From assembly GCA_023150875.1 (NCBI GenBank), contig JAKLKC010000033.1, positions 1 through 64,000 of the forward strand: a DNA stretch of 64,000 nucleotides. Reading direction: 5' to 3'. The stretch is from Myxococcota bacterium (lineage in GTDB: Bacteria; Myxococcota_A; UBA796; UBA9615; JAKLKC01). The notes beneath the pieces were generated by a model that saw only the letters and a list, made by a program, of their open reading frames with translations, did not search any database and was not told where the DNA came from. This document shows positions 1-64,000 of the stretch, one piece after another; positions within the stretch are counted from its first letter, which is position 1; every line of letters starts with the position of its first letter. The translations under genes were made by a program, and so were the position numbers.

Positions 1-77
1 TCCGCGTTCCCCACCAGGCTCGCCTGGAGGGACGCCTCCAGGTCCCGGGCCGGCAGCGCGATCCCCCCGTCCCCGGC
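1..77 (-). pseudogene. Fragment of the tolC-like gene (duplicate)
   Basis: These 77 bases are identical to positions 7272-7348, inside the intact TolC-like gene of this window, and in the same orientation. The identity stops sharply at 77/78. The fragment probably continues left of the window, where the rest of a truncated tolC copy would be expected. It marks the left edge of cassette 1: the cassette sits between this partial copy and the complete copy at 6695-8260. Confidence 0.85.
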
Positions 78-388
78 CTGGAGTTCGGCGTTCTGCCACC
101 CCGGAACGCCTCCACTTCGGTGCGCTGCCCCCACCGTTGATGTAGCGGTGGGGCAGCGGGGCGGGGCGGGGCGGGGCGGGGCGGGGTGAGGATACCGCAA
201 GTGTCCGAGATTGTACGAATTTGTTCCGCGCGGGCGCCGCCACGCGCACTCCGGCGACTTGGGTCTGGGGCTTCGCCGGGCCGGGTCCCCGTGCATTTCG
301 GGCCGCACGCTCCGCCGGGCGGGTGCGCTCCGCGGGTACCCTGCCTCCGTCAGCCCGCACCGCCCGGCGGGCGAAAGGAGTCCCCGAA
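78..388. other. Non-coding left end of cassette 1: stem-loop and G-tract repeat
   Basis: I see no convincing gene here. There is a strong stem-loop with arms at 124-136 and 146-157 (12 paired bases with one bulged C, loop of nine bases). It is followed directly by six GGGG tracts separated by single C bases at 158-186, a sequence able to form a G-quadruplex. A less GC-rich stretch follows at about 187-230 and is the likeliest place for the cassette promoter, but I cannot pick out a convincing -35/-10 pair. The ribosome binding site AAAGGAG at 374-380 serves the next gene. Confidence 0.6.
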
Positions 389-781
389 GTGAGCTTCGCC
401 ATGGTCACCCATCCCCTTGCAACCTACTCCGGTTACAACGCCAGCGGCGCCGAGAACGAGTTTGCCGTGCGCATCTCCCAGCCCATCGGGCGCACCAACA
501 AGGAGCTTCGGGTCTGGCTCAACGGCATCGCCCGCTCCGAGGGGACGGCCAACCGGTACGTGAAGGTCATCATCCGCCATTCCCCCGATTCCGGCGTCCA
601 GTCCTTCGCCGAGCACACCGTCGCCATCAACAACAGCACCGTCACCGACCTCGGGTGGCTCACCGGCTACGCCGACCTCGCCAACGAGGGGCCCGTGGGC
701 TCCTTCATCGAGGTCGTCCTGGTGGTGCAGGCCAACGCCGACATCACCTGCCAGGTCTACCTCGAGGCCAAGCCCCTCTGA
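389..781 (+). CDS. Small cassette protein A (unknown family)
   Basis: A 130-residue protein of unknown function and first gene of cassette 1. I chose the GTG at 389 because AAAGGAG (374-380) lies eight bases upstream; an ATG at 401 is the alternative. It aligns along its whole length with the next gene and with the frameshifted gene at 52533: an N-terminal VTHPL motif, then a segment resembling FAVRISQPIG followed by LRVWL, and near the C-terminus GSFIEVVLVV (GDYLEVVLKV and GSYVEVVLTI in the relatives). The alternating hydrophobic pattern suggests an all-beta fold. No signal peptide, membrane segment or cysteine pair is visible. Conservation next to a glycoside-hydrolase-like gene suggests a binding, structural or partner role, which is inference. 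I do not recognise the family. Confidence 0.75.
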   Translation: MSFAMVTHPLATYSGYNASGAENEFAVRISQPIGRTNKELRVWLNGIARSEGTANRYVKVIIRHSPDSGVQSFAEHTVAINNSTVTDLGWLTGYADLANEGPVGSFIEVVLVVQANADITCQVYLEAKPL

Positions 782-827
782 CGGCGCCCGGACCCTCCAC
801 GGGGTCCCCGCTCGGGAGCGCACCGAC

Positions 828-1208
828 ATGGGCGAAGTCATCGTCACCCATCCCCTCACCCTCTTCCAGGCCGCGAACGGGCAGACCCGGTCCTACCGGG
901 TGCGCATCCGCCGCCCTCTCGGCCTCGCGGTCCGCAACCTGCGGGTCAGCGTGGACGTCCAGGAGCGCGCCAACGTCGCGCTGGCCGTGCAGGTCAACCA
1001 CGCCCCCGCCCTGGACGTCCCGGCGTTCGCCACCCACACCGCCAACGCCATCACCGACTCGGGGACCACGGGCCTCTCCACCGGAGCGGCGGACGTGGAC
1101 GGCGCCGGTCCCCTGGGCGACTATCTGGAGGTGGTCCTCAAGGTCACCGGCTCCGGCGGGGTCGGGACCATGGTGGGCGAGGTCTACGTCGAGCCACTGC
1201 CCGGATGA
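828..1208 (+). CDS. Small cassette protein B (paralogue of A)
   Basis: A 126-residue paralogue of the preceding gene. Shared features are IVTHPL near the start, YRVRIRRPLG, LRVSVDV and the C-terminal GDYLEVVLKVTG. The ATG at 828 has a weak GGGAG (814-818) upstream. Its TGA (1206-1208) overlaps an ATG at 1205, but the following gene more likely starts at 1235 behind a better ribosome binding site, so the two are closely spaced and probably co-transcribed. Beta-rich by eye; no signal peptide or transmembrane stretch. Cassette 2 keeps one gene of this family rather than two, so A and B may have arisen by duplication inside cassette 1. Function unknown. Confidence 0.75.
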   Translation: MGEVIVTHPLTLFQAANGQTRSYRVRIRRPLGLAVRNLRVSVDVQERANVALAVQVNHAPALDVPAFATHTANAITDSGTTGLSTGAADVDGAGPLGDYLEVVLKVTGSGGVGTMVGEVYVEPLPG

Positions 1209-1234
1209 GCTGTCCCCCCCGAGGAGGCCGAGAG

Positions 1235-4200
1235 ATGACGTGCGGCTGCGGGAAGGCGGGCGCGGCGGGGACCGGAATAGGATCCCGCGGGCTCGCGGGC
1301 ATGGAGGAGGTCTTCCGCGACCTGCCCTTCCTCCGGGAGCGCTTCCGGGCCAACGCCGAGTACGCTCGCCTCGTCCCAGGCGCAGACTCGGCCGGTGACC
1401 CGGCGTGCGGGAGCCGCGGGTGCCGCGGCACATCCGCCCGGTCCTCGGACGCCTCCGCCGGCGGGCGCCGGCCGTCGTCTCCCGCCGTCAGGCGCCCGCC
1501 GCCGGCCCCGTTCCGGGACCGGATCGGTCGCCTCGTCACCGGCATCCGCAACGGCCTGCCCCACGCCGAAGACTTCCCCTTGGCGGGCTCCGGTCCGAAC
1601 TCCTCAACCGCTGCCGGAGAGTGCCCCTGCGCCAGTGACGGCGATCATGCGCCGGACGGCGGGGTCGGTGAAGCGTCCAGAGCGAGCTGGCTTCCCGAGG
1701 GCACGGACCTGACTCCCTGGTTCGAGGACGCCTTCCTGTTCATGACGAGGGCGATGGGAAACCGTCTCCAGCCCAGAGCCAAGGCCGTGAGTGTGCGGCC
1801 GGTGAGGAGCCGGCCGCGCCGATCACGGTCGACTCCCGCCGCGAGTCAGGGGATCCGGATGCCGCCGCGGACCGCGTCCGGGACCGAGATCCCCTCCCCG
1901 CTTCCCGGCCCCGGAGCGGAAGCCGCCACGTTCGAAACCCCGTGTGACGGGTCATCATGCGCCGCCCCTCCCGCCGAGGGCGGACGAACGGGTCTGTGCT
2001 ACGTCCGCTTCTACCTGTACGCAGACACCGCTGCGGGTGGCGGACTCAGGGCGGATGCGGACCCTCGATACGCCGGGTCCCCCGTGCAACTCGTCCGCGA
2101 CGTCCAGAACCTGGGCGTGTCCCTCGTGCGTCAGATCGAGCACGCCGACGCGGACCTGAGCGCGATGTGGCAGGGAGACGCCATCGGTTGGATTCCGGTG
2201 GCCGACCTGCACCCGGACCCGTGGGACGACGCCACGAGCCCGGACGCGGTGGCGAACGCCGTCGCCGCCAATACATGGGTGCCCCGATGGCAGTGCAGCC
2301 CAGACTTCGCTGCCCCGAGGTACGGTGACGACCCCATCGGGTGGACGTGGGTGGAGTCGACGCGGGCCTGCGGGGCCGGCGCCGCGGAGGACTGTTCCTC
2401 ACCGCACAGTCCGGGAACCTGCCGCCCGGAGTGCGAAGCGCCCGGAGTGTATCGGGACTCGCTGACGGGGGTCGCGGCGCTCGCGGGCGCGGCCGGGCTC
2501 TCGGTCGTGCCCACCCTGTTCAAGAGGTCGGACCGGAGCGTGAGCGTCGATCCCGATCCTGATGCCACTGCTGCGGACTACGCGGAACTTTTCGACGCTG
2601 CCGGCAACGCGTCGAGCGCGTTCTCGTTGGACTACATGCTGGATGACGGAACGGGCACCCCCCGCACCGCGAACCTCTGGCTCGGCACTGTGGACGAGTG
2701 GGCCGACGCCGCGAGCGGGCTCGCGCCGGACCCTCGCGTGTTCCTCCACCAGTACAGGCTCCACCAGGACTTCCTCGTGCAGCTCCTCGACGGTGGAGAC
2801 TGGGGCGCGGGCCTGGACCTCCCGTTCGTCAACCTGGGAAACGAGCTGTACTCGGGTGCGGTGACCGCCGCGGACCTCGGCTGGTACGTGCTCCGGACCT
2901 GCGAGGTGGTGGCGGACTGCGCCCCCACGGCGCAGAAGATCTACCCCGCCCCCAACAGCCTGAGCAACGAGCCCACGGGGGACGCGGCCTACGACACCGC
3001 GTGCGAGACTCTCCTGGCGTCCGAGGAGCTGGCCGTCCCCGCGGCCGAGAGGCAGAACCACGTCCGCCGCATCAAGTGCCACCTGGACGAGACCTTCTTC
3101 CACGTCGTCCGGGCCGCACTCGTGGCCCAGGTCACGGATCCGGACCCCAGCCGCTTCACCGGAGTCTTGGGCCCGAACGTCGACAGTGGATGGCTGAAGT
3201 TCCAGATCGCATACAACCTGTTCACCCATGAGCTGCTGTCCTATCTCTCCACCGTGCTCGGTCCGGACATCGCGGACTGGCAAGCCGCGCTCCTGCCCGT
3301 ACCCTCGAACCCCCGTGACCTCTCTTGGAGCAAAGCCTACCACCGGTGGTTCGTCCGCCTCGTCTCCCACCTGAACCTCCGCGCGCCCTTCGAGGTCATG
3401 GACTTCCACTGGTACAACGCCAACGGTCCCCGCTGGGAGAGCGAGCAGTTCAACTTCGGTGGCTTCCTCTATCTCTCTGCCGCACGGCACCATGTGGACG
3501 CCATCCGCGGTCGCCTTGCCGATTGGTGGACCAATGGCGACGACCTCCCCATCTGGTGCAGCGAGACAGGGATCTCCAGTGGGCTGGAGCCCTGCCACTT
3601 CATCGAGCGGAGCGTCGTGGACGTAGCCAACGGCGTCCGTTGCATCGTCCACCACTCCTCCTCGCTCTGGCCCATGGCCGATAACTTCGGCGTGCCCATC
3701 CCGAAGCTCGAGCAGTTCGAGTTCCGCGTAGCCCCGGACATCGTGATTGGCTCCCTCTATCCCGCGACCGTGTCGTTCCCGCCCGACGTGATGGAGGGCG
3801 TCGGCCTCGACCTGGTCTCCTCCTGCCCGGACGCTCCCGCGGTCGGCAGCCAGCCCTGGCCGCGCTGGGTGTTCACCGACCAGCACGAGCAGGCGGTCCA
3901 GGTGTGGACGCGGCTCTCGTACCTCGCCGGCTGCGGGACGGAGCGGGTGTTCTGGTACACCAACCAGGGAAACTCCATCAAGGGGACGACCGAGGGTGGG
4001 GTGGAGGGGTTCTACACCTACGGGGTGACCGAAGATGGGGTCTTCTCACGGGTCCGCGAGCTTACCCCGGGGGAGTTTCAATGCACTTCCGTCGCGGACG
4101 ACACACTGTACGCTCGACGCCCCAAGCGACCAGCGTGGTGCGCGCTGCGTCGGTGGAACCAGTTCCTCGACCGCTACTCCTGTGCTCGCCTGCTCCTGTC

Positions 4201-4762
4201 CGGTGAAGACCCGCAACGCGGCGCATACGCGGTCGTGTTCCGACGGGACCCCACGAGTACGGGCACCGGTGCCGCCGCACACTCCGCCGCGGACTACCCC
4301 TATGCACTCGTGGCGTGGGCGGACCCCAGCGCATACTCGGACTCGGACATGACCGCGGCGCTCACGGCCGCCGTGGGTGCGGGGCCCGCCGCGCCCTCGT
4401 TCCGCATCGGATTCCGCCGCGACGCCGCCGCGGTGGCCTCGCCCCTCCGGGTCCAGACCGTCCCCACCGTCGCAGTGGAGGGCACAGGACCCTACGAGGT
4501 GGCCTGCGCGGACGACGCAGCATCCCCCCCTCCCGCGGGTGCGGACGGGAGCCACTACCAGGGCCATTACTGGGTCTTCGGACCCGACTCGCTCCTCGCC
4601 GAGGACGGCGCGGGCGTCTCGGTGATCGACGTCTTCGCCGAGGCGCGTCACCTCGATCCCGATGCTCGGGAGATGCCGATCCTGCTGCTGCTCCCTCCGG
4701 GGGAGTTGTTCCACGGCGACGCAGCCGGCGGGACGCTGCTCTGCACGCTCGATCCGGTCTAG
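1235..4762 (+). CDS. Giant glycoside-hydrolase-like protein (clan GH-A-type TIM barrel)
   Basis: An 1175-residue protein. Start at 1235 is preferred over 1205 because GAGGAGG (1221-1227) lies seven bases upstream. Residues 1 to about 240 are low-complexity, rich in Pro, Arg and Ser. The rest looks like one large catalytic domain: YVRFYLY (about 255), LVRQIEHADADLSAMW, NLGNEL with Asn536-Glu537, DFHWY with His725, WCSETG with Glu777, and RVFWYTNQG. An NE pair at the end of one strand and a second Glu several strands later is the signature of clan A retaining glycoside hydrolases (families 5, 10, 39 and others). The same motifs recur in the cassette 2 relative, which otherwise differs a lot, so they are probably the active site. 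A beta-sandwich-like C-terminal part follows. There is no clear Sec signal. Substrate unknown; family assignment is inference. Confidence 0.65.
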   Translation: MTCGCGKAGAAGTGIGSRGLAGMEEVFRDLPFLRERFRANAEYARLVPGADSAGDPACGSRGCRGTSARSSDASAGGRRPSSPAVRRPPPAPFRDRIGRLVTGIRNGLPHAEDFPLAGSGPNSSTAAGECPCASDGDHAPDGGVGEASRASWLPEGTDLTPWFEDAFLFMTRAMGNRLQPRAKAVSVRPVRSRPRRSRSTPAASQGIRMPPRTASGTEIPSPLPGPGAEAATFETPCDGSSCAAPPAEGGRTGLCYVRFYLYADTAAGGGLRADADPRYAGSPVQLVRDVQNLGVSLVRQIEHADADLSAMWQGDAIGWIPVADLHPDPWDDATSPDAVANAVAANTWVPRWQCSPDFAAPRYGDDPIGWTWVESTRACGAGAAEDCSSPHSPGTCRPECEAPGVYRDSLTGVAALAGAAGLSVVPTLFKRSDRSVSVDPDPDATAADYAELFDAAGNASSAFSLDYMLDDGTGTPRTANLWLGTVDEWADAASGLAPDPRVFLHQYRLHQDFLVQLLDGGDWGAGLDLPFVNLGNELYSGAVTAADLGWYVLRTCEVVADCAPTAQKIYPAPNSLSNEPTGDAAYDTACETLLASEELAVPAAERQNHVRRIKCHLDETFFHVVRAALVAQVTDPDPSRFTGVLGPNVDSGWLKFQIAYNLFTHELLSYLSTVLGPDIADWQAALLPVPSNPRDLSWSKAYHRWFVRLVSHLNLRAPFEVMDFHWYNANGPRWESEQFNFGGFLYLSAARHHVDAIRGRLADWWTNGDDLPIWCSETGISSGLEPCHFIERSVVDVANGVRCIVHHSSSLWPMADNFGVPIPKLEQFEFRVAPDIVIGSLYPATVSFPPDVMEGVGLDLVSSCPDAPAVGSQPWPRWVFTDQHEQAVQVWTRLSYLAGCGTERVFWYTNQGNSIKGTTEGGVEGFYTYGVTEDGVFSRVRELTPGEFQCTSVADDTLYARRPKRPAWCALRRWNQFLDRYSCARLLLSGEDPQRGAYAVVFRRDPTSTGTGAAAHSAADYPYALVAWADPSAYSDSDMTAALTAAVGAGPAAPSFRIGFRRDAAAVASPLRVQTVPTVAVEGTGPYEVACADDAASPPPAGADGSHYQGHYWVFGPDSLLAEDGAGVSVIDVFAEARHLDPDAREMPILLLLPPGELFHGDAAGGTLLCTLDPV

Positions 4763-4805
4763 GCGAGGCAAACCCGGCCACGTTACACCTGGGGGAGGAA
4801 GCAAG

Positions 4806-6605
4806 ATGAGCCGCCGGGCACGCAAGACCTTGCTCGGGTGGGTTGGGTGCTCCGCCCTGCTCCTGGGGGTGGGGTGCGGGCCAAACGACGCCGACGACGA
4901 CTCGACGCCGGCGGACGACGACTCGACCTTCCCGGACGACGACACCGGGGCCGATGACGACGGCACGCCCCCGGACGACGATACCACGTCCGACGACGAC
5001 TCCACCCCGACGGACGGAGATGGCGACGGGGCACCGTCGGACGTGGACTGTGACGACACCGACCCGTCGGTGCACCCCGGCGCCGCGGAGTCCTGCGACG
5101 GGCGCGACGAGGACTGCTCGGGAGCCCCCGACGACCCGTTCGACGCGGACGGCGACGGGGCGGCGGGATCCGAGGACTGCCCCCCTGAGTTTCGGACCGA
5201 CTGCGACGACTCGGACCCCGCTGTACACCCGGGGGCCATCGACGCCTGTGGCGATGGGGTCGACAGCGACTGCACCGGAGACGAGGTAGGGTGCCGATAC
5301 ACTGGGACGAGGGTCGTGTCGGACGCGCCGGTGCGGCTATACGCCCAGGACTACGACGGCTACCTGGGCGGCGGGGACGCGGTGGCAGGAGGTGGTGACA
5401 TCAACGCGGACGGGTTTCCCGACCTGGTGCTGGGCATTCCTTGGTTGGACATTGGCTACGGCGTCGGACTGGTCGCATACGGTTCCTTTGCAGAGGGTTC
5501 GTGGGACGTAGTCGGTGAGGGGGGAACGGGCGGTGACGGCGTTTTCGGCGACTGGTGGGAGAGCGAGGCGGGGACCAGCGTCGCCATCGCCGGCGACGTG
5601 GACGGAGACGGTTACGACGACGTACTGGTGGGCGCCCCCAACGAGTTCGGTGCCCTCGGAGAGGAGCAGGCGGGGATCGCGTACTTCGTCAGCGGTCCCG
5701 TCGAAGGGGGGTACGGACTCGACAACGGGAGGCTGACGGCGTACGTGAGGGGGACCACGATCTTCGATAGGATCGGCGCAATTGTCGCCAGTGCCGGGGA
5801 CGTCGACGGAGATGGATTCGGCGACATCCTGGTCGGAGGGAGAGGCCCCTTCCGCCTGTTCTACGGACCCGTGACAGGGGCGCTCACCCCGGAAGACGCG
5901 GACGCCACTCTGCAATGGTCCGACCCAACCCTGGGTGACGGTGGAGGGACAGCGGTCGCTGGCGCGCGCGACGTCAACGGGGACGGATTGGACGATGTAC
6001 TCTACAGCGTTGGAGAGAACGCGGTCGCTCTGGTCCTGGGCCCGCTCTCCGGTCCCGTGACCACGTCGGACGGAGCCGCACTCTTCACCTCGGACGAGTG
6101 GCGACCGGCGCTGGGCACGTCGGTCGCGCTCGCCGGTGACGTGAACGGGGACGGCGTCGAAGACGTCGTCCTGGGGGCCATGGGTGCGGACGGCGTCGTG
6201 GAGGACGCGGGCGCCATCTACGTGTTCCACGGGCCGTTCTCGGGGGAGCACCCCGTGACCACGGCGGACGCCACCCTCATGGGCGAGGGGGGGGAAGGGG
6301 CCGGGCATGCCCTCGCCTCCACCGGAGACGTCAACCAGGATGGCTACGCGGACTTCCTCGTCGGCGCTTACCGGTATGGCGGATTGGGGGCGGAGTCGGG
6401 GGAAGCATACCTGGTCTACGGACCCGTCTCGGGCACCGTCTCCCTGCCGGATGTGGGAGCGCGCTTCCAGGGCGACGCAGCCGGTGACCGCGCCGGGTAC
6501 GCCGTGGCCGGCGTCGGCGACCTGGACTCCGACGGCTACCCCGACTTCATCATCGGCGCACCCCGCAGCCCCGGTGCCTACCTCTTCTGGGGGCGCGGAG
6601 ATTGA
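4806..6605 (+). CDS. FG-GAP beta-propeller lipoprotein with MopE-type motifs
   Basis: A 599-residue lipoprotein starting at ATG 4806 behind GGGGGAGGAA. The signal peptide ends in a lipobox (LLLGVGC). An acidic linker of DDD repeats follows, then two MopE-type metal-binding motifs (DCDDTDPSVHPGA, CDGRDEDCSG and a second set). The remainder holds seven FG-GAP/integrin-type repeats with calcium-loop sequences such as GDVDGDGYDDVLVGAP, consistent with a seven-bladed propeller. It is expected to sit on the outer surface, anchored by lipid, and to bind calcium and a protein or glycan partner. It is the last gene of cassette 1; the cassette 2 counterpart at 58283 has the same architecture. The partner is unknown, but linkage suggests it works with the hydrolase-like protein. 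Confidence 0.8.
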   Translation: MSRRARKTLLGWVGCSALLLGVGCGPNDADDDSTPADDDSTFPDDDTGADDDGTPPDDDTTSDDDSTPTDGDGDGAPSDVDCDDTDPSVHPGAAESCDGRDEDCSGAPDDPFDADGDGAAGSEDCPPEFRTDCDDSDPAVHPGAIDACGDGVDSDCTGDEVGCRYTGTRVVSDAPVRLYAQDYDGYLGGGDAVAGGGDINADGFPDLVLGIPWLDIGYGVGLVAYGSFAEGSWDVVGEGGTGGDGVFGDWWESEAGTSVAIAGDVDGDGYDDVLVGAPNEFGALGEEQAGIAYFVSGPVEGGYGLDNGRLTAYVRGTTIFDRIGAIVASAGDVDGDGFGDILVGGRGPFRLFYGPVTGALTPEDADATLQWSDPTLGDGGGTAVAGARDVNGDGLDDVLYSVGENAVALVLGPLSGPVTTSDGAALFTSDEWRPALGTSVALAGDVNGDGVEDVVLGAMGADGVVEDAGAIYVFHGPFSGEHPVTTADATLMGEGGEGAGHALASTGDVNQDGYADFLVGAYRYGGLGAESGEAYLVYGPVSGTVSLPDVGARFQGDAAGDRAGYAVAGVGDLDSDGYPDFIIGAPRSPGAYLFWGRGD

Positions 6606-6694
6606 GAAGGTGCTTCGCACCGGTGCGCCTGCAGTTGGACCAGGGGTTCTCCTTCGGAGGCCCGGGGCTGTGACCGCCCGCGGATGGCCCTCCC

Positions 6695-8260
6695 CTACCG
6701 CACCTCCAGCCCCAGCGCGTCCAACAGGCTGCCCCGCACCGCCTCCAGGTCCACCCGGGCCTTCAGGGCGTCCAGGCGGGCGCGCTCGGCCATGAGCTCG
6801 GCCTCCTTCAGGATGGCCTCGGCGTCCAGCACGTCCCGGGTGGTGGCCTTGCCCACCCGGTAGCGGGCGTCCTCGGCCTCGGCGCTCTTGCGGGCGCTCT
6901 CCACCCGGGCGGCGGCCACCCGGGCCTGCTCCTCCAGGCTCTGGATGTTCCACCACGCCTGCTCCACGCTGGACACCACTTGGGCCTCCAGCGCCTGCTG
7001 CTGGAGGAGGGCGCTCTCCACGTCGGCCTTGCGCTGGCGGAAGGCCGCCGTCGCCTGGCGGCCCCCGAGGGGCAGGGTCAGGGTCGCGCCGATGGCCATG
7101 GTGCGGTTCGTCGAACCGAACGCCCTCTCGGGGGGCTCGGCGTCGGGCCCCGTGTCCCGGTAGCCGTTCAGGCTCAGGCTCGCCTGGAGGTCCAGGGAGG
7201 GCAGGCGGTCGTGGGTCGCCACCGCCAGGCGGATCCGCCGCGACTCCAGGCTCCGCCGGGCCAACAGCACCTCCGCGTTCCCCACCAGGCTCGCCTGGAG
7301 GGACGCCTCCAGGTCCCGGGCCGGCAGCGCGATCCCCCCGTCCCCGGCGGGCTGGGGGAGGGCGCGGGCCAGGGGATCGCCCGCATCCGGGGCCAGCAGC
7401 AGCCGGAGGGCCTGGGCCGCGAGCCGGGACGCCACCTGGGCCTGGAGCAGCTCCCCCTCCCGGGCCGCCACCGCCTCCTCCACCTTCCAGATCTCGATGG
7501 GGGCCAGGTCCCCCACCTCGATGCGGGCCCGGGCCACCTCCCGCTGGTCCCGCGCCCGCTCCAGCGCCAGCCGGGCGAGCTCCTCCGCCCGGGCCGCGTA
7601 GCGCAGGTCCCACCACGCCTTGAGCACCTGCCCCGCCACGTCCTGGGCCTCCCGGTCCCGGTCCAGCTCCGCCACGTCCCGCCCCACCTTCGCCTCCCGC
7701 AGCGAGGCCAGGTTGTAGGCGGGCCCGAGGCCCTTCAGCAGGTGCTGGGTCAGTCCCAGAGTCACCGAGGTGTTCCAGTAGCGGCTGTCGATCTCCAGGT
7801 CCTGGTCCCCGAAGGCGTCCGGGTAGAGCTGGTACTGGCGGCTGTAGGTGCGGCCCACCTGGGCCGAGAGGGTGGTGCCGGTGGGCAGCAGCCCCGACAG
7901 CCCCAGCTTCGCCGAGAAGGACTGGTCGATGGCGTCCGGGGGATCGGTGCCCAGGAAGCTCTGGCCGCCGCTCCGGCCCTGGTAGTCGCTGCCGTCGGCG
8001 TCGAGCTGCACCTGGGGATCGAACATCGACGAGGCCGCCATCACCGCCGCCTCGGCGGAGATCACGTCCTGGCGCCGGATCCGGACCTGCCAGTTGCGCT
8101 CCAGCGCCTGGCGCAGGGCGTCCCCCAGGTCCACCGGCACCCCCTCCACCGGGGGCGGCGACTCCTGGGCCGCCGCCGGGGGGCCGGCGAGCAGGGCGAC
8201 GAGGACCCCCGCCAGGGCGGCGAGGAGGGGGCGGCGGGCGGCACGTGCGGGGCGCTTCAT
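6695..8260 (-). CDS. TolC-family outer-membrane efflux protein
   Basis: 521 residues from ATG 8260. The open frame extends further upstream, but that part is a relic of the neighbouring RND gene, not tolC. A signal peptide (LLAALAGVLVALLAG, cut near AAAQ) leads into two repeated alpha-helical coiled-coil halves typical of the outer-membrane factor family, including VDLGDALRQALERNW at the start of the first half and LSLNGY strands. It forms the exit duct for the RND pump encoded upstream on the same strand (9172-17023). Cassette 1 lies immediately downstream, and a second partial copy of this gene lies at 1-77. The toxin-antitoxin insert separates it from the RND gene with which it probably once overlapped. 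Confidence 0.85.
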   Translation of the reverse strand: MKRPARAARRPLLAALAGVLVALLAGPPAAAQESPPPVEGVPVDLGDALRQALERNWQVRIRRQDVISAEAAVMAASSMFDPQVQLDADGSDYQGRSGGQSFLGTDPPDAIDQSFSAKLGLSGLLPTGTTLSAQVGRTYSRQYQLYPDAFGDQDLEIDSRYWNTSVTLGLTQHLLKGLGPAYNLASLREAKVGRDVAELDRDREAQDVAGQVLKAWWDLRYAARAEELARLALERARDQREVARARIEVGDLAPIEIWKVEEAVAAREGELLQAQVASRLAAQALRLLLAPDAGDPLARALPQPAGDGGIALPARDLEASLQASLVGNAEVLLARRSLESRRIRLAVATHDRLPSLDLQASLSLNGYRDTGPDAEPPERAFGSTNRTMAIGATLTLPLGGRQATAAFRQRKADVESALLQQQALEAQVVSSVEQAWWNIQSLEEQARVAAARVESARKSAEAEDARYRVGKATTRDVLDAEAILKEAELMAERARLDALKARVDLEAVRGSLLDALGLEVR

Positions 8261-8372
8261 GGGCTCTTCGGGGCTCCCCAGAGGACGGACCGGGGCGCGG
8301 CCCAGGGGATGGTAGGAGATGCACACCAGGTTGGCATCGCCCACGGCGAGGGGGACGAGGCCGATACCGTCG
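8261..8372 (-). pseudogene. Relic of the RND gene 3' end (left copy of a duplicated flank)
   Basis: 8261-8296 matches 9195-9230 and about 8297-8372 matches about 9343-9419, both in the same orientation. The 112 or so bases between those two blocks in the right copy (about 9231-9342) are missing here. Translated on the minus strand it gives IGLVPLAVGDANLV, the same words as the end of the intact RND protein. It lies directly upstream of the tolC start codon and is the scar left at the left edge of the toxin-antitoxin insert. Confidence 0.85.
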
Positions 8373-8388
8373 GTGGATTCCGCCCCGT

Positions 8389-8775
8389 TCACCAGATCGC
8401 CCTCACCACCCCCGAACCGCGGATCGCGTCGTCCTTGGTGACGAGCGGAGCGTCGAGGGAGAGTGCCGTCGCCACGATGAGGCGGTCGGCGGGGTCACCG
8501 TGGAACGGTGCGGGGAGAAAGACGCTCAGGGTGGCGATCTCGGCCGTCACCGGCTCGACGTCGAGGCGACTGAAACGACACGCCTGGCGGATCCACTCCC
8601 GAGGCTCGGTCGCGACCGTCAACCGCTTCTTCTCGATGAGCTTGGCGGCTTCCCAGCAGCTCATCGCGCTGATCCGGAGCCGTCGCGCACCATCGATGGC
8701 CTTGCGGGCCTCGGCGGACAGGAGATCGGGCGAGGAGGCCCACCAGAGCCAGGCATGGGTGTCGAGCACGATCAC
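8389..8775 (-). CDS. PIN-domain toxin (VapC-like ribonuclease)
   Basis: 128 residues with a PIN-domain layout: MIVLDTH (Asp5), SCWEAAKL (Glu42) and HGDPADRLIVATAL (Asp94, Asp97), the four acidic residues that bind magnesium in the family. PIN toxins of this type cleave RNA (tRNA or rRNA in characterised cases). The start ATG overlaps the stop of the antitoxin gene by four bases, so the pair is translationally coupled. Length matches typical VapC toxins. The pair sits alone in an insert of about 0.8 kb (8373-9179) between the RND and tolC genes. Confidence 0.88.
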   Translation of the reverse strand: MIVLDTHAWLWWASSPDLLSAEARKAIDGARRLRISAMSCWEAAKLIEKKRLTVATEPREWIRQACRFSRLDVEPVTAEIATLSVFLPAPFHGDPADRLIVATALSLDAPLVTKDDAIRGSGVVRAIW

Positions 8776-9059
8776 GAGGCGTCCCAGTGCTCGTCGATGG
8801 GGCTCACGACGTCCCCCATGCTCTTCACCTGGCCGCGCAGGCGGGTGCGGAGCTGGTCGTCGTCCAGCGGGGCGGGGACGATCTCCACCATGGGCCGCCC
8901 CCGCCGCGTCACCAGCAAGGACTCGCGGGTCTCCTCGACCTGCCGAAGGAGTTCCTGGTGTGAACGGGCGAAGGTGGTGAGGTCCACACGGCGCGCCGGG
9001 GAACCCGACCGCCGCCCGGGCTGCCGGGGGGCCTTTGGGGGGGCGGACGAGCCAGGCAT
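8772..9059 (-). CDS. Phd/YefM-type antitoxin
   Basis: 95 residues from ATG 9059, with GAGGAGC five bases upstream. The core TFARSHQELLRQVEETRE followed by LLVTRRGRPMVEIVP fits the Phd/YefM fold (beta-strand, helix, strand pairing for DNA binding). The N-terminal 25 residues are basic and Pro-rich; the acidic C-terminal tail probably wraps the toxin. It is expected to neutralise the PIN toxin encoded next and to repress its own promoter. The C-terminus overlaps the toxin start (ATGA). Confidence 0.82.
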   Translation of the reverse strand: MPGSSAPPKAPRQPGRRSGSPARRVDLTTFARSHQELLRQVEETRESLLVTRRGRPMVEIVPAPLDDDQLRTRLRGQVKSMGDVVSPIDEHWDAS

Positions 9060-9171
9060 CGGAGCTCCTCGTTGCGGGGGGACGTCGTCAGGATAGGGGT
9101 GGCACCGGCGCCGGTCCAGGTCGGAGGACCTGGCTTGCGGGAGCACGCCGAAGGACTTCGGTGCCCTCGGC

Positions 9172-12100
9172 TTAACCGGCGTGCGGGGCGCTTGATGGGC
9201 TCTTCGGGGCTCCCCAGAGGACGGACCGGGCGTACCCGGCCCATCGGACGGCGACGACTCGCGCGTCGTCGAACAGCGTGTAGCTCAGTGGCACCACCAG
9301 CAGGGTCAGCGCCGTCGAGGCCAGCAGGCCGCCGATCACCGCGCGGCCCAGGGGATGGTAGGGGATGCCCACCAGGTTGGCATCGCCCACCGCGAGGGGG
9401 ACGAGGCCGATCACCGTCGTGCCCGCGGTCATCAGGATCGGCCGGAGCCGCTGCACCCCCGCCGCCACCAGGGCCTCGTCCCGGCCCATGCCCTCGGCCC
9501 GGAGCTGCTGCACCCGGTCCACCAGCACGATGGCGTTGTTCACCACGATCCCCATCAGGATCACCAGGCCGATCCCCGCCATCATGTCGAAGGCCGTCCC
9601 GGTGGCGAACAGCATCCAGTACACCCCCGAGAACGCGAAGGGGATCGAGACGAGGATCCCCAGCGGCAGCGCGAAGCTCTCGAAGAGCATGCCCATCAGC
9701 AGGTAGACCAGCACCACGGACATCACCAGGGCGAACTGCTGGGCGCGGCTGTCCTCCTCCATGTCGCTGAAGCGGCGCCCCCGGGACCAGGAGTAGCCCC
9801 GGGGCAGCTCCACGTCCTCCATCACCGCCGCGATCCGGGCCATGGCGTCCTTCATGTCGTCCCCCTGGAGCTGGATCCGGATGGGCAGGGACGTCTTGCC
9901 GTCCTCCCGGCGGATCTCCCCGTACCCCTTGCTGGTCTCGACGGAGGCGACCGCCGACAGGGGCACCGAGGCCCCTCCTGCCCCCGCCAGGCGGAGCCCC
10001 TCCAGCCCCGCCATCCCCTGGCGATCGGCGTCCCGGTAGCGGGCCAGGACCGGGGTGGGGTGCTCCCCCCGCCACAGGGGTGGCAGGTCCAGCCCCCTCA
10101 GGGCGAAGCCCACCGTCCGCGCCACCGCCAGGGTGGACAGGCCGTGCCGGGTGGCGACCTCGCGGTCCACCCGGACCCGCACCTCGTCGGCGGCGCTCCC
10201 CGAGCGGTCGACCTCGGCGTTGGCCACCCCCGGCACCAGGACGATCCGCCGCTGCACCTCCCGGGCGATGGCGTCCAGGCGGTCGGAGTCCTCGCCGTAC
10301 AGGGTGATGGAGGTGTCCTTGTCGTTCCGCCCCCCCGATCCCCAGCCCACCTGGAGCTCGCAGCCGGGCAGGCGGGGGAGGTCTTCGCGCACCGACTCGA
10401 CGATCTCGTCCCGGGTGGGGTCCCCGGGCAGGCGGTCCTCCAGGAAGACGTTGACCATGGCCCGGGTGTTCCCGGCGGAGGAGTGGGAGCGCACCGCCTT
10501 GATCCGCCACTCCTCCTTCCGGGCGAGGTAGCGCTCCTCCAGGCCGGTCAGCAGCTCCAACCTCTCCCGGTAGGACAGGTTGGTCGGCAGCTCCACCCGC
10601 ACCACGAAGTCCCCCAGGTTGCCGCTCAGCTCGTCGGTCTCGGGGGTCTGGGAGGCGGCGAAGAAGGTGGAGAGGAACAGCAGGAACGCCACCAGCGCGG
10701 CGTCGCCCCGGCGGGCGAGGATCCACTCCAGGGTCCGGGCGTAGAGGGCGGTGACGCGCCGTGCGACGGCGGACTCGGGGGCCGGCGCCTCCCGGGCCAC
10801 CGTCAGCGTGGCCAGCGGGATGAACACCAGCGCCACCAGCAGGCTCCCCACCAGCGCGTAGCACACCGGCAGACCCGCCTCCCCCATCAGGAAGGCGAAC
10901 TCGGCGTCGTCCCCCATGAAGATCAGCGGCAGGAAGACCACCACCGACGTGCCGGTGGACGCCAGGATCGCCAGGGCCACCTCGCCCGCCCCCCGCACCG
11001 CCGCGTCCAGCGGCGCCACGCCGTGCTCCCGCAGGCGATAGACGTTCTCCACCACCACGATGGAGTTGTCCACCACCATGCCCACCGAGAGCATCAGCCC
11101 CATCAGCGACATGAGGTTCAGGGTGCCGCCGGTGGCGTAGAGGGTCAGCACCGTGATCAGCATGCTCACCGGGATCGACAGGGCGATCACCGCCGTCATG
11201 CGGGCGCGCCGCAGGAACGCCACCAGCACCAGCACCGCCAGGGCCCCCCCGATCAGCCCGCTCTCGGTGAGGTTGTCCAGGCTCTCGCGGATCAGCTTCG
11301 ACTGGTCGAAGAAGACGTGGAAGCGCCAGTCCCGCATCTCGGGGACCCGGGGAAGCTCCTCGGTGAGCACCCGGCGCACCTCGTCCCCCACGGGCACGGT
11401 GTTGGCCTGGGACTCCTTGTAGACCTCGATGGAGACCGCGGGCGCCCCGTCCAGGCGGTTGATGTTCCCGGAGTAGGGGTCCACCTCCTCCACCTCGGCC
11501 ACGTCCCCGAGGCGCAGCCCGGGGCGGATGGGCCAGCTCCGCAGCTCCTCCAGGCCCCCGAAGCGCCCCAGGGAGCGCAGGTGGACGCGGCGGCCCCCCT
11601 CCACCACCCTCCCCGCCGGCAGGACGAAGTCGTCCCGGGACAGGGCCTCCATCACCGCCACCAGGTCCACCCGGTGGCGCTCCACCGCCTCGGCGTCGAA
11701 GTCGACGGCGATCTCCTTGGGATCGGCGCCGTACACCTCCACGCGCGCCACCCCCGGGACCCGCTCCAGGCGGCGCTTCACCCGGTCCTGGACCAGGCCG
11801 CTGGGGTCCAACACCGTGGGGGGCACGGCGATCCCACCCCAGGCGATGGGCTCGTCGGTGGGGTCGTACTTGTAGATGAAGAAGCGGTCGAAGTCGGCCG
11901 GCAGCGCCGACTGGGCGCGGTCCAGGCGGTCGGCGACCTGGTTGTACGCCTCGCTCATGTCGGTGGACTGCTGGAACTCCAGCTCGAAGCTCACCCAGTT
12001 CACCCGGGCCCGGGAGCTGAGGGAGCGCAGCGACGGCAGGGTGCCCAGCTCGGCCTCCACGGGGTGGACGATCTGCCGCTCCACCTCCCGCGGGGTGGCG

Positions 12101-12276
12101 TTCCGGTACTCCCCCCAGATCCACACGTAGGGGTAGTCGTACCCCGTGGGCATGAGCTGGACCGGGATCCGCACCCACGAAGCGGCGCCCATGGCGCACA
12201 CCGCCAGCAGCGCCATCACCGCCGTGACCGGGCGGAGGACGCTGAACCGGGGAAGCAGCTCCCCGGGGCCGCTCAT
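9172..12276 (-). CDS. RND efflux pump inner-membrane subunit (second)
   Basis: 1034 residues from ATG 12276, overlapping the stop of the first RND gene by four bases. It has the RND/HAE pattern: N-terminal membrane segment, large periplasmic loop, a block of membrane helices around LMSLMGLMLSVGMVVDNSIV, a second loop, and a closing helix block with MMAGIGLVILMGIVVNNAIV. It uses the proton gradient to export compounds through an adaptor and TolC. The last codons run into the start region of an old tolC copy (KSPSSAPHAG), and its TAA stop at 9172-9174 lies in the toxin-antitoxin insert, so the present C-terminus is a product of that insertion. Substrate not determinable. Confidence 0.85.
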   Translation of the reverse strand: MSGPGELLPRFSVLRPVTAVMALLAVCAMGAASWVRIPVQLMPTGYDYPYVWIWGEYRNATPREVERQIVHPVEAELGTLPSLRSLSSRARVNWVSFELEFQQSTDMSEAYNQVADRLDRAQSALPADFDRFFIYKYDPTDEPIAWGGIAVPPTVLDPSGLVQDRVKRRLERVPGVARVEVYGADPKEIAVDFDAEAVERHRVDLVAVMEALSRDDFVLPAGRVVEGGRRVHLRSLGRFGGLEELRSWPIRPGLRLGDVAEVEEVDPYSGNINRLDGAPAVSIEVYKESQANTVPVGDEVRRVLTEELPRVPEMRDWRFHVFFDQSKLIRESLDNLTESGLIGGALAVLVLVAFLRRARMTAVIALSIPVSMLITVLTLYATGGTLNLMSLMGLMLSVGMVVDNSIVVVENVYRLREHGVAPLDAAVRGAGEVALAILASTGTSVVVFLPLIFMGDDAEFAFLMGEAGLPVCYALVGSLLVALVFIPLATLTVAREAPAPESAVARRVTALYARTLEWILARRGDAALVAFLLFLSTFFAASQTPETDELSGNLGDFVVRVELPTNLSYRERLELLTGLEERYLARKEEWRIKAVRSHSSAGNTRAMVNVFLEDRLPGDPTRDEIVESVREDLPRLPGCELQVGWGSGGRNDKDTSITLYGEDSDRLDAIAREVQRRIVLVPGVANAEVDRSGSAADEVRVRVDREVATRHGLSTLAVARTVGFALRGLDLPPLWRGEHPTPVLARYRDADRQGMAGLEGLRLAGAGGASVPLSAVASVETSKGYGEIRREDGKTSLPIRIQLQGDDMKDAMARIAAVMEDVELPRGYSWSRGRRFSDMEEDSRAQQFALVMSVVLVYLLMGMLFESFALPLGILVSIPFAFSGVYWMLFATGTAFDMMAGIGLVILMGIVVNNAIVLVDRVQQLRAEGMGRDEALVAAGVQRLRPILMTAGTTVIGLVPLAVGDANLVGIPYHPLGRAVIGGLLASTALTLLVVPLSYTLFDDARVVAVRWAGYARSVLWGAPKSPSSAPHAG
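9180..9230 (-). repeat. Right copy of the tolC/RND junction (flank of the toxin-antitoxin insert)
   Basis: 9180-9230 repeats 8244-8294, the tolC start region, except that the tolC ATG is ATC here (TGATGGG in place of TCATGGG on the plus strand). It shows that the RND gene once ran directly into tolC. This copy kept the full RND 3' end but lost the tolC start; the left copy kept tolC but only pieces of the RND gene. Confidence 0.8.
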
Positions 12277-15200
12277 CCCGCGGCCCTCTCCCCGGGGGAC
12301 GGGGCCTCCGGGTTCCGGGCGCCGCGCCGCTCCACCTCGAAGCCCGCGTAGATCGCCGGGATCACGACGAGGGTGAGCAGGGTCGACGACGAGAGGCCGG
12401 CGATGATGGTCAGGGCCAGGGGGCGCCGCAGCTCGGAGCCCTCCCCCAGGCCGATGGCCAGGGGGAGCAGGCCGATCACCGTGGTCAGGGTGGTGATGAG
12501 GATGGGCCGCAGGCGGACGAGGGCGGCGGAGCGCATCGCGTCGTGCCGGGACAGGCCCCGGGCCCGGAGCAGCGAGGCGTAGTCCAGCAGCACGATGGCG
12601 TTGTTGACCACCACCCCGGCGAGCACGATCCCGCCGATCAGCACCAGCACCGACAGGGGGGTCCCCGTCACCGCCAGCGCCCCCACCACCCCCACCGCCG
12701 CCAGGGGCACGGCGAACAGGATCGTCAGGGGCTGGCGCACCGACTCGAACTGGCAGGCCATGATCACGTAGACCAGGAACACCGCCAGGGCCAGGGCCCG
12801 CAGCAGCTCGGAGCGGGACGCGGCCATCTCGCGGCTCTGGCCGCCGATCTCGTAGCGGGTGCCCGGGGTGGGGGTCAGGGAGGCGAGGCGGGCCTCCATG
12901 TCCGCGGTGATCCGCCCCAGGTCGAAGCCCGCGATCTCCGCCGACACCACCCCGGCCCTCCTCTGGTCGATGCGGCGGATCTCGCTGGGCCCTTCCCCGA
13001 TCTCCAGGTCCGCCACCGATGACAGGGGGATCGGGGGGAGGCCCGCGGGGTTGACGTTGATCTCGGCGATCCGCGCCACCCGGTCCCGGTCCCCCTCCCG
13101 CAGGAGCACCCGAACGTCCACCGGCTTCTCGCCCCCCCTCAGCTCGGTGGCGACCCGTCCCTGGACCTTGGCCCGCACCGCCCGGGCGACCTGCCCCGCG
13201 TCCAGGCCCCGGGCGACCAGGTCGTCGCGGCGGTAGCGGATCTGGACCTCGGGGTAGCCCCGGTCGACGTTGCCCCGCACGTCCCGGAGGCCCGGGACGC
13301 CGGACAGGGCGCCGGCGATGCGGGTGGTCTCGCGCCGGAGCAGGGCGAGGTCGTCGGCGTACACCGCCACCTCCACCGGAGTGCGGAACGAGAAGAGGGT
13401 CGGCGTGGTGATCTCCAGCCGGAGATCGGGCTCTCCCCGGAGCCGGGCGCGCACCTGCTCCTTGGCGGCCCGCTCCGCCTCCCGGCGATCCCCGCCCGGG
13501 GCGAGGCTGACCAGCAGGTCGGCGGTGTGCTCCCCCTTGCCCCCCTCGGTGTCGGCGTCCACCCGGGCCCCGGCGGCCGTCCACACCGACGCGATCCCCG
13601 GGATCTCCTGGATCCGCGCCGCGGCGGCGTCGGCGACCTCCAGGGTGCGCTCCAGGGGCGTGCCCACCGGCAGGGCCAGGGACACCACGAACTGCCCCCG
13701 CTGGAGCTCGGGCAACAGCTCGCCCCCCAGGCGGGGCACCAGCGCCAGGGAGCCGACGAAGAGGAGCGTCGCGGGGACGAGGGCCCGGGAGGGGCGCGCC
13801 AGCACCGCCCCGAGGGCGCGACCGTAGGCGGCCCGGAAGGCCTCGAAGGCGCGGTCGAAGGCGTCCAGCGCCCGGACGCCCACCCCCCGCCTCCCCGGGC
13901 GGCGGGCGCGCAGGGCGAGACCGGCGAGCCACGCCGCCCCCGAGGCCGCCGTCACCGCCCCCCAGACGAGGCCCGAGAGGGCGAGGCCTAGCCCTCCCCG
14001 CAGCGCGATCCAGGCCAGGGCCGCGGGGGCGCCGGCGAGGCGGATCCACCGGCGCGCCCCGGGCGCCTCCAGCACCCAGCCCCGCAGGTCGCGGAGGCCG
14101 GCGGCGGCGCTCTTCACCGCGGTCCGGGGGTCGAAGCCGGCCACCGCCCGGGCCCGGTCGGGCGCGGGCCCCACCCCCTCCCCCGTCCGCAGGGCCGCGA
14201 ACACGGGGATCACTCCCAGGGCCACCGCCAGGGAGGCGACCTGGGAGTAGACCACCGCCAGGGCCAGGTCCCCGAAGAGGCGGCCCGCGATCCCTTCGAC
14301 GAAGCTGATGGGCAGGAAGACGGCGACGGTGGTGAGGGTGGAGGCCGCCACCGGCCCCGCCACCTCGCGGGTGCCCCGCACCGCCGCGGCGCGGGCGTCG
14401 TCCCCCTCCTCGCGGCAGCGGTGGATGGACTCCAGCACCACCACGGCGTTGTCCACCAGCATCCCGATGGACAGGGCCAGGCCGCCCAGGGACATCAGGT
14501 TCAGCGAGAGCCCCGACAGGAACATCGGCGCGAACGCGACCGCCACCGACACGGGGATCACCGCGGCGATGATCGCCGTGGAGCGGCCGTGGCGCAGGAA
14601 CAGGTACAGCACGGCGATGGCCAGCAGCCCCCCCTGCCAGGCCGAGGAGCTGACGTCGGCCAGGCTCTGGCGCACGAACTCCGCCTGGTCCGAGAGGACC
14701 TGGATCCTCATGCCCTCCCCGATCTCCTCCACCACGGGGCGGCCGGTGGTCTGGGCCTCGTCCAGGGACTTCTTCTTCTCCTCCTGGGCCTCGACGCCCG
14801 GGTCCTTCCCCTCCTCGGCCCGGGGACCGGCGTCCAGGGAGGAGTCCCCGAACAGCGCCAGGCGCACCCTGCGGGAGACGTCCACCAGGTTGGCGTCGGC
14901 CTCCTTGTAGACCGAGACCTCCACCGCCTCGGCGCCCCCCAGGCGCCCCACCACGTCCCTCTCCTTGTGGGCGGAGCGGACGCGGGCGACGTCCCTCAGG
15001 AACGCCTGCTCCCCCCGCGCCCCCGTCACCACCATCCACTCGATCTCCTCGGGACTGCGGAACTCGTTGAGGGTGCGGATCAGGTACTCGGTGTCCCCCT
15101 CGCGGATGGATCCCCCGGCGAGGTTCACGTTCTCGCTGCTCAGGCGGGCGATCACGTCGTCGATGGTCAGGCCCCGGGCGTGGAGGGCGTCCTCGGAGAC

Positions 15201-15809
15201 CTCGATCCCCACCTCCCGCTCCAGGCCCCCCTGCACCTTCACCGCGGCCACGCCCGGGACCATCTCCAGGCGCCGCGCCACCTCGTCGTCGGCGATCCGC
15301 CGGAGCGCGTACAGGTCGTCCCCGCCCGCCAGGGCGATCCGCAGCACCGGGTCCCGGGAGGGGTCGTAGCGGAGCAGGAGGGGCCGCTGGGTGCCCTCGG
15401 GCAGGGTGACCAGGGCGGCCCTCTCCCGCACCGACTGGGACGCCTCGTCCATGGAGGTCCCCCAGGCGAACTCCAGGACCACGTCCGACTGCCCCGCCCG
15501 GGAGATCGACTGGAGGGAGACCAGCCCCGCAGTGGTGGACAGGGACTGCTCCAGGGGGCGGCTGACCTGCTCCTCCACCTCCTGGGGGGCCGCCCCGTCG
15601 TAGACCGTCCGGAGGGTCAGGGTGGGGTAGGCCAGGTCCGGCATCAGGCCCAGGGGCAGCCGCGCCAGGGACACGGCGCCGAAGACCATGAACGCCAGGA
15701 CCGCCATCACCGTGGCGACGGGGCGGTCCACCACCGCGCCGACGAAGCGGGACGTGGCGTCGGGGCCGGGCGCGTCGGGGCGGGTGCTCTCGGGTCCGGG
15801 GTGGTTCAC
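12273..15809 (-). CDS. RND efflux pump inner-membrane subunit (first, with extra insert)
   Basis: 1178 residues if the GTG at 15809 is used; the ribosome binding site is weak, so the start is uncertain by a few codons. RND features: DRPVATVMAVLAFMVFGAVS in the first helix, LMSLGGLALSIGMLVDNAVV in the first helix block and LVLIGGIVLAGVVVNNAIV in the second. About 140 residues longer than its neighbour. The extra length includes a charged loop near 14740-14850 and, between the two halves (about 13850-14150), two additional hydrophobic stretches. Two adjacent RND genes behind one adaptor suggest a heteromeric pump, as known for MdtBC-type systems. Confidence 0.83.
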   Translation of the reverse strand: MNHPGPESTRPDAPGPDATSRFVGAVVDRPVATVMAVLAFMVFGAVSLARLPLGLMPDLAYPTLTLRTVYDGAAPQEVEEQVSRPLEQSLSTTAGLVSLQSISRAGQSDVVLEFAWGTSMDEASQSVRERAALVTLPEGTQRPLLLRYDPSRDPVLRIALAGGDDLYALRRIADDEVARRLEMVPGVAAVKVQGGLEREVGIEVSEDALHARGLTIDDVIARLSSENVNLAGGSIREGDTEYLIRTLNEFRSPEEIEWMVVTGARGEQAFLRDVARVRSAHKERDVVGRLGGAEAVEVSVYKEADANLVDVSRRVRLALFGDSSLDAGPRAEEGKDPGVEAQEEKKKSLDEAQTTGRPVVEEIGEGMRIQVLSDQAEFVRQSLADVSSSAWQGGLLAIAVLYLFLRHGRSTAIIAAVIPVSVAVAFAPMFLSGLSLNLMSLGGLALSIGMLVDNAVVVLESIHRCREEGDDARAAAVRGTREVAGPVAASTLTTVAVFLPISFVEGIAGRLFGDLALAVVYSQVASLAVALGVIPVFAALRTGEGVGPAPDRARAVAGFDPRTAVKSAAAGLRDLRGWVLEAPGARRWIRLAGAPAALAWIALRGGLGLALSGLVWGAVTAASGAAWLAGLALRARRPGRRGVGVRALDAFDRAFEAFRAAYGRALGAVLARPSRALVPATLLFVGSLALVPRLGGELLPELQRGQFVVSLALPVGTPLERTLEVADAAAARIQEIPGIASVWTAAGARVDADTEGGKGEHTADLLVSLAPGGDRREAERAAKEQVRARLRGEPDLRLEITTPTLFSFRTPVEVAVYADDLALLRRETTRIAGALSGVPGLRDVRGNVDRGYPEVQIRYRRDDLVARGLDAGQVARAVRAKVQGRVATELRGGEKPVDVRVLLREGDRDRVARIAEINVNPAGLPPIPLSSVADLEIGEGPSEIRRIDQRRAGVVSAEIAGFDLGRITADMEARLASLTPTPGTRYEIGGQSREMAASRSELLRALALAVFLVYVIMACQFESVRQPLTILFAVPLAAVGVVGALAVTGTPLSVLVLIGGIVLAGVVVNNAIVLLDYASLLRARGLSRHDAMRSAALVRLRPILITTLTTVIGLLPLAIGLGEGSELRRPLALTIIAGLSSSTLLTLVVIPAIYAGFEVERRGARNPEAPSPGERAAG

Positions 15810-15859
15810 GATTCCCGTCCGTGGGGGCCGGAGGAGGTGGAGCCGACGTGGGACCGGCC

Positions 15860-17023
15860 TCAGCCGGCGGCCGCCGCGCCCTCGGTGGTCCCGCCCGGGG
15901 AGCCCGCCGCGGGGGGCGCCGGATCGTCCTTGCCGGGCTTCGGGACCGGCTCGCCGTCGGGGCCCACCACGTCCACCTCGGCCCCCGCCTTCAGGGCCGC
16001 CTGGCCCACCACCACGATGGGGTCCCCCGGGGCGATCCCGGCGCGCACCTCCACCCGGTCCCGGTCCTCGAAGCCCAGGTCCAGGGCCACCCGCTCGGCC
16101 TTGCCCTCCTTCGCCCGCCAGGCGAAGGGGCGCCCCTCGTCGTAGACTACCGCCTTCTTGGGGATCAGCACCGCCGACTCCCGGGTCTCGGAGACGATGG
16201 AGGCCCGCACCAGCATCCCCGGGCGGAGGGGGCCGGCGGCGCCGGGGGCGACGGCAAGGGTGACCTTCACCGTGCCGGTCTTGGGGTCCACCACCGGGGC
16301 GAGGCGCGCCACCTCGGCGGGGACGGGCTCGCCGCCGACGGTCTCCGAGACCAGGCGAGCGGCCATCCCCGGGGAGAGGCGGGCGAGGTCCCTCTCGGGG
16401 AGGTGCACGTCCACCACCAGGTGGTCCAGGTCGGCGAGGGCGAACGCCACCATCGGGGGAGCCACGTTCTCGCCGGTCCTCACGCCCCGGGCGGTCACCG
16501 TCCCGGCGATGGGGGCCCGGACGGTGGCGGCGTCGAAGGCGTCCTGGGCCTCCCGGAGCGCCAGCTCCGCGGCCTCCCGGGACCGGACCGCCAGGTCCCA
16601 CTCGGCCTGGGCGACGAAGCCCTTCTCGTGGAGGGGCCGCAGCCGGTCCTCGTCGGCCCTCCGCTGGGCGATCTCCGCCTCCGCCCGCCGCAGGGCGCCC
16701 GCCAGGGAGGGGTTGTCGAGCACGGCGAGGACCTGCCCCCGGGCGACCCGATCCCCCTCCTCCACCCGGACCTCCCGCACGGTGCCGGCGACCTCCACCG
16801 CCAGGTCCGCCCGGACCGCGGCGTCGACCGTGGAGGTCCCGTCGAGGGTGGCGGTGACGGCGTCCAGGACCGCGGGCTGCACGCGGACCGCGGGCTTGGG
16901 CGGGGCCTCGTCCTCCTTGGCGTCCTCCTCGGCGCCGGACCCGCCGCACGCGGCGCCGGCGGCGAGGAGCGCCCCGACGAGGGCGGCGCGCAGGAAGCTC
17001 GGGAGGGGGGAACGGGCGATCAT
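15860..17023 (-). CDS. RND periplasmic adaptor (membrane fusion lipoprotein)
   Basis: 387 residues. The signal peptide ends in a lipobox (LLAAGAACGG), so the protein should be anchored by lipid in the periplasm. Then the HlyD/MFP arrangement: a lipoyl half (VEVAGTVREVRVEEGDRV), a helical hairpin (LRRAEAEIAQRRADEDRLRP), the second lipoyl half (VRAPIAGTVTARGV), a beta-barrel (VDVHLPERDLARLSPGM) and a membrane-proximal domain (VLIPKKAVV). It bridges the RND subunits to TolC. First gene of the efflux operon and divergent from the gene at 17169. Confidence 0.87.
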   Translation of the reverse strand: MIARSPLPSFLRAALVGALLAAGAACGGSGAEEDAKEDEAPPKPAVRVQPAVLDAVTATLDGTSTVDAAVRADLAVEVAGTVREVRVEEGDRVARGQVLAVLDNPSLAGALRRAEAEIAQRRADEDRLRPLHEKGFVAQAEWDLAVRSREAAELALREAQDAFDAATVRAPIAGTVTARGVRTGENVAPPMVAFALADLDHLVVDVHLPERDLARLSPGMAARLVSETVGGEPVPAEVARLAPVVDPKTGTVKVTLAVAPGAAGPLRPGMLVRASIVSETRESAVLIPKKAVVYDEGRPFAWRAKEGKAERVALDLGFEDRDRVEVRAGIAPGDPIVVVGQAALKAGAEVDVVGPDGEPVPKPGKDDPAPPAAGSPGGTTEGAAAAG

Positions 17024-17168
17024 GCTGGCGGTCCTGGGCCCGGGGGCGGGCGAGCGGGGGCGACGGGCGGTCCTACGGCGGGGGGCCGGGGATTATTGCA
17101 CGCCTCGCCCCTCGGAGCGGCGATGGTCCGCCCCTTGCTGAAAGGCCGGTCGGGGAAAGGACGGTCCG

Positions 17169-18053
17169 ATGCCCGACCACACCGAAACCGGCCAGATCCA
17201 GCTCGCTTGCGTCGGCACCGGCGCCCTCGCCGAGGCCCTGGTCCTCACCCTGGTGGAGCGGGGGATGGGGGTCCGCGCCTGCCTGCGGACCCCGGGGGGC
17301 AGGCGCGCGGCCCGCGCCGCGGGAGCCCCGGTCCACGCCTCCCCCACGGAGGCGGCGGCGGGGTGCGGGATCGTGCTCTCCCTCCACGACGACGCCGGGG
17401 CGGCGCGACAGGCGGCGCTGGGCGCGTCGGGGCTGGTCGCCGGCCTCTCCGCGGAGGCCACGTGGGTCGAGATGACCACCCTGGATCCCGGGACCGCCAC
17501 GTACTTCGCCTGCGCCGCGGCGGGGGCGGGGGCGCGGTTCGTGGACGCCCCCCTGTTGGCGGGCAGCGGCAGCGCGGGCAGCGAGGACCTCCCGGTGGTC
17601 CTGGCGGGGGGCGATCCGGCGGACGTGGGGCGGATCACCCCGGTGCTGGAGGCGGTGGGCTGCCGCGTCCTGTACGCCGGCCCGGTGGGATCGGGATGCA
17701 CGCTGCTCGCCGCGGTCGCTGCGGTGACGGGCCCCCTGGAGGTGGCGATCCGCGAGGCCCGAGCCCTCCTCTCCGCCGGCCCCGTGGAGCTGGACCGCCT
17801 CCGGGCGGCGCTCCTGCTCCGGGGGGTGGGCGCTCCCGCACTGGACGCCCTGGCCGGGGACGAGCACCCCCTACCCTCCCCCGAGGGCCGCCGGAGCGCC
17901 TGCCGGGCGACCCGCCGCGCCCTGGCCCTGGCGCTGGAGATCGCGGACGGGCAGGACCTGTCCCTCCCCGTGGCCGCCGTGACCCGCGAGGTCCTGGGCC
18001 GGGGCCTTCCCCGCCCCGCGCCGGGCGCGGGAGCCGCCGCCAGCCCTGGCTGA
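17169..18053 (+). CDS. Divergent beta-hydroxyacid dehydrogenase-like protein
   Basis: 294 residues with the 3-hydroxyisobutyrate / 6-phosphogluconate dehydrogenase architecture: N-terminal Rossmann motif (VGTGALAEALVLTLVERG), the substrate-loop motif VDAPLLAGSG in place of the usual DAPVSGG, and a helical C-terminal domain. The segment that normally carries the catalytic lysine and asparagine (GxGxxxKxxNN) reads VGSGCTLLAAVAAV here, with Leu at the Lys position and no Asn. It may be catalytically inactive or use other residues. Divergent from the efflux operon, with a 145-base spacer. Confidence 0.7.
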   Translation: MPDHTETGQIQLACVGTGALAEALVLTLVERGMGVRACLRTPGGRRAARAAGAPVHASPTEAAAGCGIVLSLHDDAGAARQAALGASGLVAGLSAEATWVEMTTLDPGTATYFACAAAGAGARFVDAPLLAGSGSAGSEDLPVVLAGGDPADVGRITPVLEAVGCRVLYAGPVGSGCTLLAAVAAVTGPLEVAIREARALLSAGPVELDRLRAALLLRGVGAPALDALAGDEHPLPSPEGRRSACRATRRALALALEIADGQDLSLPVAAVTREVLGRGLPRPAPGAGAAASPG

Positions 18054-18082
18054 GCTATACTCCGGCGCGGAATGGGACTTCC

Positions 18083-19567
18083 ATGCGCCGGCTCCGCCTC
18101 CTCACACCCCTGATGGTCCTCCTCGCGGCCTGCGAGGCGCCGGCGGACGACGACGTCGTCGCCCCGGCGAACCACCTGCCCCGGGTCGCCGCCGATCCGA
18201 CGGTGGCGAGCGACTCCGCCACGCCCACCGTCGCCTACGTCCTCTCGGACGAGGACGGCGATCCCTGCTCGGTGGACGTGGAGTGGTCCCTGGACGGCTT
18301 GCGGTACCAGGCCGCCACCCGCGCGGGGGGGGACGACCCCGCCGACCTCCCGGCGACGGCGGAGGGGATCGCCTACTCGTTCTCGTGGGACGCGGAGGCG
18401 GACGTGGGCGGACAGCCGGCCTCCGCGGCGTGGCTCCGGTTCACCCCCCGGGATCCCCTGGGCCGCGGCCCCTCCACCCACGTCCAGGCCTCCTTCGCCC
18501 TCCCGGGCCCGCAGGTCCGGGGCGACCTCCTCTCCCGGACCTTCTCGACCGCCGACGTGGGACTGGACCAGATCGGGATCGCCCTGGCCCTGATGGATGT
18601 CCAGGGGGATGAACCCGTGCTGCCCCCCGCGGGCCCCGTCCTGGACGGCGCCGACACCGTCACGCCCGGCGTCGACGGCGAAGCGTGGTCCTACACGCTG
18701 CCCCTCCCCGAGACGCCGCCCTCGCAGCACCTCCAGCCCTGGCCCATCGCCGACGGCGTGGACAGCCTGATCGCCCTGTACGTCCCGGTGGCCTACGTGG
18801 ACGAGGACGGCGACGGCGGCCTGGGCGAGGAGGAGGCCGTCGTCGCCACCTCGGTCCGGCTCTTCGTGGTGGCGCTGGACTACGGAGAGGCGCCACCCGC
18901 AGGCTACCCCGAGGCGGGCTGGTACGGCCTGAGCTTCGAGGGGGGCGGCAGCGAGACGTCCCTGACGGACCTGGACGCCCCCGTAGACCTGTACCTGTGG
19001 GCGAACGAGGTCCACTCGGGGACGCTGGCGGGGAGCCTGGACACCTCGGCCCTCGGCGGCCTGGAGTCGGGCAGCTACCGGCTCGGGGCGCTGGCCACCA
19101 CCCTCCACGGCGTCCTGGACGAGCTCGCCTCCGTCCCCCTGGACGGCCTCGGGACCGGCGAGGCGCCCCCCGCCAGCATCGGGTTCGAGATGGACCTGCC
19201 CGCCGTCCCGGGGGACCACCTGCTGGGGCCGTACTTCGGCACCTCCCACTCCCTGGCGTTCGAGTCCCTGCTGGTGTACCGGGACGCCGACGGAAACGGG
19301 GTGTACGAGGCGAGCGCCGACCCCGTGGTGGCCGGGGTGGCCCCCGCGGGGACCACCGAGGGGTCCGCGTCGTGGGAGGGGTTGCTCTACGTCGAGGGGG
19401 CGCTGGTGCGGGAGGCCCTGTACTACTACGTCACCACCGGCTGCGCCGGCGGCTGGAGCCGCTTCACCTTCGACGGCGAGACCTCCGCGGTCCTGGGCTG
19501 CGCCCCCCTGGACGCCTTCCTGGAGGGCGCGGCGGCCGAGGGGCCGGGATCGATCGACCCTGCCTGA
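18083..19567 (+). CDS. Hypothetical secreted lipoprotein
   Basis: 494 residues from ATG 18083. The N-terminus RLRLLTPLMVLLAACEAP is a lipoprotein signal with an acidic DDD patch straight after the cysteine. Early on there is a fibronectin/Ig-like stretch (VAYVLSDEDGDPCSVDVEWS); the rest is beta-rich and repeats words such as YVDEDGDGGLGEEE and YRDADGNGVYE, which look like calcium loops. A TATACT (18056-18061) lies about 20 bases upstream of the start and may be a -10 box, without a recognisable -35. I recognise no enzyme family. Likely cell-surface. Confidence 0.7.
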   Translation: MRRLRLLTPLMVLLAACEAPADDDVVAPANHLPRVAADPTVASDSATPTVAYVLSDEDGDPCSVDVEWSLDGLRYQAATRAGGDDPADLPATAEGIAYSFSWDAEADVGGQPASAAWLRFTPRDPLGRGPSTHVQASFALPGPQVRGDLLSRTFSTADVGLDQIGIALALMDVQGDEPVLPPAGPVLDGADTVTPGVDGEAWSYTLPLPETPPSQHLQPWPIADGVDSLIALYVPVAYVDEDGDGGLGEEEAVVATSVRLFVVALDYGEAPPAGYPEAGWYGLSFEGGGSETSLTDLDAPVDLYLWANEVHSGTLAGSLDTSALGGLESGSYRLGALATTLHGVLDELASVPLDGLGTGEAPPASIGFEMDLPAVPGDHLLGPYFGTSHSLAFESLLVYRDADGNGVYEASADPVVAGVAPAGTTEGSASWEGLLYVEGALVREALYYYVTTGCAGGWSRFTFDGETSAVLGCAPLDAFLEGAAAEGPGSIDPA

Positions 19568-19582
19568 CCCCGCCGCCGCCGT

Positions 19583-21127
19583 TCAGGCGGTGGCTTCCCG
19601 CCCCTCGAGGATCCGCTGGCGCTTGAAGTTGCTGTTGCGGATGTACTTCCGGGTGAAGGCGAGGGCCTTCTTGGTCACCTTGCCCACCGGCTCCATCGGC
19701 TTGCTGGTCAGCGCGCTGCTCACCCGCTCGTCGATGAGGACCTTCATCAGCTTCGACGGGAACTTCCCGCTCTGGCTGAGGAAGAGGAGCGTGTTGAAGT
19801 ACTTGTCCTCCCGCCGCCCGAAGGAGCGGTTGTAGATCTCCGCCTTCTCGTCGACGATGAGGTTGTCCTTGACCGCCTGCTGGTAGATCCCCGTCTCGGG
19901 GTAGAGGATCAGGCTGAAGGCCTGGAGCCGGAAGGGCTTGGGCAGGTCGGAGATCAGCCGCAGCGTCTCCCGCCGGTCCTCGTCGGTCTCCCACGGGATG
20001 TCGTAGATGAAGTCGTACTGGGGCGGCGCGGTGCGGTCCGTGTACTTGGCGATGATCTCCGCGGCCTTGATGATCCGCTCGTTGTTCATCGAGGTCCGCT
20101 TGAACAGCGTCTGGGTCTGCTTCGAGCCGCTCTCGATGCCCATCTGGACGGTGTGCAGCCCGCACTCCACCAGGGCCTTGTACTTCTCGTCGGTGATGGA
20201 CGTCGGGCTCGCCAGGATGAAGAAGGGCAGCCCGACCCTCTTCTTGTACTCCTGGCTGAAGAGCTGGATGTCCTCGAGCTTGCGGGCGAAGAACACGTCG
20301 TCGCTGAACCACAGGTAGTTCACGAACGAGAAGCGCTTGGCGACCTCCTCGATCTCGCGGACGACGTTCTCGACGGAGCGGAAGCGCACGAACTTCTGCC
20401 CCTTGTACATGTCCCACAGCGTCGAGTTGATGCAGTAGGTGCACCGGTAGGGGCACCCCCGACTCGTCATGGTCTGGTAGCCGATCTTCTTGAACATCCG
20501 GCTGATGGTGCCGTTCTGGAGGTACCTGCGGAGCAGGTCCTCGCTCATGGGCCGGATCTTGTCCTCCCACAGGATGTGGTGCCCCTCCAGGACGAAGTCC
20601 GGGAACGGGTACCGGTCCAGGTCCTGCTCCAGGGGCGGCATCGGGTTGCGGACGACCTCGCCGTCCTTGCGGAAGACCAGGCTGGGGATGTCTTCCCACG
20701 AGCCCTGGTCGGCGACGCGGCGGGCGAGCTGGACGATGGGGTCCTCCCCCTCGCCCGAGATCACCACGTCGGCGTAGTCCAGGCACTCGGCGGGGCGGAT
20801 GGTCGGGTGGATCCCCCCCCACACCTGGAACATGCCGGGGTGCTCCCGCCGGATCGCCTCGGAGATCTCCACCCCCGACTGGAAGTAGTTGGTCATCAGC
20901 GAGGTGCAGATCATCCCGCTCCCGGACGCCAGCTCGCACAGGTCGTCGAGGACCTTGCGGCTGTAACGCTGGTCGGCGTTGATCTGCAGGTCGACCTGCC
21001 CGTCCCCGGCGAAGTCGGGGAGGTTGACGAACACCACCTCGTGCCCGTCGTTGCGGAGGCACTGGCTGAGGACGCGCAGTCCCAGCGCGGAGATGTCGGG
21101 ATAGGGATGGACCAGGGTGATCTTCAT
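19583..21127 (-). CDS. B12-binding-domain radical SAM protein
   Basis: 514 residues. The N-terminal third is a B12-binding-like Rossmann domain (ITLVHPYP start, VWGGIHPTIRP). The central domain has the radical SAM cluster motif RGCPYRCTYC (Cys-x3-Cys-x2-Cys), then GIESGS, which resembles the SAM-binding region. Radical SAM proteins of this class (BchE-like) carry out methylations, cyclisations or rearrangements. Position 19583 is the stop, tail-to-tail with the lipoprotein gene at 18083-19567. The upstream intergenic region carries a near-perfect palindrome. Product unknown. Confidence 0.85.
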   Translation of the reverse strand: MKITLVHPYPDISALGLRVLSQCLRNDGHEVVFVNLPDFAGDGQVDLQINADQRYSRKVLDDLCELASGSGMICTSLMTNYFQSGVEISEAIRREHPGMFQVWGGIHPTIRPAECLDYADVVISGEGEDPIVQLARRVADQGSWEDIPSLVFRKDGEVVRNPMPPLEQDLDRYPFPDFVLEGHHILWEDKIRPMSEDLLRRYLQNGTISRMFKKIGYQTMTSRGCPYRCTYCINSTLWDMYKGQKFVRFRSVENVVREIEEVAKRFSFVNYLWFSDDVFFARKLEDIQLFSQEYKKRVGLPFFILASPTSITDEKYKALVECGLHTVQMGIESGSKQTQTLFKRTSMNNERIIKAAEIIAKYTDRTAPPQYDFIYDIPWETDEDRRETLRLISDLPKPFRLQAFSLILYPETGIYQQAVKDNLIVDEKAEIYNRSFGRREDKYFNTLLFLSQSGKFPSKLMKVLIDERVSSALTSKPMEPVGKVTKKALAFTRKYIRNSNFKRQRILEGREATA

Positions 21128-21210
21128 GTTCGCTCGTGCCTCTTCGTCCCGTCTCGCGCGGCGTCCGTCCCGGGCTGACGGAGCGCCCTCGGAAGTTTGA
21201 GCCGGAGGGT

Positions 21211-21234
21211 CGAACCTGACGTATCGTCAGTTTC
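21211..21234. promoter_or_regulatory. Palindrome between divergent genes (candidate operator)
   Basis: CTGACG-TAT-CGTCAG at 21216-21230 is a perfect 6+6 palindrome. It extends outward as CGAA at 21211-21214 and TTCG near 21232-21235, each after one unpaired base. It lies 85-115 bases upstream of the radical SAM gene and 240 bases upstream of the kinase gene. The size and symmetry suit a dimeric repressor or activator, more likely acting on the radical SAM gene. Confidence 0.5.
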
Positions 21235-21361
21235 GACGCCTCCCTTACTTAGCCGACCTTCGGGGGAGTGTCAAAGCCGATCCGCAGGCACCGCCGGAAG
21301 GGTCGCCGCTCCGGCCGTCCGGGGGATCCCGCCGTTCTCATCGGCTCGCCGGGCGATTGGT

Positions 21362-21389
21362 TTGGGCGCGGCGGCGAGGAGGCTATAAT
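21362..21389 (+). promoter_or_regulatory. Sigma-70-like promoter for the Ser/Thr kinase gene
   Basis: A consensus TATAAT at 21384-21389 is preceded by TTGGGC at 21362-21367 with a 16-base spacer. It lies about 90 bases upstream of the GTG at 21477. The consensus -10 stands out in this GC-rich background. The rest of the 349-base intergenic region (21128-21476) shows no gene. Confidence 0.6.
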
Positions 21390-21476
21390 GGCAGCCGCCG
21401 CGCAGGATCGCACCTTCCACGGACGAGGGCGGCGACGAGGCCCGCGATCCCGGCGGGGGCGTAGGGGACGTTTCGG

Positions 21477-23369
21477 GTGAGCATGCAAGGCGCTCCGGTC
21501 CATTTCGGCCGCTACAAGCTGGTCAGCCTCCTCGGCGAAGGGGGCATGGCGAAGGTCTACCGGGCGGTCCTCTCGGGTCCCATGGGGTTCGAGAAGGAGG
21601 TCGCCCTCAAGAAGATCGACAGCCGCCTCACCCAGGACGACCGGTTCGTCAAGGCGCTGATCAACGAGGCGCGCCTCGGGGGGCAGCTCCGTCACAAGAA
21701 CATCGTCGAGGTCTACGAGTTCGACCAGTTCGAGGGCGACTACTTCCTGGCGATGGAGTTCGTCGACGGCTGGACCCTCGACTCCGTGCTCCGGACCTGC
21801 CGCAAGGAGGGCCGCTACCTGCCTCCCGGGGTGGTGCTCGACGTCGCCATCCAGATCTGCCGGGGCCTGGAGTTCGCCCACTCGCTGAGGGACAAGGACG
21901 GCCAGGAGATGCACTTGGTCCACCGGGACCTGAAGCCGGCGAACGTCATCGTCAGCCGGAGCGGCGACGTGAAGATCATGGACTTCGGGATCGCCAAGGC
22001 GGACTCGAACCTCTACAAGACCACCGCCGCCGACGTGACCAAGGGCACGCCCATCTACATGTCGCCGGAGCAGGTCCGGGGGGAGGCCCTCGACGCCCGG
22101 TCGGACCTCTTCTCCCTGGGCTCGATCATCCACGAGCTGGCCACTTTGCGGGTGGTCTTCGGGGGCGACCAGCTCCTGACGATCATGCACAAGGTCCTCC
22201 AGGCCGACGTCCGGGAGGCGGTGGATCGGGCGGAGGAGCGGGTCGCCGGCCTCGGACCCGTGCTCTCCCGGGCGATGGCCCGGAACGCCGGCGACCGCTT
22301 CCCCACCGCCCGGGAGCTCCAGCGGGAGCTGGAGCGCCTCCGCGCCGCCCTCCCCCCGGAGCTGGGGGCCTGCTCCCTCCCCGCCTTCCTCGACGACCTC
22401 GGGCGGTGGGGCACCGGCGGCGAGGGCGCCGACGCCGACTCCGGCGAGGACGCGCGCTCCATGCCCACGGGGACCCAGAGCCTGGAGAGCACCCGGGCCG
22501 TGGCCGAGGGCAACAGCGGCCTCGGCTCCTTCACCCGGGCCTTCCTGGAGACGGGGAAGACCGAGGCCCGCCGCCAGGGGCCGGTGCCCATCGGTCCAGG
22601 ATCCCAATCGGATCAAGTGGCCAGCGCGGGGGGGGCGGTCGCGCCGAACCCGCTGACCGAGCGGGCCCGGGGCTTCTTCGACACCTCCGCGGAGGGCCCG
22701 TCCACCACCGAGCGCCTGGCAACCGGGGCGGTGCGCCAGCGCCAGAAGCTGATGATCCTCGCCGCCACCGGAGCCATCGTGGTGCTGAGCGGCGCGATCC
22801 TCTGGCAGTTCCTGCGGGGAGGAGGCGCGGGCACGGGATCGGAGGAGATCCCCGCCGCCTCCACGCCCCCGGTGGAGGCGCCGGCCGCCACCGGCGGGCA
22901 GGAGCCCCCGGCGGTCGCCCGTCCCATCGAGGTCACTCCCGCCGAGGCGCCGCCGGAGGCCCCCGCGGAGCCCACCCCGGCGGAGGTCCCCAAGGCCGCG
23001 CCGCCCCGCGTCGCCCAGGTGGAGGTCTCCAAGACCGCGAAGGCGCCCACCCCCGCGAGGGCGCCCGATCCCACCCCGTCGCCGCCCCCCGAGACCCGCC
23101 CCAAGGCCCCCGAGCCGACGGTCGCCGCGGCGACCCCGACGCCGGCCGGGCGGGGGAAGATCCGGGTCAACTCCAAGCCCTGGTCCCACGTGTACCTGGA
23201 CGGCCAGCCCATCGGCCAGACCCCTCGCCGGGACTACGAGGTCTCGGCGGGCAGCCACGTCCTCACGCTGCGGTGCGGCTCCTGCGCCACCCCCCAGCAG
23301 AAGGAGGTCCCCTTCTCGGTCGAGCCCGGGCAGACGAAGGACATCGGACTGGTGCAGTTCCAGGACTGA
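21477..23369 (+). CDS. Ser/Thr protein kinase with PEGA domain
   Basis: 630 residues from GTG 21477, chosen because GGGGA lies nine bases upstream; ATG 21483 is the alternative. Kinase motifs in order: GEGGMAKVY (20-28), ALKK (about 45), HRDLKPAN (149-156), DFG (169-171) and SPEQV. The active-site Lys, Asp and DFG are all present, so it should be active. A single membrane helix (about 424-443) separates the cytoplasmic kinase from a Pro/Ala-rich linker and a C-terminal PEGA domain (VNSKPWSHVYLDGQPIGQTP) outside the membrane. Typical of Hanks-type kinases common in myxobacteria. Targets unknown. Confidence 0.9.
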   Translation: MSMQGAPVHFGRYKLVSLLGEGGMAKVYRAVLSGPMGFEKEVALKKIDSRLTQDDRFVKALINEARLGGQLRHKNIVEVYEFDQFEGDYFLAMEFVDGWTLDSVLRTCRKEGRYLPPGVVLDVAIQICRGLEFAHSLRDKDGQEMHLVHRDLKPANVIVSRSGDVKIMDFGIAKADSNLYKTTAADVTKGTPIYMSPEQVRGEALDARSDLFSLGSIIHELATLRVVFGGDQLLTIMHKVLQADVREAVDRAEERVAGLGPVLSRAMARNAGDRFPTARELQRELERLRAALPPELGACSLPAFLDDLGRWGTGGEGADADSGEDARSMPTGTQSLESTRAVAEGNSGLGSFTRAFLETGKTEARRQGPVPIGPGSQSDQVASAGGAVAPNPLTERARGFFDTSAEGPSTTERLATGAVRQRQKLMILAATGAIVVLSGAILWQFLRGGGAGTGSEEIPAASTPPVEAPAATGGQEPPAVARPIEVTPAEAPPEAPAEPTPAEVPKAAPPRVAQVEVSKTAKAPTPARAPDPTPSPPPETRPKAPEPTVAAATPTPAGRGKIRVNSKPWSHVYLDGQPIGQTPRRDYEVSAGSHVLTLRCGSCATPQQKEVPFSVEPGQTKDIGLVQFQD

Positions 23370-23402
23370 GGGGCGGGATCTGGGCGGGGAGGAGGCGGGC
23401 GC

Positions 23403-24164
23403 TCAGGACTTGCCGCGCTTGATCTCCACCTTCTCGAGGACCACGTCCTCCAGCGGCTTGTCCCGGGGGTTCTTGGGGACCCGGGCGATCTCCTTCACCA
23501 GCCCGACCTCCTTGCACTCGCCGAACACCGTGTGCTTGCCGTTGAGCCAGGGGGTCGCCTTCTCGGTGACGAAGAACTGGGAGCCGTTGGTGTTGGGCCC
23601 CGAGTTCGCCATCGCCAGGATCCCCGGCTTGTCCAGCTTGAGGTCCGGGACGATCTCGTCCTCGAACTTGTAGCCCGGCCCGCCGGTCCCCCGACCCAGG
23701 GGGTCGCCGGCCTGGATCATGAAGTCCGGGATCACCCGGTGGAAGATCGTGCCGTCGTAGAGCGGCACTCCCTTCTTCACCTGCCCGTCCCGGGGATCGG
23801 TCCACTCCTTCGTCCCCTCGGCGAGGCCGACGAAGTTGGCGACGGTCTTGGGTGCCTTGGCGGGGAAGAGGGCGCAGGTCAGCTTGCCCTTGCTGGTGTG
23901 CAGCACGGCGGTCAGGGGCTGGTCGGGGTCGATCCCCGTCTCCTGGAGGTGGGCCGCGCGCGCGGCGGTGGCGGCGGCGGCCTTGGCCTCGTCGAGCTTC
24001 TTCTGGAGCCCGTCCACCCGGCCCTGGAGCTGGGAGTTCTCCGCCTCGAGGTTCGAGACCTTCTCCTTGAGGCGGCTGTTCTCTTCCTTCAGCTCCGCCG
24101 TGCAGCCCGCCAGGGGGAGCGCCGCGACCAGGCTCAGGGCCTGGACGGTACGGATCGGGGACAT
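23403..24164 (-). CDS. Lipoprotein cyclophilin (peptidyl-prolyl isomerase)
   Basis: 253 residues. Lipobox (ALPLAGC), then a coiled coil of about 50 residues ([20 protein letters not shown]), then a cyclophilin domain with [27 protein letters not shown] and [11 protein letters not shown], covering the conserved catalytic Arg and Gln and the Phe of the active site. It should catalyse proline cis-trans isomerisation in the periplasm or at the outer membrane. The coiled coil may make it an oligomer. Transcribed towards the kinase gene. Confidence 0.9.
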
Positions 24165-24252
24165 GGGGACCTCCGCGCTCCCGGGCCCGCGGGGCGGGAG
24201 CGGCGGGGATCCTGGGGCGCCCCCGGACCGCCTGTCAAGGCCCGTGGCCGCC

Positions 24253-24281
24253 TTGCCGCGCCCCGGGTCCCGTGCTAGGGT
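24253..24281 (+). promoter_or_regulatory. Possible promoter of the gene at 24350
   Basis: TTGCCG (24253-24258) and TAGGGT (24276-24281) are separated by 17 bases, about 70 bases upstream of the ATG at 24350. The -10 is poor at two positions, so this is a modest candidate. Confidence 0.35.
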
Positions 24282-24349
24282 TCCGCCCCCCGGATCCCAC
24301 CAGCCGCGGGGGCGCGCGACGGGGCCGGCGCCCCGCCCCAGGAGCCGTC

Positions 24350-24622
24350 ATGGCCCAGCCCGACAAGGGCCTCCAAGGTCGCCGAGTCCAGGTCCTGTTG
24401 CGGGACCCCCTCGTCCGGGGGCGCAACCGGATGGCAGAGAAGCAGCTCCTGTTGCACCAGCACGTGATCGAGGTCGTCGGCACGGTGACGGACCACGTCG
24501 ACGGCGGCCTGCTGATGCGGATCGACGAGCTCTGGGACGAGCGGGGCGACAGGGTGGATCCCCCACCCTTCGCCGAGGTGCTGGTGCCCGCCTCCAAGAT
24601 CGACCTGGTGGTCCTGGCCTGA
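24350..24622 (+). CDS. Small hypothetical protein
   Basis: 90 residues from ATG 24350, with AGGAG five bases upstream. The protein is polar with alternating strands (VQVLLRDPLV, VIEVVGTVTDHVDGGLLMRI, EVLVPASKIDLVVLA), perhaps a small SH3-like or LSm-like barrel. No signal peptide and no recognised family. It points towards the LptF/LptG-type genes, with a 15-base gap. Confidence 0.6.
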   Translation: MAQPDKGLQGRRVQVLLRDPLVRGRNRMAEKQLLLHQHVIEVVGTVTDHVDGGLLMRIDELWDERGDRVDPPPFAEVLVPASKIDLVVLA

Positions 24623-24637
24623 GGAGGGATGCCCGGG

Positions 24638-25615
24638 TCAGTCCCGGAGCGCCCGCGAGAGGCCGAAGACGAGGGTCGCCAGGGGGGTCAGCGCGGTCCA
24701 CCCGGTGGCCACCGCCCCCGAGCGGGCGGCGGCGCCCAGGACCACCAGAACGCTGCCGGCCAGCAGCCCGGCGGCCAGGGCCACCAGCACCGCGGACCCC
24801 GCCCCCTCCCGGCGTCGCCGCCCCGCGAGGCCGGTGCCCAGCAGGGCCAGGCCCGGACACAGCGCGGCCCACGCGGCGCGTTCGGCCACCACCGCCCTCT
24901 CGGCGTGCCCGGACCGGCCCAGCCCCTCCAGCACCCTCGCCCGGGTCCGCAGCGCCGGGGTGGACACGGCGGCGAGGTCCCGCCCGAGGCCCGTGAAGTC
25001 GTCGGGGGTGGCGGGGACCACCACCGGCGCCGCTCCCCCCTCCGCCGTCGCCACCCAGGCCGATCCCCCCCAGGCCAGCTCCCGGATCCGGGACGCCTCG
25101 CCGAACCCACCGGGGCCACGGCGAGGGAGCAACCGCACCCCCCGCAGCCGCGCCCCGCCGTCGGCGACCTCGTCGGCGACCAGCACGCCCCCCGGCCACA
25201 GGAACGCTCCCCCCGGCGTGGGATCCGCGTAAACACCCGCCCTCTCCCCCAGGGCCGCCCTCCCCGCGGGGCGCGGCCCGGCGCCGATCCAGGCGGTGAG
25301 CCCCGCCGCCAGCAGGCCGACCGCCAGGGCGGGCAGAGCGCGGCGGAGGGGACCGGCCCCGGCGCAGGCCCAGGCCGCCCTCTCGCCCCGCCCCGCCGCC
25401 CGGAGCTCCGCCACCAGCGTCCCGGCGAGGCAGGCGACGGGGACGCCCATGTGCAGCGCCTCGGGCAGGGCCGCCGCCAGGGCCCGGACGCCGTCCCGGG
25501 CGACGACGGCCCGGGCTTCCAGGCCGAAGACCCCCAGGTACACCGCCACCGCCGCCAGCAGGACGAGGGCCGTCCATCCGGCGCAGTCCAGGAAGCGCCG
25601 CCTGCCCACCGTCAT
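24638..25615 (-). CDS. LptF/LptG-type permease (second gene)
   Basis: 325 residues from ATG 25615, overlapping the stop of the previous gene by four bases (ATGA). Membrane helices lie at both ends with a soluble beta-rich middle (about 120-240), the YjgP/YjgQ pattern. In LptFG these proteins form the inner-membrane channel that, with the LptB ATPase, extracts lipopolysaccharide. The sequence is short and divergent. It is assigned by its pairing with the next gene and by topology. Confidence 0.6.
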   Translation of the reverse strand: MTVGRRRFLDCAGWTALVLLAAVAVYLGVFGLEARAVVARDGVRALAAALPEALHMGVPVACLAGTLVAELRAAGRGERAAWACAGAGPLRRALPALAVGLLAAGLTAWIGAGPRPAGRAALGERAGVYADPTPGGAFLWPGGVLVADEVADGGARLRGVRLLPRRGPGGFGEASRIRELAWGGSAWVATAEGGAAPVVVPATPDDFTGLGRDLAAVSTPALRTRARVLEGLGRSGHAERAVVAERAAWAALCPGLALLGTGLAGRRRREGAGSAVLVALAAGLLAGSVLVVLGAAARSGAVATGWTALTPLATLVFGLSRALRD

Positions 25616-26697
25616 CGCCGCGCCCCCCGGGGCACCCGGTGGAGGAGGACCCAGCCCACCGCGGCGGGGGCCAGCAACACCCCCGCGGGCACCCAGGCCG
25701 CCACCGCGGGGGGCAGGCCGATCCCCCGGGGGGGCGCCCTCACCGCCCCGTCCCCCCAGCGCATCGCGCCGTACCAGGCCAGCCCCGCGGCCAGGGCCAG
25801 CAGGACCGAGCGGCCGAGCCCCCCGCGCCTCCCGTGGAGCCCCGCGGGGACCGCCAGCAGCACCAGCACCAGGGAGGACGCCGGGAAGGCCATCCGCTTG
25901 TGCCACGCCAGCGCGGGCCCCGGATCGGACCGGCCCAGGGCCGCGTTCCGCGCCACCAGCTCCCGGAGATCGCCGGGGAAGAGCTCGTAGGCCCCCCGGG
26001 AGGGCCGCCCGCCCCGCAGGGGCACGTCCAGGACCAGCCGCCCGAAGCGCATGCGCCCCTCCCCGAGGGTCGGATCGGGCAGGGCCCACTCCCCCTCCTC
26101 CAGGACCACGCGCAGCGCTCCCCCGCCGGGTGCGGGACCCGCCTCGCCCCTCGCCGCCGTCCCCGCCGAGCCCCCCTCGGCCACCACCAGCACGTCCACG
26201 AGGCGCCCCCCCTCCACCCGCCCCAGGAGGCGCCAGCCCCCCGCCTCCACGTCCACCGGACCGTCGCCGAGGGGCCCCCAGCCCCGCCCCGCCTCCGCCA
26301 GGGCCGCCCGCAGCCCGTACCGCCCCCACGGCTCCCCCCAGGCGGCCAGGCCCCCCGAGACCACGCCGACGACGGCCCCGGAGAGCAGCATCGCCGGCAG
26401 CAGCCGGGCGGGGGAGGCCCCGGCGAGGCGGAAGGCGTCCCATCCCCCCGACTCCCGGAAGCGGGCCAGCACCGTCGTCGCCCCGGCAAAGAGGGCCAGG
26501 GGCAGGGCGAACGCCGCCAGGGGCACTGCGATCCAGGCCACCAGGGCCGCCAGGGGCGCCGTCCGCAGCAGGGTGAAGGAGGCGGGCACCGAGGCGACCT
26601 GCCCCAGCCGCGCCGCCACCGCGAGCCCCACCAGGAGGACCGCCGCCAGCCCGGTGGCCGCCGCGATCCGCCGGATCAGCCAGCGGTCGAGGGTCAT
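25612..26697 (-). CDS. LptF/LptG-type permease (first gene)
   Basis: 361 residues. Starts LDRWLIRRIAAATGLAAVLL, the typical first helix of YjgP/YjgQ proteins, followed by helices ending in FRESGGWDAFRLAGAS, which matches the conserved coupling-helix region of the family (SGELTALRASG-like). A soluble periplasmic domain (about 140-235) and three closing helices follow. Together with the next gene it probably forms the lipopolysaccharide exporter pair. The ATPase partner is not in this window. Confidence 0.7.
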   Translation of the reverse strand: MTLDRWLIRRIAAATGLAAVLLVGLAVAARLGQVASVPASFTLLRTAPLAALVAWIAVPLAAFALPLALFAGATTVLARFRESGGWDAFRLAGASPARLLPAMLLSGAVVGVVSGGLAAWGEPWGRYGLRAALAEAGRGWGPLGDGPVDVEAGGWRLLGRVEGGRLVDVLVVAEGGSAGTAARGEAGPAPGGGALRVVLEEGEWALPDPTLGEGRMRFGRLVLDVPLRGGRPSRGAYELFPGDLRELVARNAALGRSDPGPALAWHKRMAFPASSLVLVLLAVPAGLHGRRGGLGRSVLLALAAGLAWYGAMRWGDGAVRAPPRGIGLPPAVAAWVPAGVLLAPAAVGWVLLHRVPRGARR

Positions 26698-26781
26698 CCC
26701 TCCCCGTCCTCCGGGGCCCGACCGCCCCGACAGATGGCGCCGGTCACCCCAAAGGGTCGTGATCCCGCGCAGTTGCCGACT

Positions 26782-26810
26782 TTGACCTCAGGTCCCGGAG
26801 GTGTTAGAAT
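26782..26810 (+). promoter_or_regulatory. Strong sigma-70-like promoter of carD
   Basis: TTGACC (26782-26787) and TAGAAT (26805-26810) with exactly 17 bases between them, about 60 bases upstream of the ATG at 26871. One of the best vegetative promoters in the window, fitting a housekeeping regulator. Confidence 0.75.
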
Positions 26811-26870
26811 CCCGCTCCGCGCTCCTCCTGCCCCCGCGGGGGAGCGCCCGCTCTGGGGCACGGAGACTGA

Positions 26871-27386
26871 ATGGCGTTCAACATCGGTGACAAGGCGGTC
26901 TACCCGAACCACGGGGTCGGAGTGATCGAGGGGATAGACAGCCGTGAGATCGCGGGGCACAAGCAGAACTTCTACGTCCTCCGGATCCTCGAGAACAACA
27001 TGATCGTGCTGGTGCCCCTCTACGGAGCGGCATCGGCGGGGATGCGCGAGGTCACGGCGGCGGACGAGATCGAGAAGGTATTCGACATCCTCCGGGAGAG
27101 GGACGTCAAGCTCGACCAGCAGACGTGGAACCGCCGGCAGCGGGAGTACCTCGGCCGCATCAAGACCGGATCCATCTTCGAGGTGGCCCGGGTCCTCCGG
27201 GACCTCTCGGTCCTCAAGACGACGAAGGGTGAGAAGAACCTGTCCTTCGGCGAGCGCAAGATGTTCGACAACGCCCGCAACCTGCTGGTGCGGGAGCTGG
27301 CGGTCGCCAAGGACATGAGCATCGACGACGCGGACGTCCTGGTCGCCGGCCTCCTGGGCGAGGTCCCCGAGCCCGGGGAGGCCTGA
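26871..27386 (+). CDS. CarD/CdnL-family transcription regulator
   Basis: 171 residues. The N-terminal domain (about 4-60: FNIGDKAVYPNHGVGVIEGI) is the RNA-polymerase-interacting domain shared with Mfd. The C-terminal helical part carries the DNA-contacting region (YLGRIKTGSIFEVARVLRDL). CdnL-type CarD proteins bind the RNA polymerase beta subunit and stabilise open complexes at rRNA and other promoters; the length and lack of an HMGA tail fit CdnL rather than Myxococcus CarD itself. Preceded by its own strong promoter. Confidence 0.9.
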   Translation: MAFNIGDKAVYPNHGVGVIEGIDSREIAGHKQNFYVLRILENNMIVLVPLYGAASAGMREVTAADEIEKVFDILRERDVKLDQQTWNRRQREYLGRIKTGSIFEVARVLRDLSVLKTTKGEKNLSFGERKMFDNARNLLVRELAVAKDMSIDDADVLVAGLLGEVPEPGEA

Positions 27387-27418
27387 GGCGCAGGCCCAGG
27401 CGCCGCCCCGAGCCCCCC

Positions 27419-27643
27419 ATGCCGTGGCGCGTGGACGAGCGGACCTGCATCGGGTGCAGCGTCTGCACCGACGCCTCCCCCGAGGTCTTCTGGCTCGACG
27501 AGGACGCCGGCTTCGCCCGGGTGAAGGCCCCCTCGGCCCCCGAGGATCGGCCGGACTGCCGGGAGGCGGGGCGGGGCTGCCCCGTCGAGGCGATCTCCTT
27601 CACGGAACGAGAGGAAGGGGGCGAGACCGAAGAGGAGTCCTGA
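27419..27643 (+). CDS. Single-cluster ferredoxin
   Basis: 74 residues. Motifs CIGCSVC near the N-terminus and CREAGRGCPVEAI near the end provide the Cys-x2-Cys-x2-Cys and distal Cys-Pro ligands of one [4Fe-4S] or [3Fe-4S] cluster. Acidic overall, as electron carriers are. Starts 32 bases after carD and may be co-transcribed. Partner enzyme unknown. Confidence 0.85.
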   Translation: MPWRVDERTCIGCSVCTDASPEVFWLDEDAGFARVKAPSAPEDRPDCREAGRGCPVEAISFTEREEGGETEEES

Positions 27644-27666
27644 CCCCGCCCGCGGCCCGGCCCCCA

Positions 27667-28971
27667 TCACCCCCGGGGACGGATCCGCCGGGACCGCGCT
27701 CCCAGGGCCCCGCCTGCCGCCACCAGCGCGGCGGCCGCTCCCCCCGCCGCGCCCGCGCTCCCGCCGCAGCCGCAGGTCCCCTCGAAGTCCTGGGCGGGCG
27801 GTGCCGACCCGGCCGCGTCGTCGTCGGCGGAGCCGGCGTCGTCGTCCCCCGGGGGGCCGGTGTCGTCGTCGGGGGGCGGGCCCACGTCGTCCCGGCCGTC
27901 GCAGTCGCCATCGACACCGTCCCCGTCGACCTCCTCGGCGCCGGGATGGACCTCGGGATCCGCGTCGTCACAGTCGTCGCCGCCGCACACCGCCGCCCGG
28001 GATCCGTCGCCGTCCGCGTCCGCCTGCTCGGGGGCGCAGGCGTGGACGTCCACGGTGTCGAAGTCGGAGCAGGCGTCCTCGGCGACGACCGACAGCATGA
28101 CCTCGTAGTCCCCGGGGGCCTCGAAGACGTGGGTGACCACGGCGCCGGCGAGGTCGACGGCGAAGTCCTGATCGATGTCCCACCCGTAGGTGGCGATGGT
28201 GCCCAGGGAGCCCGTGGCGTCCAGCTCGATGGCCTCCCCCGCGACCCCGGCGACGTCCCTCCCCACCGCGACCAGCCCCGCGTCGCACACGGGCACGCCC
28301 ACGGCGTCGATCTCGAAGTCCGAGGACTGCCAGCCCTCCTCGCTGCCGTCGTCCCCCTCGGCGGTCCAGGAGGTCCGGGACGGGTCCTCGAAGATGGTGA
28401 TGGAGCCCGAGGGCAGCACCACGACGTAGTGGTGGGGGAGGTCCCGGAAGCCGTACAGTCCGGCGAAGTCGTCGCTCTCGTCCCCGGGCTCGTTGCCGGG
28501 ACACGAGTCGACCCATCCCTCGCGGTAGATCGTGACCAGGGTGGCGAGGTCCCACCCCGCGGGGAAGCCGGCGAGGTCCCCGGTGTCGCTGCCCCAGACG
28601 GTGTACTCGATGCCCTCGTTGGGGAAGGGCCCGTGGTCGATGGAGGGCAGGACCACCACCGACACCGACGGAGCCGGCAGCTCGAACAGGATCCCCTGGG
28701 CGCCGGACTGGGTCCAGGAGAGGTCGGCCTCGGCGAGGGCGTCGGCGGAGGGGCCCGCGACCATGCTGTAGCCGAAGTCGCAAGGGTTCGAGAAGCCCTG
28801 GGCCTCGCTGCCCCCGGACAGGTAGGTCGCGAAGGAGACGGGAGGGGCGATCCCGGGCACGCTGAGGGCGTCGAGGGTGGACCGATCGGTGACCACCCAA
28901 GCGGCGGCGAGGGCCGGCGTCGAGGGGAGGAGCAGGGCGAGGGCGAGGACGGGCGCCGGGGAGCGGACCAT
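27667..28971 (-). CDS. Secreted PKD-domain protein with MYXO-CTERM-like tail
   Basis: 434 residues. Signal peptide (VLALALLLPSTPALA), an N-terminal beta-rich domain of about 200 residues without a name, a PKD-like domain (YGWDIDQDFAVDLAGAVVTH), one MopE-type motif (DCDDADPEVHPGAEEV), an acidic DDD linker and a tail of CGCGGS followed by an Ala/Gly hydrophobic stretch and RSRR. That tail is the pattern of MYXO-CTERM, thought to anchor proteins at the myxobacterial surface. Function unknown. Confidence 0.8.
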   Translation of the reverse strand: MVRSPAPVLALALLLPSTPALAAAWVVTDRSTLDALSVPGIAPPVSFATYLSGGSEAQGFSNPCDFGYSMVAGPSADALAEADLSWTQSGAQGILFELPAPSVSVVVLPSIDHGPFPNEGIEYTVWGSDTGDLAGFPAGWDLATLVTIYREGWVDSCPGNEPGDESDDFAGLYGFRDLPHHYVVVLPSGSITIFEDPSRTSWTAEGDDGSEEGWQSSDFEIDAVGVPVCDAGLVAVGRDVAGVAGEAIELDATGSLGTIATYGWDIDQDFAVDLAGAVVTHVFEAPGDYEVMLSVVAEDACSDFDTVDVHACAPEQADADGDGSRAAVCGGDDCDDADPEVHPGAEEVDGDGVDGDCDGRDDVGPPPDDDTGPPGDDDAGSADDDAAGSAPPAQDFEGTCGCGGSAGAAGGAAAALVAAGGALGARSRRIRPRG

Positions 28972-29054
28972 GAGGTGATCCCTGGGTGGGCCCGCCGGCG
29001 ACTCCCGGCCCGCTTTCGGGTAGGCTCCCGCCGGGTCCCAGGAGTAGCTCTACC

Positions 29055-29690
29055 ATGAACGGGCGGCCGGCGGTGGATGGGGCCGGGGGGCGGGTGCTGC
29101 TGGCGACCCGGAACCCGGGGAAGGTGCGGGAGTTGCGGGCCCTGCTGGCCGGGGAGGGGATCGAGGTGCTCTCGGCGGGCGACGTGCCCGGCGCGCCCGA
29201 CGTCCCGGAGACGGGGGCGACCTTCCGCGAGAACGCCTTGCTGAAGGCCCACGCCCTGGCGGCCCCGGGCCTGCTCGCCGTGGCCGACGACTCCGGCCTG
29301 GAGGTCGACGCCCTGGGCGGGGCCCCGGGGGTCCGCTCGGCGCGCTACGCCGGGGAACCCAAGGACGACGCCCGGAACTCCCGTCGGCTGCTGGACGAAC
29401 TGGAGGGTGTGCCCGACGAGGGCCGCGCCGCCCGCTTCCGGTGCGCCCTGGCCCTGGTGGCCGACGGCCAGGAGGCGGTCTTCGAGGGGACCTGCGAGGG
29501 GCGGATCGCCAGGGAGCCCCGGGGCGTGGGGGGCTTCGGCTACGATCCGGTGTTCCTGCCGGACGGTGGAACGCGGACGATGGCGGAGCTCTCGGACGCC
29601 GAGAAGAACGCCATCAGCCACCGCGGGCGGGCGTTCGCGGCGGCGAGGGAGACGATCGTGACCTGGGCGCGCCGCGCCTCCGAGGCGTGA
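29055..29690 (+). CDS. rdgB: dITP/XTP pyrophosphatase
   Basis: 211 residues of the HAM1/RdgB family: ATRNPGKVREL near the N-terminus, DDSGLEVDALGGAPGVRSAR, RCALALV, FGYDPVF and ISHRGRA. These are the metal- and nucleotide-binding motifs. It hydrolyses dITP and XTP to the monophosphates and pyrophosphate, keeping damaged purines out of DNA and RNA. The ATG at 29055 was chosen as closest to the conserved start. Six bases separate it from the next gene. Confidence 0.92.
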   Translation: MNGRPAVDGAGGRVLLATRNPGKVRELRALLAGEGIEVLSAGDVPGAPDVPETGATFRENALLKAHALAAPGLLAVADDSGLEVDALGGAPGVRSARYAGEPKDDARNSRRLLDELEGVPDEGRAARFRCALALVADGQEAVFEGTCEGRIAREPRGVGGFGYDPVFLPDGGTRTMAELSDAEKNAISHRGRAFAAARETIVTWARRASEA

Positions 29691-29696
29691 TCGACG

Positions 29697-30302
29697 ATGC
29701 CGAACCCGTGGATGACCCCGACCCACCGCGCGTTCATCGCGGTGAGCCTGCTGTGGCTCGTCTACGAGCTGGCATTCGGGCTCCTCCCCTCGCGCCGCGG
29801 GGCCGGGGAGGGCCGGGCCGACGCGGGCTCGTGGTGGTGGCTGACCCTGTCGGTGACATCGGGGGTGCTCCTGTCGGGGGCGGTGGCCCGGCACACCCAC
29901 GTGCTGGCGCCCTCGGCGGCGGTGGCCACCGACCTGATGGGCATCGCCCTGGTGGCCGCCGGCTTCGCCCTGCGGGCGCGGGCGATGTCCGAGCTGGGGC
30001 GCTCCTTCACCACCCGGGTGGCGGTGGACAGGGACCAGCGGGTGGTGGACACCGGCCCCTACTCCCGGGTGCGCCACCCCGCCTACCTGGGGGACCTCGT
30101 CGCCTTCGCGGGGATCGGCCTCGGGCAGGCCAGCGCGGTCTCGGCGGCCCTGCTGTGGCTCCTGTGCGTCCCCCCCCTCCTCTACCGGATCCGCGTCGAG
30201 GAGGCAGCCCTGGGGGCGGTGCTGGGGGAGTCCTGGCGCGCCTACGCCGCCCGCACCCCCGCCCTCCTCCCCTTCCCCCGCCCCGGCCGCCCCCTCCCTT
30301 GA
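29697..30302 (+). CDS. Isoprenylcysteine-carboxyl-methyltransferase-like membrane protein
   Basis: 201 residues with four to five membrane helices and the motif DTGPYSRVRHPAYLG followed by IRVEEAAL, the SAM- and substrate-binding signature of the ICMT/PEMT (phospholipid methyltransferase-like) family. Bacterial members methylate lipids or small molecules; the substrate cannot be told. Follows rdgB closely. Confidence 0.8.
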   Translation: MPNPWMTPTHRAFIAVSLLWLVYELAFGLLPSRRGAGEGRADAGSWWWLTLSVTSGVLLSGAVARHTHVLAPSAAVATDLMGIALVAAGFALRARAMSELGRSFTTRVAVDRDQRVVDTGPYSRVRHPAYLGDLVAFAGIGLGQASAVSAALLWLLCVPPLLYRIRVEEAALGAVLGESWRAYAARTPALLPFPRPGRPLP

Positions 30303-30346
30303 CAATCCCCCCGCCCGCGCCGACAATCCCGCCGCCTTCGGCTCGT

Positions 30347-30423
30347 GGGGAGATAGCTCAGTTGGCTAGAGCGTCGGATTGTGGCTCCGAAGGTCTCGGG
30401 TTCGAGTCCCGGTCTCCCTACCA
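30347..30423 (+). tRNA. tRNA-His (anticodon GTG)
   Basis: A full cloverleaf fits: acceptor GGGGAGA with TCTCCCT, D arm GCTC/GAGC, anticodon stem TCGGA/TCCGA with loop TTGTGGC (GTG at 34-36), variable AGGTC, T arm TCGGG/CCCGG with TTCGAGT, discriminator A and encoded CCA at 30421-30423. The first pair is G1:U72, the discriminator is A73, and the base before G1 is T, so there is no encoded G-1:C73 as in most bacterial tRNA-His. See findings. Confidence 0.93.
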
Positions 30424-30659
30424 CTTCCCGCCTCGGCCCCTCTTCCGGGACTCGACCCGGCGGCAGGATGCCGCAAGGGGACTTCCGCGAAGCGGAAGCC
30501 CGAAGGGCGCCGTCCGTGACGGACGGCGTCAGCGGGCGCGTGGCGCAGCCAGTGGCTGAAAAGCGGCCGTGACGGCCGCGTCAGCCACGCGCCCCGGCCC
30601 TGGAGGCCCCGTCCCGGACGGGCGGGGCCGGAAGGGTCGAGTCCCGGTCTCCCTACCAC
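30402..30659. repeat. Direct repeat of the tRNA-His 3' end around a hairpin-rich segment (att-like)
   Basis: The 23 bases at 30402-30424 (T arm to CCA plus one) are repeated exactly at 30637-30659. A copy of a tRNA 3' end downstream of the tRNA is the classic mark of a site-specific integration. The 212 bases between (30425-30636) code for nothing clear and form four strong hairpins: arms 30482-30488/30492-30498; 30508-30516/30520-30528; 30552-30559 plus 30563-30569 with 30573-30579 plus 30581-30588; 30605-30616/30619-30629. Two of them share the loop context CCGTGACGG. No integrase gene is present. Confidence 0.75.
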
Positions 30660-30662
30660 CGC

Positions 30663-31217
30663 CTACTTGCTTGATTCGACAGCGGTCTTCTCCGGCGTGA
30701 CGACCTTAGGGCCAGCAGGGATTCGATCAGCGGTCCGGGTTGAGGTAAGGTCCGGAAATCGCGACCAGTCCTCACGGTGGACCTGAAGGGACTTGCCGTT
30801 GCCCCGCACGTCGTCCGGCGTGATGGTAACCCTGAGCAGGATCTGCTCGCCTACCCGATAGCCCACGCCATAGCCGGTGTGCAGATCGAACAGGGTTCGC
30901 CTCCCCATCAGGATGTAGTCACACCACCGATCCTTGTGGCGACATGCGAGGACGTACATCAGGTCGGGCGTACGCTGCGTCGCGACCTGGGGCCATCCGA
31001 AGCTGAACTTTGCGGCGTAGCCACCCAGGCGTGCGCGTGCCTGCGCATTGGCAGCCTTGACCTGGATGCGGTTCAGGACGCCCGTATCGTCGTTCACAAC
31101 GAAAACGTCCTCGCCGATGTCCACCTCCGGGATCGCGACGTTGTAGCCTCGGATGAGGAACTCCGCCATGACCGCGAACTGGCCGCTCTTGCCGAGATAC
31201 AGGCCACCTCGCGCCAT
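30663..31217 (-). CDS. PD-(D/E)xK nuclease-fold-like hypothetical protein
   Basis: 184 residues. The first 60 follow the pattern of small nuclease-fold proteins: GKSGQFAVMAEFLIRGYNVA (helix with Glu), EVDIGEDVFVVND (acidic residue) and NRIQVKAAN, with Gln-x-Lys on the core strand. In related groups these residues bind metal for DNA cleavage or structure. The rest is unremarkable. Last gene of a three-gene operon (31833 to 30663) with overlapping ends; the island begins right beside the repeated tRNA-His end. Nuclease activity is inference. Confidence 0.55.
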   Translation of the reverse strand: MARGGLYLGKSGQFAVMAEFLIRGYNVAIPEVDIGEDVFVVNDDTGVLNRIQVKAANAQARARLGGYAAKFSFGWPQVATQRTPDLMYVLACRHKDRWCDYILMGRRTLFDLHTGYGVGYRVGEQILLRVTITPDDVRGNGKSLQVHREDWSRFPDLTSTRTADRIPAGPKVVTPEKTAVESSK

Positions 31218-31534
31218 CAGAAGATCCGGGCGACTTCACGCTGGTTCACGGGGTCGAACAGCACTGCGCCACCGAGATCCCGGATCTGCTCGCGGGTCAG
31301 GCCAGTCAACATCGTAGCGACCTGGGGCCACATCGGTCCATGGATCCGCTCGAAGTCCAGGAGCGTGTCATACCCGATGAATACGTTCGGGGCGGGGTGC
31401 ACTCCCGGGAAGCGGTGGTCGATGATGCGCCGTGAGCGCGGATGAAGCGCATAGGAGCAACCGTCGGCCTGCTGACCGAATAGCACCAGGATCGGCTCCA
31501 GGCTGGCGCTCGGGTCGCTACCTGCGCGCATCAT
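31217..31534 (-). CDS. Hypothetical protein of the tRNA-His island
   Basis: 105 residues with no family I recognise. It is a soluble, mixed alpha/beta sequence (ILVLFGQQADGCSYALHP; NVFIGYDTLLDFERIHG). It overlaps the upstream UPF0175-like gene by four bases and meets the next gene at one shared base, so all three genes are probably translated together. It may be a partner or regulator of the nuclease-like protein. Confidence 0.6.
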   Translation of the reverse strand: MMRAGSDPSASLEPILVLFGQQADGCSYALHPRSRRIIDHRFPGVHPAPNVFIGYDTLLDFERIHGPMWPQVATMLTGLTREQIRDLGGAVLFDPVNQREVARIF

Positions 31535-31833
31535 CGAGCGGTCTCCACCCCGACGGCAATCCCATGGCCGTCGACCTCACGGTCCACCTCACCGACTTCA
31601 AAGCCCAGGGGCGTGACGTGGTGGCGACCCATCAGGGCGAGGAAGGCGGCGACGGGCATCCCGGCCAGCTCCGCCGCCTTGCCGTACCCGAGCCGGCGCT
31701 CCCGGACCTGCTCGACCAGCCAGAGCGCACGCATCTCGGCGGCGATGTCGTCGGGGGACCAGGGGTGGTGCCGCAGTGCCTCCCTGGGCAGCCGGACGGG
31801 GACGGTCAGGGACTCGGATGTGGCGTCGGACAT
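31531..31833 (-). CDS. UPF0175-like small protein (antitoxin-type)
   Basis: 100 residues. LTVPVRLPREAL near the start and LGYGKAAELAGMPVAAFLALM followed by TPLGF match the UPF0175 pattern: a ribbon-type start and a short helix-turn-helix-like core, often seen as the antitoxin partner of a PIN or other toxin. First gene of the three-gene operon. A TATACT at about 31842-31847 on the minus strand lies only nine to ten bases before the ATG, which would give an almost leaderless transcript. Confidence 0.6.
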   Translation of the reverse strand: MSDATSESLTVPVRLPREALRHHPWSPDDIAAEMRALWLVEQVRERRLGYGKAAELAGMPVAAFLALMGRHHVTPLGFEVGEVDREVDGHGIAVGVETAR

Positions 31834-31941
31834 GGGCTCAGTATAGTCCCGGCCGGGGAGACGGGCACGACCATCGAGCGGGCTCCGGCATCGGGGGCGG
31901 CAGCCGGAGCGATGGGGAATCGGCGCTTTAGAACTATACTT

Positions 31942-31961
31942 CTTATAACCATGGTCCTAAG
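31942..31961. promoter_or_regulatory. Palindrome in an AT-rich promoter region (candidate operator)
   Basis: CTTA-nn-ACCATGGT-nn-TAAG at 31942-31961 is a symmetrical 20-mer ending eight bases before the ATG at 31970. TATACT (31935-31940) and TATAAC (31945-31950) nearby are possible -10 boxes. This is one of the most AT-rich spots in the window. The palindrome could bind a dimer and control the ATPase gene. Confidence 0.45.
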
Positions 31962-31969
31962 ATCCGACC

Positions 31970-33445
31970 ATGCTCCCGCCGCCCCCTGGGTACGTCTTCA
32001 ATCGGGCCGCCGAGTGGCAGGGGCTCGCCCGCTTCGCCGCGGACGCCTCCGGCCACCCCGCGCTGGGGGTGGTCTACGGCCGGCGGCGCCAGGGAAAGTC
32101 GTTCCTGCTGCGGGCCCTGTGCCGCGAGATGGGTGGCTTCTGCTTCGAGGCGCCCGAGGCGACGGAGGCCGAGGCCCTGCGCCTCCTCGGGCAGCGCCTC
32201 GCCGAGCACCTGAAGGTGCCGGGGCGCCTAGCCTTCGACGGGTGGCCCGCCGCCGTGGCGGCGTTGATGGACCTGGGCGCGGGCGACCGGCCGGTCCCGG
32301 TGGTGCTCGACGAGTTCCCCCGGCTGGCGAGGGAGTGCCGGTCGTTGCCGTCGTTGATCCAGGCGGCCTTACCCCCGCGGACGGAGGACGGGAGCGCTTG
32401 CCGAACCCGGCTGATCCTGTGCGGCTCGGCCCTGTCGTTCATGACCCGCCTGCTGTCCGGCGAGTCGCCGCTCCGGGGACGCGCCAGTCTGGAGTTGATG
32501 CTCCACCCCTTCGACTACCGCCAGGCGGCGGCCTTCTGGGGGCTTCACGACCAACCCACCTTGGCGTTCCGGGTCTACGCGGTGGTCGGCGGGACGCCAG
32601 CCTACCGCCGGGAGTTCGTCTCGGAGGACGTTCCCCGGGGCGGGGACTTCGACGACTGGGTGCTGCGCACCGCGTTGAACCCCATGACGCCTCTGTTCCG
32701 GGAGGGCCGATACCTCCTCGCCGAGGAGCGGGACCTGAGGGACCTGGGCCTGTACCACTCGGTGCTCACGGCCATCTCCGAGGGGAGCACCACTCGGGGC
32801 TCCATCGCCGCGGCCCTCGGGCGCGCCTCCACGGACGTCGGACACCCCCTCGCCGTCCTGGAAGACACGGGCTTCGTCGAGCGACGCCAGGACACCTTCC
32901 GCCGCGGGGGATCCACCTGGCACGTCGCCGAGCCCATCGTGAGGTTCCACCACGCCATCACCCGCCCCTCCTGCTCGGCCTGGCAGGACCGGGCGACCGC
33001 CAGCGCGCTGTGGAAGCGGGCCCAGGAGACGTTCCGCTCCCGCCTGCTCGGCCCGGCGTTCGAGGACGTCTGCCGGACGTGGGTGCGCCGGTACGCGTCC
33101 GTGGAGACGATGGGGGACGTGGTGGTGGAGGTCGGATCGGGGGTCGTCCAGGACGCCCGGGCCAGGGCGAGGCACGAGGTGGACCTCGTCGCCTACGGGC
33201 TCCCCGACCCCGGCGGGCGTCGGCGGGTGCTGCTGATCGGCGAGGCGAAGTGGGGGAAGCGGATGGGGATGGAGGACGTGAGGCGGCTGGAGAGGGTCCG
33301 GGAGCTGCTGCGGGCACGGGACGACGTGGACGTGTCGGGATGCCGGATCGGGTGTTTCAGTGGGGTGGGGTTCGAGTCCGTGGCCGCGCAGGAGGCGGCC
33401 GGGGCGCTGCTCGTGGACGGAGATCGGTTGTACCAAGGATCCTGA
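31970..33445 (+). CDS. DUF234-type ATPase (archaeal-ATPase-like with nuclease-fold tail)
   Basis: 491 residues. Walker A VYGRRRQGKS (residues 35-44), Walker B VVLDEFP (about 100), and CGSALSFM as sensor region, the arrangement of the archaeal-type STAND/AAA ATPases. A winged-helix-like segment follows (SIAAALGRASTDVGHPLAVL), then a DUF234-like tail with EVDLVAYG and LIGEAKW, the acidic and E-x-K residues of a PD-(D/E)xK fold. Such proteins are widespread in accessory regions. A role in defence or DNA handling is suspected but not shown. Flanked by the tRNA-associated island and by surface-protein genes. Confidence 0.8.
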   Translation: MLPPPPGYVFNRAAEWQGLARFAADASGHPALGVVYGRRRQGKSFLLRALCREMGGFCFEAPEATEAEALRLLGQRLAEHLKVPGRLAFDGWPAAVAALMDLGAGDRPVPVVLDEFPRLARECRSLPSLIQAALPPRTEDGSACRTRLILCGSALSFMTRLLSGESPLRGRASLELMLHPFDYRQAAAFWGLHDQPTLAFRVYAVVGGTPAYRREFVSEDVPRGGDFDDWVLRTALNPMTPLFREGRYLLAEERDLRDLGLYHSVLTAISEGSTTRGSIAAALGRASTDVGHPLAVLEDTGFVERRQDTFRRGGSTWHVAEPIVRFHHAITRPSCSAWQDRATASALWKRAQETFRSRLLGPAFEDVCRTWVRRYASVETMGDVVVEVGSGVVQDARARARHEVDLVAYGLPDPGGRRRVLLIGEAKWGKRMGMEDVRRLERVRELLRARDDVDVSGCRIGCFSGVGFESVAAQEAAGALLVDGDRLYQGS

Positions 33446-33504
33446 GGACTCGCCCCTCGTGAGGGAGTACAATCCGCGCGCCATCCGGGCAGACGGAGGA
33501 TCCC

Positions 33505-34914
33505 ATGGGCGGAGAGAACGCGCGGCGGCGGTGGGCGTGGGGGCTCGCCCTCGTCGCCACCACCCTCGTCGGGTGCACCGACGGCACCCTGGTCCTGGAC
33601 GACGACGACGACGCCGACGACGACGCCTCGGGGGATCCCGTCGCGGTGGCCTTCGCCGGGATCGCGGAGGGCGACCTGGTGAACGGCACCGCCACCGTGG
33701 GGGCCGACGTGACCGGGGGCGCTTCGCCCTACTCGGTGGCCCTCAGCCTCGACGACAGCGAGGTCGGCACCGACGACTCGGGGCCCTACTCCTTCGAGTG
33801 GGACACCACGTCGGCCTCCCGGGGGGAGCACGCCCTCTCCCTCGTCGTCACCGACGGCAACGGGGACGAGGCCAGCGCCACCGTCACCGTCACCGTCGAC
33901 CAGCTCCCCACCATCGTGATCACCGCCCCCGGCGAGGGCGAGGGGGTCACGGGCCTCGTCACCCTCGCCGCCGAGGTGGAGGACGACGGCACGGGAGCCG
34001 TGGTGGAGGCGTCGCTCGACGGCGTCGTCTTCGCCGTCGACGACGTCGCCCCCTACGAGGGGATCGTGGACTCCTGCACCGCCCTCGCGGGCTCCCACGT
34101 CCTCTCGGCCGTGGTCACCGACTCCGCCGGACAGGTCGCCAGCGACGAGATCGGCGTCGAGATCGAGAGGTCCGACGCCGACGGCGACGGTGCCGACGCC
34201 TGCCTGGACTGCGACGACTCCGACGCCTCCGTCCACCCCGGCGCCGTGGAGGTCTGCGGCGACGCCATCGACCAGGACTGCGACGGCAGCCTCGGGAGCT
34301 GCCCCATCGAGATCGAGGACGTCGTCGGGCGCACCTACGCCGTGGACTACGCCACCGGCACGGTGACCGAGCCCGCGGGCGTCGGCGCCTACCTGGACGA
34401 GTACCTGGGCTACCTGGGCGTCGTGCTCCTCCAGGCGACCTCCGCCAGCGAGGACGGCGACGCCATCCACGCCCGCCTCGCCCCGGCCCTCGATGACGGC
34501 GTCGGCTGGGTCCAGGACGTGTGCCAGCCCAGCGTCGACATGCCCGGCGCCCCGGGATCCTTCACGAACCCCGGCTTCACCGTCGGTCCCGCCCCCCTGT
34601 ACGTCGGCTACGAGGGGTTCGTCGTGGACCTGGAGGAGAGCACCTTCTCCGCGGAGTTCGCCGGCGTCTCCGCCCTGGCGTCGGGCGCCCTGCACACCGC
34701 TTTCGACACCCGCTACGTCGACTCCTTCGTCGGCTCCGACGGGACGACCTGCGGGATCCTCTCGGGGCTGGGGGTGCTGTGCGAGGGCTGCCCCGACGAG
34801 GGCGATCCCTACTGCATCTACGCGGTGATCTCGGGCCTCGAGGCGGCCGAGGTCCCGGGCCTGGACGTGGTGCCCCGCTCCGCCGAGGAGATCGCCGCCG
34901 ACTCCGGCTGTTGA
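33505..34914 (+). CDS. Surface lipoprotein with Ig-like domains and MopE motif
   Basis: 469 residues. Lipobox ATTLVGC, then an acidic DDDDDADDD linker. Two bacterial Ig-like repeats follow (VAFAGIAEGDLVNGTATVGA and IVITAPGEGEGVTGLVTLAA), then one MopE-type motif (DCDDSDASVHPGAVEV, CDGS) and a C-terminal domain of about 200 residues of unknown fold. Expected to be exported and lipid-anchored. First of a run of surface-protein genes. Confidence 0.75.
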   Translation: MGGENARRRWAWGLALVATTLVGCTDGTLVLDDDDDADDDASGDPVAVAFAGIAEGDLVNGTATVGADVTGGASPYSVALSLDDSEVGTDDSGPYSFEWDTTSASRGEHALSLVVTDGNGDEASATVTVTVDQLPTIVITAPGEGEGVTGLVTLAAEVEDDGTGAVVEASLDGVVFAVDDVAPYEGIVDSCTALAGSHVLSAVVTDSAGQVASDEIGVEIERSDADGDGADACLDCDDSDASVHPGAVEVCGDAIDQDCDGSLGSCPIEIEDVVGRTYAVDYATGTVTEPAGVGAYLDEYLGYLGVVLLQATSASEDGDAIHARLAPALDDGVGWVQDVCQPSVDMPGAPGSFTNPGFTVGPAPLYVGYEGFVVDLEESTFSAEFAGVSALASGALHTAFDTRYVDSFVGSDGTTCGILSGLGVLCEGCPDEGDPYCIYAVISGLEAAEVPGLDVVPRSAEEIAADSGC

Positions 34915-34980
34915 TCCCCTCGCCGCCCCCGCCCTTCCACCGTCCCACCGGCGGGCCCGCGCCCGTCGGGCGAGGTCCCC

Positions 34981-35571
34981 ATGCGCCGCTCCCTGCTGCT
35001 CGCCGCCGCCCTCGCCACCGCCGCCGCCCCGCCCATGGGCTGCGCCGGCCGGATCTCGGGGGAGATCGACGGGGAGAGCCCGGGGTCCATGCCCGGCGGC
35101 TTCTGGTTCTATCAATACGATGGCCTCTTCGGCAGCGTCCCGGTGGTGGTGCTCAGCTCCCGGACGGGGGCCTGCGACGCCTACGCCGAGCGCCTCGCGG
35201 GCGGGGATCCCCCGTTCCCCGACACGTACTGGACCACGGCGGCCTGGTTCTTCGCCACCGACGACGACGCCCTGGTGGACGAGGGCCACACCCCCCTGCT
35301 CCAGATCTGCCGTCACGGCGAGGCCGACGCGTGCTGGTACGCATCCTCGGGTTCGATGGCGATCACCGGCTTCGACACCGACGGACGGATCGCCGGAGAG
35401 GGGGACGTGGACCTCGTGGACGAGTCCGGGGACGACGCGGGCCAGGTCTCCGTCGCCTTCTCGGTGCCGCGATGCGAGGCCGTGGAGGCGCACCTGGCCA
35501 TCGAGGACCTGGACCTGTCCGCCGTGGGCGAGCTGTTGGAGGCGTTCCTGGGCGACGGCTGGGGGGAGTAG
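34981..35571 (+). CDS. Hypothetical lipoprotein
   Basis: 196 residues. N-terminal signal ending in a lipobox-like PPMGC. Four further cysteines may form disulfides. The body is beta-rich and acidic with no family I recognise. It lies 66 bases downstream of the previous lipoprotein gene and is transcribed in the same direction. Confidence 0.65.
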   Translation: MRRSLLLAAALATAAAPPMGCAGRISGEIDGESPGSMPGGFWFYQYDGLFGSVPVVVLSSRTGACDAYAERLAGGDPPFPDTYWTTAAWFFATDDDALVDEGHTPLLQICRHGEADACWYASSGSMAITGFDTDGRIAGEGDVDLVDESGDDAGQVSVAFSVPRCEAVEAHLAIEDLDLSAVGELLEAFLGDGWGE

Positions 35572-35684
35572 GCGGCGGCGGGACGGGCCCGGACTCGCCG
35601 GGAGGCGCCCCGGCGCCGAGGGCCCGTTAGAATGGACCGGCGCCGGACGGCGGGGGAGTCGGTCCGGCCGGAAGGATCCGCCAA

Positions 35685-36038
35685 GTGATGCTGCGCGTCC
35701 CCTCGTTCGTGGCCCTCCTCCTCGCCGCCTCCGGAGCGGCCTGCGGCCCCCAGGACTGCGCCGAGAACGACGCCGTGTGGGCGGGAGACGCCGAGGCGTT
35801 CTTCGCCGACTACTGCCTGGAGTGCCACTCGTCGGCCCTCGCCGGCGAGGACCGCCAGGACGCCCCCGAGGGCGTCGACTTCGACACCTACGCCCTGCTC
35901 GCCGCCCAGGACCTGGAGGGCGTGGCCACCCAGATCGAGCTGGGGTACATGCCCTCCGCCGACGCGGCGGCTTCCCCCACCCCGGACGAGCGAGACCGCG
36001 TGGTGACCTGGCTGCGCTGCGGCGCGAAGGAGGAGTGA
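35685..36038 (+). CDS. Small cytochrome-c-like lipoprotein
   Basis: 117 residues. Lipobox SGAACG, then AFFADYCLECHSS with the haem motif Cys-x2-Cys-His and, later, GYMPS, whose Met is a plausible distal haem ligand. The pattern resembles the short cytochromes (planctomycete- or DUF1588-associated type) tethered to the membrane, probably passing electrons in the periplasm. A TAGAAT at 35628-35633 could be its -10 box. Confidence 0.75.
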   Translation: MMLRVPSFVALLLAASGAACGPQDCAENDAVWAGDAEAFFADYCLECHSSALAGEDRQDAPEGVDFDTYALLAAQDLEGVATQIELGYMPSADAAASPTPDERDRVVTWLRCGAKEE

Positions 36039-36147
36039 CGCTCCTCCGGTGCCGGCGCCCGTTGCGCCGCCCGTCTCCGCTGGAGTAACGTCCCCCACTC
36101 CAAGCAGTGGGCACGGACTCTCCCCCCCGCGCCCGGAGACGGCCGCC

Positions 36148-37122
36148 ATGCCCCCCCACCGCCCCCTCCCCTTCCCCCTGCTGTCCCTGGCCCTGGGCCT
36201 CTCCGCCCTCGTGGCCGCCGGCTGCCCCTCGTCCGCGGGCGACGACGACACCGCCGACGACGACACCGCCGACGACGACGCGGCCGACGACGACGTCGCC
36301 GACGACGATACCGGGCCCGCCGCGGATCCGGACGTCGACACGTACATCCCCGACGGGTACCGGGCGACCTCGCCCACGAGAGTCATCTTCCTCGGCGACT
36401 CCATCACCGCGGGGGTCGGGGTGTCCGGGGGCGGCGAGCCCTACGCGGACCTCCTGCTCCAGAACGACGACGAGGGCTGGCCCGAGGGGACGGGTCAGGA
36501 CCTGGCCACCTTGTTCCCGACGGTCACCGAGGTCATCGACGAGTCCTTCGGAGGCGCCCTCACCATCGACGTGGTCAACGTGCAGATCCCCGCGGTCGAG
36601 GCGCGGCTCTCGTTCCCCGCCGAGGGCGAGACCCTGGTGGTGATGACTGCGGGGGGCAACGACGCCCAGCTCGCGCTGGTCCTCCCCGAGAACGTCGACA
36701 TCATCCTGGGGAACATCGAGACGAACCTGAGGACGGCGGCGGAGTGGTTCCTGGACCCGGCTCGCTTCCCCGACGGCGTCTGGTTCTACGCGACCAACGT
36801 GTACGAGCCCACCGACGGCGTCGGCCAGAGCGCCGAGTGCTTCTTCGGCTTCGACTTCGCCGACATGCTGCCCGCGCTGGACGGGGGGAACGAGCAGATG
36901 CGGGGCGTCGCCGAGGACCTGGGCTTTTCCATGGTGGACATGCGGGGCCACTTCCTGGGCCACGGCTTCTACCACGACGACGCCCAGAACCCCTGGTACG
37001 ACGCCGACGACTCCACCAAGTGGTTCTCCAGCGACTGCATCCACCCCAACAACCGCGGGCACCACGAGCTTCGGCGGCTGTTCTACCACGCCATCGACGG
37101 TGTGCCGTTCCCGGCGGAGTGA
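36148..37122 (+). CDS. SGNH/GDSL-type hydrolase lipoprotein
   Basis: 324 residues from ATG 36148. Lipobox LVAAGC and a linker of repeated DDDTA/DDDAA units (36238-36320). Then the SGNH blocks: FLGDSITAG (catalytic Ser), a Gly block around SFGGAL, TAGGNDAQ (Asn block) and DCIHPNNRG (Asp and His). All four signature residues are present, so it should be an active esterase or lipase acting outside the cell. It ends next to the DUF2330 gene on the other strand, the stop codons meeting at TGATCA. Confidence 0.85.
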   Translation: MPPHRPLPFPLLSLALGLSALVAAGCPSSAGDDDTADDDTADDDAADDDVADDDTGPAADPDVDTYIPDGYRATSPTRVIFLGDSITAGVGVSGGGEPYADLLLQNDDEGWPEGTGQDLATLFPTVTEVIDESFGGALTIDVVNVQIPAVEARLSFPAEGETLVVMTAGGNDAQLALVLPENVDIILGNIETNLRTAAEWFLDPARFPDGVWFYATNVYEPTDGVGQSAECFFGFDFADMLPALDGGNEQMRGVAEDLGFSMVDMRGHFLGHGFYHDDAQNPWYDADDSTKWFSSDCIHPNNRGHHELRRLFYHAIDGVPFPAE

Positions 37123-38655
37123 TCAGCTCCCCGCCACCCGCCGCCGCCTGAGCCCCGCCAGACCCGCCGCCACCCCCAGAAGCGCCAGGAGCCCCGGGAC
37201 CCTTCCCGGATCCGCCGCCGCCGCGTCGCAACCGGAGCAGCCCGAGTCGTCGGGCCACCCCGGCCAGAGGATCTGGTCGGCGGGGAAGGCCCGCAGGGCC
37301 TCGGCGCAGGTGACGGCGCCGCCGGTGTTCACCGCGGCGAAGCCGTCGGCGCACTCGCAGGTGGGGGAGCCGTTCACCGCCACGCAGCTCCCGCCGTCGC
37401 CGCAGGGGTCCCCGGCGCAGGGGTCGAAGATCCCCCCGTCGATCCCTCCCTCACGGGACGCCATGAGGTCGAAGCCCGCGTCCTGGCAGGCCACCGTGTC
37501 CTGGGGCCCCAGGGAGCCGATCCGGGGGGCGACGATGGCGCGGGCGACGAAGCCGCTCGGGCACATGCACCCCTCGCCGATCTCGGTGACGGCGCACAGG
37601 CCCGCCTCGCCGCAGTAGGTGGTGCCGCACTCGATGGCGGGGGTGGCGTCCAGGTCGGCGCTCACCGGCTCGGCGTCGGAGAGGTCGTGGACGTTGGAGA
37701 CGTCGCCCCCCTCCACCGGGCCGAAGGCGGGGTCCTCGCCCATCTCCCAGTTGGACATCCGGGTGTAGAGGCGGGTGACGTAGGGGCTCCGGGCGAGGGC
37801 CGCCTGGCCCCACTCCCGCGCCTCCTCTTCGCCCTCGACCCCGAGGAAGGTGTAGCCGAGGACCTCGGCCAGGGGCTCGGTGGGAGCTCCGGTGCGGGGG
37901 TCCGCCCTAAGGTGCGCGTCGTCCACCAGGAGGTTCACGAAGTTGGTCGATCCGTAGCGCTGGTCGGCCAGGACGAAGACCACGAAGGACATCTCGGGCT
38001 CGGCGGAGACCGACGTGAGGGTCAGGGGGATGGAGGGGGAGTCCGCGGGGTAGGTCATGCGGATGGGGGCGATGTCCCCCACGTCCGTGCCCGAAGCGAG
38101 CTTCATGCCCAGGAACTTCATGCCCGAGGCGACGTAGCCCTCGACGAAGGGCTCCATCTCGGGGGTGATCACGTAGTCGTTCTCGTTCAGCCAGTCCACC
38201 AGGGCCGAGGGATCGTCCGACGAGATCACCTGGGAGGCGTAGGGCCCCACCTGGGGAAGGTCCTCGACGTGGACGCCGCCGTACTGGGCGCCGTCGGCCA
38301 CGTCGTCGCCCCCGCGGCCGGAGGCCTCCGCCACGGGAGCGTTGGCGGGGAACACCACCGGCGCGCTGGCGGCGTCCAGCACCTGGAGCGCCGCCACCGG
38401 CACCCCCTCCAGGGTCGGCGTATCCGGCACCGGTACCACCCACGAGAAGTCCGCCGCCGCGCCGGTGTAGCGGATCTCCACCGTGGTGGACACCGTGCCG
38501 TCGCCGTTGACCTCGAAGAGGATCCGCTCGGCGTTCTGGTCCACCACCACGATCTGGCAGAAGAAGCCCCCGCAGGCGTGGGCGGGGGACGGGGCCGTGG
38601 CCAGGGCGAGGGCGGCGACGGCGGGCAGGGGGATCAGGCGAGGGAGGGACGGCAT
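37123..38655 (-). CDS. DUF2330 protein (first of three)
   Basis: 510 residues. Signal peptide (VAALALATAPSPAHA) followed directly by CGGFFC, then DQNAERILFEV, FSWVVPVPDTPTL and IRMTYPA, all DUF2330 words. The second half carries Cys-rich segments (TYCGEAGLCAV, CMCPSGFVARAI, CADGFAAVNTGG) like EGF or hedgehog-associated repeats, and a C-terminal tail CSGCD, hydrophobic helix, RRRR of MYXO-CTERM type. GGAGG lies five bases before the ATG. Function of the family is unknown; probably cell-surface. Confidence 0.85.
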   Translation of the reverse strand: MPSLPRLIPLPAVAALALATAPSPAHACGGFFCQIVVVDQNAERILFEVNGDGTVSTTVEIRYTGAAADFSWVVPVPDTPTLEGVPVAALQVLDAASAPVVFPANAPVAEASGRGGDDVADGAQYGGVHVEDLPQVGPYASQVISSDDPSALVDWLNENDYVITPEMEPFVEGYVASGMKFLGMKLASGTDVGDIAPIRMTYPADSPSIPLTLTSVSAEPEMSFVVFVLADQRYGSTNFVNLLVDDAHLRADPRTGAPTEPLAEVLGYTFLGVEGEEEAREWGQAALARSPYVTRLYTRMSNWEMGEDPAFGPVEGGDVSNVHDLSDAEPVSADLDATPAIECGTTYCGEAGLCAVTEIGEGCMCPSGFVARAIVAPRIGSLGPQDTVACQDAGFDLMASREGGIDGGIFDPCAGDPCGDGGSCVAVNGSPTCECADGFAAVNTGGAVTCAEALRAFPADQILWPGWPDDSGCSGCDAAAADPGRVPGLLALLGVAAGLAGLRRRRVAGS

Positions 38656-38770
38656 GGGGGCCTCCTGGGGAGGGGATCGTCCTGCAGCGTAGCCGATCGG
38701 AGGGTGGGTGGGGGATGGCGAGGGAGGGTCGGGACCCGCCCCCGGGGAGCCGGGGGCGGGTGTAGCCGGT

Positions 38771-40384
38771 TCAGCGGCGGCGGCGCAGGACCGCGAGGCC
38801 GGCGGCGAGGCCGGCGAGGGCCAGGCCGTGTCCGGCGGGGGAGTCCGTCCCCGACGCCGCGCAACCGCCGCAGGCAGCCTTGGCGGTGCCGGGGTTGTCG
38901 AGCCACAGGAGCTGCTCGGGGCCGTAGACCTCGCCCGCCTCGACGCAGGTCACCGCGCCGCTGCCGGTGTTGACGGCGGCGTAGCCGTCGGCGCACTCGC
39001 AGGTGGCGACCCCTCCCACCTCGACGCAGGATCCGCCCTCGCCGCAAGGATCTCCGGCACAGACGTCGAACACGCCCCCCTCGATGCCGCCCTCCAGCGA
39101 GGCCAGCAGGTCGAAGGTGACGTCCTGGCAGGCGACCGTGTCCTGGGGGCCGGCGGAGCCCACCCGGGGGGCCCGGATCCCCCGGGCGACGTAGCCGTCG
39201 TCGCACAGGCAGCCGTCCCCCAACTCGGTGGTGGCGCACCGGCCGCCGGGGCCACAGTAGGTGTCGCCGCAATCCACCTCGGGCGCCGCCTCCAGGTCGT
39301 ACCACACGGGGTCGTGACCCGACAGGTCGTGGACGTTGCTGACGTCGCCCCCCTCGGAGGGTCCGAAGGTGGGGTCCTGGGTCATCTCCCAGTTGGACAG
39401 CCGCGTGTAGAGGCGGGTGACGTAGGGGTTGGAGTCCAGCACGGCGGTGACCCAGCTCTGGGCCTCCTCCCAGTCCTCCACGTCGAGCCAGGTGCCCGAC
39501 ACCAACCCCGAGGTGTCGGCGCTGGTGCCCGCGTACTCGGTGAAGAAGGCGCGCCCCCCCGCCTCGTCCGCCTGCCACGAGACCAGGGGGTAGTAGTTGG
39601 TGGCGCCGGTGCGGGGATCCGCCTGGAGGTCGGCGTCGTCGAAGAGGAGGTTCACGTAGTTCGTGGACTCGTACCGCTGGGCGCCGGTGACGAAGACCAT
39701 GAACGACATCTCGGGCTCGGCGGACACCGAGGTCATCACCAGCGGCACCATGGGGGCGTCGCCGGGGTAGGTCATGGTGAGGGGGGCGATGTCGCCGACG
39801 TCGGCGCCGGAGGCGAGCTGGATCCCCAGGAACTTCATGCCCGAGGCGACGTAACCCTCGACGAAGGGCTCCATCTCGGGGGTGATCACGTAGCCGTTGT
39901 CGTTCAGCCAGTCGATGAGGGCCTCGGGGTCGTCGGACGAGATCACCTGGGGCGCGTAGCCGCCCACCTGGGGCAGGTCCTCGACGTAGACGCCGCCGCC
40001 ACCGTCCTCGGCCGCGAGGGCGTTGTCCATCTCCATGCCCGGAGGGAACTCCTGGGGCGGCGGGATGATGCGGGGGGCGGTGCCGGCGTCCAGCAGCTTC
40101 AGCGCCGAGGAGGGGGCCACCGCGAGGTCGGTGGGGGTGTCGGGGACCGGGACGATCCACGAGAACTCGTCGGCGCCGCCGGTGTAGGTGATCTCCACCG
40201 TGGTCGTCACCGTGCCGTCGGGGTTCACCTCGAAGAGGATCCTCTCGGCGTTCTGGTCGATGGCGACCACCTGGCAGAAGAAGCCCCCGCAGGCGAGGGC
40301 CGGCGCGGGCACGGAGGCGAGCAGGGCGCCGGAGGCGAGTCCGGCGAGGGTGGCGAGTCCGGCGAAGCGGGGCAGCGGCGTCAT
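38771..40384 (-). CDS. DUF2330 protein (second of three)
   Basis: 537 residues from ATG 40384. Same architecture: signal peptide to ALA, CGGFFC, DQNAERILFEV, FSWIVPVPDTPTD, MTYPGDAP, Cys-rich part (TYCGPGGRCATTELGDGC; CADGYAAVNTGS) and tail CGGCAASG, hydrophobic stretch, RRRR. Separated from the first copy by 115 bases and in the same orientation, so it arose by gene duplication. The proteins have diverged throughout, which argues for an old duplication. Confidence 0.85.
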   Translation of the reverse strand: MTPLPRFAGLATLAGLASGALLASVPAPALACGGFFCQVVAIDQNAERILFEVNPDGTVTTTVEITYTGGADEFSWIVPVPDTPTDLAVAPSSALKLLDAGTAPRIIPPPQEFPPGMEMDNALAAEDGGGGVYVEDLPQVGGYAPQVISSDDPEALIDWLNDNGYVITPEMEPFVEGYVASGMKFLGIQLASGADVGDIAPLTMTYPGDAPMVPLVMTSVSAEPEMSFMVFVTGAQRYESTNYVNLLFDDADLQADPRTGATNYYPLVSWQADEAGGRAFFTEYAGTSADTSGLVSGTWLDVEDWEEAQSWVTAVLDSNPYVTRLYTRLSNWEMTQDPTFGPSEGGDVSNVHDLSGHDPVWYDLEAAPEVDCGDTYCGPGGRCATTELGDGCLCDDGYVARGIRAPRVGSAGPQDTVACQDVTFDLLASLEGGIEGGVFDVCAGDPCGEGGSCVEVGGVATCECADGYAAVNTGSGAVTCVEAGEVYGPEQLLWLDNPGTAKAACGGCAASGTDSPAGHGLALAGLAAGLAVLRRRR

Positions 40385-40746
40385 GGGGGTGTCTCCTCGG
40401 TCGGCGGGGGGAGAGCAAGGGGGGCGCCGGCGGGACCGGGCATAATTGCGCCCGGTGTGAATGGGAGGCTTTCCCTCCTCCTCGCCCCCGGTCTCCCCCT
40501 CCCCGCGGACGACGGGCCTGGCCGCCCGGACTCGTCCAGGGTCGACGACGATGGCGATGACGGCCCCTGGAAGGCGAGCGACGACTCCGGGAGCGCCGCG
40601 CGCACTCGGGTGCGGCAAACGGACGGGGGCGCCCGGGGGCGTTCGCTTGCGCGCCCGCCACCCGGGGAGCTAGGGTGCTGCTGCCTCCGCGTCCCGCCGG
40701 CCGGGGCGTGGGCCCGTTGAGGACGCTATCCCCCGTGGAGCCGACG

Positions 40747-42429
40747 ATGCCGCGAGCCCCCTGGACCCTCCTCGTCGCCCTCGTCACCGCCCCGCTCCTC
40801 GTGGCCGGCTGCGGGCCCCGGCCGACCGGTGGCGACGACGATGACGACACCGCCCCCGACGACGACACCTGGCTCGGCGACGACGACACCACGCCCGACG
40901 ACGACACCGCCCCCGACGACGACACCACGCCCGACGACGACACCGCGCCCGACGACGACACCGCGCCCGACGACGACACCGCCCCCGACGACGACACCGC
41001 CCCCGACGACGACACCGCCCCCGACGACGACACCGCCCCCGACGACGTTGACGGCGACGGCTTTCCGGCCGGCGACGACTGCGACGACGCCGACGACGCC
41101 GTGCATCCCGGCGCCGAAGAGCACTGCGACGGGAGGGACGAGGACTGCGACGGGGAGGTCGACGAGGAGGCCGTCGACCTCGGCATCTGGTACACCGACG
41201 CCGACCGCGATGGGCACGGAGACCCTTCGGCCTCGACCACGAGCTGCCTCCAGCCCCCGGACACCTCGGAGCTCGGAGACGACTGCGACGACGCCGATCC
41301 CGGCACCCACCCCGGCGCCCACGAGCTCTGCGATGGGGACGACGAGGACTGCGACGGGCTCGCCGACGAGGGCCTCGACGTGGACGTGGACGGCGACGGC
41401 CACTTCCCGGCGGGAGGTTGCGTCGGCGGCGGCGACGACTGCGACGACGGTGACGCCACCGCCTTCCCGGGCGCGGCGGAGGTCTGCGACGGGGACGACG
41501 AGGACTGCGACGGGCTCGCCGACGAGGGCCTCGACTCCCCGTATCACCCCGACGCCGACGGGGACGGCTATGGCGACGACACCGTCACGGCGTGGTTCTG
41601 CGCCGCGCCCGGGGCGGGCTACTCCACGTTCGGGGGCGACTGCGACGACACCTACTACAATACCGAGGGCTTGTGCCGCTGGACGAGCGTGGGCGCCGGC
41701 CGGTTCCACGTGTGCGCCATCCGCGAGGGCGGAGCGGTGGAGTGCTTCGGCCTCGATTACGGCGGCTCGACGAGCCCCCCCGGGGGTTCGTTCCGGCAGG
41801 TCGCGGTCGGCACCTACCACTCCTGTGGGCTCCGGGACGACGGGACGATCGAGTGCTGGGGACAGGACACCTACGGCCAGTCCTCGCCCCCTTCGGGCAC
41901 GTACTCGTCACTCGACGCGGGCCGCAACACCAACTGCGCCGTGCGGGAGCCCGACGCCGCCCTCGTGTGCTGGGGAGAGGACGTCAACGACATGATCACG
42001 GACGTCCCGGGTGGCCTCTTCGTCCAGGTTGGCATCGGCTCGACCCACGCTTGTGCCCTGCGCAACAACGGCACGGTGGAGTGTTGGGGTTCCGACTACT
42101 ACGGCCAGTCGACGCCCCCCTCGGGCACGTTCGAGATGGTCGACGGCGGCTACTACCACTCCTGCGGCGTGAGGACCGGCGGCATGATCGAGTGCTGGGG
42201 CGGTGCCGACCCCGCGGTCACCACTCCCCCCGCGGGGACCTTCCAGTGGGTGTCCTCCCTGGACGGCAACTGCGCCCTGAGCACGGCGGGCGCGGTGGAC
42301 TGCTGGGGCGGCCCCAGCGATCCGACCGGCACCTTCTCCTCCGTCTCCGAGGGGGGCTACACCCAGTGCGGCGTGCACCTCGACGGGACGCTGGAGTGCT
42401 GGGGCAGCCTGGACGGCCTCTGGGACTGA
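40747..42429 (+). CDS. Lipoprotein with MopE motifs and RCC1-like propeller
   Basis: 560 residues from ATG 40747. Lipobox LLVAGC; a very long acidic linker of DDDTAP/DDDTTP units; three to four MopE-type motifs (DCDDADDAVHPGAEEHCDG and others); then about seven repeats around CALRNNGTVECWG and PPSGTF, the pattern of RCC1/BLIP-type beta-propellers. It is inserted, in the opposite direction, between the second and third DUF2330 genes. It should be exposed outside the cell. The RCC1-like part may bind protein partners or inhibit enzymes. Confidence 0.8.
   Translation: MPRAPWTLLVALVTAPLLVAGCGPRPTGGDDDDDTAPDDDTWLGDDDTTPDDDTAPDDDTTPDDDTAPDDDTAPDDDTAPDDDTAPDDDTAPDDDTAPDDVDGDGFPAGDDCDDADDAVHPGAEEHCDGRDEDCDGEVDEEAVDLGIWYTDADRDGHGDPSASTTSCLQPPDTSELGDDCDDADPGTHPGAHELCDGDDEDCDGLADEGLDVDVDGDGHFPAGGCVGGGDDCDDGDATAFPGAAEVCDGDDEDCDGLADEGLDSPYHPDADGDGYGDDTVTAWFCAAPGAGYSTFGGDCDDTYYNTEGLCRWTSVGAGRFHVCAIREGGAVECFGLDYGGSTSPPGGSFRQVAVGTYHSCGLRDDGTIECWGQDTYGQSSPPSGTYSSLDAGRNTNCAVREPDAALVCWGEDVNDMITDVPGGLFVQVGIGSTHACALRNNGTVECWGSDYYGQSTPPSGTFEMVDGGYYHSCGVRTGGMIECWGGADPAVTTPPAGTFQWVSSLDGNCALSTAGAVDCWGGPSDPTGTFSSVSEGGYTQCGVHLDGTLECWGSLDGLWD
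40840..41046 (+). repeat. 18-base coding repeat (DDDTxP linker)
   Basis: About ten tandem units of 18 bases, of the type GACGACGACACCGCCCCC, coding for the Asp-Asp-Asp-Thr-Ala/Thr-Pro linker of the lipoprotein. Units are nearly identical, so copy number can change by slippage without breaking the frame. Shorter versions occur in the linkers at 4900-5020 and 36238-36320. Confidence 0.85.
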
Positions 42430-42537
42430 CCCCCCAGCCCGCCTGCGAGGGCGGCCGACGGGGGAGTGGGATTGGAGTGGGAGCGGGGGCCTTCCATGGC
42501 GGCCGCCATTGGGGGCGGGTCGGTCGTTGCGGGCGCC

Positions 42538-44166
42538 TCAGGCGCGACGGCGGGTGACGGCGAGGCCGAGGAGGGCCGCGAGGGCCAGGGCGCCGGGGCC
42601 GGAGGCGGGGCCGGAGGCGTCGCAGCGGGTCCCGCAGGCGACGGGCTCGCCGGTGTCGTCGCCCAGGCGGTCGCCGGAGTCGTCCTCACCCCCCTTGCCG
42701 CTCCACTCCGGCCACAGGATCTGGCCGGGGCCGTACGTCTCCCGGGCCTCGACGCAGGTGGGCAGGCCGCCCCAGTTCACCGCCGCCTGGCCGTCCGGGC
42801 AGGCGCAGTGGGGGAAACCGCCCACCGCCAGGCACGAGCCGTCGCCGCAGCTCACCCCGGCGCAGGGATCGGGCATGTCCTCGGCCGAGACGGAGGCCAG
42901 GAGGTCGAAGTCCTCGTCCTGGCAGGCCACCGTGTCCATGCTGCCCAGGCCCCCCACCACGGGCGCGACGATGGCCCGGGCGACGAAGCCGTCGTCGCAC
43001 ACGCACCCCTCGAACCCCTCGTCGGTGGTGGCACAACGCCCGCCCGGGCCGCAGTACGTCATGGCGCAGGGCACCTCGGCGGTGACGGCGGCGTCGAAGC
43101 TGACCGGGGGACGGTCCGACAGGTCATGGATGTTGGACACGTCCCCCCCCTCCACCGGAGCGAACAGGGGGTCCTGGGTCATCTCCCAGTTGGACATGCG
43201 CGCGTAGAGGCGCGTGAAGTAGGGGTGCCGCCCGATGGCGTCCACCGCCCACGCCTGGGACTCCTCCACATCGTCCCAGCCGTAGTACCAGGTGGACCAC
43301 ACCAGGTTCTGGGTGCTCTCGGCGTCGTCGGCGTACTCGGTGAAGAAGGCCCTCCCCCCCACCTCGTCCGACTGCCACGAGATCAGGCCGAAGTAGTTGT
43401 TCCACCCGTTGCGCGGGTCCGCCTGGAGCAGCTCCTCGTCGATCTCCAGCGTCGGGTAGTTGCTGGACCCGTACCGCTGGTCCCCGAGGATGTACACGAT
43501 GAAGCCCATCTCCGGCTCCGCCGCCACCCCCGTCAGCTTCAGGGGGATCATGGGCTCGTCGCCGGGCCAGGTCACGGAGATCGGCTGAATGTCCGACACC
43601 CCCGCGTCGGGGGCGAGCTTCATCGCCAGGAACTTCATCCCCGCCGCGACGTAGCCGTCCACGTAGGGCTCCATCTCCGCCGTGATCAGGTAGCCGTTGT
43701 CGTTGAGCCAGGCCACCAGCGCGTCCGGGTCCTCCGACGACACCACGGTCGGATCGTAGGGGCCCACCTGGGGCAGGTCCTCGACGTCGACCCCCCCTCC
43801 ATCATCGGCGTCGTCGTCGCCCCCGGCGGTGGGGGCAAGCTCTTCGCCATCGATGGGGGGCGGGATGATCCGGGGCGCGGTGGCGAGGTCCACGAGGCGC
43901 AGGGCCGAGCCGGGGACGACGTCCAGGGTGGGGGTGTCGCTGACCGGGATCACCCACGAGAAGCCGTCGGGGGTGCCGGAATAGCCGATCTCGATGACGG
44001 CGGTGACGGTGCCGTCGCCGTGGACCTCGAAGAGGATCCTCTCGGCGTTCTGGTCCACCGCCACCTGCTGGCAGAAGAAGCCCCCGCAGGCGGCGGCGGT
44101 GGCCGGGAAGGCGAGGGCGGCGGCGAGGGCCGCGGCGGCGAGACCCGCGGCGGGTGCGGAGCGCAT
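42538..44166 (-). CDS. DUF2330 protein (third of three)
   Basis: 542 residues. Signal peptide ending AAA, then CGGFFC, DQNAERILFEV, FSWVIPVSDTPTLD and VTWPGDEP, followed by the Cys-rich region (TYCGPGGRCATTDEGFEGC; CPDGQAAVNWGG) and an Arg-rich tail (ACGTRCD ... VTRRRA). The tail is less typical of MYXO-CTERM than in the other two. It closes the DUF2330 group; the promoter is likely within 44167-44275. Confidence 0.85.
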   Translation of the reverse strand: MRSAPAAGLAAAALAAALAFPATAAACGGFFCQQVAVDQNAERILFEVHGDGTVTAVIEIGYSGTPDGFSWVIPVSDTPTLDVVPGSALRLVDLATAPRIIPPPIDGEELAPTAGGDDDADDGGGVDVEDLPQVGPYDPTVVSSEDPDALVAWLNDNGYLITAEMEPYVDGYVAAGMKFLAMKLAPDAGVSDIQPISVTWPGDEPMIPLKLTGVAAEPEMGFIVYILGDQRYGSSNYPTLEIDEELLQADPRNGWNNYFGLISWQSDEVGGRAFFTEYADDAESTQNLVWSTWYYGWDDVEESQAWAVDAIGRHPYFTRLYARMSNWEMTQDPLFAPVEGGDVSNIHDLSDRPPVSFDAAVTAEVPCAMTYCGPGGRCATTDEGFEGCVCDDGFVARAIVAPVVGGLGSMDTVACQDEDFDLLASVSAEDMPDPCAGVSCGDGSCLAVGGFPHCACPDGQAAVNWGGLPTCVEARETYGPGQILWPEWSGKGGEDDSGDRLGDDTGEPVACGTRCDASGPASGPGALALAALLGLAVTRRRA

Positions 44167-44275
44167 GGCGTTGTCCTCCTTCGAGGCGACTACCTTACAC
44201 CGGGGGCGCCCGCTTGTCCCCTGGCGACCGCTGGGGACGGAGCGGAGTGGGCTCCGGCCGACCCGGGCCCCTGCC

Positions 44276-45154
44276 CTACTCGCCGGATCCCTTCCCGAGG
44301 ATGATCCCCGCCTCGGCGGGCTCGCGCTCGCCCCGCACCAGGTGGTGGTGGACGTCCCGCTGGGGGAAGGGGATGGTGATCCCCGCGGCGTCGAACCGCT
44401 CCTTCAGCGCCCGGGTCAGGTCGAGCTTGGTGGCCCACCAGTCGTCGTTCTTCGTCCAGGGCCAGATCAGCAGGTTGACGCTGCTGTCCCCGAGCTCCCC
44501 CACCGCCACCAGCGGTTCGGGGTCCGCGAGCACCCGGGGGTCGGCGTCGAGCACCTCGCGGGCGACGCGGAGGGCCTTGCCGATGTCGTCTCCGTAGCCG
44601 ATCCCCACCTTCAGCTCGATGCGCCGCACCGGAGCCCGGCTGAAGTTCTTGATCTCCTGCCCCCAGATCTGGCCGTTGGGGACGCTCACCGGCACGCCGT
44701 CCAGGCGGCGCAGGCGGGTCACGAAGATCCCCACCTCCTCCACCCGCGCCGTGAGGCCGCCGATCTCCACCACCTCGTCGGCGGAGAAGGGCCTCAGGAA
44801 CAGCAGCATGATCCCGGCGGCGACGTTGCCGAGGGTGCCCTGAAGCGCGAGCCCGACGGCGAGTCCCGCCGCGCCGAGCACGGCGACGATGCTGGCGGTC
44901 TGCACGCCGAACTGGGCCAGCACCGCCACGAGGGTGATGGCGATGACCCCGTAGCGGACGAGCTGGGCGACCACGGGGACCAGGGTCCGGTCCACCCCCG
45001 GCCCACGCTCCAGGGCCCGGCGCACGGCCCGGGAGGCGATCCGCGCCACCGCCCACCCCGCGGCGAGGATGAGCGCCGCGCCCAACGCCCGCGCCCCGTA
45101 GGTGACCGCCAGCGCGCCCGCGGTCCTGAGCATCGGGTCCAGATCGACCTCCAT
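44276..45154 (-). CDS. MscS-family mechanosensitive channel
   Basis: 292 residues. Three membrane helices, the pore helix AVLGAAGLAVGLALQGTLGNVAAG (positions about 90-113), a beta domain (GQIWGQEIKNFSRAP) and a C-terminal alpha/beta domain (IWPWTKNDDWW). The size equals E. coli MscS. It releases solutes when the membrane is stretched in osmotic down-shock. Divergent from the large gene at 45310. Confidence 0.9.
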   Translation of the reverse strand: MEVDLDPMLRTAGALAVTYGARALGAALILAAGWAVARIASRAVRRALERGPGVDRTLVPVVAQLVRYGVIAITLVAVLAQFGVQTASIVAVLGAAGLAVGLALQGTLGNVAAGIMLLFLRPFSADEVVEIGGLTARVEEVGIFVTRLRRLDGVPVSVPNGQIWGQEIKNFSRAPVRRIELKVGIGYGDDIGKALRVAREVLDADPRVLADPEPLVAVGELGDSSVNLLIWPWTKNDDWWATKLDLTRALKERFDAAGITIPFPQRDVHHHLVRGEREPAEAGIILGKGSGE

Positions 45155-45309
45155 CCGAGGATCTCCGCTCGATTTCGGCCATGATAGGGGTCGGTGATCG
45201 GGAGCGCCACGGCCCCGGGCGCGGCCGTCCCGGCCCGGCTCCGACCCGACGACTCTCGCGGAACGGCTCCAGTCCGATTAGGATCGGGGCTCGTTGGGGA
45301 TGCCTTCGC

Positions 45310-48300
45310 ATGACACTCCGCCCACACGCGCGCTTCCTCCTCCTCGCCGGCCTGGCGCTGGCGGGGGTCGCCTGCCTGAAGCCCCCCGAGGTCACGCCCG
45401 ACGACGACGCCACCGGCGACGACGACGACGCGGACGACGACGCCACCAACGCCCCGCCGGAGGCCGACATCGTCGCCCCCGACGAGGGGAGCGAGCACAC
45501 CCAGGGCCAGGACGTCGAGTTCGTGGCCTCCGCCAGCGACGACGGGGGCGCCGAGCACCTGACGGCCTCCTGGTCCAGCGACGTGGACGGCGGGCTGCAC
45601 TCGGGGGCCCCCACGGCCGGCGGCCTGGCCTCCTTCACCACCGACGCCCTGAGCCCCGGCGACCACGTGGTCACCCTGGTCGTCACCGACGGTGGCGGGC
45701 TCCAGGACAGCGACGTGCTCCGGCTGACGGTCGTGGCCACCAACCAGCCCCCGTCGGCGCCGAAGGTGGTGATCTCGCCACCGGGCCCCCAGGGGGACGA
45801 CGACCTCTTCTGCTTCGCCGTGGCCTCGGTGGACCCCGAGGGGGGCGAGGTGTCCTACGCGCTGTCCTGGGCCGTGGACGGCGTGGACGCGGGGATCGAG
45901 GGGGACACCGTCCCCGCGGACGCGACCACCCGCGACCAGACCTGGACCTGCTCCGCCGTCGCCCGGGACCCCGAGGGGGCGGAGAGCGACCCCGGCTCGG
46001 CCCAGGTGGTCATCGAGAACGCCTCCCCCTCCTTCACCTCCGTCTCCCTCGGCCCCTCCCCCGCCTCCGAGACCAGCCTGCTGGTCTGCGCCCCCGAGGG
46101 CTGGTCGGATCCCGACGGCGACGCCGAGGGAGCGCGGTTCGAGTGGCTTGTGGGCGGGGTAGCCGCGGGCCCGGAAGGAGCCGAGCTGGACGGGGCGTAC
46201 TTCGACCACTTCGACGAGGTCCAGTGCCGGGTGTTCCCGGACGACGGCGACGCCGAGGGCTCCCCCCTGGCCAGCAACGCCGTGACCATCGAGAACACGC
46301 CCCCCTCCACGCCCCCCGTGGCCATCGCCCCGGAGGCGCCGGGACCCGGAGACGTGCCGGAGTGCACCGCCGACCTCACGGGGCTCGACCCCGATCCCGA
46401 TCCCCTGGCGGTGGAGTACGCCTGGGAGGTGGACGGGGTTCTCCAGGCTTCCCAGACCGGGGCGGCCCTCGTGGGCGTCGACCTGGCGGTTGGCCAGGCG
46501 TGGACCTGCCGCGCCCGCGTCCACGACGGGTACGACTGGAGCGGCTGGGGCGAGGCGACGGTGACGGTCGTGCCCCGGGAGGGGGACCTGGTGGTGGTGG
46601 AGGTCATGGCGCGACCCACAGCGGTGGCGGACTCCTCCGGGGAGTGGTTCGAGGTGTGGAACCCCACGGAGCGCTTCGTCAGCCTCGCCGGCGTGACCAT
46701 CCGCGACGGGGCCGGCGGGGAGCACACCGTCGCCAGCGCGGGCGCGAGCCTCAGCATCCCCCCCGGGGAGCGAGCCGTCCTGGCGATCCGCGGCGATCCC
46801 TCCGCCAACGGTGGGGTGGAAGCGGACTACGTGTACGAGGGGATCGCCCTGGGGGACGGGGAGGGCGCCGTGTCCCTCTCCTACGCCGGCGTCCTCCTGG
46901 ACGAGGTCGCCTGGGGTGGCGGCGCGGGGTTCCCCGACGCGGCGGGGGCCTCCATGTCCCTGGCCCCCGGCTCCGACCACCTGGACAACGACCTCGGCGC
47001 CTCGTGGTGCCGCGCCACCAGCCTGATCTGGCAGGGCGGCGACTTCGGTACGCCGGGACAGGAGAACGACGACTGCGCCTGCGCGGCGTCGGACGCGGAC
47101 GGGGACGGGTTCGGGGACGACGGGAGCTGTGCGTCGCCTTGGGTGGACTGCGACGACGGGGACGCGGGGAGCCATCCCGGCGGATCGGACGCCTGTGACG
47201 ACGGCGTCGACCAGGACTGCTCCGGCGCGGACCTGCCCTGCGACTGCGCGTCCACCGACGAGGACGGCGACGGGTACGGCACGGCGGACGCGTGCGACCC
47301 CACCGACTGCGACGACACCGATCCGGGGATCTGGCCGGGCGCCGTGGAGGTGTGCGACGGCGACGACGAGGACTGTGACGGGGTGGCGGACAACGGCCAC
47401 GACGACGACGGCGACGGCTTCACCACCTGCGCTGGGGACTGCGACGACACCCGGTCCTCCGTGAAGCCCGGGGCGGCGGAGACATGCAACGGCCGGGACG
47501 ACGACTGCGACTGGCTGGTGGACGAGGGGTTCGACGCCGACGGCGACGGCTTCACCGTCTGTGGCGGGGACTGCCGGGACACGGACGCGGGCGTGTACTA
47601 CGGGGCGCCGGAGCTGTGCAACGACGTCGACGACGACTGCGACGGCCACGTGGACGAGGGCTTCGACACCGATGGCGACGGGTTCACCACGTGCGAGGGG
47701 GACTGCGACGACACCCGATCCGCGGTGAAGCCGGGGGCGCCGGAGCTCTGTAACGGCTTTGACGACGACTGCGACACCGGGGTCGACGAGGGCTTCGACG
47801 TCGACGGCGACGGTTGGACCGTCTGCGAAGGGGACTGCAACGACGGCCGCCCCCAGACCTGGCCCGGCGCCTTCGAGGGCTGCAACGGCACGGACGACGA
47901 CTGCGACGGCCTCGTGGACGAGGGATACGACGGGGACGGCGACGGCCACACCTCGTGCGCGGGGGACTGCGACGACGCCGATCCCGCCATCCGCCCCGGG
48001 GCGGCCGACACCTGCGACGACGGGATCGACCAGGACTGCAACGGGGCGGACCGCCCCTGCGGGTGCGACGAGACCGACTTCGACGGGGACGGCTACGGCA
48101 CAGCAGAGCTGTGCGGCGCGTCGGTGGACTGCGACGACACCGATCCCGCCGTCCACCCGGGCGCCGTGGAGACATGCGACCTCGTGGACGAGGACTGCGA
48201 CGGCGTCGTGGACGAGGGGTTCGACGTGGACGGCGACGGATACAGGACGTGCACGGGGGACTGCAACGACGAGAACGAGGCCGTGAACCCGGGACGCGCG

Positions 48301-48885
48301 GAGGTGTGCAACCTCGTGGACGACGACTGCGACGGACTCCTGGACGAGGGGTACGACGGGGACGGCGACGGTTGGACAGCCTGCGGCGGGGACTGCGACG
48401 ACGGGGACGGGCACGTGAACCCCGGGGCGGCGGAGGCGTGCAACGGGATGAACGACGACTGCGACGGCGAGGTCGACGAGCGGAACGCCACGGGGTGCTA
48501 CGAGTACCTGACCGACTACGACGGCGATGGATTCGGGGTGGGAACCCCCGCCTGCCTGTGCGAGCCGCAGGCGCCCTACACCGCGACCGAAGGGGGGGAC
48601 TGCCACGACGGGGACGCCGACGCCTTCCCGGGTCAGCGCGAGTACTTCGACAGCCCGCGGCCGGACGGCTCGTTCGACTACGACTGCAACGGGAACGCGG
48701 AGCGGCGGTGGGCCGTCATGTCGAGCTGTGACCTGGATTTCGCGTGCATCGGTGCCGGCCCGGGATGGCGGGACTACGTCCCAAGCTGCGGGGTCGGCTC
48801 GTACTACACCGAGAGGTGCGCCGTCGACCTCTTCACGGGGTGCTTCGACGACTACGTCTACGTGCTCACGCAGCAGTGCCGGTAG
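45310..48885 (+). CDS. Large surface lipoprotein: Ig/PKD-like domains, lamin-tail domain, MopE array
   Basis: 1191 residues from ATG 45310. Lipobox LAGVAC, acidic linker (DDDATGDDDDADDD), four PKD/cadherin-like repeats (about 45-420, each near VDPEGGEVSYALSWAVDGVD type words), a lamin-tail-like domain (about 425-580: VVVEVMARP, GEWFEVWNP, DEVAWGGG), then about a dozen MopE-type motifs in tandem (DCDDTRSSVKPGAAETCNG, DDDCDGLVDEGYDGDGDG). Such motifs were named after MopE, a copper-binding surface protein of methanotrophs. A metal role here is inference. The C-terminal 100 residues contain several cysteines. Confidence 0.8.
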   Translation: MTLRPHARFLLLAGLALAGVACLKPPEVTPDDDATGDDDDADDDATNAPPEADIVAPDEGSEHTQGQDVEFVASASDDGGAEHLTASWSSDVDGGLHSGAPTAGGLASFTTDALSPGDHVVTLVVTDGGGLQDSDVLRLTVVATNQPPSAPKVVISPPGPQGDDDLFCFAVASVDPEGGEVSYALSWAVDGVDAGIEGDTVPADATTRDQTWTCSAVARDPEGAESDPGSAQVVIENASPSFTSVSLGPSPASETSLLVCAPEGWSDPDGDAEGARFEWLVGGVAAGPEGAELDGAYFDHFDEVQCRVFPDDGDAEGSPLASNAVTIENTPPSTPPVAIAPEAPGPGDVPECTADLTGLDPDPDPLAVEYAWEVDGVLQASQTGAALVGVDLAVGQAWTCRARVHDGYDWSGWGEATVTVVPREGDLVVVEVMARPTAVADSSGEWFEVWNPTERFVSLAGVTIRDGAGGEHTVASAGASLSIPPGERAVLAIRGDPSANGGVEADYVYEGIALGDGEGAVSLSYAGVLLDEVAWGGGAGFPDAAGASMSLAPGSDHLDNDLGASWCRATSLIWQGGDFGTPGQENDDCACAASDADGDGFGDDGSCASPWVDCDDGDAGSHPGGSDACDDGVDQDCSGADLPCDCASTDEDGDGYGTADACDPTDCDDTDPGIWPGAVEVCDGDDEDCDGVADNGHDDDGDGFTTCAGDCDDTRSSVKPGAAETCNGRDDDCDWLVDEGFDADGDGFTVCGGDCRDTDAGVYYGAPELCNDVDDDCDGHVDEGFDTDGDGFTTCEGDCDDTRSAVKPGAPELCNGFDDDCDTGVDEGFDVDGDGWTVCEGDCNDGRPQTWPGAFEGCNGTDDDCDGLVDEGYDGDGDGHTSCAGDCDDADPAIRPGAADTCDDGIDQDCNGADRPCGCDETDFDGDGYGTAELCGASVDCDDTDPAVHPGAVETCDLVDEDCDGVVDEGFDVDGDGYRTCTGDCNDENEAVNPGRAEVCNLVDDDCDGLLDEGYDGDGDGWTACGGDCDDGDGHVNPGAAEACNGMNDDCDGEVDERNATGCYEYLTDYDGDGFGVGTPACLCEPQAPYTATEGGDCHDGDADAFPGQREYFDSPRPDGSFDYDCNGNAERRWAVMSSCDLDFACIGAGPGWRDYVPSCGVGSYYTERCAVDLFTGCFDDYVYVLTQQCR

Positions 48886-48894
48886 GAGCAGGCT

Positions 48895-49572
48895 CTACTC
48901 CGTCTCGGGCTCCGAGACGGGCCACATGCCGATCTCCACGATCTGGGCCATCGACGTGCCGTCGTCGCCCGGGGTGTCCTCAGTCTTGCTGCCCGTCGCC
49001 TGGACCATGCCGGTGGTCCCGGTCTCGGACACGCTCCCCGAGACCCGGGAGGTCACGTCGTCGAACTCGGTGGGATCCATGTAGTCCGTGAGGGCGAAGG
49101 TGCCCTCCAGGCCGTCCGGATCGAAGTCCACGTAGAAGGTGGCGGACCCGGCGTGCTCGGCGTTCAGCACCACGCTCCACTCCTCGGCGAAGGCGCCGTC
49201 GTCGGTGGCGAGGTGCAGGACGGCGTCGATCTCCAGCCGGTCCTCGCACATCGCCGCCGCCGCCTCCATGCCGTCCCCGTCGTGCTCGGCGGGCTCGGAA
49301 TCCACGAAGCGCACGGCACCGCCGACGTCCACGGCCTCGACGGTCACCGTGGTCTGGCTGCCCCCCGTCCACTCCAGGGTCGCCGTGCGGGGGCCGGTCA
49401 CGAGGGCCAGCACGTCGGCCCCGGAGAAGCCCAGGGCCGAGACCTCGCCCGGGGCGAGATCGGTCTTCACCTCGTCGCAGCCCGCGGCGGCGTCCTCTCC
49501 GTGGTTCGGACCGCACCCGGCGGCGAGGAGGAGGGGCAGGGCGAGGGCGGGGGTGAGGAGGGTGGGACGCAT
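48895..49572 (-). CDS. Hypothetical lipoprotein
   Basis: 225 residues from ATG 49572, the start that gives a signal peptide (LLTPALALPLLLAAGCGP). Beta-rich, acidic, with Thr/Ser-rich stretches near the end (SRVSGSVSETGTTGMVQATG). No family recognised. It is tail-to-tail with the large lipoprotein gene (9 bases apart) and probably surface-exposed. Confidence 0.65.
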   Translation of the reverse strand: MRPTLLTPALALPLLLAAGCGPNHGEDAAAGCDEVKTDLAPGEVSALGFSGADVLALVTGPRTATLEWTGGSQTTVTVEAVDVGGAVRFVDSEPAEHDGDGMEAAAAMCEDRLEIDAVLHLATDDGAFAEEWSVVLNAEHAGSATFYVDFDPDGLEGTFALTDYMDPTEFDDVTSRVSGSVSETGTTGMVQATGSKTEDTPGDDGTSMAQIVEIGMWPVSEPETE

Positions 49573-49699
49573 GGTCGACTCCGTCTGCGGGTGGGAGGGG
49601 GACACGTCCGCACGCCGCCCGACGGGGACGGGGCGCGGGGCGCACGGCCTCCCCATGACCACGCTCCGTACCACCCGACCGGGCGCGGCGCGGCCCGGA

Positions 49700-50773
49700 T
49701 CAGCCCCGGCGCGAGGGGCTCTCCAGGCGGAGCACCCCCCGGGGGCAGACCTCGGCGCACAGGCCGCAGCCCACGCAGCTCGCCCGGGTGAAGCTCTGGT
49801 TGGCCTGGGCGTAGGCCCGGACGTCGATCCCCATCTCGCAGTAGGTCGAGCACATCCCGCACGAGATGCACATGTCCCGCTTCACCCGGATCCGGAAGCG
49901 GCCCGCCTTCTGGAGCAGGCCGATGGCCGCCGCCATGGGGCAGCCGAAGCGGCACCACAGCCGGGTGCCCCCCAGGGGGTAGAGGGCGACGCCCACGATC
50001 CCCGAGAAGATCGAGGCGACGAAGAGCCCGTAGAACCAGCGGAAACCGTCGGCGGCGCGGGCCAGCGGCGATCCGTCGGGCACGAGGGCGGCGGCGAACC
50101 ACAGGGCGGTGCCCGACACGGCGAGCGCCAGCACGGCGTGGATGGAGACCTTCTCCACGCTCCACGAGCGCCGGGACTTGCTGGACAGGTGGCGCCACGG
50201 CTCGCCGAAGGTGTTGGCGAGGCCGCCGCAGCCGCACACCCACGAGCAGTACCAGCGCTTGCCGAAGGCCAGGGTCATCGCCGGCACCAGCACCAGCGAT
50301 CCCACGAAGCCGTAGCCCACGAAGACCGGCCCCAGGGCCTGGAAGCCCCGGGGATCGAGGGCGTCCATCTTGAGGGGCCAGAAATAGGTCAGGTAGTAGG
50401 CGGGCTGGTGGAAGAACTCCAGGACGTGGGGGATGGCGAAGGCGAAGACCACCTGCACCGCCATCACCACCGACGTGCGCACCACCTGGTAGCGGTTGTG
50501 CCGGTACTTCCGCAGCATCCACAGGCCCCCACCCACCACCGCCACGGTGTAGAGGGCGCCGTACAGGGTCCAGCGGCTCGGCTCGATGGGGGGGGGCAGC
50601 GCGGAGAACAGGCCGCGGGCGACGGCGTCCAGGTCCACCCCCACCCGGGCGCCGAGGCCCGGGAAGAAGAGCACCAGGTAGAAGGCCATGAGCACCGCCG
50701 CCAGGGCCCAGGCGGTGAGCCCCCGGTGCTTGAGGTCGTGGAGCCACCACCCGGTGGGGGACTGGACGCGCAT
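49700..50773 (-). CDS. NapH/CcoG-like polytopic Fe-S membrane protein
   Basis: 357 residues from ATG 50773. Five or so membrane helices with YCSWVCGCGG and WCRFGCPM, the two Cys pairs typical of NapH/NosR/CcoG-type proteins, then a C-terminal bacterioferredoxin part (CISCGMCSTYC and CVGCGLCAEVCP) for two [4Fe-4S] clusters. CcoG reduces copper for cbb3-type oxidase assembly; NapH and NosR pass quinol electrons. Lying downstream of SURF1, SCO1 and CtaG genes on the same strand, a copper or electron-transfer role in oxidase assembly is the likely reading. Confidence 0.8.
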   Translation of the reverse strand: MRVQSPTGWWLHDLKHRGLTAWALAAVLMAFYLVLFFPGLGARVGVDLDAVARGLFSALPPPIEPSRWTLYGALYTVAVVGGGLWMLRKYRHNRYQVVRTSVVMAVQVVFAFAIPHVLEFFHQPAYYLTYFWPLKMDALDPRGFQALGPVFVGYGFVGSLVLVPAMTLAFGKRWYCSWVCGCGGLANTFGEPWRHLSSKSRRSWSVEKVSIHAVLALAVSGTALWFAAALVPDGSPLARAADGFRWFYGLFVASIFSGIVGVALYPLGGTRLWCRFGCPMAAAIGLLQKAGRFRIRVKRDMCISCGMCSTYCEMGIDVRAYAQANQSFTRASCVGCGLCAEVCPRGVLRLESPSRRG

Positions 50774-51055
50774 CCGCTCGGATCCCGGGCCGCGGGGACG
50801 CCCCCGATCAGGGGGAGGTCCCGGACCTCGCTGCGGTGGAGGGGGGAAGTGTCCCGCCCATGTTCGCACGATACGACGGGCCACGGGGCGCCGGGCACGG
50901 AAGCGGGGGGCGGCGAGGCACGGGGCGCGGGCGGTGGCACGGGCACGGACTCCCTCGCCAGGGCGCGCATCGCGCGCCGAAGACCCACCGGGGCGAGGAT
51001 GGCACCGGCGGGGACCGGGTCGCGGAGCCGGCCGTCCGCCCTCGATCCCCGGGGA

Positions 51056-51862
51056 TCACCCCCGCGGCCCCGGCCGCGACCCGACGTCACGGCCATGACC
51101 CCCACGGCGGGCCATGCCGGTCCAGGTCCCCAGCAGGGCCAGGGCCAGGCCGTACCAGGTGAGGGCGTACTGGAGGTGGGGGCGGCCCTGGTGGGTGGAG
51201 GTCCACCCTGGGGCGGGCCAGGAGGGCGGCGGCCCCCGGGGGGGATCGTCCTGGCGTTCGCCCTCCCGGACGAACCAGCCGGGGTCTTCGATGCCCAACG
51301 CCCGGGCCATGGGGATGGGGGCGACGTGGTTCCAGCGGCGCACCCGGCCACCCAGGTCCTGGGAGTCGGTGGCCGCCGCCTCGGGGAACCACTCCGACGC
51401 GTCCCGGGCGAGGCCCCGCAGCTCGACGGGGCCGGCGGCCTCGGCCCTCGCTCGGGAGAGGGCCTCGTCGAAGCCGTCCCGGGGCACGAAGCCCCGGTCC
51501 ACCAGCACCGTCCCCCCCGGGCCGGGGCGCCATTCGAAGGGCACCACCAGGCGGTAGCCCGGGATCCCGAGCCAGTACTGGCGCCCCACCACCAGGGTGC
51601 GGTCCCAGTCCCAGCGCCCCTCCAGCACCACCCGCCGGAAGTCCACCTCCCCGGGATCCGGGGGCTCCGGTCCCAGGTCCGCCTCCCCGAGGGAAGGCGC
51701 GGCGACCCGCTCGTCCATGAGGGCCTGGACCTCCCGGGCCTCGCCCATGCGGCGCACCTGCCAGGTCCCCAGGCCGCACAGGAGGACGAACACCGGCAGG
51801 GCCGCCAGGGTGAGGCGGAGGGAGGGCCGGAACCGGCCCCGGGGTGCGCCCCCCGCGGTCAC
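51056..51862 (-). CDS. SURF1-family cytochrome oxidase assembly protein
   Basis: 268 residues from GTG 51862, which overlaps the TGA of the SCO1 remnant by GTGA. N-terminal helix (LTLAALPVFVLLCGLGTWQV), the conserved GLGTWQVRR, GRWDWDRTLVV and LVDRGFVP motifs, and a C-terminal helix (LTWYGLALALLGTW). SURF1 helps insert haem a into subunit I of aa3-type oxidases. This full copy was kept while a 16-codon fragment of the same gene remains at 60399-60447 beyond cassette 2. Confidence 0.87.
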   Translation of the reverse strand: MTAGGAPRGRFRPSLRLTLAALPVFVLLCGLGTWQVRRMGEAREVQALMDERVAAPSLGEADLGPEPPDPGEVDFRRVVLEGRWDWDRTLVVGRQYWLGIPGYRLVVPFEWRPGPGGTVLVDRGFVPRDGFDEALSRARAEAAGPVELRGLARDASEWFPEAAATDSQDLGGRVRRWNHVAPIPMARALGIEDPGWFVREGERQDDPPRGPPPSWPAPGWTSTHQGRPHLQYALTWYGLALALLGTWTGMARRGGHGRDVGSRPGPRG

Positions 51863-52001
51863 GATCCGCCCCCCGCCATGAGCTTCCTCAGGTCCCGCTC
51901 CACGTCGCCGATCCCGTCGGTGTCGGGGGAATAGTAGCCCCGGATCCGGCCCACGGCGTCCACCAGGACGAAGGAGTTGCCGTGGAGGATGGTGGGGGGC
52001 G
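51859..52001 (-). pseudogene. 3' end of a second SCO1 copy
   Basis: Encodes only the C-terminal 47 or so residues of SCO1 (ILHGNSFVLVDAVGRIRGYY to LMAGGGS). It matches 60444-60586 with two or three differences. It has no start and joins abruptly at 52001/52002 to a piece of the MauG-like gene, the 1282 bases 60587-61868 of the right copy being absent here. Confidence 0.9.
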
Positions 52002-52332
52002 CGGTCGACGGCCTCCCGGTCCCGGGGCGCCATCGCCCCCCAGGCGGCGGCCTCGGGGGAGCCGCCTTCGGGATCGGGACGGGCGGCGGGGGGGAAGCGG
52101 GCCGGATCGGAGAAGTCGGGGAGGGGTCCAAAGAGGGCCTCGTAGCGCTCCCGGTGGGTGCCGCCGACGTGGCGGACCACGGCCATCCGGTTGCCCCCCA
52201 TCTCGACGGCGGCCTCGATGGGGCCGAGGGCCTGGGACCAGGCGCTGTCCTTGCGCCCGTCCCGGAACTGCCAGGGGGACCAGGCCGCCCCCAGCAGGGT
52301 GGGGGCGTTGCGGGGGGCCTCGCCCACGCCCC
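52002..52332 (-). pseudogene. Internal fragment of a second MauG/CcpA-like gene
   Basis: 331 bases matching 61869-62199 with scattered substitutions. The fragment covers the segment around WQFRDGRKDSAWSQALGPIE and the peptides after it. It has neither start nor end and is not translated as part of anything sensible. The match stops at 52332, the left border of cassette 2. Confidence 0.9.
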
Positions 52333-52532
52333 CCCCTTCGGACGCCGCCAGGCTCCGGCTTGCCCCCGAACTGCGCCAAAAGCCACATGAAGCAGGCCCC
52401 ACGCCAAGTCGTCGGCGCGGAGGGCCCGACGATTTGGGACTTGACGACGGGGTGGCCACAAAGTAGCGTCTGGATGCCGCTCGCCACAGTGGGCAGTGAC
52501 GCTCCGCTAGTGCGAGCCGAGGAGGATCGGCC
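52333..52532. other. Non-coding left end of cassette 2
   Basis: 200 bases with no gene. Less GC-rich than the neighbouring operon. No similarity by eye to the left end of cassette 1 and no inverted or direct repeats that would define a transposon end. The ribosome binding site AGGAGG (52520-52525) belongs to the next gene. Confidence 0.5.
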
Positions 52533-52912
52533 ATGATGTTCCGTGCGACGACCCATGCAAGGGGGCTGTATGCAGGCTCGGTCGGTGGTACACGTACTCG
52601 TTCAGGGTCCCGGTCGCTGTGGGGGAGCGGGTCAAGAACCTCTGCGTGTGGCTCACGGTCTACTCCCGACCGTCGAGCAACACCATCACCGTGTCTGTAA
52701 ACCACTCGGATGAGCTGCAGGCAGTTTTCTTCTTCACTCACACCTCGGACGTCGTGAGCAGCTCGTCCAGCGGTAGCACGGGCAAGTTCACCGGCGTCAT
52801 CGACATCGCCACGAAGGGGATGCTGGGCTCGTATGTCGAGGTCGTGTTGACCATCTCGGGAGCGGTCTCCAACAACGACCTCCAGGTGACCATCGAGGGC
52901 AACCCGTTCTGA
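52533..52912 (+). pseudogene. Small cassette protein (frameshifted)
   Basis: Relative of the small genes of cassette 1. ATG 52533 follows GAGGAGG. The frame from 52533 reads TTHARGLYAGSVGG and then goes wrong, while the frame from about 52589 reads YTYSFRVPVAVGERVKNLCV and continues to GSYVEVVLTISG at the end. Joining both gives a complete homologue of proteins A and B, so one base is missing at about 52587-52592. Either real decay or a sequencing error. As the sequence stands, only a shortened product from GTG 52619 would be possible. Confidence 0.8.
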
Positions 52913-52983
52913 CGCCAGGGGCCCGCCGGGGCTCCTTGCGGCGGTCGGTCGGCGCACGCGGAGCCACATCGGAGCCGAAGACG

Positions 52984-54708
52984 ATGGCAGTGGCGAACGA
53001 CGTGGAGGGACAGGAAACACCGCCTTGCGATGGAGAGGTGCGCTGCGGTTGCGGGGAACCTGCCGATGACCACGCCGTTGCGGTCCGGGCCGAGAGGCTT
53101 CGCCGTCGCGGACGGGAGGCGGGGTGTGGGTCTGGCGGCCTTGGCGAGTGCCCATCGGATGGCCGAAGTCCACGTGACCTGTGGTGTCACCAACCCCGAA
53201 GGAACGGTGGGGCCGCCGGCCCGAGTGGTCCGACGCACCAGAGCCCACGCACCCCAACAGCGTCCGAGGTCCACCAACGGCTCGCCCGCTTGAAGGAATG
53301 GCCTGCCCAGGCCAGCACCCACCCCTCCGCAAGCTCGGACGACCTTCCAGCGCCAGACGTATTCCGGCGACTCGCCCACATTCGGGGAAGGCCTGCCCAG
53401 GCGAGCCTCCCGCCCTCCGCTAGCCCGGGCGACGCGCCCACATCGGACATCCTCCGGCAACTCGCTCGCTTGAAGGGCTGGCCCACCCGCGCGACCTCCC
53501 GGCCCTCTGCAGGCTCCGACTACCTCCCGGCCTCGGACGTCCTCCGGCAACTCGCCCGCTTGAAGGGGTGGCCTACCCACGAGACCACCCAACCGTCTGC
53601 AGGCTCCGACTACCTCCCGGCTTCGGACGTCCTCCGGCAACTCGCCCGCCTGAAAGGGTGGATGGTCGAGCCGAGCCCGCCGGCCACACCACGACCGGAC
53701 GACCTGACCGCATCCGAGATCCTACAGCGGATAAGCCTGAGGGGATGGTCGGGCCGTGTCGGCAGCGCTGCCGCTGCTGCCACACCCAAAGATTCAACCT
53801 CGGGCGAGGTTGCCCCGTTCACGTGTCCGCGGGGCGATGGCGTGGGTCGTGTCGGCGGACCCGTGCGTTCCTGGTGCAGCAGCTCCAACAATCCTAGCGG
53901 GCCTCCCGGAAGTCCTGACGCCCATTCCACCTCGGGCGTGGGTGCAACCTCCGGGTTTGCTGAAAGTACGGCTCCCGCATCCTCCCGCAGCGACGTACTG
54001 CTCAGCTCTCTCCGACCGGGCGGTGATACCGACCCTTCCGCGGGTGACGGCTTGATCATCCCGGCCCCAGCCTCCCCACCTGGATCTCCGCTGCGGCGCA
54101 CCGGGCTCCCGGCCGGGTCAGGGGGCTTGCAGATTCAACCGCGCGAGTTCCCGCGCGACTTTTCAGATCGAAGGACTGGCCTCACGTTCCTGCGTTTTTC
54201 CGTCGATGACGGAGGTGCCGACGCCCGCAGGCACGGTACAACAGAACAACTGGTCCATGACGCGGAATTGCTGGGAGTCACGTTCATCAGACAGCTCAAC
54301 GACGCGGATGCTTACTTGAAGCACATGTGGGCCGGGGGCGGTGGTTTTAGGTGGCCTGAGCCCTTCGGGCCGTACTGGACGGGGGCGAGCGTCTGTGCTG
54401 GACCCAAGTGCGGCGGCGGCGGATCACCTATGCTTGAGCCCGGTCATTGTGATTACTCGGCTGACTCGGGTTCGGTACCGCCCGTCTTCCCTGCTCGGCT
54501 GCGCACCGTCATCGATGCCGCGGATCGCATGCAGCTGATTCCACAGCCCGGAGATCGTGGCGTGGGCAAACCGCCCTGGGAGCGGGCAGATCCCGACCTT
54601 CTCGCAGAGATGCGCGGTACCGTCGTCTTCAAGTGGGACTTCACAGACGGCACTGGAACACCGCGCCTCAACGCACCGTTTCGCCTCGGCAGTGTGGACA
54701 ACCGATAG
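52984..54708 (+). pseudogene. Hydrolase-like protein of cassette 2, N-terminal part (split by IS)
   Basis: About 574 residues from ATG 52984 (weak GGAG nine bases upstream; TTG 52936 is the longer option). Residues from about 100 to 250 are built from 30-residue repeats (LARLKGWP...PSAGSDYLPASDVLRQ). Ser/Pro-rich linkers follow, then the start of the catalytic domain (LTFLRFSVDDGG, IRQLNDADAYLKHMW), which matches cassette 1. The frame ends at a TAG (54706-54708) formed at the junction with the IS element. The continuing part of the gene is at 56373. Confidence 0.85.
53257..53745 (+). repeat. 90-base in-frame tandem repeats
   Basis: Units begin at 53281, 53371, 53461, 53551 and 53641 (last one partial), each coding for 30 residues around LARLKGWP, PSAGSDYLPASDVLRQ. 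The units at 53461 and 53551 are most alike, and outer units are more diverged. The absence of such repeats in cassette 1 means that this N-terminal region differs between the two hydrolase-like proteins. Confidence 0.88.
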
Positions 54709-54831
54709 AGTCCCGCCGAGTGGTGTACGAGACCTGAGCTGACGGAGAGTCCGTCGGTGAGGGTCTTGACGAGGGCCATCGGGTTCTCCGACAAGGGGGT
54801 TGCGAAGCCAACCCTGACGGAGGTGGACCCG

Positions 54832-56040
54832 ATGGCTAGGACGAGTGTAGAGGCGCGTGGTGGTGCGGGCAACGTGGTGGAGCTGGGAGCGCACCGGGAC
54901 TGGCTTCGGGAGCTGGCGGGGCGGTTCCTGGCGCAGGTGATGGAGGAGGAGGCGGGGGTGCTGTGTGGGGCCGGGTACGGCGAGCGCAGCGAGGAGCGTC
55001 AGAACTCGCGCAACGGGTATCGCCCGCGGGAGTTCGAGACGCGGCTGGGGAGCCTGGAGCTGAAGATCCCGAAGCTGCGGGAGGGGAGCTACTTCCCGGG
55101 GTTCCTGGAGCCGCGCCGGCGGTGGGAACGCGCGTTCGTGAGCGTGGTGAGCGAGGCGTACGTGCTGGGGGTGTCGACGCGGAAGGTGGAGGGGCTGGTG
55201 GAGGCGATGGGTGCGAAGGGGATGTCGAAGAGCGAGGTGTCCCGACTGGCCCAGAGCCTGGACGGCGAGGTGGAGGAGTTCCGGCAGCGGCGGCTCCAGA
55301 AGGCGTACCCTTACCTGTGGCTGGACGCGCTGTACGTGAAGGTGCGGGAGGGTGCCCGGGTGGTCTCGAAGGCGGTGCTGGTGGCCCACGGGGTCAACGA
55401 GACCGGGGAGCGGGAGGTTCTGGGCGTCGATGTGGCCGACGGCGAGATGGAGAGCGCCTGGCGCGGCTTCCTCGCCGGCCTGATCGGGCGCGGCCTTCAC
55501 GGGGTGGAGCTGGTGATCTCCGACGCCCACGAGGGGCTGAAGAAGGGGATCCGGGCAGTGCTGAACGGGGTGAGCTGGCAGCGGTGCATGGTGCACTTCC
55601 TGAGGAACGTGCTGAGCCGGGTTCCGAAGTCGGCGCAGGCGTTCGTGGCGGCGGTGCTCAAGACGGTGTTCACCCATGGGACGCCGGAGGCGGCGCAGGA
55701 GGCGCTGACCAAGGCGATCGACGGGCTGCGGCCGAAGTACCCCGGGGCGGCGTCGGTGCTGGAGGAGGGCGGTGCGGACGCCCTGTCGTACCTGAGCTTC
55801 CCCGAGAAGCACTGGCGGCAGATCCGGTCGACGAACCCCCTGGAGCGGCTGAACAAGGAGATCCGTCGCCGGACGGACGTGGTGGGGATCTTCCCGACGG
55901 GCGCGTCGGTCGTTCGCCTGGTGGGTGCGGTGCTGATGGAGCAGAACGACGAGTGGGCGGTGGGTCGGCGGTACTTCAGCCAGGAGTCGATGGCGCTGCT
56001 GTATCCTCCGGGGCCGGCGCTGCTGGAGGGGGCGGTATGA
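54832..56040 (+). CDS. IS256-family (mutator-type) transposase
   Basis: 402 residues from ATG 54832 (an in-frame start at 54757 is less likely). DDE-type catalytic residues: Asp in LWLDALYVKV, Asp in VISDAHEGLK and Glu in TNPLERLNKEIRRR, with WQRCMVHFLRN between them, the standard IS256 layout. Full length with no breaks, so it should be functional. It moves the element by cut-and-paste or replicative transposition. Confidence 0.95.
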   Translation: MARTSVEARGGAGNVVELGAHRDWLRELAGRFLAQVMEEEAGVLCGAGYGERSEERQNSRNGYRPREFETRLGSLELKIPKLREGSYFPGFLEPRRRWERAFVSVVSEAYVLGVSTRKVEGLVEAMGAKGMSKSEVSRLAQSLDGEVEEFRQRRLQKAYPYLWLDALYVKVREGARVVSKAVLVAHGVNETGEREVLGVDVADGEMESAWRGFLAGLIGRGLHGVELVISDAHEGLKKGIRAVLNGVSWQRCMVHFLRNVLSRVPKSAQAFVAAVLKTVFTHGTPEAAQEALTKAIDGLRPKYPGAASVLEEGGADALSYLSFPEKHWRQIRSTNPLERLNKEIRRRTDVVGIFPTGASVVRLVGAVLMEQNDEWAVGRRYFSQESMALLYPPGPALLEGAV

Positions 56041-56284
56041 GGCTGTGGAGGCCCGCCGTCCGTGGCACCGGGGTGGTGCCACCGGTTCCGGCCGGCGTCA
56101 AGGGCGGGGTCCCTTCGGGATGCTTCGCACCCTTGACCCCGTCCGGCCCCGGCGGCGCGTGGGAGGGGTGCGACGGACGGCGGGATGCGACCTGTATGCT
56201 CCGGGCCAGCAGGATGGCCGGGAAGCGATGAAGCCAGGACCCGGGTGGGGAGGCCGCTCGGCCCCTCACCCCGTTCCGCCTGCC

Positions 56285-56304
56285 CCCTCTCCCCAGGGAG
56301 AGGG
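56285..56304. repeat. Short perfect palindrome at the IS tail
   Basis: CCCTCTCCC-CA-GGGAGAGGG: arms of nine bases with a two-base spacer, inside the non-coding end of the IS. A second stem-loop (GGCACC at 56061-56066 with GGTGCC at 56072-56077) lies just after the transposase stop. They may act as transcription terminators for the transposase gene; neither is followed by a T run. Confidence 0.5.
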
Positions 56305-56372
56305 AGCGGCGGCGATCACGGAGTCAACGACGAGGACACGGTGGCCCTCATACACCACTTGACGGGACGCAA

Positions 56373-58244
56373 GCGGACAACCGGTATCGCGGTGGCGATG
56401 CTCCAGGATCGACGCTCCCTGTCAGCGCGGATGCTTACCTCAGCCAAGACCTTCTCTTGCACGAGTTCCTTCGCCGCCTCGTTGATCCCGGCACGGGTGA
56501 CTTGACCTGGGGTGAGGGTACCCGCCTTCCATACATCATCCTGGGCAACGAACTCGAACGCGCGGAAAACGACTACAACTGTGCGGAAACGGCTTGGTGG
56601 ATCTTGCGAACCTCACAGATACTGCAGCAGTGCGCGCCGGACGTCATCCGCATCTTTCCCGGACTGCACCACCCCAGGTCATCTGCGCTCGGTGAACCCG
56701 AAGGCCAAGACGGGGATTGCGGACGATTCGTACATGCGTTGCCCCATGCACGAAGGGTCGCGTGTGCTCTCGACCGCATCTTCTTCCACATCGTCAGGGC
56801 TGCCGTCATCGTCCAGTGGCAGGAGAGCGCCGGTAGTCGCTTCGTCCAGGTTCTCGGCGAGGGAGTTCGTGATGGATATGTCTCCCTGCTGGATTACCTG
56901 GGCCATCACGTCCCGACCGGTGATCTCTTCGACCTGAGGTATTCCGAACACAGCACACTCGTGAAGCAGTGGGCGATCGAGCGAGGTTTGACCGCGCCAT
57001 TCCATGTCATGGACTTTCATTGGTATGGAAGCAAGCTCGGCAGTGAGGCCGCTGCCGGAGTCGGAGAGTCGTTTGAGTATCTCTGGGCAGTTGCGGACGT
57101 CGTGGACGAAGTTCGGGCTCGACTCGGGGAGTGGTGGGTCAGCGGGATCCAAATCCCCCTCTGGTGTTCGGAGACCGGCATTTCGAGCCACCAGAATCCT
57201 GACTTTGTCGGTACAGGAGAATTCAAGGACTACGAGGTCCGAGTGGACCCTTCCGACCTGTTCACGACATTCGTAGGACCCCCAGGTCATGGGGACTACG
57301 CGGCGGCCGATGTCCGAGGTTGGCCCTCGTGGGCATTCACCGATGAGACGGAGCAGGCGAGACAGGTCTGGACACGCCTCTCGTACCTCGCAGGCATCGG
57401 GGTCGAGCGCGTGTTCTGGTATACCAACGAGGACGATCCGGTTCGGGCGGACACCGGCGAGTACCAGGACTTCTTCTCCTACGGGGTCACCGCGGACCTC
57501 GTCGATGATCAGCCTCTTGACTACCGCAAGCGAGGCAAGAAGAGGTCCTTCTGTGCACTCCAGCGCTGGAACACGTACCTCGACGGATACCTGTCCGCTC
57601 GGATTGTTCCCGGTCTAGATGGCCGCGCTGGGTTCTATGCTGTCCTCTTCCGGCGGCACGAATCGAGCCCGGGCGCGAGCGATTACCCGTACGCGCTTGT
57701 CGCGTGGGCCGACGCTCAGGCCTATGAGGCACTCTCGTCCGGTAGTCCGTCGACTCCTCCACCCTGCGACGGCGGGGGGCGTTGGATCCGTATCACTCCG
57801 AACTGGGCTCTTGAGTCGTTCGGATGGGGCCAGATGCCGCTGCGGGTGGCCACGGTGCCTCGCCACGCGGTCGTCATCATTCCGGGGTGCACGGACCTCG
57901 CGCCGGCCGAACCGTCGTTGTTCCTTTCGTCCCAGGAGGCAGCGACGCGGAGGTCGTCGGCATCCGCTGAGAGTTCGCCGGTGTGCGCGGTGGTAAACCC
58001 GTGCCTCTGCTCCGACTGCTCGGTCGAAACGGGTACACCAGGAGTCGACTATGACCCTGCCGGGGGCCTGTGGCGCTTCGAGGCTGACCGGGAGCTGGAG
58101 GTTTCCGGCATCCGACCGCCGCGGGCCGAGGTCATCATTCGGACGGACGAGGATCCGATCTTGCTGCTTCTTTCGGATGGGGCTCTTGAATACCAGGACG
58201 GCGAGGGGGGCATCAGGATGGGTTCGGTGTCCTCATTCCTCTAG
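56373..58244 (+). pseudogene. Hydrolase-like protein of cassette 2, C-terminal part (after IS)
   Basis: Continues the frame interrupted at 54708: ADNRYRGGDAPG, DAYLSQDLLLHEFLRRL, ILGNELERAEND with the acid/base Glu (GAA 56550-56552), DFHWYGSK and WCSETGISSH with the nucleophile Glu (GAG 57171-57173). The active-site motifs agree with cassette 1, so the gene was functional before the insertion. No good ribosome binding site or start precedes it, so it is probably not made as a separate protein. A Cys-rich stretch (VCAVVNPCLCSDC) near the C-terminus is not seen in cassette 1. Confidence 0.85.
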
Positions 58245-58282
58245 GACGAAACACGAACGCGCTGCACGGACTGCCCTGGAAC

Positions 58283-60229
58283 ATGCGACGGCTCCACTCA
58301 ATCATGGTCTGCGGCACGCAGGTCGGCGTCCCCGGGAACCTAGGCGCCTACGTGCGTCGGACTTCATTGGGGACGGCGGCCATCTTGCAGTTCTGTGCCG
58401 TCGTAGTTCTCATGCCAGGCTGCGATGAAGCAGCCCAACCTGCGTCCGACGACGCGGGATCGTCGGACGACGACACGGAGGCGCCGCCCGCCGAGCCCGG
58501 TTGTACCGACGCCGACGGCGATGGGGCACCGTCCGAGGTCGATTGCGACGACGCGGACCCCGCGGCGCACCCCGGCACGACCGAGGTCTGCGGGGATGGC
58601 ATCGACAACGACTGCGACGGGCTCGTAGACCTCCGCGTCTGGTATCCCGATGCGGATGGGGACGGATTCGGCGCATGGTCGGAGTCCATCCTGGCATGTG
58701 AGGCTCCCACGGATGCCATCGCGGCCGGAGGGGACTGCGACGACCGGGATGCAGCGGCCCACCCGGGAGCGGAGGACTCGTGTGGCGACGCGGTCGATTC
58801 GGACTGCGATGGGGCGGACGGCAGCCGGGAGATCTGCGGCGACGGCATCGACCAGGACTGCGATGGCACTGCGGTCGGCTGCCGGCTCCAGGGAGTGGTG
58901 TCGCTGGCAGCCGCGCACGCGCGGCTGCTTGGGGGCCCGGACACCGAGGAGGTCGGGCACATGGTGCTGGCGGGGGGCGACCTGGATGGGGATGGCGTGG
59001 AGGACATCGTCTTCTCCGCGCCCTACGTGGCTCGCTATGGCGTCGGGGGGGTCAGCGCCGTCTGCGTCGTCCTCGGTCCGGTGAGCGGCGAGGCATCGGC
59101 CGTCGATGCCGCGGCGGGCGTAGTGTTCAATTGGGCCGACTACTCCGCCCCGGGTTGGGGGCTTGCGGGAGGGAAGGACCTCGACAACGATGGCCAGGTA
59201 GACCTTGTGCTTGAGCAAAGCGGGATAGTGTGGGTGGTGAGCGGTCTGTTCTCCGGCGGGTGGCTGGTCTCCGATCTCGCCGACTGGAGCCTGTCCGCTG
59301 CACCACATTGGATGGAGTTCCCTACTGGCATTGTGGCCGCATCGGCGCTGTTGGAGGGGAGTTCCGACGACCTCGTCGTCTATGCCCACGGCGCCAGTGT
59401 GGACGGCGTGGGAGACGACGTTGGGGCCGTAGGTGTGTTCAACGACTTCGCCCCTGGTACCTACGCAAGCGATGCGGCGGACGTTCTCGTATACGGCGAG
59501 CGGGCGCAAGGCTACATCGGTACCGGCGCGGATTCCGCCGGAGACATGAACGGCGACGGGTGCGAGGATCTGGTCATCGGAGCAGCGTACTGGGACGATG
59601 CTGCTGCCGGTGATGGTGCCGGAGCCGCATTCGTGGTCTATGGGCCCAGGTCTGGTCGGGTGCCCGTCCCGAGCTCGGCCGGAGCCATGATGGTCGGCAC
59701 AACCACGGACGAACACGCGGGGCACCGAGTGCGGGGGGTGGGGGACGTCGATCAGGACGGTTTCGACGATGTCCTCGTCGCCACGGCTCCCTACGACATC
59801 ACGCCCGACCGGCTCACCAACGCATACCTGATCCGTGGACCCGTCTGCGGTACCCGGTCACTGGCATCCGCCGACGCCCGGTTCGAATCGGAATCCCCGA
59901 CCTACCCCGCACCCTTGATCTCGATCGCTCCCGGCGCGGATCTGGATGGAGATGGGGCCACGGACATCGTCCTGGGAGTCCCGAGCCATGACGAGTACCG
60001 GGGGGGCGTGTTCGTCTTCTATGGCCCCATCCATGACGGTGTGTACTCCCTTTCCGACGCCGATCTTCTAATCGAGGGGGAGGCACCTGGCGATGTCGCG
60101 GGCGCATCGGTAGACATCGTCGGCGACCAGGACGGGGACGGGCGGCCCGACATCCTGATCGGGGCCCCAGGGTTCGACTCAGGACGGGGGGCTGTCTACG
60201 TTGTCGGGAGTGGTGGCACGGGGATCTGA
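58283..60229 (+). CDS. FG-GAP beta-propeller lipoprotein of cassette 2
   Basis: 648 residues from ATG 58283 (ATG 58304 possible). A long N-terminal extension precedes the lipobox VLMPGC, then an acidic linker (SDDAGSSDDDTE), two to three MopE-type motifs (DCDDADPAAHPGTTEVCG and others) and seven FG-GAP repeats (GDLDGDGVEDIVFSAP, GDMNGDGCEDLVIGA, GDQDGDGRPDILIGAP; the third is degenerate). Same architecture as the cassette 1 protein but diverged throughout. Intact, unlike the genes before it, so it may still be expressed or be recently orphaned. Confidence 0.8.
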   Translation: MRRLHSIMVCGTQVGVPGNLGAYVRRTSLGTAAILQFCAVVVLMPGCDEAAQPASDDAGSSDDDTEAPPAEPGCTDADGDGAPSEVDCDDADPAAHPGTTEVCGDGIDNDCDGLVDLRVWYPDADGDGFGAWSESILACEAPTDAIAAGGDCDDRDAAAHPGAEDSCGDAVDSDCDGADGSREICGDGIDQDCDGTAVGCRLQGVVSLAAAHARLLGGPDTEEVGHMVLAGGDLDGDGVEDIVFSAPYVARYGVGGVSAVCVVLGPVSGEASAVDAAAGVVFNWADYSAPGWGLAGGKDLDNDGQVDLVLEQSGIVWVVSGLFSGGWLVSDLADWSLSAAPHWMEFPTGIVAASALLEGSSDDLVVYAHGASVDGVGDDVGAVGVFNDFAPGTYASDAADVLVYGERAQGYIGTGADSAGDMNGDGCEDLVIGAAYWDDAAAGDGAGAAFVVYGPRSGRVPVPSSAGAMMVGTTTDEHAGHRVRGVGDVDQDGFDDVLVATAPYDITPDRLTNAYLIRGPVCGTRSLASADARFESESPTYPAPLISIAPGADLDGDGATDIVLGVPSHDEYRGGVFVFYGPIHDGVYSLSDADLLIEGEAPGDVAGASVDIVGDQDGDGRPDILIGAPGFDSGRGAVYVVGSGGTGI

Positions 60230-60350
60230 CCCGCGCGCCGGTGCGTCGACGGAGACCGGGATCCGGCGGCCGTGGCGCGCGGACCCCATGTCTCCACTGA
60301 GGTTCCTCGTCGACCGAGTAGAGCCGCACCCGAATGTGAATGTGTTGGTA

Positions 60351-60392
60351 CGTGACCCCCTGCGCACGCTCCGTGACCCCCTGCGCACGCTC
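60351..60392 (+). repeat. 21-base direct repeat at the right border of cassette 2
   Basis: Two exact copies of CGTGACCCCCTGCGCACGCT plus C at 60351-60371 and 60372-60392, ending six bases before the surf1 fragment begins. Perhaps a junction scar or a replication-slippage product. Otherwise 60230-60398 shows no gene. Confidence 0.8.
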
Positions 60393-60398
60393 CCGCCG

Positions 60399-60447
60399 GG
60401 GTGAGGCGGAGGGAGGGCCGGAACCGGGGCACGGCCCCCGCGGTCAC
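60399..60447 (-). pseudogene. 5' fragment of a second SURF1 gene
   Basis: Begins with GTGA overlapping the SCO1 stop, as in the complete copy, and codes for the first 16 or so residues (VTAGAVPRFRPSLRLT) before running into cassette 2 material. It aligns with 51808-51862 with small indels. Shows that cassette 2 sits inside the surf1 gene and that the full surf1 copy at 51056-51862 lies on the other side of it. Confidence 0.85.
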
Positions 60448-61241
60448 GATCCGCCCCCCGCCATGAGCTTCCTCAGGTCCCGCTCCACTTCGCCGATCCC
60501 GTCGGTGTCGGGGGAATAGTAGCCCCGGATCCGGCCCAGGGCGTCCACCAGGACGAAGGAGTTGCCGTGGAGGATGGTGGGGGGCGACGGGGCGGTAGCG
60601 TCCTCCCGGTCCCCTCCCCCGCCGCCGTCCGGGGAGGCGCGGGGGGGGGCAGTCGGCAGCACCCCCATCGCCACCCGGAAGCCGGCCTCGATCACCTCCC
60701 GGGTGTGCTCCACGGGGCCGGTGACGAAGCGCCACACCCGGGGATCGGCGCCGTGGCGGGCCGCGTAGGCTGCCAGCACCTCGGGCGTGTCGTGGGTGGG
60801 GTCCACGCTGATGGAGAGCAGGCGGAAGCCCGGCTCCCCGGGCGGCCCGTCCCGGCGCATCCCCTCCTGGAGGCCCGCCATGGCGGCGGTGAGGCGGGGG
60901 CAGACGTCCGGGCAGCGCGTGAACACGAAGTCGGCCACGAAGGGCAGGCCCCGGAGATCGCCCGCGCCCAGGGGGGCGCCGGTGTGGTCGGTGAAACGGA
61001 ACTCCGGCAGCGTCCCCATCACCGGGAGGGGCCCATCCGTGGGGACGACGAGGAAGGCGGGGGGCTGCTCCCGGGCGGTGCCGGCCAGGTCCCGCACCCG
61101 CCACGCCGTCCAGGCCAGGACCACGATGCAGAGGATCCCGACGGACCACAGGGCCGGGACCCAGCGGAGCAGGCGCTCCCCCGGGAGTGGGTCGCCGGGA
61201 CGCCCCGCGCCCTGGGGGCGGCGAGGGGGGGAGGGCGTCAC
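60444..61241 (-). CDS. SCO1/SenC-type copper chaperone
   Basis: 265 residues from GTG 61241, overlapping the MauG-like stop (GTGA). One N-terminal membrane helix (LWSVGILCIVVLAWTAW), then a thioredoxin fold with FTRCPDVCP (Cys-x3-Cys) and ILHGNSFVLVD, whose His is the third copper ligand. It delivers copper to the Cu-A site of cytochrome oxidase. A Gly/Asp-rich insert (about 60595-60650) is unusual. Confidence 0.9.
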   Translation of the reverse strand: MTPSPPRRPQGAGRPGDPLPGERLLRWVPALWSVGILCIVVLAWTAWRVRDLAGTAREQPPAFLVVPTDGPLPVMGTLPEFRFTDHTGAPLGAGDLRGLPFVADFVFTRCPDVCPRLTAAMAGLQEGMRRDGPPGEPGFRLLSISVDPTHDTPEVLAAYAARHGADPRVWRFVTGPVEHTREVIEAGFRVAMGVLPTAPPRASPDGGGGGDREDATAPSPPTILHGNSFVLVDALGRIRGYYSPDTDGIGEVERDLRKLMAGGGS

Positions 61242-62503
61242 CGGGGGACCTCGGCGGTCCGGCGGGGCTGGTCGTCGTCCAGGGAGAGCAGGAACGCCTC
61301 CAGGTCCCGGAGCTGCCCCGGCTCCAAGCCGAGGGGTTGGAGGGTCAGCTCCCGGTGCCCCAGCAGGGGCAGGCCGGGCAGGGTGTCGTAGAACTCCAGC
61401 ACCTCGCGCAGCGTGGCGAACTGTCCCGAGTGCATGTAGGGCGCGGTGCGGCCGACGTTCCGCAGGGTCGGGGTGCGGAACGCCCCCACGAAGTCCGGGA
61501 AGGAGGGGTCCAGGTAGCGCAGCTCGTCGCACTTCGCAGCGTCGCTGTAGGGGGATCCGCAGCGGAAGGCGTCGGCCTTCACCTGGTGGGCGCCCAGGGC
61601 GCGGCCCACGTCCGGGGGGCGGCCGGGCTCGGGGGGGAGGCCCAGGTTGTGGAAGGCGTCGTCGGTGAGGCGGGGGCCGTGGTGGCAGTTGACGCACCCC
61701 GCCTCGCCGGTGAACAGGTCCAACCCCCGGACGGCGGCGGGTTCCAGGTGTCCGCCCCCGGTGTCGTCCCCCGCCCGGAGGGCGGCGACGTAGCGGTCCA
61801 GGGGGCCGCCCCCGGGCGCCAGCCCCCGCTCGAACGCCTCGATGGCCTTGCCGACGTGGGCGAAGACCCGGTCGACGGCCTCCCGGTCCCGGGACGCCAT
61901 CGCCCCCCAGGCGGCGGCCTCGGGGGAGCCGCCTTCGGGATCGGGACGGGCGGCGGGGGGGAAGCGGGCCGGATCGGAGAAGTCGGGGAGAGGTCCGAAG
62001 AGGGCCTCGTAGCGCTCCCGGTGGGCCGAGGCGACGCGGCGGACCACGGCCATCCGGTTGCCCCCCATCTCGACGGCGGCCTCGATGGGGCCGAGGGCCT
62101 GGGACCAGGCGCTGTCCTTGCGCCCGTCCCAGAACTGCCAGGGGGACCAGGCCGCCCCCAGCAGGGTCGGGGCGTTGCGGGGGGCCTCGCCCACGCCCCG
62201 GGAGCGGGGCCGACCGTCGGTGAAGGCCCGGTCGGGGTCGTGACAGGAGGCGCAGGAGAGCCCCGCGGGGGAGAGGCCGGCGTCGAAGAACAGCGTCCGG
62301 CCCCACTCCGCCGCCCGGGGGTCGTCGGCGAGGGCGTTGCCCGGGCTCGGGGGAGGCGGGGGGACCGGGGACATGCGGAGGACCGCGGCCCGGGCCTGGG
62401 CGGCCAGGCGGGGAGGCCCCGGGGTTGGGGGCGGGGCGCAGCCCGCCGCGGCGAGGCCCGAGAGGGCCAGGCCCAGCGCCAGTCCTCGGAGAGCGGGGCT
62501 CAT
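61238..62503 (-). CDS. MauG/cytochrome c peroxidase-like dihaem protein
   Basis: 421 residues. Lipobox-like LAAAGC, then two haem motifs: CASCHDPDRAF and CVNCHHGPRLT, with RNAPTLLGAAW and TPTLRNVGRTAPYMHSG, the usual di-haem peroxidase words. These proteins reduce peroxide or oxidise protein residues. Position between YtkA-like and SCO1 genes, with four-base overlaps on both sides, suggests an electron-transfer role tied to the oxidase. Confidence 0.88.
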   Translation of the reverse strand: MSPALRGLALGLALSGLAAAGCAPPPTPGPPRLAAQARAAVLRMSPVPPPPPSPGNALADDPRAAEWGRTLFFDAGLSPAGLSCASCHDPDRAFTDGRPRSRGVGEAPRNAPTLLGAAWSPWQFWDGRKDSAWSQALGPIEAAVEMGGNRMAVVRRVASAHRERYEALFGPLPDFSDPARFPPAARPDPEGGSPEAAAWGAMASRDREAVDRVFAHVGKAIEAFERGLAPGGGPLDRYVAALRAGDDTGGGHLEPAAVRGLDLFTGEAGCVNCHHGPRLTDDAFHNLGLPPEPGRPPDVGRALGAHQVKADAFRCGSPYSDAAKCDELRYLDPSFPDFVGAFRTPTLRNVGRTAPYMHSGQFATLREVLEFYDTLPGLPLLGHRELTLQPLGLEPGQLRDLEAFLLSLDDDQPRRTAEVPR

Positions 62504-62994
62504 GGGACGACGTGGACGAACGCGACGTGGTCGGGGCGATCTCCCCCCACGTCCACGGTGAGGGTCCAGCTCCCCGGCATGTGGAACTTCATGCCCCGGG
62601 TGACGTACTCCCCCGCGGTGGGATCCCCCGGCGCGCTCTCGGGGGCGGTCTCCATGCCGTGGCCGTGGTCCGGCATCCGGGCGTTCACCGACACCGTCCC
62701 GCCGGTGACCGGGACGCCGCTCGCGGCGTCGGTCACCGTGGTCCTCACCGTGAAGAGCTGGCCCAGGGGGATGGGGGAGGGCTCGGTCTCGTAGCGGACC
62801 CGGTAGAGGCCGCGGGTGGTCAGCCCCTCGGTTGCGCCGGGCGGGGGGGGCGGCGAGGGCACCCCGGGCGCGGGGGCGCCGGCCCGCGCCGATCCGACCT
62901 CCGGGCCGGTCCCCCCGGGCGGATCCCCGCCGCCGCAGCCCGCCACGGCGACGGCGAGGGAGGCCAGGAGGATCACGGGGGGGAGGAGGCTCAT
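62500..62994 (-). CDS. YtkA/FixH-like lipoprotein
   Basis: 164 residues from ATG 62994. Lipobox LAVAVAGC, Pro-rich linker, then a YtkA-type beta-sandwich (LFTVRTTVTDA, NARMPDHGHGMETAPESAP, MKFHMPGSWTLTVDV). The His/Met-rich DHGHGM with the later MKFHM suggests copper binding. It overlaps the ctaG gene and the MauG-like gene by four bases each. Confidence 0.75.
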   Translation of the reverse strand: MSLLPPVILLASLAVAVAGCGGGDPPGGTGPEVGSARAGAPAPGVPSPPPPPGATEGLTTRGLYRVRYETEPSPIPLGQLFTVRTTVTDAASGVPVTGGTVSVNARMPDHGHGMETAPESAPGDPTAGEYVTRGMKFHMPGSWTLTVDVGGDRPDHVAFVHVVP

Positions 62995-63935
62995 GCTTGG
63001 AGGGGCAGGGGGCCGGTCTCGAGGCTTCCCGGGCGGGCGTCCCGGTCCCGGCGGGCCCAGCGCCAGAAGAGGATCCCCATCGCCCCCCACAGGACCGAGT
63101 CGCCGATCACCCACATGATGAGGCCGCCGAGGTGCTGGTCCCCCATGGGACTCAGGGGCAGGACCCGGGGCGCCGCCGCGTAGAAGGTGTAGACGAGCTG
63201 GCTCTGGAGCGCGATGACCGCGCCGGTGACCTTCATGGCCACCGTCATGGCGAAAAGATAGAGGATCTGGACCGGATAGGAAGGCCTGGGGAGCGCGGGG
63301 CTCGATCCGGTGGCCGGCCACCAGGCGATCACCGCCGTGGCGATGAACCCCAGGTGCTCGACGACGTGGACGCCGTGGTCCCGCATGGCCCACTCGTACA
63401 TCCCCGGGACGTGCCAGAGCACCATGACCCCGTTGTACAGGACGAATGCGGTGACGGGGCGGGTCAGGGACCTTCCAAGCCGGGTCGCCGCCGCGGGCAG
63501 GAGCCCCAGGATCCAGGAGACCATCCAGCCCGGGAGCCCCAGCAGGAACAGGGGCGGGAACACCTGGGTCAGGAGGAGGTGCTGCACCATGTGTCCGGTG
63601 AACAGGTAGTAGTCGCTCAGGTGGTGGATCGGCCCGTTCAGGGCCACCAGCAGCGTCCCGAGGGAGGCGCAGAACGACAGGGCCCGCCAGCGCCCCACCG
63701 GGGGGCCGAGGCCGTGGCGGCGGCGCAGGGGGCCGGCCATCCAGAAATACGCCAGCCCCAAGGCCAGCACGCCGAACATCACGCTGGCGTGCAGGTCCCA
63801 CACCGCCCACTGGGCCGGGTCCGCGGGCAGGTCCGCCAGGTCCCCCGGCGAGACGTACCGCGGGGCGAAGGGCATGCCGGGCTGGTGGATCCACCCGGGG
63901 AACGGAGGGAGCCGTCCGGGCGGGAGGGGAAACAT
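62991..63935 (-). CDS. CtaG-like membrane protein (caa3-type)
   Basis: 314 residues with seven or so membrane helices: YFWMAGPLRRRHGL, HHLSDYYLFTGHMVQHLLL, LWHVPGMYEWAM and GLIMWVIGDSVLW. The His-rich words (LSDYYLFTGHMVQH) are those of the caa3-oxidase CtaG family (distinct from Cox11). It helps assemble cytochrome oxidase. Start ATG 63935; the gene before it ends five bases away. Confidence 0.85.
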   Translation of the reverse strand: MFPLPPGRLPPFPGWIHQPGMPFAPRYVSPGDLADLPADPAQWAVWDLHASVMFGVLALGLAYFWMAGPLRRRHGLGPPVGRWRALSFCASLGTLLVALNGPIHHLSDYYLFTGHMVQHLLLTQVFPPLFLLGLPGWMVSWILGLLPAAATRLGRSLTRPVTAFVLYNGVMVLWHVPGMYEWAMRDHGVHVVEHLGFIATAVIAWWPATGSSPALPRPSYPVQILYLFAMTVAMKVTGAVIALQSQLVYTFYAAAPRVLPLSPMGDQHLGGLIMWVIGDSVLWGAMGILFWRWARRDRDARPGSLETGPLPLQA

Positions 63936-63939
63936 GCGT

Positions 63940-64000
63940 TCAGGCCCGCAGGTGGATCTGGGTCAGCCACACCACGACGCCCTCGGCGAGGATGGTGACC
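63940..64000 (-). CDS. C-terminal end of an oxidase-operon gene (partial)
   Basis: The last 19 codons and stop (TGA at 63940-63942) of a gene entering from the right; the visible protein end is VTILAEGVVVWLTQIHLRA. Position directly upstream of ctaG suggests a cytochrome oxidase subunit, for example subunit IV, but this is too short to identify. Confidence 0.6.
   Translation of the reverse strand, partial: VTILAEGVVVWLTQIHLRA

Follow-up and report, generated by a model that had tools for sequence, protein, structure and literature searches.

The window analysed here, a stretch of 64,000 nucleotides from the draft genome of a Myxococcota bacterium (contig JAKLKC010000033.1), harbors close to its left end a set of adjacent genes encoding small proteins, a very large hydrolase-like protein and a lipoprotein; the question that it raises is whether these genes form a unit not described up to now and, if so, which of them belong to it. 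The gene content assigned to this first cassette (389–6605, forward strand) by a previous reading of the sequence alone was borne out. Two small proteins of the same family, sharing 38% of their residues, are encoded at 389–781 (start GTG 389 or ATG 401; matched by the family profile) and at 828–1208 (modelled as an eight-stranded beta sandwich); they are followed by the hydrolase (1205–4762), a 1,185-aa ORF with a likely start MTCGCG at 1235 and the words LGNEL, DFHWY, and WCSETG, and by a MopE/FG-GAP lipoprotein (4806–6605) with the corresponding Pfam motifs and a lipoprotein signal. The candidate catalytic glutamates of the hydrolase correspond to codons 2843–2845 (in LGNEL) and 3563–3565 (in WCSETG), and its N-terminus is a Cys-rich, signal-less leader (1235–1360) carrying the PFL variant (VFRDLPFLRERF) of a motif discussed below.

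The sequence-only reading considered this multi-gene set undescribed, and the database searches support it: neither the hydrolase nor the small protein retrieved anything above the cut-off from Pfam, NCBIfam, or PADLOC, and their matches in PHROGs were sub-threshold noise only. The absence of a PADLOC match also led us to discard a reading as a defence system, and nothing that describes this system was found in the literature. Probing with 17 members of the hydrolase family did not retrieve any Pfam family at an E-value of 10, and no NCBIfam or PDB sequence matched it. No relative was found when some 85,000 species genomes were scanned for the pattern (from which the records of this genome itself were possibly left out), nor in 57 relatives, in 378 genomes of the phylum (two candidates scored per genome), in viral contigs, or in plasmids; the genomes compared all came from outside its genus and family. 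The AlphaFold model of the hydrolase, of moderate quality (pLDDT 64, pTM 0.77), had as best Foldseek matches mostly TIM-barrel glycosidases, which were weak and not significant (E at or above 5e-3).

A second cassette (52534–60229, forward strand) had been read as carrying the same three genes. Relatives of all three are indeed present, the hydrolase core being 37–38% identical to that of cassette 1 and the small proteins and the lipoproteins aligning too (58283–60229 for the second lipoprotein, with its Pfam motifs), but the hydrolase is split into two ORFs (52936–54708 and 56457–58244) by a Transposase_mut element. The latter, 1,670 bp long (54705–56374), embeds a transposase ORF (54757–56040; Pfam E 2e-128) and has similar inverted ends flanked by 9-bp target duplications (GGACAACCG, at 54696 and 56375), that is, the Mutator-type transposase, terminal inverted repeats, and 8–9 bp target duplication by which the IS256 family is recognised. 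The hydrolase frame is continuous across the reconstructed empty site: the 5′ part (52936–54704, with a CGCG leader) ends where the left duplication ends, and the 3′ part (56375–58244) contains LGNEL, DFHWY, and WCSETG. Five 90-bp tandem repeats (53258–53707) encode leader repeats of the LKGWP type. The small jelly-roll gene of this cassette (52534–52912) is frameshifted or misassembled, since its only nearby ATG (52534) lies in a different frame from the body, for which no start in frame precedes GTG 52619.

Fragments of SURF1, SCO1, and MauG genes are duplicated on both sides of cassette 2 and are about 96% identical; sequence comparison revealed a rearranged SURF1-start/SCO1-end/MauG-middle copy on the left (51802–52301) and a second SURF1-start/SCO1-end copy on the right (60393–60586), with a MauG piece at 61869–62168. 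Moreover, the GC content at third codon positions (GC3) of the cassette 2 hydrolase is 0.70–0.72 against a background of 0.93. Because of the nearly identical duplicated flanks and of this atypical GC3, cassette 2 probably arrived or moved fairly recently. The idea that the set had long been kept together, rather than recently copied, agrees with how far the family has diverged; cassette 2 itself, however, lies within a recent duplication and is decaying.

A search of this genome with the cassette 2 hydrolase disclosed 18 hydrolase loci on 16 contigs (two each on C107 and C143), so that the cassette, previously thought to occur twice, belongs to a much larger family; the number of loci may be inflated by strain variants, several copies standing alone on contigs of 3–7 kb. 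Their pairwise identity ranges from 29% to 82%, and in ten closer pairs dN/dS was 0.26–0.50, indicative of purifying selection. The agreement of the active-site words claimed for the two cassettes extends to GNE and ETG, which are kept in every copy covering them, but not to DFHWY, which is replaced by PFSWF in the two C143 paralogues. About five copies look broken: besides the IS-interrupted cassette 2 (C107b), the 3′ part of C111 comes after an rve-type transposase, C120 is split across two frames, C66 lacks the 5′ part, and the leader of C40 lies in a different frame, where, in a draft genome, frameshifts may represent assembly errors. The GC3 of the cassette hydrolases averages 0.85, against 0.93 in the other genes of the same contigs (p = 1.5e-4), which fits a recent arrival or movement of the cassettes; that of the C143 forms is host-like (0.94–0.95). 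In one locus (L022:13156–14336) a GHMP-kinase gene has a full cassette on one side and, on the other, where the contig ends, the beginning of another, almost identical small gene, which suggests tandem cassettes.

As for the neighbours, a MopE/FG-GAP gene adjoins the hydrolase in 12 of the 14 readable loci (directly downstream in eleven and upstream in C114); it is absent from both C143 loci, and the four other hydrolase loci end at contig edges. The association is enriched, yet the protein family is not cassette-specific, the genome containing at least 150 MopE motif matches. Within the window itself, two large proteins (45181–48882 and 40675–42426) carry ten and three MopE motifs, respectively, plus LTD/PKD or RCC1 domains. 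The lipoprotein, whose signal was called by hydropathy and lipobox pattern only, is probably a surface partner. A small protein of the first family precedes the hydrolase in C107 (both loci), C179, C25, and C114, one of a second family (b) in C21, C37, and C118, and a third beta-rich small protein in C24; the hydrolases of C97, C156, and C120 have the leader and no small gene directly upstream. A B12-binding (mostly radical-SAM) gene adjoins three cassettes (L026:5713–7302, L025:3059–4663, and L079:793–2463, on contigs C97, C114, and C170, respectively); given the 41 B12-binding matches in the genome, this is suggestive at most, and the gene was left outside the model.

The N-termini of the hydrolases begin with MGCGC, MTCGCG, MSCKG, and the like, with cysteines often arranged as CxC, and most of them continue with one to three PWL motifs (e.g., RERLARLLPWLRPML). 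Cassette 1 has a single PFL, the LKGWP-type repeats of cassette 2 are 30 residues long, and a lone LKGWP is found in C114, while the leaders of C156 and C24 consist of the Cys part only; overall, the short motifs, built around PW[LIV], occur in one to five copies. Most leaders have no hydrophobic segment (C25 being borderline) and show no Sec signal, whereas a hydrophobic segment is present in the neighbouring lipoproteins. In paralogue C143b the leader is missing and a lipoprotein-type signal stands in its place, a natural swap that is our main reason for thinking that the leader serves localisation.

The small protein is modelled as an eight-stranded beta sandwich with a pLDDT of 81, and its structural matches are generic jelly-rolls, namely virus capsid proteins, carbohydrate-binding modules (CBMs), the furin P domain, and phage minor tail proteins, with TM-scores of about 0.6 or lower. 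No Pfam CBM was found in it, and its likeness to the fold of CBM61 and others is generic; a viral origin was discarded, given generic structural matches and no relatives in phages or viral contigs. The jelly-roll family was found by profile search in 11 of the 71 genomes of the class, including the MAGs F1-120-MAGs226, Umea1p3_bin-980, M30B51, and BH28; of the 379 phylum genomes drawn, none from another class had it. At one locus (L121:5408–8658) of BH28, a MAG that bears the label Candidatus Uhrbacteria, the gene that comes after two jelly-roll genes in tandem encodes not a Cys/PWL protein but a Maf-type flagellin glycosyltransferase (PF20157, PF01973).

If the three genes formed a system, they should be neighbours in other genomes as well. 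The trio with this hydrolase was not found in those searched; what recurs instead is the jelly-roll gene followed by a partner with the Cys/PWL leader and another payload. The unit conserved across the class is a tightly spaced pair, the jelly-roll and the leader-bearing next gene (with a gap of mostly −4 to +23 nt), and not a trio. PW[LIV] is present in 12 of the 17 partner loci of other genomes and in 5 of 361 background genes (Fisher p = 2e-15), a comparison limited by the partial dependence between loci of one genome and by the fact that the motif had first been noticed in some of the data tested. Partners carrying PW[LIV], usually together with cysteines, were found in G023, G039, G322 (three loci), G052, G289 (two), G005 (two), G048, and G004, where the partner comes after a second small gene; in two further loci of G322 the start is Cys-rich but has no PWL, and the payload is a subtilase, and in three loci an unrelated gene lies next to the jelly-roll. 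A search of the 71 genomes with an FWPxxxPFPPxxPWL leader profile retrieved seven leaders, all of them behind jelly-rolls, and nothing else convincing. The payloads behind the leader are exchanged, comprising the GH-like hydrolase, subtilases, and short proteins of unknown fold. One of them (contig C117 of G048) contains resembling words (ELGNEF, GYHWYHG, and TLGEIGF), but neither hhalign (E 0.07) nor an HMM search (no match) supports a common origin with the hydrolase, and we did not count it among the relatives of the latter. After the payload, this genome has only the common FG-GAP gene, a neighbour largely confined to this genome, and other genomes have no consistent gene there.

On these grounds we propose, with a probability of roughly 0.4, a two-gene module in which a leader–jelly-roll pair delivers or holds an exchangeable payload outside the cytoplasm and the FG-GAP lipoprotein acts as an anchor. 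The first gene encodes a single-domain jelly-roll of about 125 aa and the second, a few bases away, a leader with cysteines and usually PW[LIV], fused to the payload; the leader would bind the jelly-roll, and the pair, in place of a signal peptide, might carry the payload out of the cytoplasm or hold it there. In this genome, the usual payload is the large glycoside-hydrolase-like enzyme with its two invariant Glu residues, and the neighbouring MopE/FG-GAP lipoprotein of most cassettes might be its surface anchor or receptor. The enzyme family has multiplied here to about 18 loci, perhaps to act on many glycans, with several copies decaying. Against the module count the three hydrolases with a leader but devoid of a small gene directly upstream (C97, C156, and C120), the two PW-less subtilase partners, the three unrelated next genes, and an FG-GAP neighbour that hardly extends beyond this genome; moreover, a leader protein lacking a signal may simply be cytosolic, which counts against delivery. 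A broader claim, which we put forward only tentatively and hold to be rather doubtful, is that the Cys/PWL leader and the jelly-roll represent an undescribed, partner-dependent, and Sec-independent targeting signal by which one class of bacteria places varied enzymes on or outside its cells, with an amplification to about eighteen hydrolase loci in a single lineage. Should the leader truly serve in targeting or docking, the way in which these cells export large enzymes without a signal peptide would be explained, further payloads could be found by their leader, and a modular tag would be at hand; in addition, the hydrolase with its 18 loci represents a large family of enzymes that went unrecognised in the standard libraries searched.

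In principle, other scenarios can be depicted for the same genes. The conserved leader with variable payloads and the fast turnover are effector-like, and the pair might be an adaptor and an effector of a phage-tail-like delivery machine, with the jelly-roll as adaptor, the leader as loading signal, and a payload directed against competitors or prey. In profile comparison the jelly-roll is related to a domain that occurs doubled in three proteins of about 510 aa encoded in this genome (hhalign 97.2%, E 3e-11), and the C-terminus of one of these is tail-fibre-like; contractile sheath genes (PF17482) are found in this genome and in 68 of 71 across the class, frequently in pairs with a few kb between them. 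However, in none of the genomes compared do the sheath genes share a contig with a jelly-roll locus, and they are nearly universal while the jelly-roll occurs in 11 of 71 genomes, so that a link to extracellular contractile injection systems was rejected; nor did an immunity gene varying with the payload come to light, and known adaptor families were not matched. We therefore regard this scenario as unlikely. The 510-aa proteins themselves (L080:8953–10491, L081:8661–10178, and L082:8322–9839) have a His-rich, tail-fibre-like C-terminus, and the genes of L081 and L082 adjoin SNF2-type helicase/methyltransferase-like proteins of about 1,700 aa, an arrangement reminiscent of phage-like or plasmid-like elements.

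A more conventional possibility, to which we likewise give little credit, is that the cassettes represent ordinary operons by which a glycan degrader makes secreted or surface glycosidases, the small proteins binding carbohydrate and the Cys/PWL region being a linker with no function of its own. The conserved Glu pair, the CBM-like folds among the jelly-roll matches, and the adjoining FG-GAP lipoproteins speak for it; yet a signal peptide is not present, and in other genomes the Cys/PWL region precedes a subtilase and proteins devoid of any glycosidase domain. Since both partners lack signals and the leader repeats short motifs in one to five copies, one might also think of a cytosolic nanocompartment with a jelly-roll shell and the PWL motifs as cargo-loading peptides, jelly-roll capsid proteins being among the Foldseek matches. 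However, these capsid proteins give TM-scores that do not exceed about 0.6, the jelly-roll is a generic fold, and both the lipoproteins beside the hydrolase and the lipoprotein-type paralogue point to the outside of the cell, which makes a nanocompartment very improbable. The two-gene module with a leader–jelly-roll pair remains the reading that we prefer.

Lastly, the components of this module can be compared with known systems. The hydrolase shares with the retaining glycoside hydrolases of clan GH-A a word with NE and another with E, which follow each other as acid/base and nucleophile would, and GH1, GH5, GH39, GH51, and GH157 are among its weak, non-significant fold matches; it differs from them in having no sequence match in Pfam, NCBIfam, or the PDB and, in its cassette forms, no signal peptide. 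The third gene of the cassette encodes an ordinary Pfam member of the MopE/FG-GAP lipoproteins (PF11617, PF01839), the one peculiarity of which, in a genome where the motif is abundant, is the regular position beside hydrolases. Encapsulins and other nanocompartments are similar in their short, repeated cargo motifs beside a small potential coat protein; the small protein of the module is modelled as a jelly-roll beta sandwich and not as an HK97 fold. The adaptor–effector pairs of type VI secretion and extracellular contractile injection systems resemble it in that the gene of a small protein immediately precedes that of a larger one without a signal, and in the jelly-roll domain common to tail-fibre-like proteins, and differ from it in that the module has no known adaptor domain and is unlinked to sheath loci. 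Polymorphic toxin and effector systems combine a shared N-terminal delivery region with a variable C-terminal payload. As far as the domain searches go, the module has in common with them one leader, varied payloads, and multi-copy loci with a fast turnover, and it departs from them in having a jelly-roll partner, no known delivery domain, and no recognisable payload-specific immunity gene. The association of one leader with many payloads and a small partner is a logic of an already known kind; what deserves attention is the unexplained leader, together with the expansion of the hydrolase to 18 loci, rather than the trio that was first described.

Follow-up and report, generated by a model that had tools for sequence, protein, structure and literature searches.

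The window, a stretch of 64,000 nucleotides from contig JAKLKC010000033.1 of a Myxococcota bacterium, carries next to a tRNA-His gene a set of four genes that a first-pass annotation had interpreted as a candidate mobile defence island (Table 1). The four genes are present as that annotation had described them, including the gene overlaps (1 nt between nuc184 and p105, 4 nt between p105 and the UPF0175 gene) and the divergent ATPase gene, and ARAGORN confirmed the tRNA-His beside them. The p105-nuc184 pair has a GC content of 63%, compared with 72-75% in its flanks. The operator that had also been predicted was not confirmed: no promoter-like or terminator-like sites were found in 30300-32100 and the intergenic region between the divergent UPF0175 and ATPase genes contains short inverted repeats only.

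Table 1 Features of the locus beside tRNA-His, with positions in the window
Feature	Position	Strand	Description
tRNA-His (GTG)	30347..30423	+	ARAGORN
tRNA-trailing structured repeat	30424..30659	+	between tRNA-His and operon; ends in tRNA-His 3'-end copy 30634-30659
nuc184	30663..31217	-	184 aa; predicted PD-(D/E)xK-type nuclease of the E-D-QxK (I-Ssp6803I/DREN-like) kind; core module gene
p105	31217..31534	-	105 aa; partner protein, unnamed family; core module gene
UPF0175 (COG2886-type) HTH antitoxin-like gene	31531..31833	-	PF03683; local neighbour only, outside the conserved module
ATPase_2/DUF234-like ATPase	31970..33445	+	491 aa; PF01637; divergent neighbour, outside the conserved module

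The tRNA end had been taken as the boundary of an island, but the copies of its direct repeat do not flank the operon. Only two copies were found, whether in the window (up to 3 mismatches) or in the whole genome (up to 2), and the operon lies to one side of both. The duplicated tRNA-His end encloses a 211-nt spacer, which belongs to a repeat family also present after other tRNAs; indeed, in one genome this family of structured units follows at least five different tRNAs, and each copy matches its own tRNA. What lies between the copies of the direct repeat is a separate structured element trailing the tRNA, and not the operon. Apart from the tRNA itself, an Rfam scan of this element returned no family at the gathering score. 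In E. coli, the rtT repeats lie behind the tRNA gene tyrT, and their units contain a duplicate of the tRNA 3' end. The element in the window is similar in being a repeat unit after a tRNA with such a duplicate; it differs in belonging to a single structured family whose members stand behind at least five different tRNAs of one genome and each match the tRNA they follow.

The suspicion that the 184-residue protein was PD-(D/E)xK-like is supported by structure prediction. The AF2 model of nuc184 (pLDDT 91.7) has I-Ssp6803I, a group I intron homing endonuclease, as its closest solved fold (Foldseek E 8.4e-5; Z 13.0, rmsd 3.2, 129 residues aligned), and it also superimposes on the DREN nuclease of SPARDA (Z 10.3, rmsd 3.1, 116 aligned; VIA-align). 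Four putative active-site residues are kept in the family: E19 in 49 of 51 members, D37 and Q52 in 50 each, and K54 in all 51. The Pfam family PDDEXK_5 (PF11645), which we take to be built on I-Ssp6803I, matches the window protein at E 0.0025 (18.3 bits, under the gathering cut-off of 26.1 bits) and all 51 members at E<=0.1 (best 8.5e-7), and DUF4365 matches 11 of the 51 (best E 0.0047). We therefore predict with confidence that nuc184 has the PD-(D/E)xK-type fold shared by I-Ssp6803I and SPARDA DREN, nucleases of a metal-dependent kind, with a conserved E-D-QxK site; its modelled assignment to this nuclease class is well supported.

For the 105-residue protein, previously noted as unknown, the window sequence gave no match in Pfam. 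Its AF2 model is also confident (pLDDT 90.3), and fold searches yielded no clear match (best Foldseek E 0.30, best Z 4.0) and no recognised DNA-binding, nucleic-acid-binding or antitoxin fold. We do not believe the resemblances to RNase H-like folds. Matches to the Pfam family CTK3, given by 6 of 53 members of the p105 family (best E 3.8e-4), were taken as chance. The missing fold match does not show that the fold is new. The p105 family lacks enzyme-like invariant polar residues, and p105-like domains without nuc occur as C-terminal portions of larger proteins (L026, L027 and L154).

The two genes belong together. When 84,980 species genomes were scanned, a p105-family sequence directly adjoined the nuc184-family gene in 69 of 77 loci (L019-L022 were dropped as duplicates of L048, L044, L042 and L045, and L112-L117 were retained in the 77 but handled as a separate subfamily). 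Evenly sampled genomes gave the same picture: p105 was found in 9, nuc in 10 and both in 8 of 377 Myxococcota genomes, and p105 in 10, nuc in 11 and both in 9 of 395 Bacteroidia genomes, where the nuc counts of 10 and 11 include the weak nuc relatives G010, G609 and G695 (E 1e-7 to 2e-5). Hypergeometric values for this co-occurrence, computed after dropping the genome on which each search was centred, are about 1e-12 and 3e-14, respectively. Among 63 same-strand pairs measured, 61 are spaced between -20 and +10 nt; a 4-nt overlap occurs in 23. Seven loci (six of the 69, and L024) have p105 and nuc convergent; in the tree, L043 branches apart from the remaining six, so the orientation was inverted at least twice, and the linkage survives rearrangement. 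Pooled pN/pS values of 0.18 for p105 and 0.17 for nuc184 indicate purifying selection, and the conservation of both is far above chance. Family distances of the two proteins agree (r 0.87, matched in 0 of 2000 permutations), although the likeness of their trees may stem from common descent alone. We conclude that p105 and nuc184 form a conserved, linked two-gene module. It has the layout of a type II toxin-antitoxin system, namely two small adjacent, usually overlapping, co-moving genes.

Carriers of the pair span at least Myxococcota, Bacteroidota, Planctomycetes, Gammaproteobacteria and Cyanobacteria; cultured carriers include Arcicella aurantiaca DSM 22214 and a Nannocystis strain. The distribution is patchy, at about 2.5% of sampled genomes, and together with the lower GC content of the pair in the window it makes horizontal acquisition likely. 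Flanking genes vary among loci and, where they were compared, no common insertion site was seen. This bears on the reading of nuc184 as a free-standing selfish endonuclease of the homing type with p105 as an accessory. The nuc184 family resembles I-Ssp6803I in fold and in its PDDEXK_5 matches, and a PADLOC homing endonuclease model weakly matches 9 of the 51 members (best E 0.0076). However, the differing flanks speak against homing, and the strict linkage to p105 would be left unexplained; we consider this reading very unlikely.

The two other genes are local neighbours. The UPF0175 protein is confirmed as a member of this antitoxin-like family (PF03683, E 4.5e-10, above the cut-off). The ATPase matches ATPase_2 (PF01637, E 5.5e-8, at the cut-off), whereas the DUF234 assignment of its C-terminus stays below the cut-off (E 0.022) and the nuclease-like motif there (D...ExK) is a reading by eye. 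Neither gene was found in any of 108 related loci, in searches with a two-sequence profile and a single sequence that could miss distant members, and with about 1.5 kb of flank at 20 of the loci and some loci overlapping or duplicating one another. Similarly, UPF0175 occurs in 37 of 282 Myxococcota genomes, which include only one (G000) of the eight with both p105 and nuc. The single overlapping operon proposed initially therefore stands as regards the gene overlaps and the co-occurrence of p105 with nuc184, but is not supported as the unit. PMC2701414 describes COG2886 as a family of HTH antitoxins associated with PIN genes. The gene upstream of p105 is a UPF0175 member; unlike in the PIN pairs, no PIN domain was matched in the proteins neighbouring it, and UPF0175 does not accompany p105-nuc184 elsewhere.

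We likewise saw no sign of a defence island around p105-nuc184. Ten flanking proteins of the window, scanned between 29697 and 49674, contain no defence domain and no integrase, and the neighbours of related loci are mostly housekeeping genes. A PADLOC scan at E<=1e-10 of 140 near and 140 far proteins (sampled from 186 and 169, at loci under 55% GC, with ORFs picked mechanically) gave 76 model names from near neighbours versus 10 from far ones. We did not count this as enrichment: many of the 76 models are redundant, the best 25 of the 76 are each matched by one protein, and the near matches trace by eye to few proteins, such as a UvrD/PcrA at L096 that is probably housekeeping, a type IIG-like enzyme at L050 and a kinase-LRR protein at L089. 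Against PADLOC-DB 2.0, the nuc184 and p105 window proteins had no match at E<=1, and members of their families had weak matches (best 2.9e-4 and 7.6e-4). That all four genes together make up a single mobile defence island next to tRNA-His, as first suggested, is consistent with the gene overlaps in the window and with matches of the ATPase and the UPF0175 protein to the PADLOC candidates PDC-S27 (E 9.2e-18) and PDC-S70 (E 8.2e-4). Nevertheless, the absence of UPF0175 and the ATPase from the related loci, the distribution of UPF0175 among Myxococcota, the ten nearby proteins free of integrase and defence domains and the assignment of the direct repeat to a tRNA-trailing element make this the least probable reading we considered, and a highly improbable one.

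Plasmids gave no match for p105, nuc184 or a Bacteroidota nuc, phages none for nuc184 or a Bacteroidota nuc, and viral contigs none with query A3; one 636-kb uncultured phage weakly resembles p105 over a single stretch (36% identity, E 3e-4). The pair would be unusual for an addiction module, since no nuc184-type match was found in plasmids or phages.

Some loci have lost part of the pair. In six (L023, L025, L073, L105, L109 and L110), nuc is broken beside an intact p105, a count from which L107 was excluded for its assembly Ns. Conversely, L039 has an intact nuc and no detectable p105, and in L059, next to an intact nuc, a short tandem duplication breaks up p105. This asymmetry of 6 versus 2 is weak, because nuc is also longer than p105 and draft assemblies introduce errors of their own. 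Three further loci were left aside: L100, in which nuc contains a stop and p105 is missing; L098, where both genes are broken; and L090, which a contig end truncates.

DREN nucleases are Argonaute-linked effectors. nuc184 has the same fold as SPARDA DREN (DUF4365) and the same D...QxK pattern, D37/Q52/K54 against the D41/Q60/K62 active site given in PMC12205087, which also describes death or dormancy of the cell together with collateral cleavage. Like DREN, nuc184 is probably a collateral nuclease. In contrast to SPARDA, it stands alone with p105 as partner, and no APAZ domain or pAgo was detected in the four proteins scanned. A literature search at listing level returned nothing on the pair.

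How might the two proteins work together? We infer that p105 controls nuc184, by restraining or licensing it. The pair would then be a horizontally acquired, self-contained nuclease module in which nuc184 is restrained by p105, following a toxin-antitoxin or abortive-infection logic, a reading to which we give close to an even chance. In such a module, p105 would bind nuc184 and hold the nuclease inactive until a trigger, for example phage infection or loss of p105, frees it; nuc184 would then cut nucleic acid, probably DNA of the host or of an invader, and would resemble DREN in having little sequence specificity. The UPF0175 gene may be an extra transcriptional regulator captured upstream in the source genome. 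For the toxin-antitoxin reading one can list the linkage, tight gaps, its survival of rearrangement, correlated family distances, purifying selection, fold and active site, variable flanks, foreign GC content and the 6 versus 2 losses; against it, that p105 shows no recognised DNA-binding or antitoxin fold, the loci L039 and L059, the nuc184-type searches of plasmids and phages that gave no match, the lack of defence-island enrichment and the p105-like domains without nuc. Instead of an inhibitor, p105 could be a positive subunit giving nuc184 its target, stability or specificity in a two-subunit nuclease of a restriction-like or DNA-repair kind. The strict linkage and matched family distances, the chromosomal housekeeping surroundings without plasmid matches and the not strongly asymmetric loss of nuc with p105 kept are consistent with this, as are L112-L117, where p105 is replaced by an extension at the N-terminus, which in one of two cases examined was HARE-HTH-like (E 0.021, below the cut-off), as though a targeting part had been fused. 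However, p105 has no recognised nucleic-acid-binding fold, L039 and L059 keep an intact nuc without an intact p105, and the patchy presence of the pair argues against a core repair role, so we regard a two-subunit nuclease as rather unlikely.

A bolder form of the restraint reading sees in p105-nuc184 an immune or toxin-antitoxin system that spans phyla and has gone unrecognised, composed of a stand-alone DREN-like collateral nuclease and a sensor or inhibitor of new fold; we put this forward tentatively, as a possibility that we doubt. The testable object is now two genes rather than a four-gene island, and the pair is defined as a confidently modelled nuclease with a partner family that has no accepted Pfam match. 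A stand-alone DREN-like nuclease with a small partner would be a simple test bed for how collateral nucleases are restrained and, if the bolder reading is true, the p105-like domains on L026, L027 and L154 would mark further systems with the same control module.

The four genes that the first-pass annotation had assigned to a single candidate defence island are all present at the locus, which is listed below with related features. When the nuc184 profile was run against the genome collection, 77 loci were recovered, and in 69 of them a p105-family sequence lies immediately beside the nuclease gene. Record titles of these loci name Bacteroidota, Myxococcota, Gemmataceae, Gammaproteobacteria, Desulfobacterales, Latescibacterota and Thermoanaerobaculia, and also a cyanobacterium (Symploca). 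The eight loci lacking an adjacent p105 are six members of a divergent nuclease subfamily with an N-terminal extension (L112-L117), one locus truncated by a contig end (L090) and one with a stop within the nuclease and no p105 (L100). Among 377 Myxococcota genomes, p105 was found in 9, nuc184 in 10 and both in 8, and the two genes adjoin in all seven besides the window's own. Among 395 Bacteroidia genomes, 11 carry the nuclease (nine strong matches, two weak) and 10 carry p105; all nine strong genomes have p105, adjacent by coordinates. The hypergeometric probability of this co-occurrence is ~1e-12 in Myxococcota and ~3e-14 in Bacteroidia, with the genome at the centre of each search removed and genomes taken as independent despite their relatedness. 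The conserved unit is the p105-nuc184 pair, two genes that the first-pass annotation had rightly grouped. The proposed association does not extend to the UPF0175 gene and the ATPase, found at none of the 108 related loci, and the four genes were accordingly rejected as one unit. Of 282 Myxococcota genomes, 37 carry UPF0175; these include just one of the eight with both p105 and the nuclease, the window's own.

Coordinates of the window locus, the tRNA-trailing repeat and p105-like proteins
Feature	Coordinates	Strand	Remarks
nuc184	30663-31217	-	PDDEXK_5 below Pfam cut-off
p105	31217-31534	-	no Pfam match
UPF0175 gene	31531-31833	-	Pfam-supported
Divergent ATPase	31970-33445	+	ATPase_2 just at Pfam cut-off; DUF234 below cut-off
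tRNA-His	30347-30423	+	
tRNA-trailing structured repeat, window copy	30424-30659		
Repeat copies, window's own genome (G000)	C171:3441-3579; C102:10082-10380; C105:42263-42401; C148:14954-15090		a further copy locus, L174, is listed apart from G000
p105-like C-terminal domain proteins	L027 6612-7379; L026 4280-5017; L154 1080-1685		

A defence island at a tRNA-His end is not borne out by the surroundings. The neighbours of the pair differ between loci and are mostly housekeeping proteins, as judged by eye, and no integrase or defence domain was found in ten proteins around the window locus. GC content is 63% over p105-nuc184 vs 72-75% on either flank. Elsewhere in the window (37123-44166), three DUF2330 proteins are clustered, and an RCC1-repeat/MopE-motif protein lies within this group.

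A single duplicate of the tRNA-His 3' end lies at 30634-30659, with no further copies in the window (up to three mismatches) or the genome (up to two). The stretch between was rejected as an island because its core is structured and recurs across the genome. The fold of this core is branched and stable (z-scores -3.7 to -6.6), and a comparison of five copies shows compensatory changes on both sides of 16 of the 48 pairs. A covariance model found 12 copies in the window's genome and one each in two genomes of the same order (G251 and G256). The six best copies trail tRNA-Arg(ccg), two tandem Leu(taa), Glu(ctc), His(gtg) and Ala(cgc), and each closes with a duplicate of the 3' end of the tRNA it follows (22 nt, 0 or 1 mismatch); the G256 copy trails tRNA-Leu(caa) in the same manner. 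The six weaker own-genome copies and the G251 copy showed no tRNA in the sequence examined around them. After Arg, Leu and Glu the core is preceded by an inverted copy of the tRNA 3' end (4 to 6 mismatches); such a copy is weaker after His and not clear after Ala. In several repeats this starting copy can pair with the terminal duplicate. Rfam gave no family except tRNA at gathering score. Three genomes of the same order have a cluster of six tRNA genes (Pro-Arg-His-Arg-Lys-Leu) after rdgB. In the window (28986-30423) its place is taken by an ICMT-family gene and a solitary tRNA-His, which indicates that the surroundings of tRNA-His were rearranged here.

In all 63 same-strand pairs p105 lies upstream of the nuclease, with a gap of -20 to +10 nt in 61 and an exact 4-nt overlap in 23. 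Six of the 69 pairs, plus L024, are convergent. As the six Polyangia-type convergent loci cluster in the nuclease tree (support 0.988) and the convergent Gemmataceae locus L043 clusters with the window (0.90), the linkage has outlived at least two rearrangements. Family distances of the two proteins correlate (r 0.87; 0 of 2000 permutations), which common descent could also produce. Purifying selection acts on both genes, with a pooled pN/pS of 0.18 for p105 and 0.17 for nuc184 (54 pairs each).

The nuclease-like character proposed for nuc184 is upheld by its predicted fold (pLDDT 91.7) and by conservation of E19 (49/51 members), D37 (50/51), Q52 (50/51) and K54 (51/51). Its best fold match is the intron homing endonuclease I-Ssp6803I (Foldseek E 8.4e-5; Z 13.0, rmsd 3.2, 129 aligned), and it also resembles DREN, the effector nuclease of SPARDA short-Argonaute systems (Z 10.3, rmsd 3.1, 116 aligned). 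The DREN structure paper gives D41, Q60 and K62 as the D...QxK residues of DREN and itself remarks on the resemblance to I-Ssp6803I (PMC12205087). The same pattern is formed by D37, Q52 and K54 of nuc184. Computation thus supports nuc184 as a putative nuclease of the DREN/I-Ssp6803I kind.

The p105 model (pLDDT 90.3) is a small alpha/beta protein without a clear match among solved structures. Because G25 is the sole invariant residue among 53 family members, with P32, L76 and G78 almost so, p105 is unlikely to be an enzyme. A p105-like domain also forms the C-terminal part of larger proteins (201-255 aa) without a neighbouring nuclease, one in the window's own genome (L027) and two in others (L026, L154); Pfam returned nothing for these three. 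A weak p105-like stretch (36% identity, E 3e-4) occurs in a 636-kb uncultured phage record (LR756504.1 541012-541233).

Toxin-antitoxin or abortive-infection control, in which the free nuclease would be harmful and p105 would restrain it, fits the close linkage of the two genes, their patchy distribution and their foreign composition; we advance this reading tentatively. It is weakly favoured by the loss patterns, a broken nuclease beside an intact p105 at six loci vs an intact nuclease with p105 broken at L059 and missing at L039. The main rival, which we consider rather unlikely, is a two-subunit nuclease that needs p105 for activity. The HARE-HTH-like match in the L115 extension (E 0.021, below cut-off; none reported for L112) would be in keeping with targeting through a partner domain. 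The L112-L117 nucleases come from Desulfovibrio, Rhodocyclaceae, Sulfitobacter and others, and their extension replaces the p105 partner. The p105-nuc184 pair sits among small nuclease-plus-partner modules.
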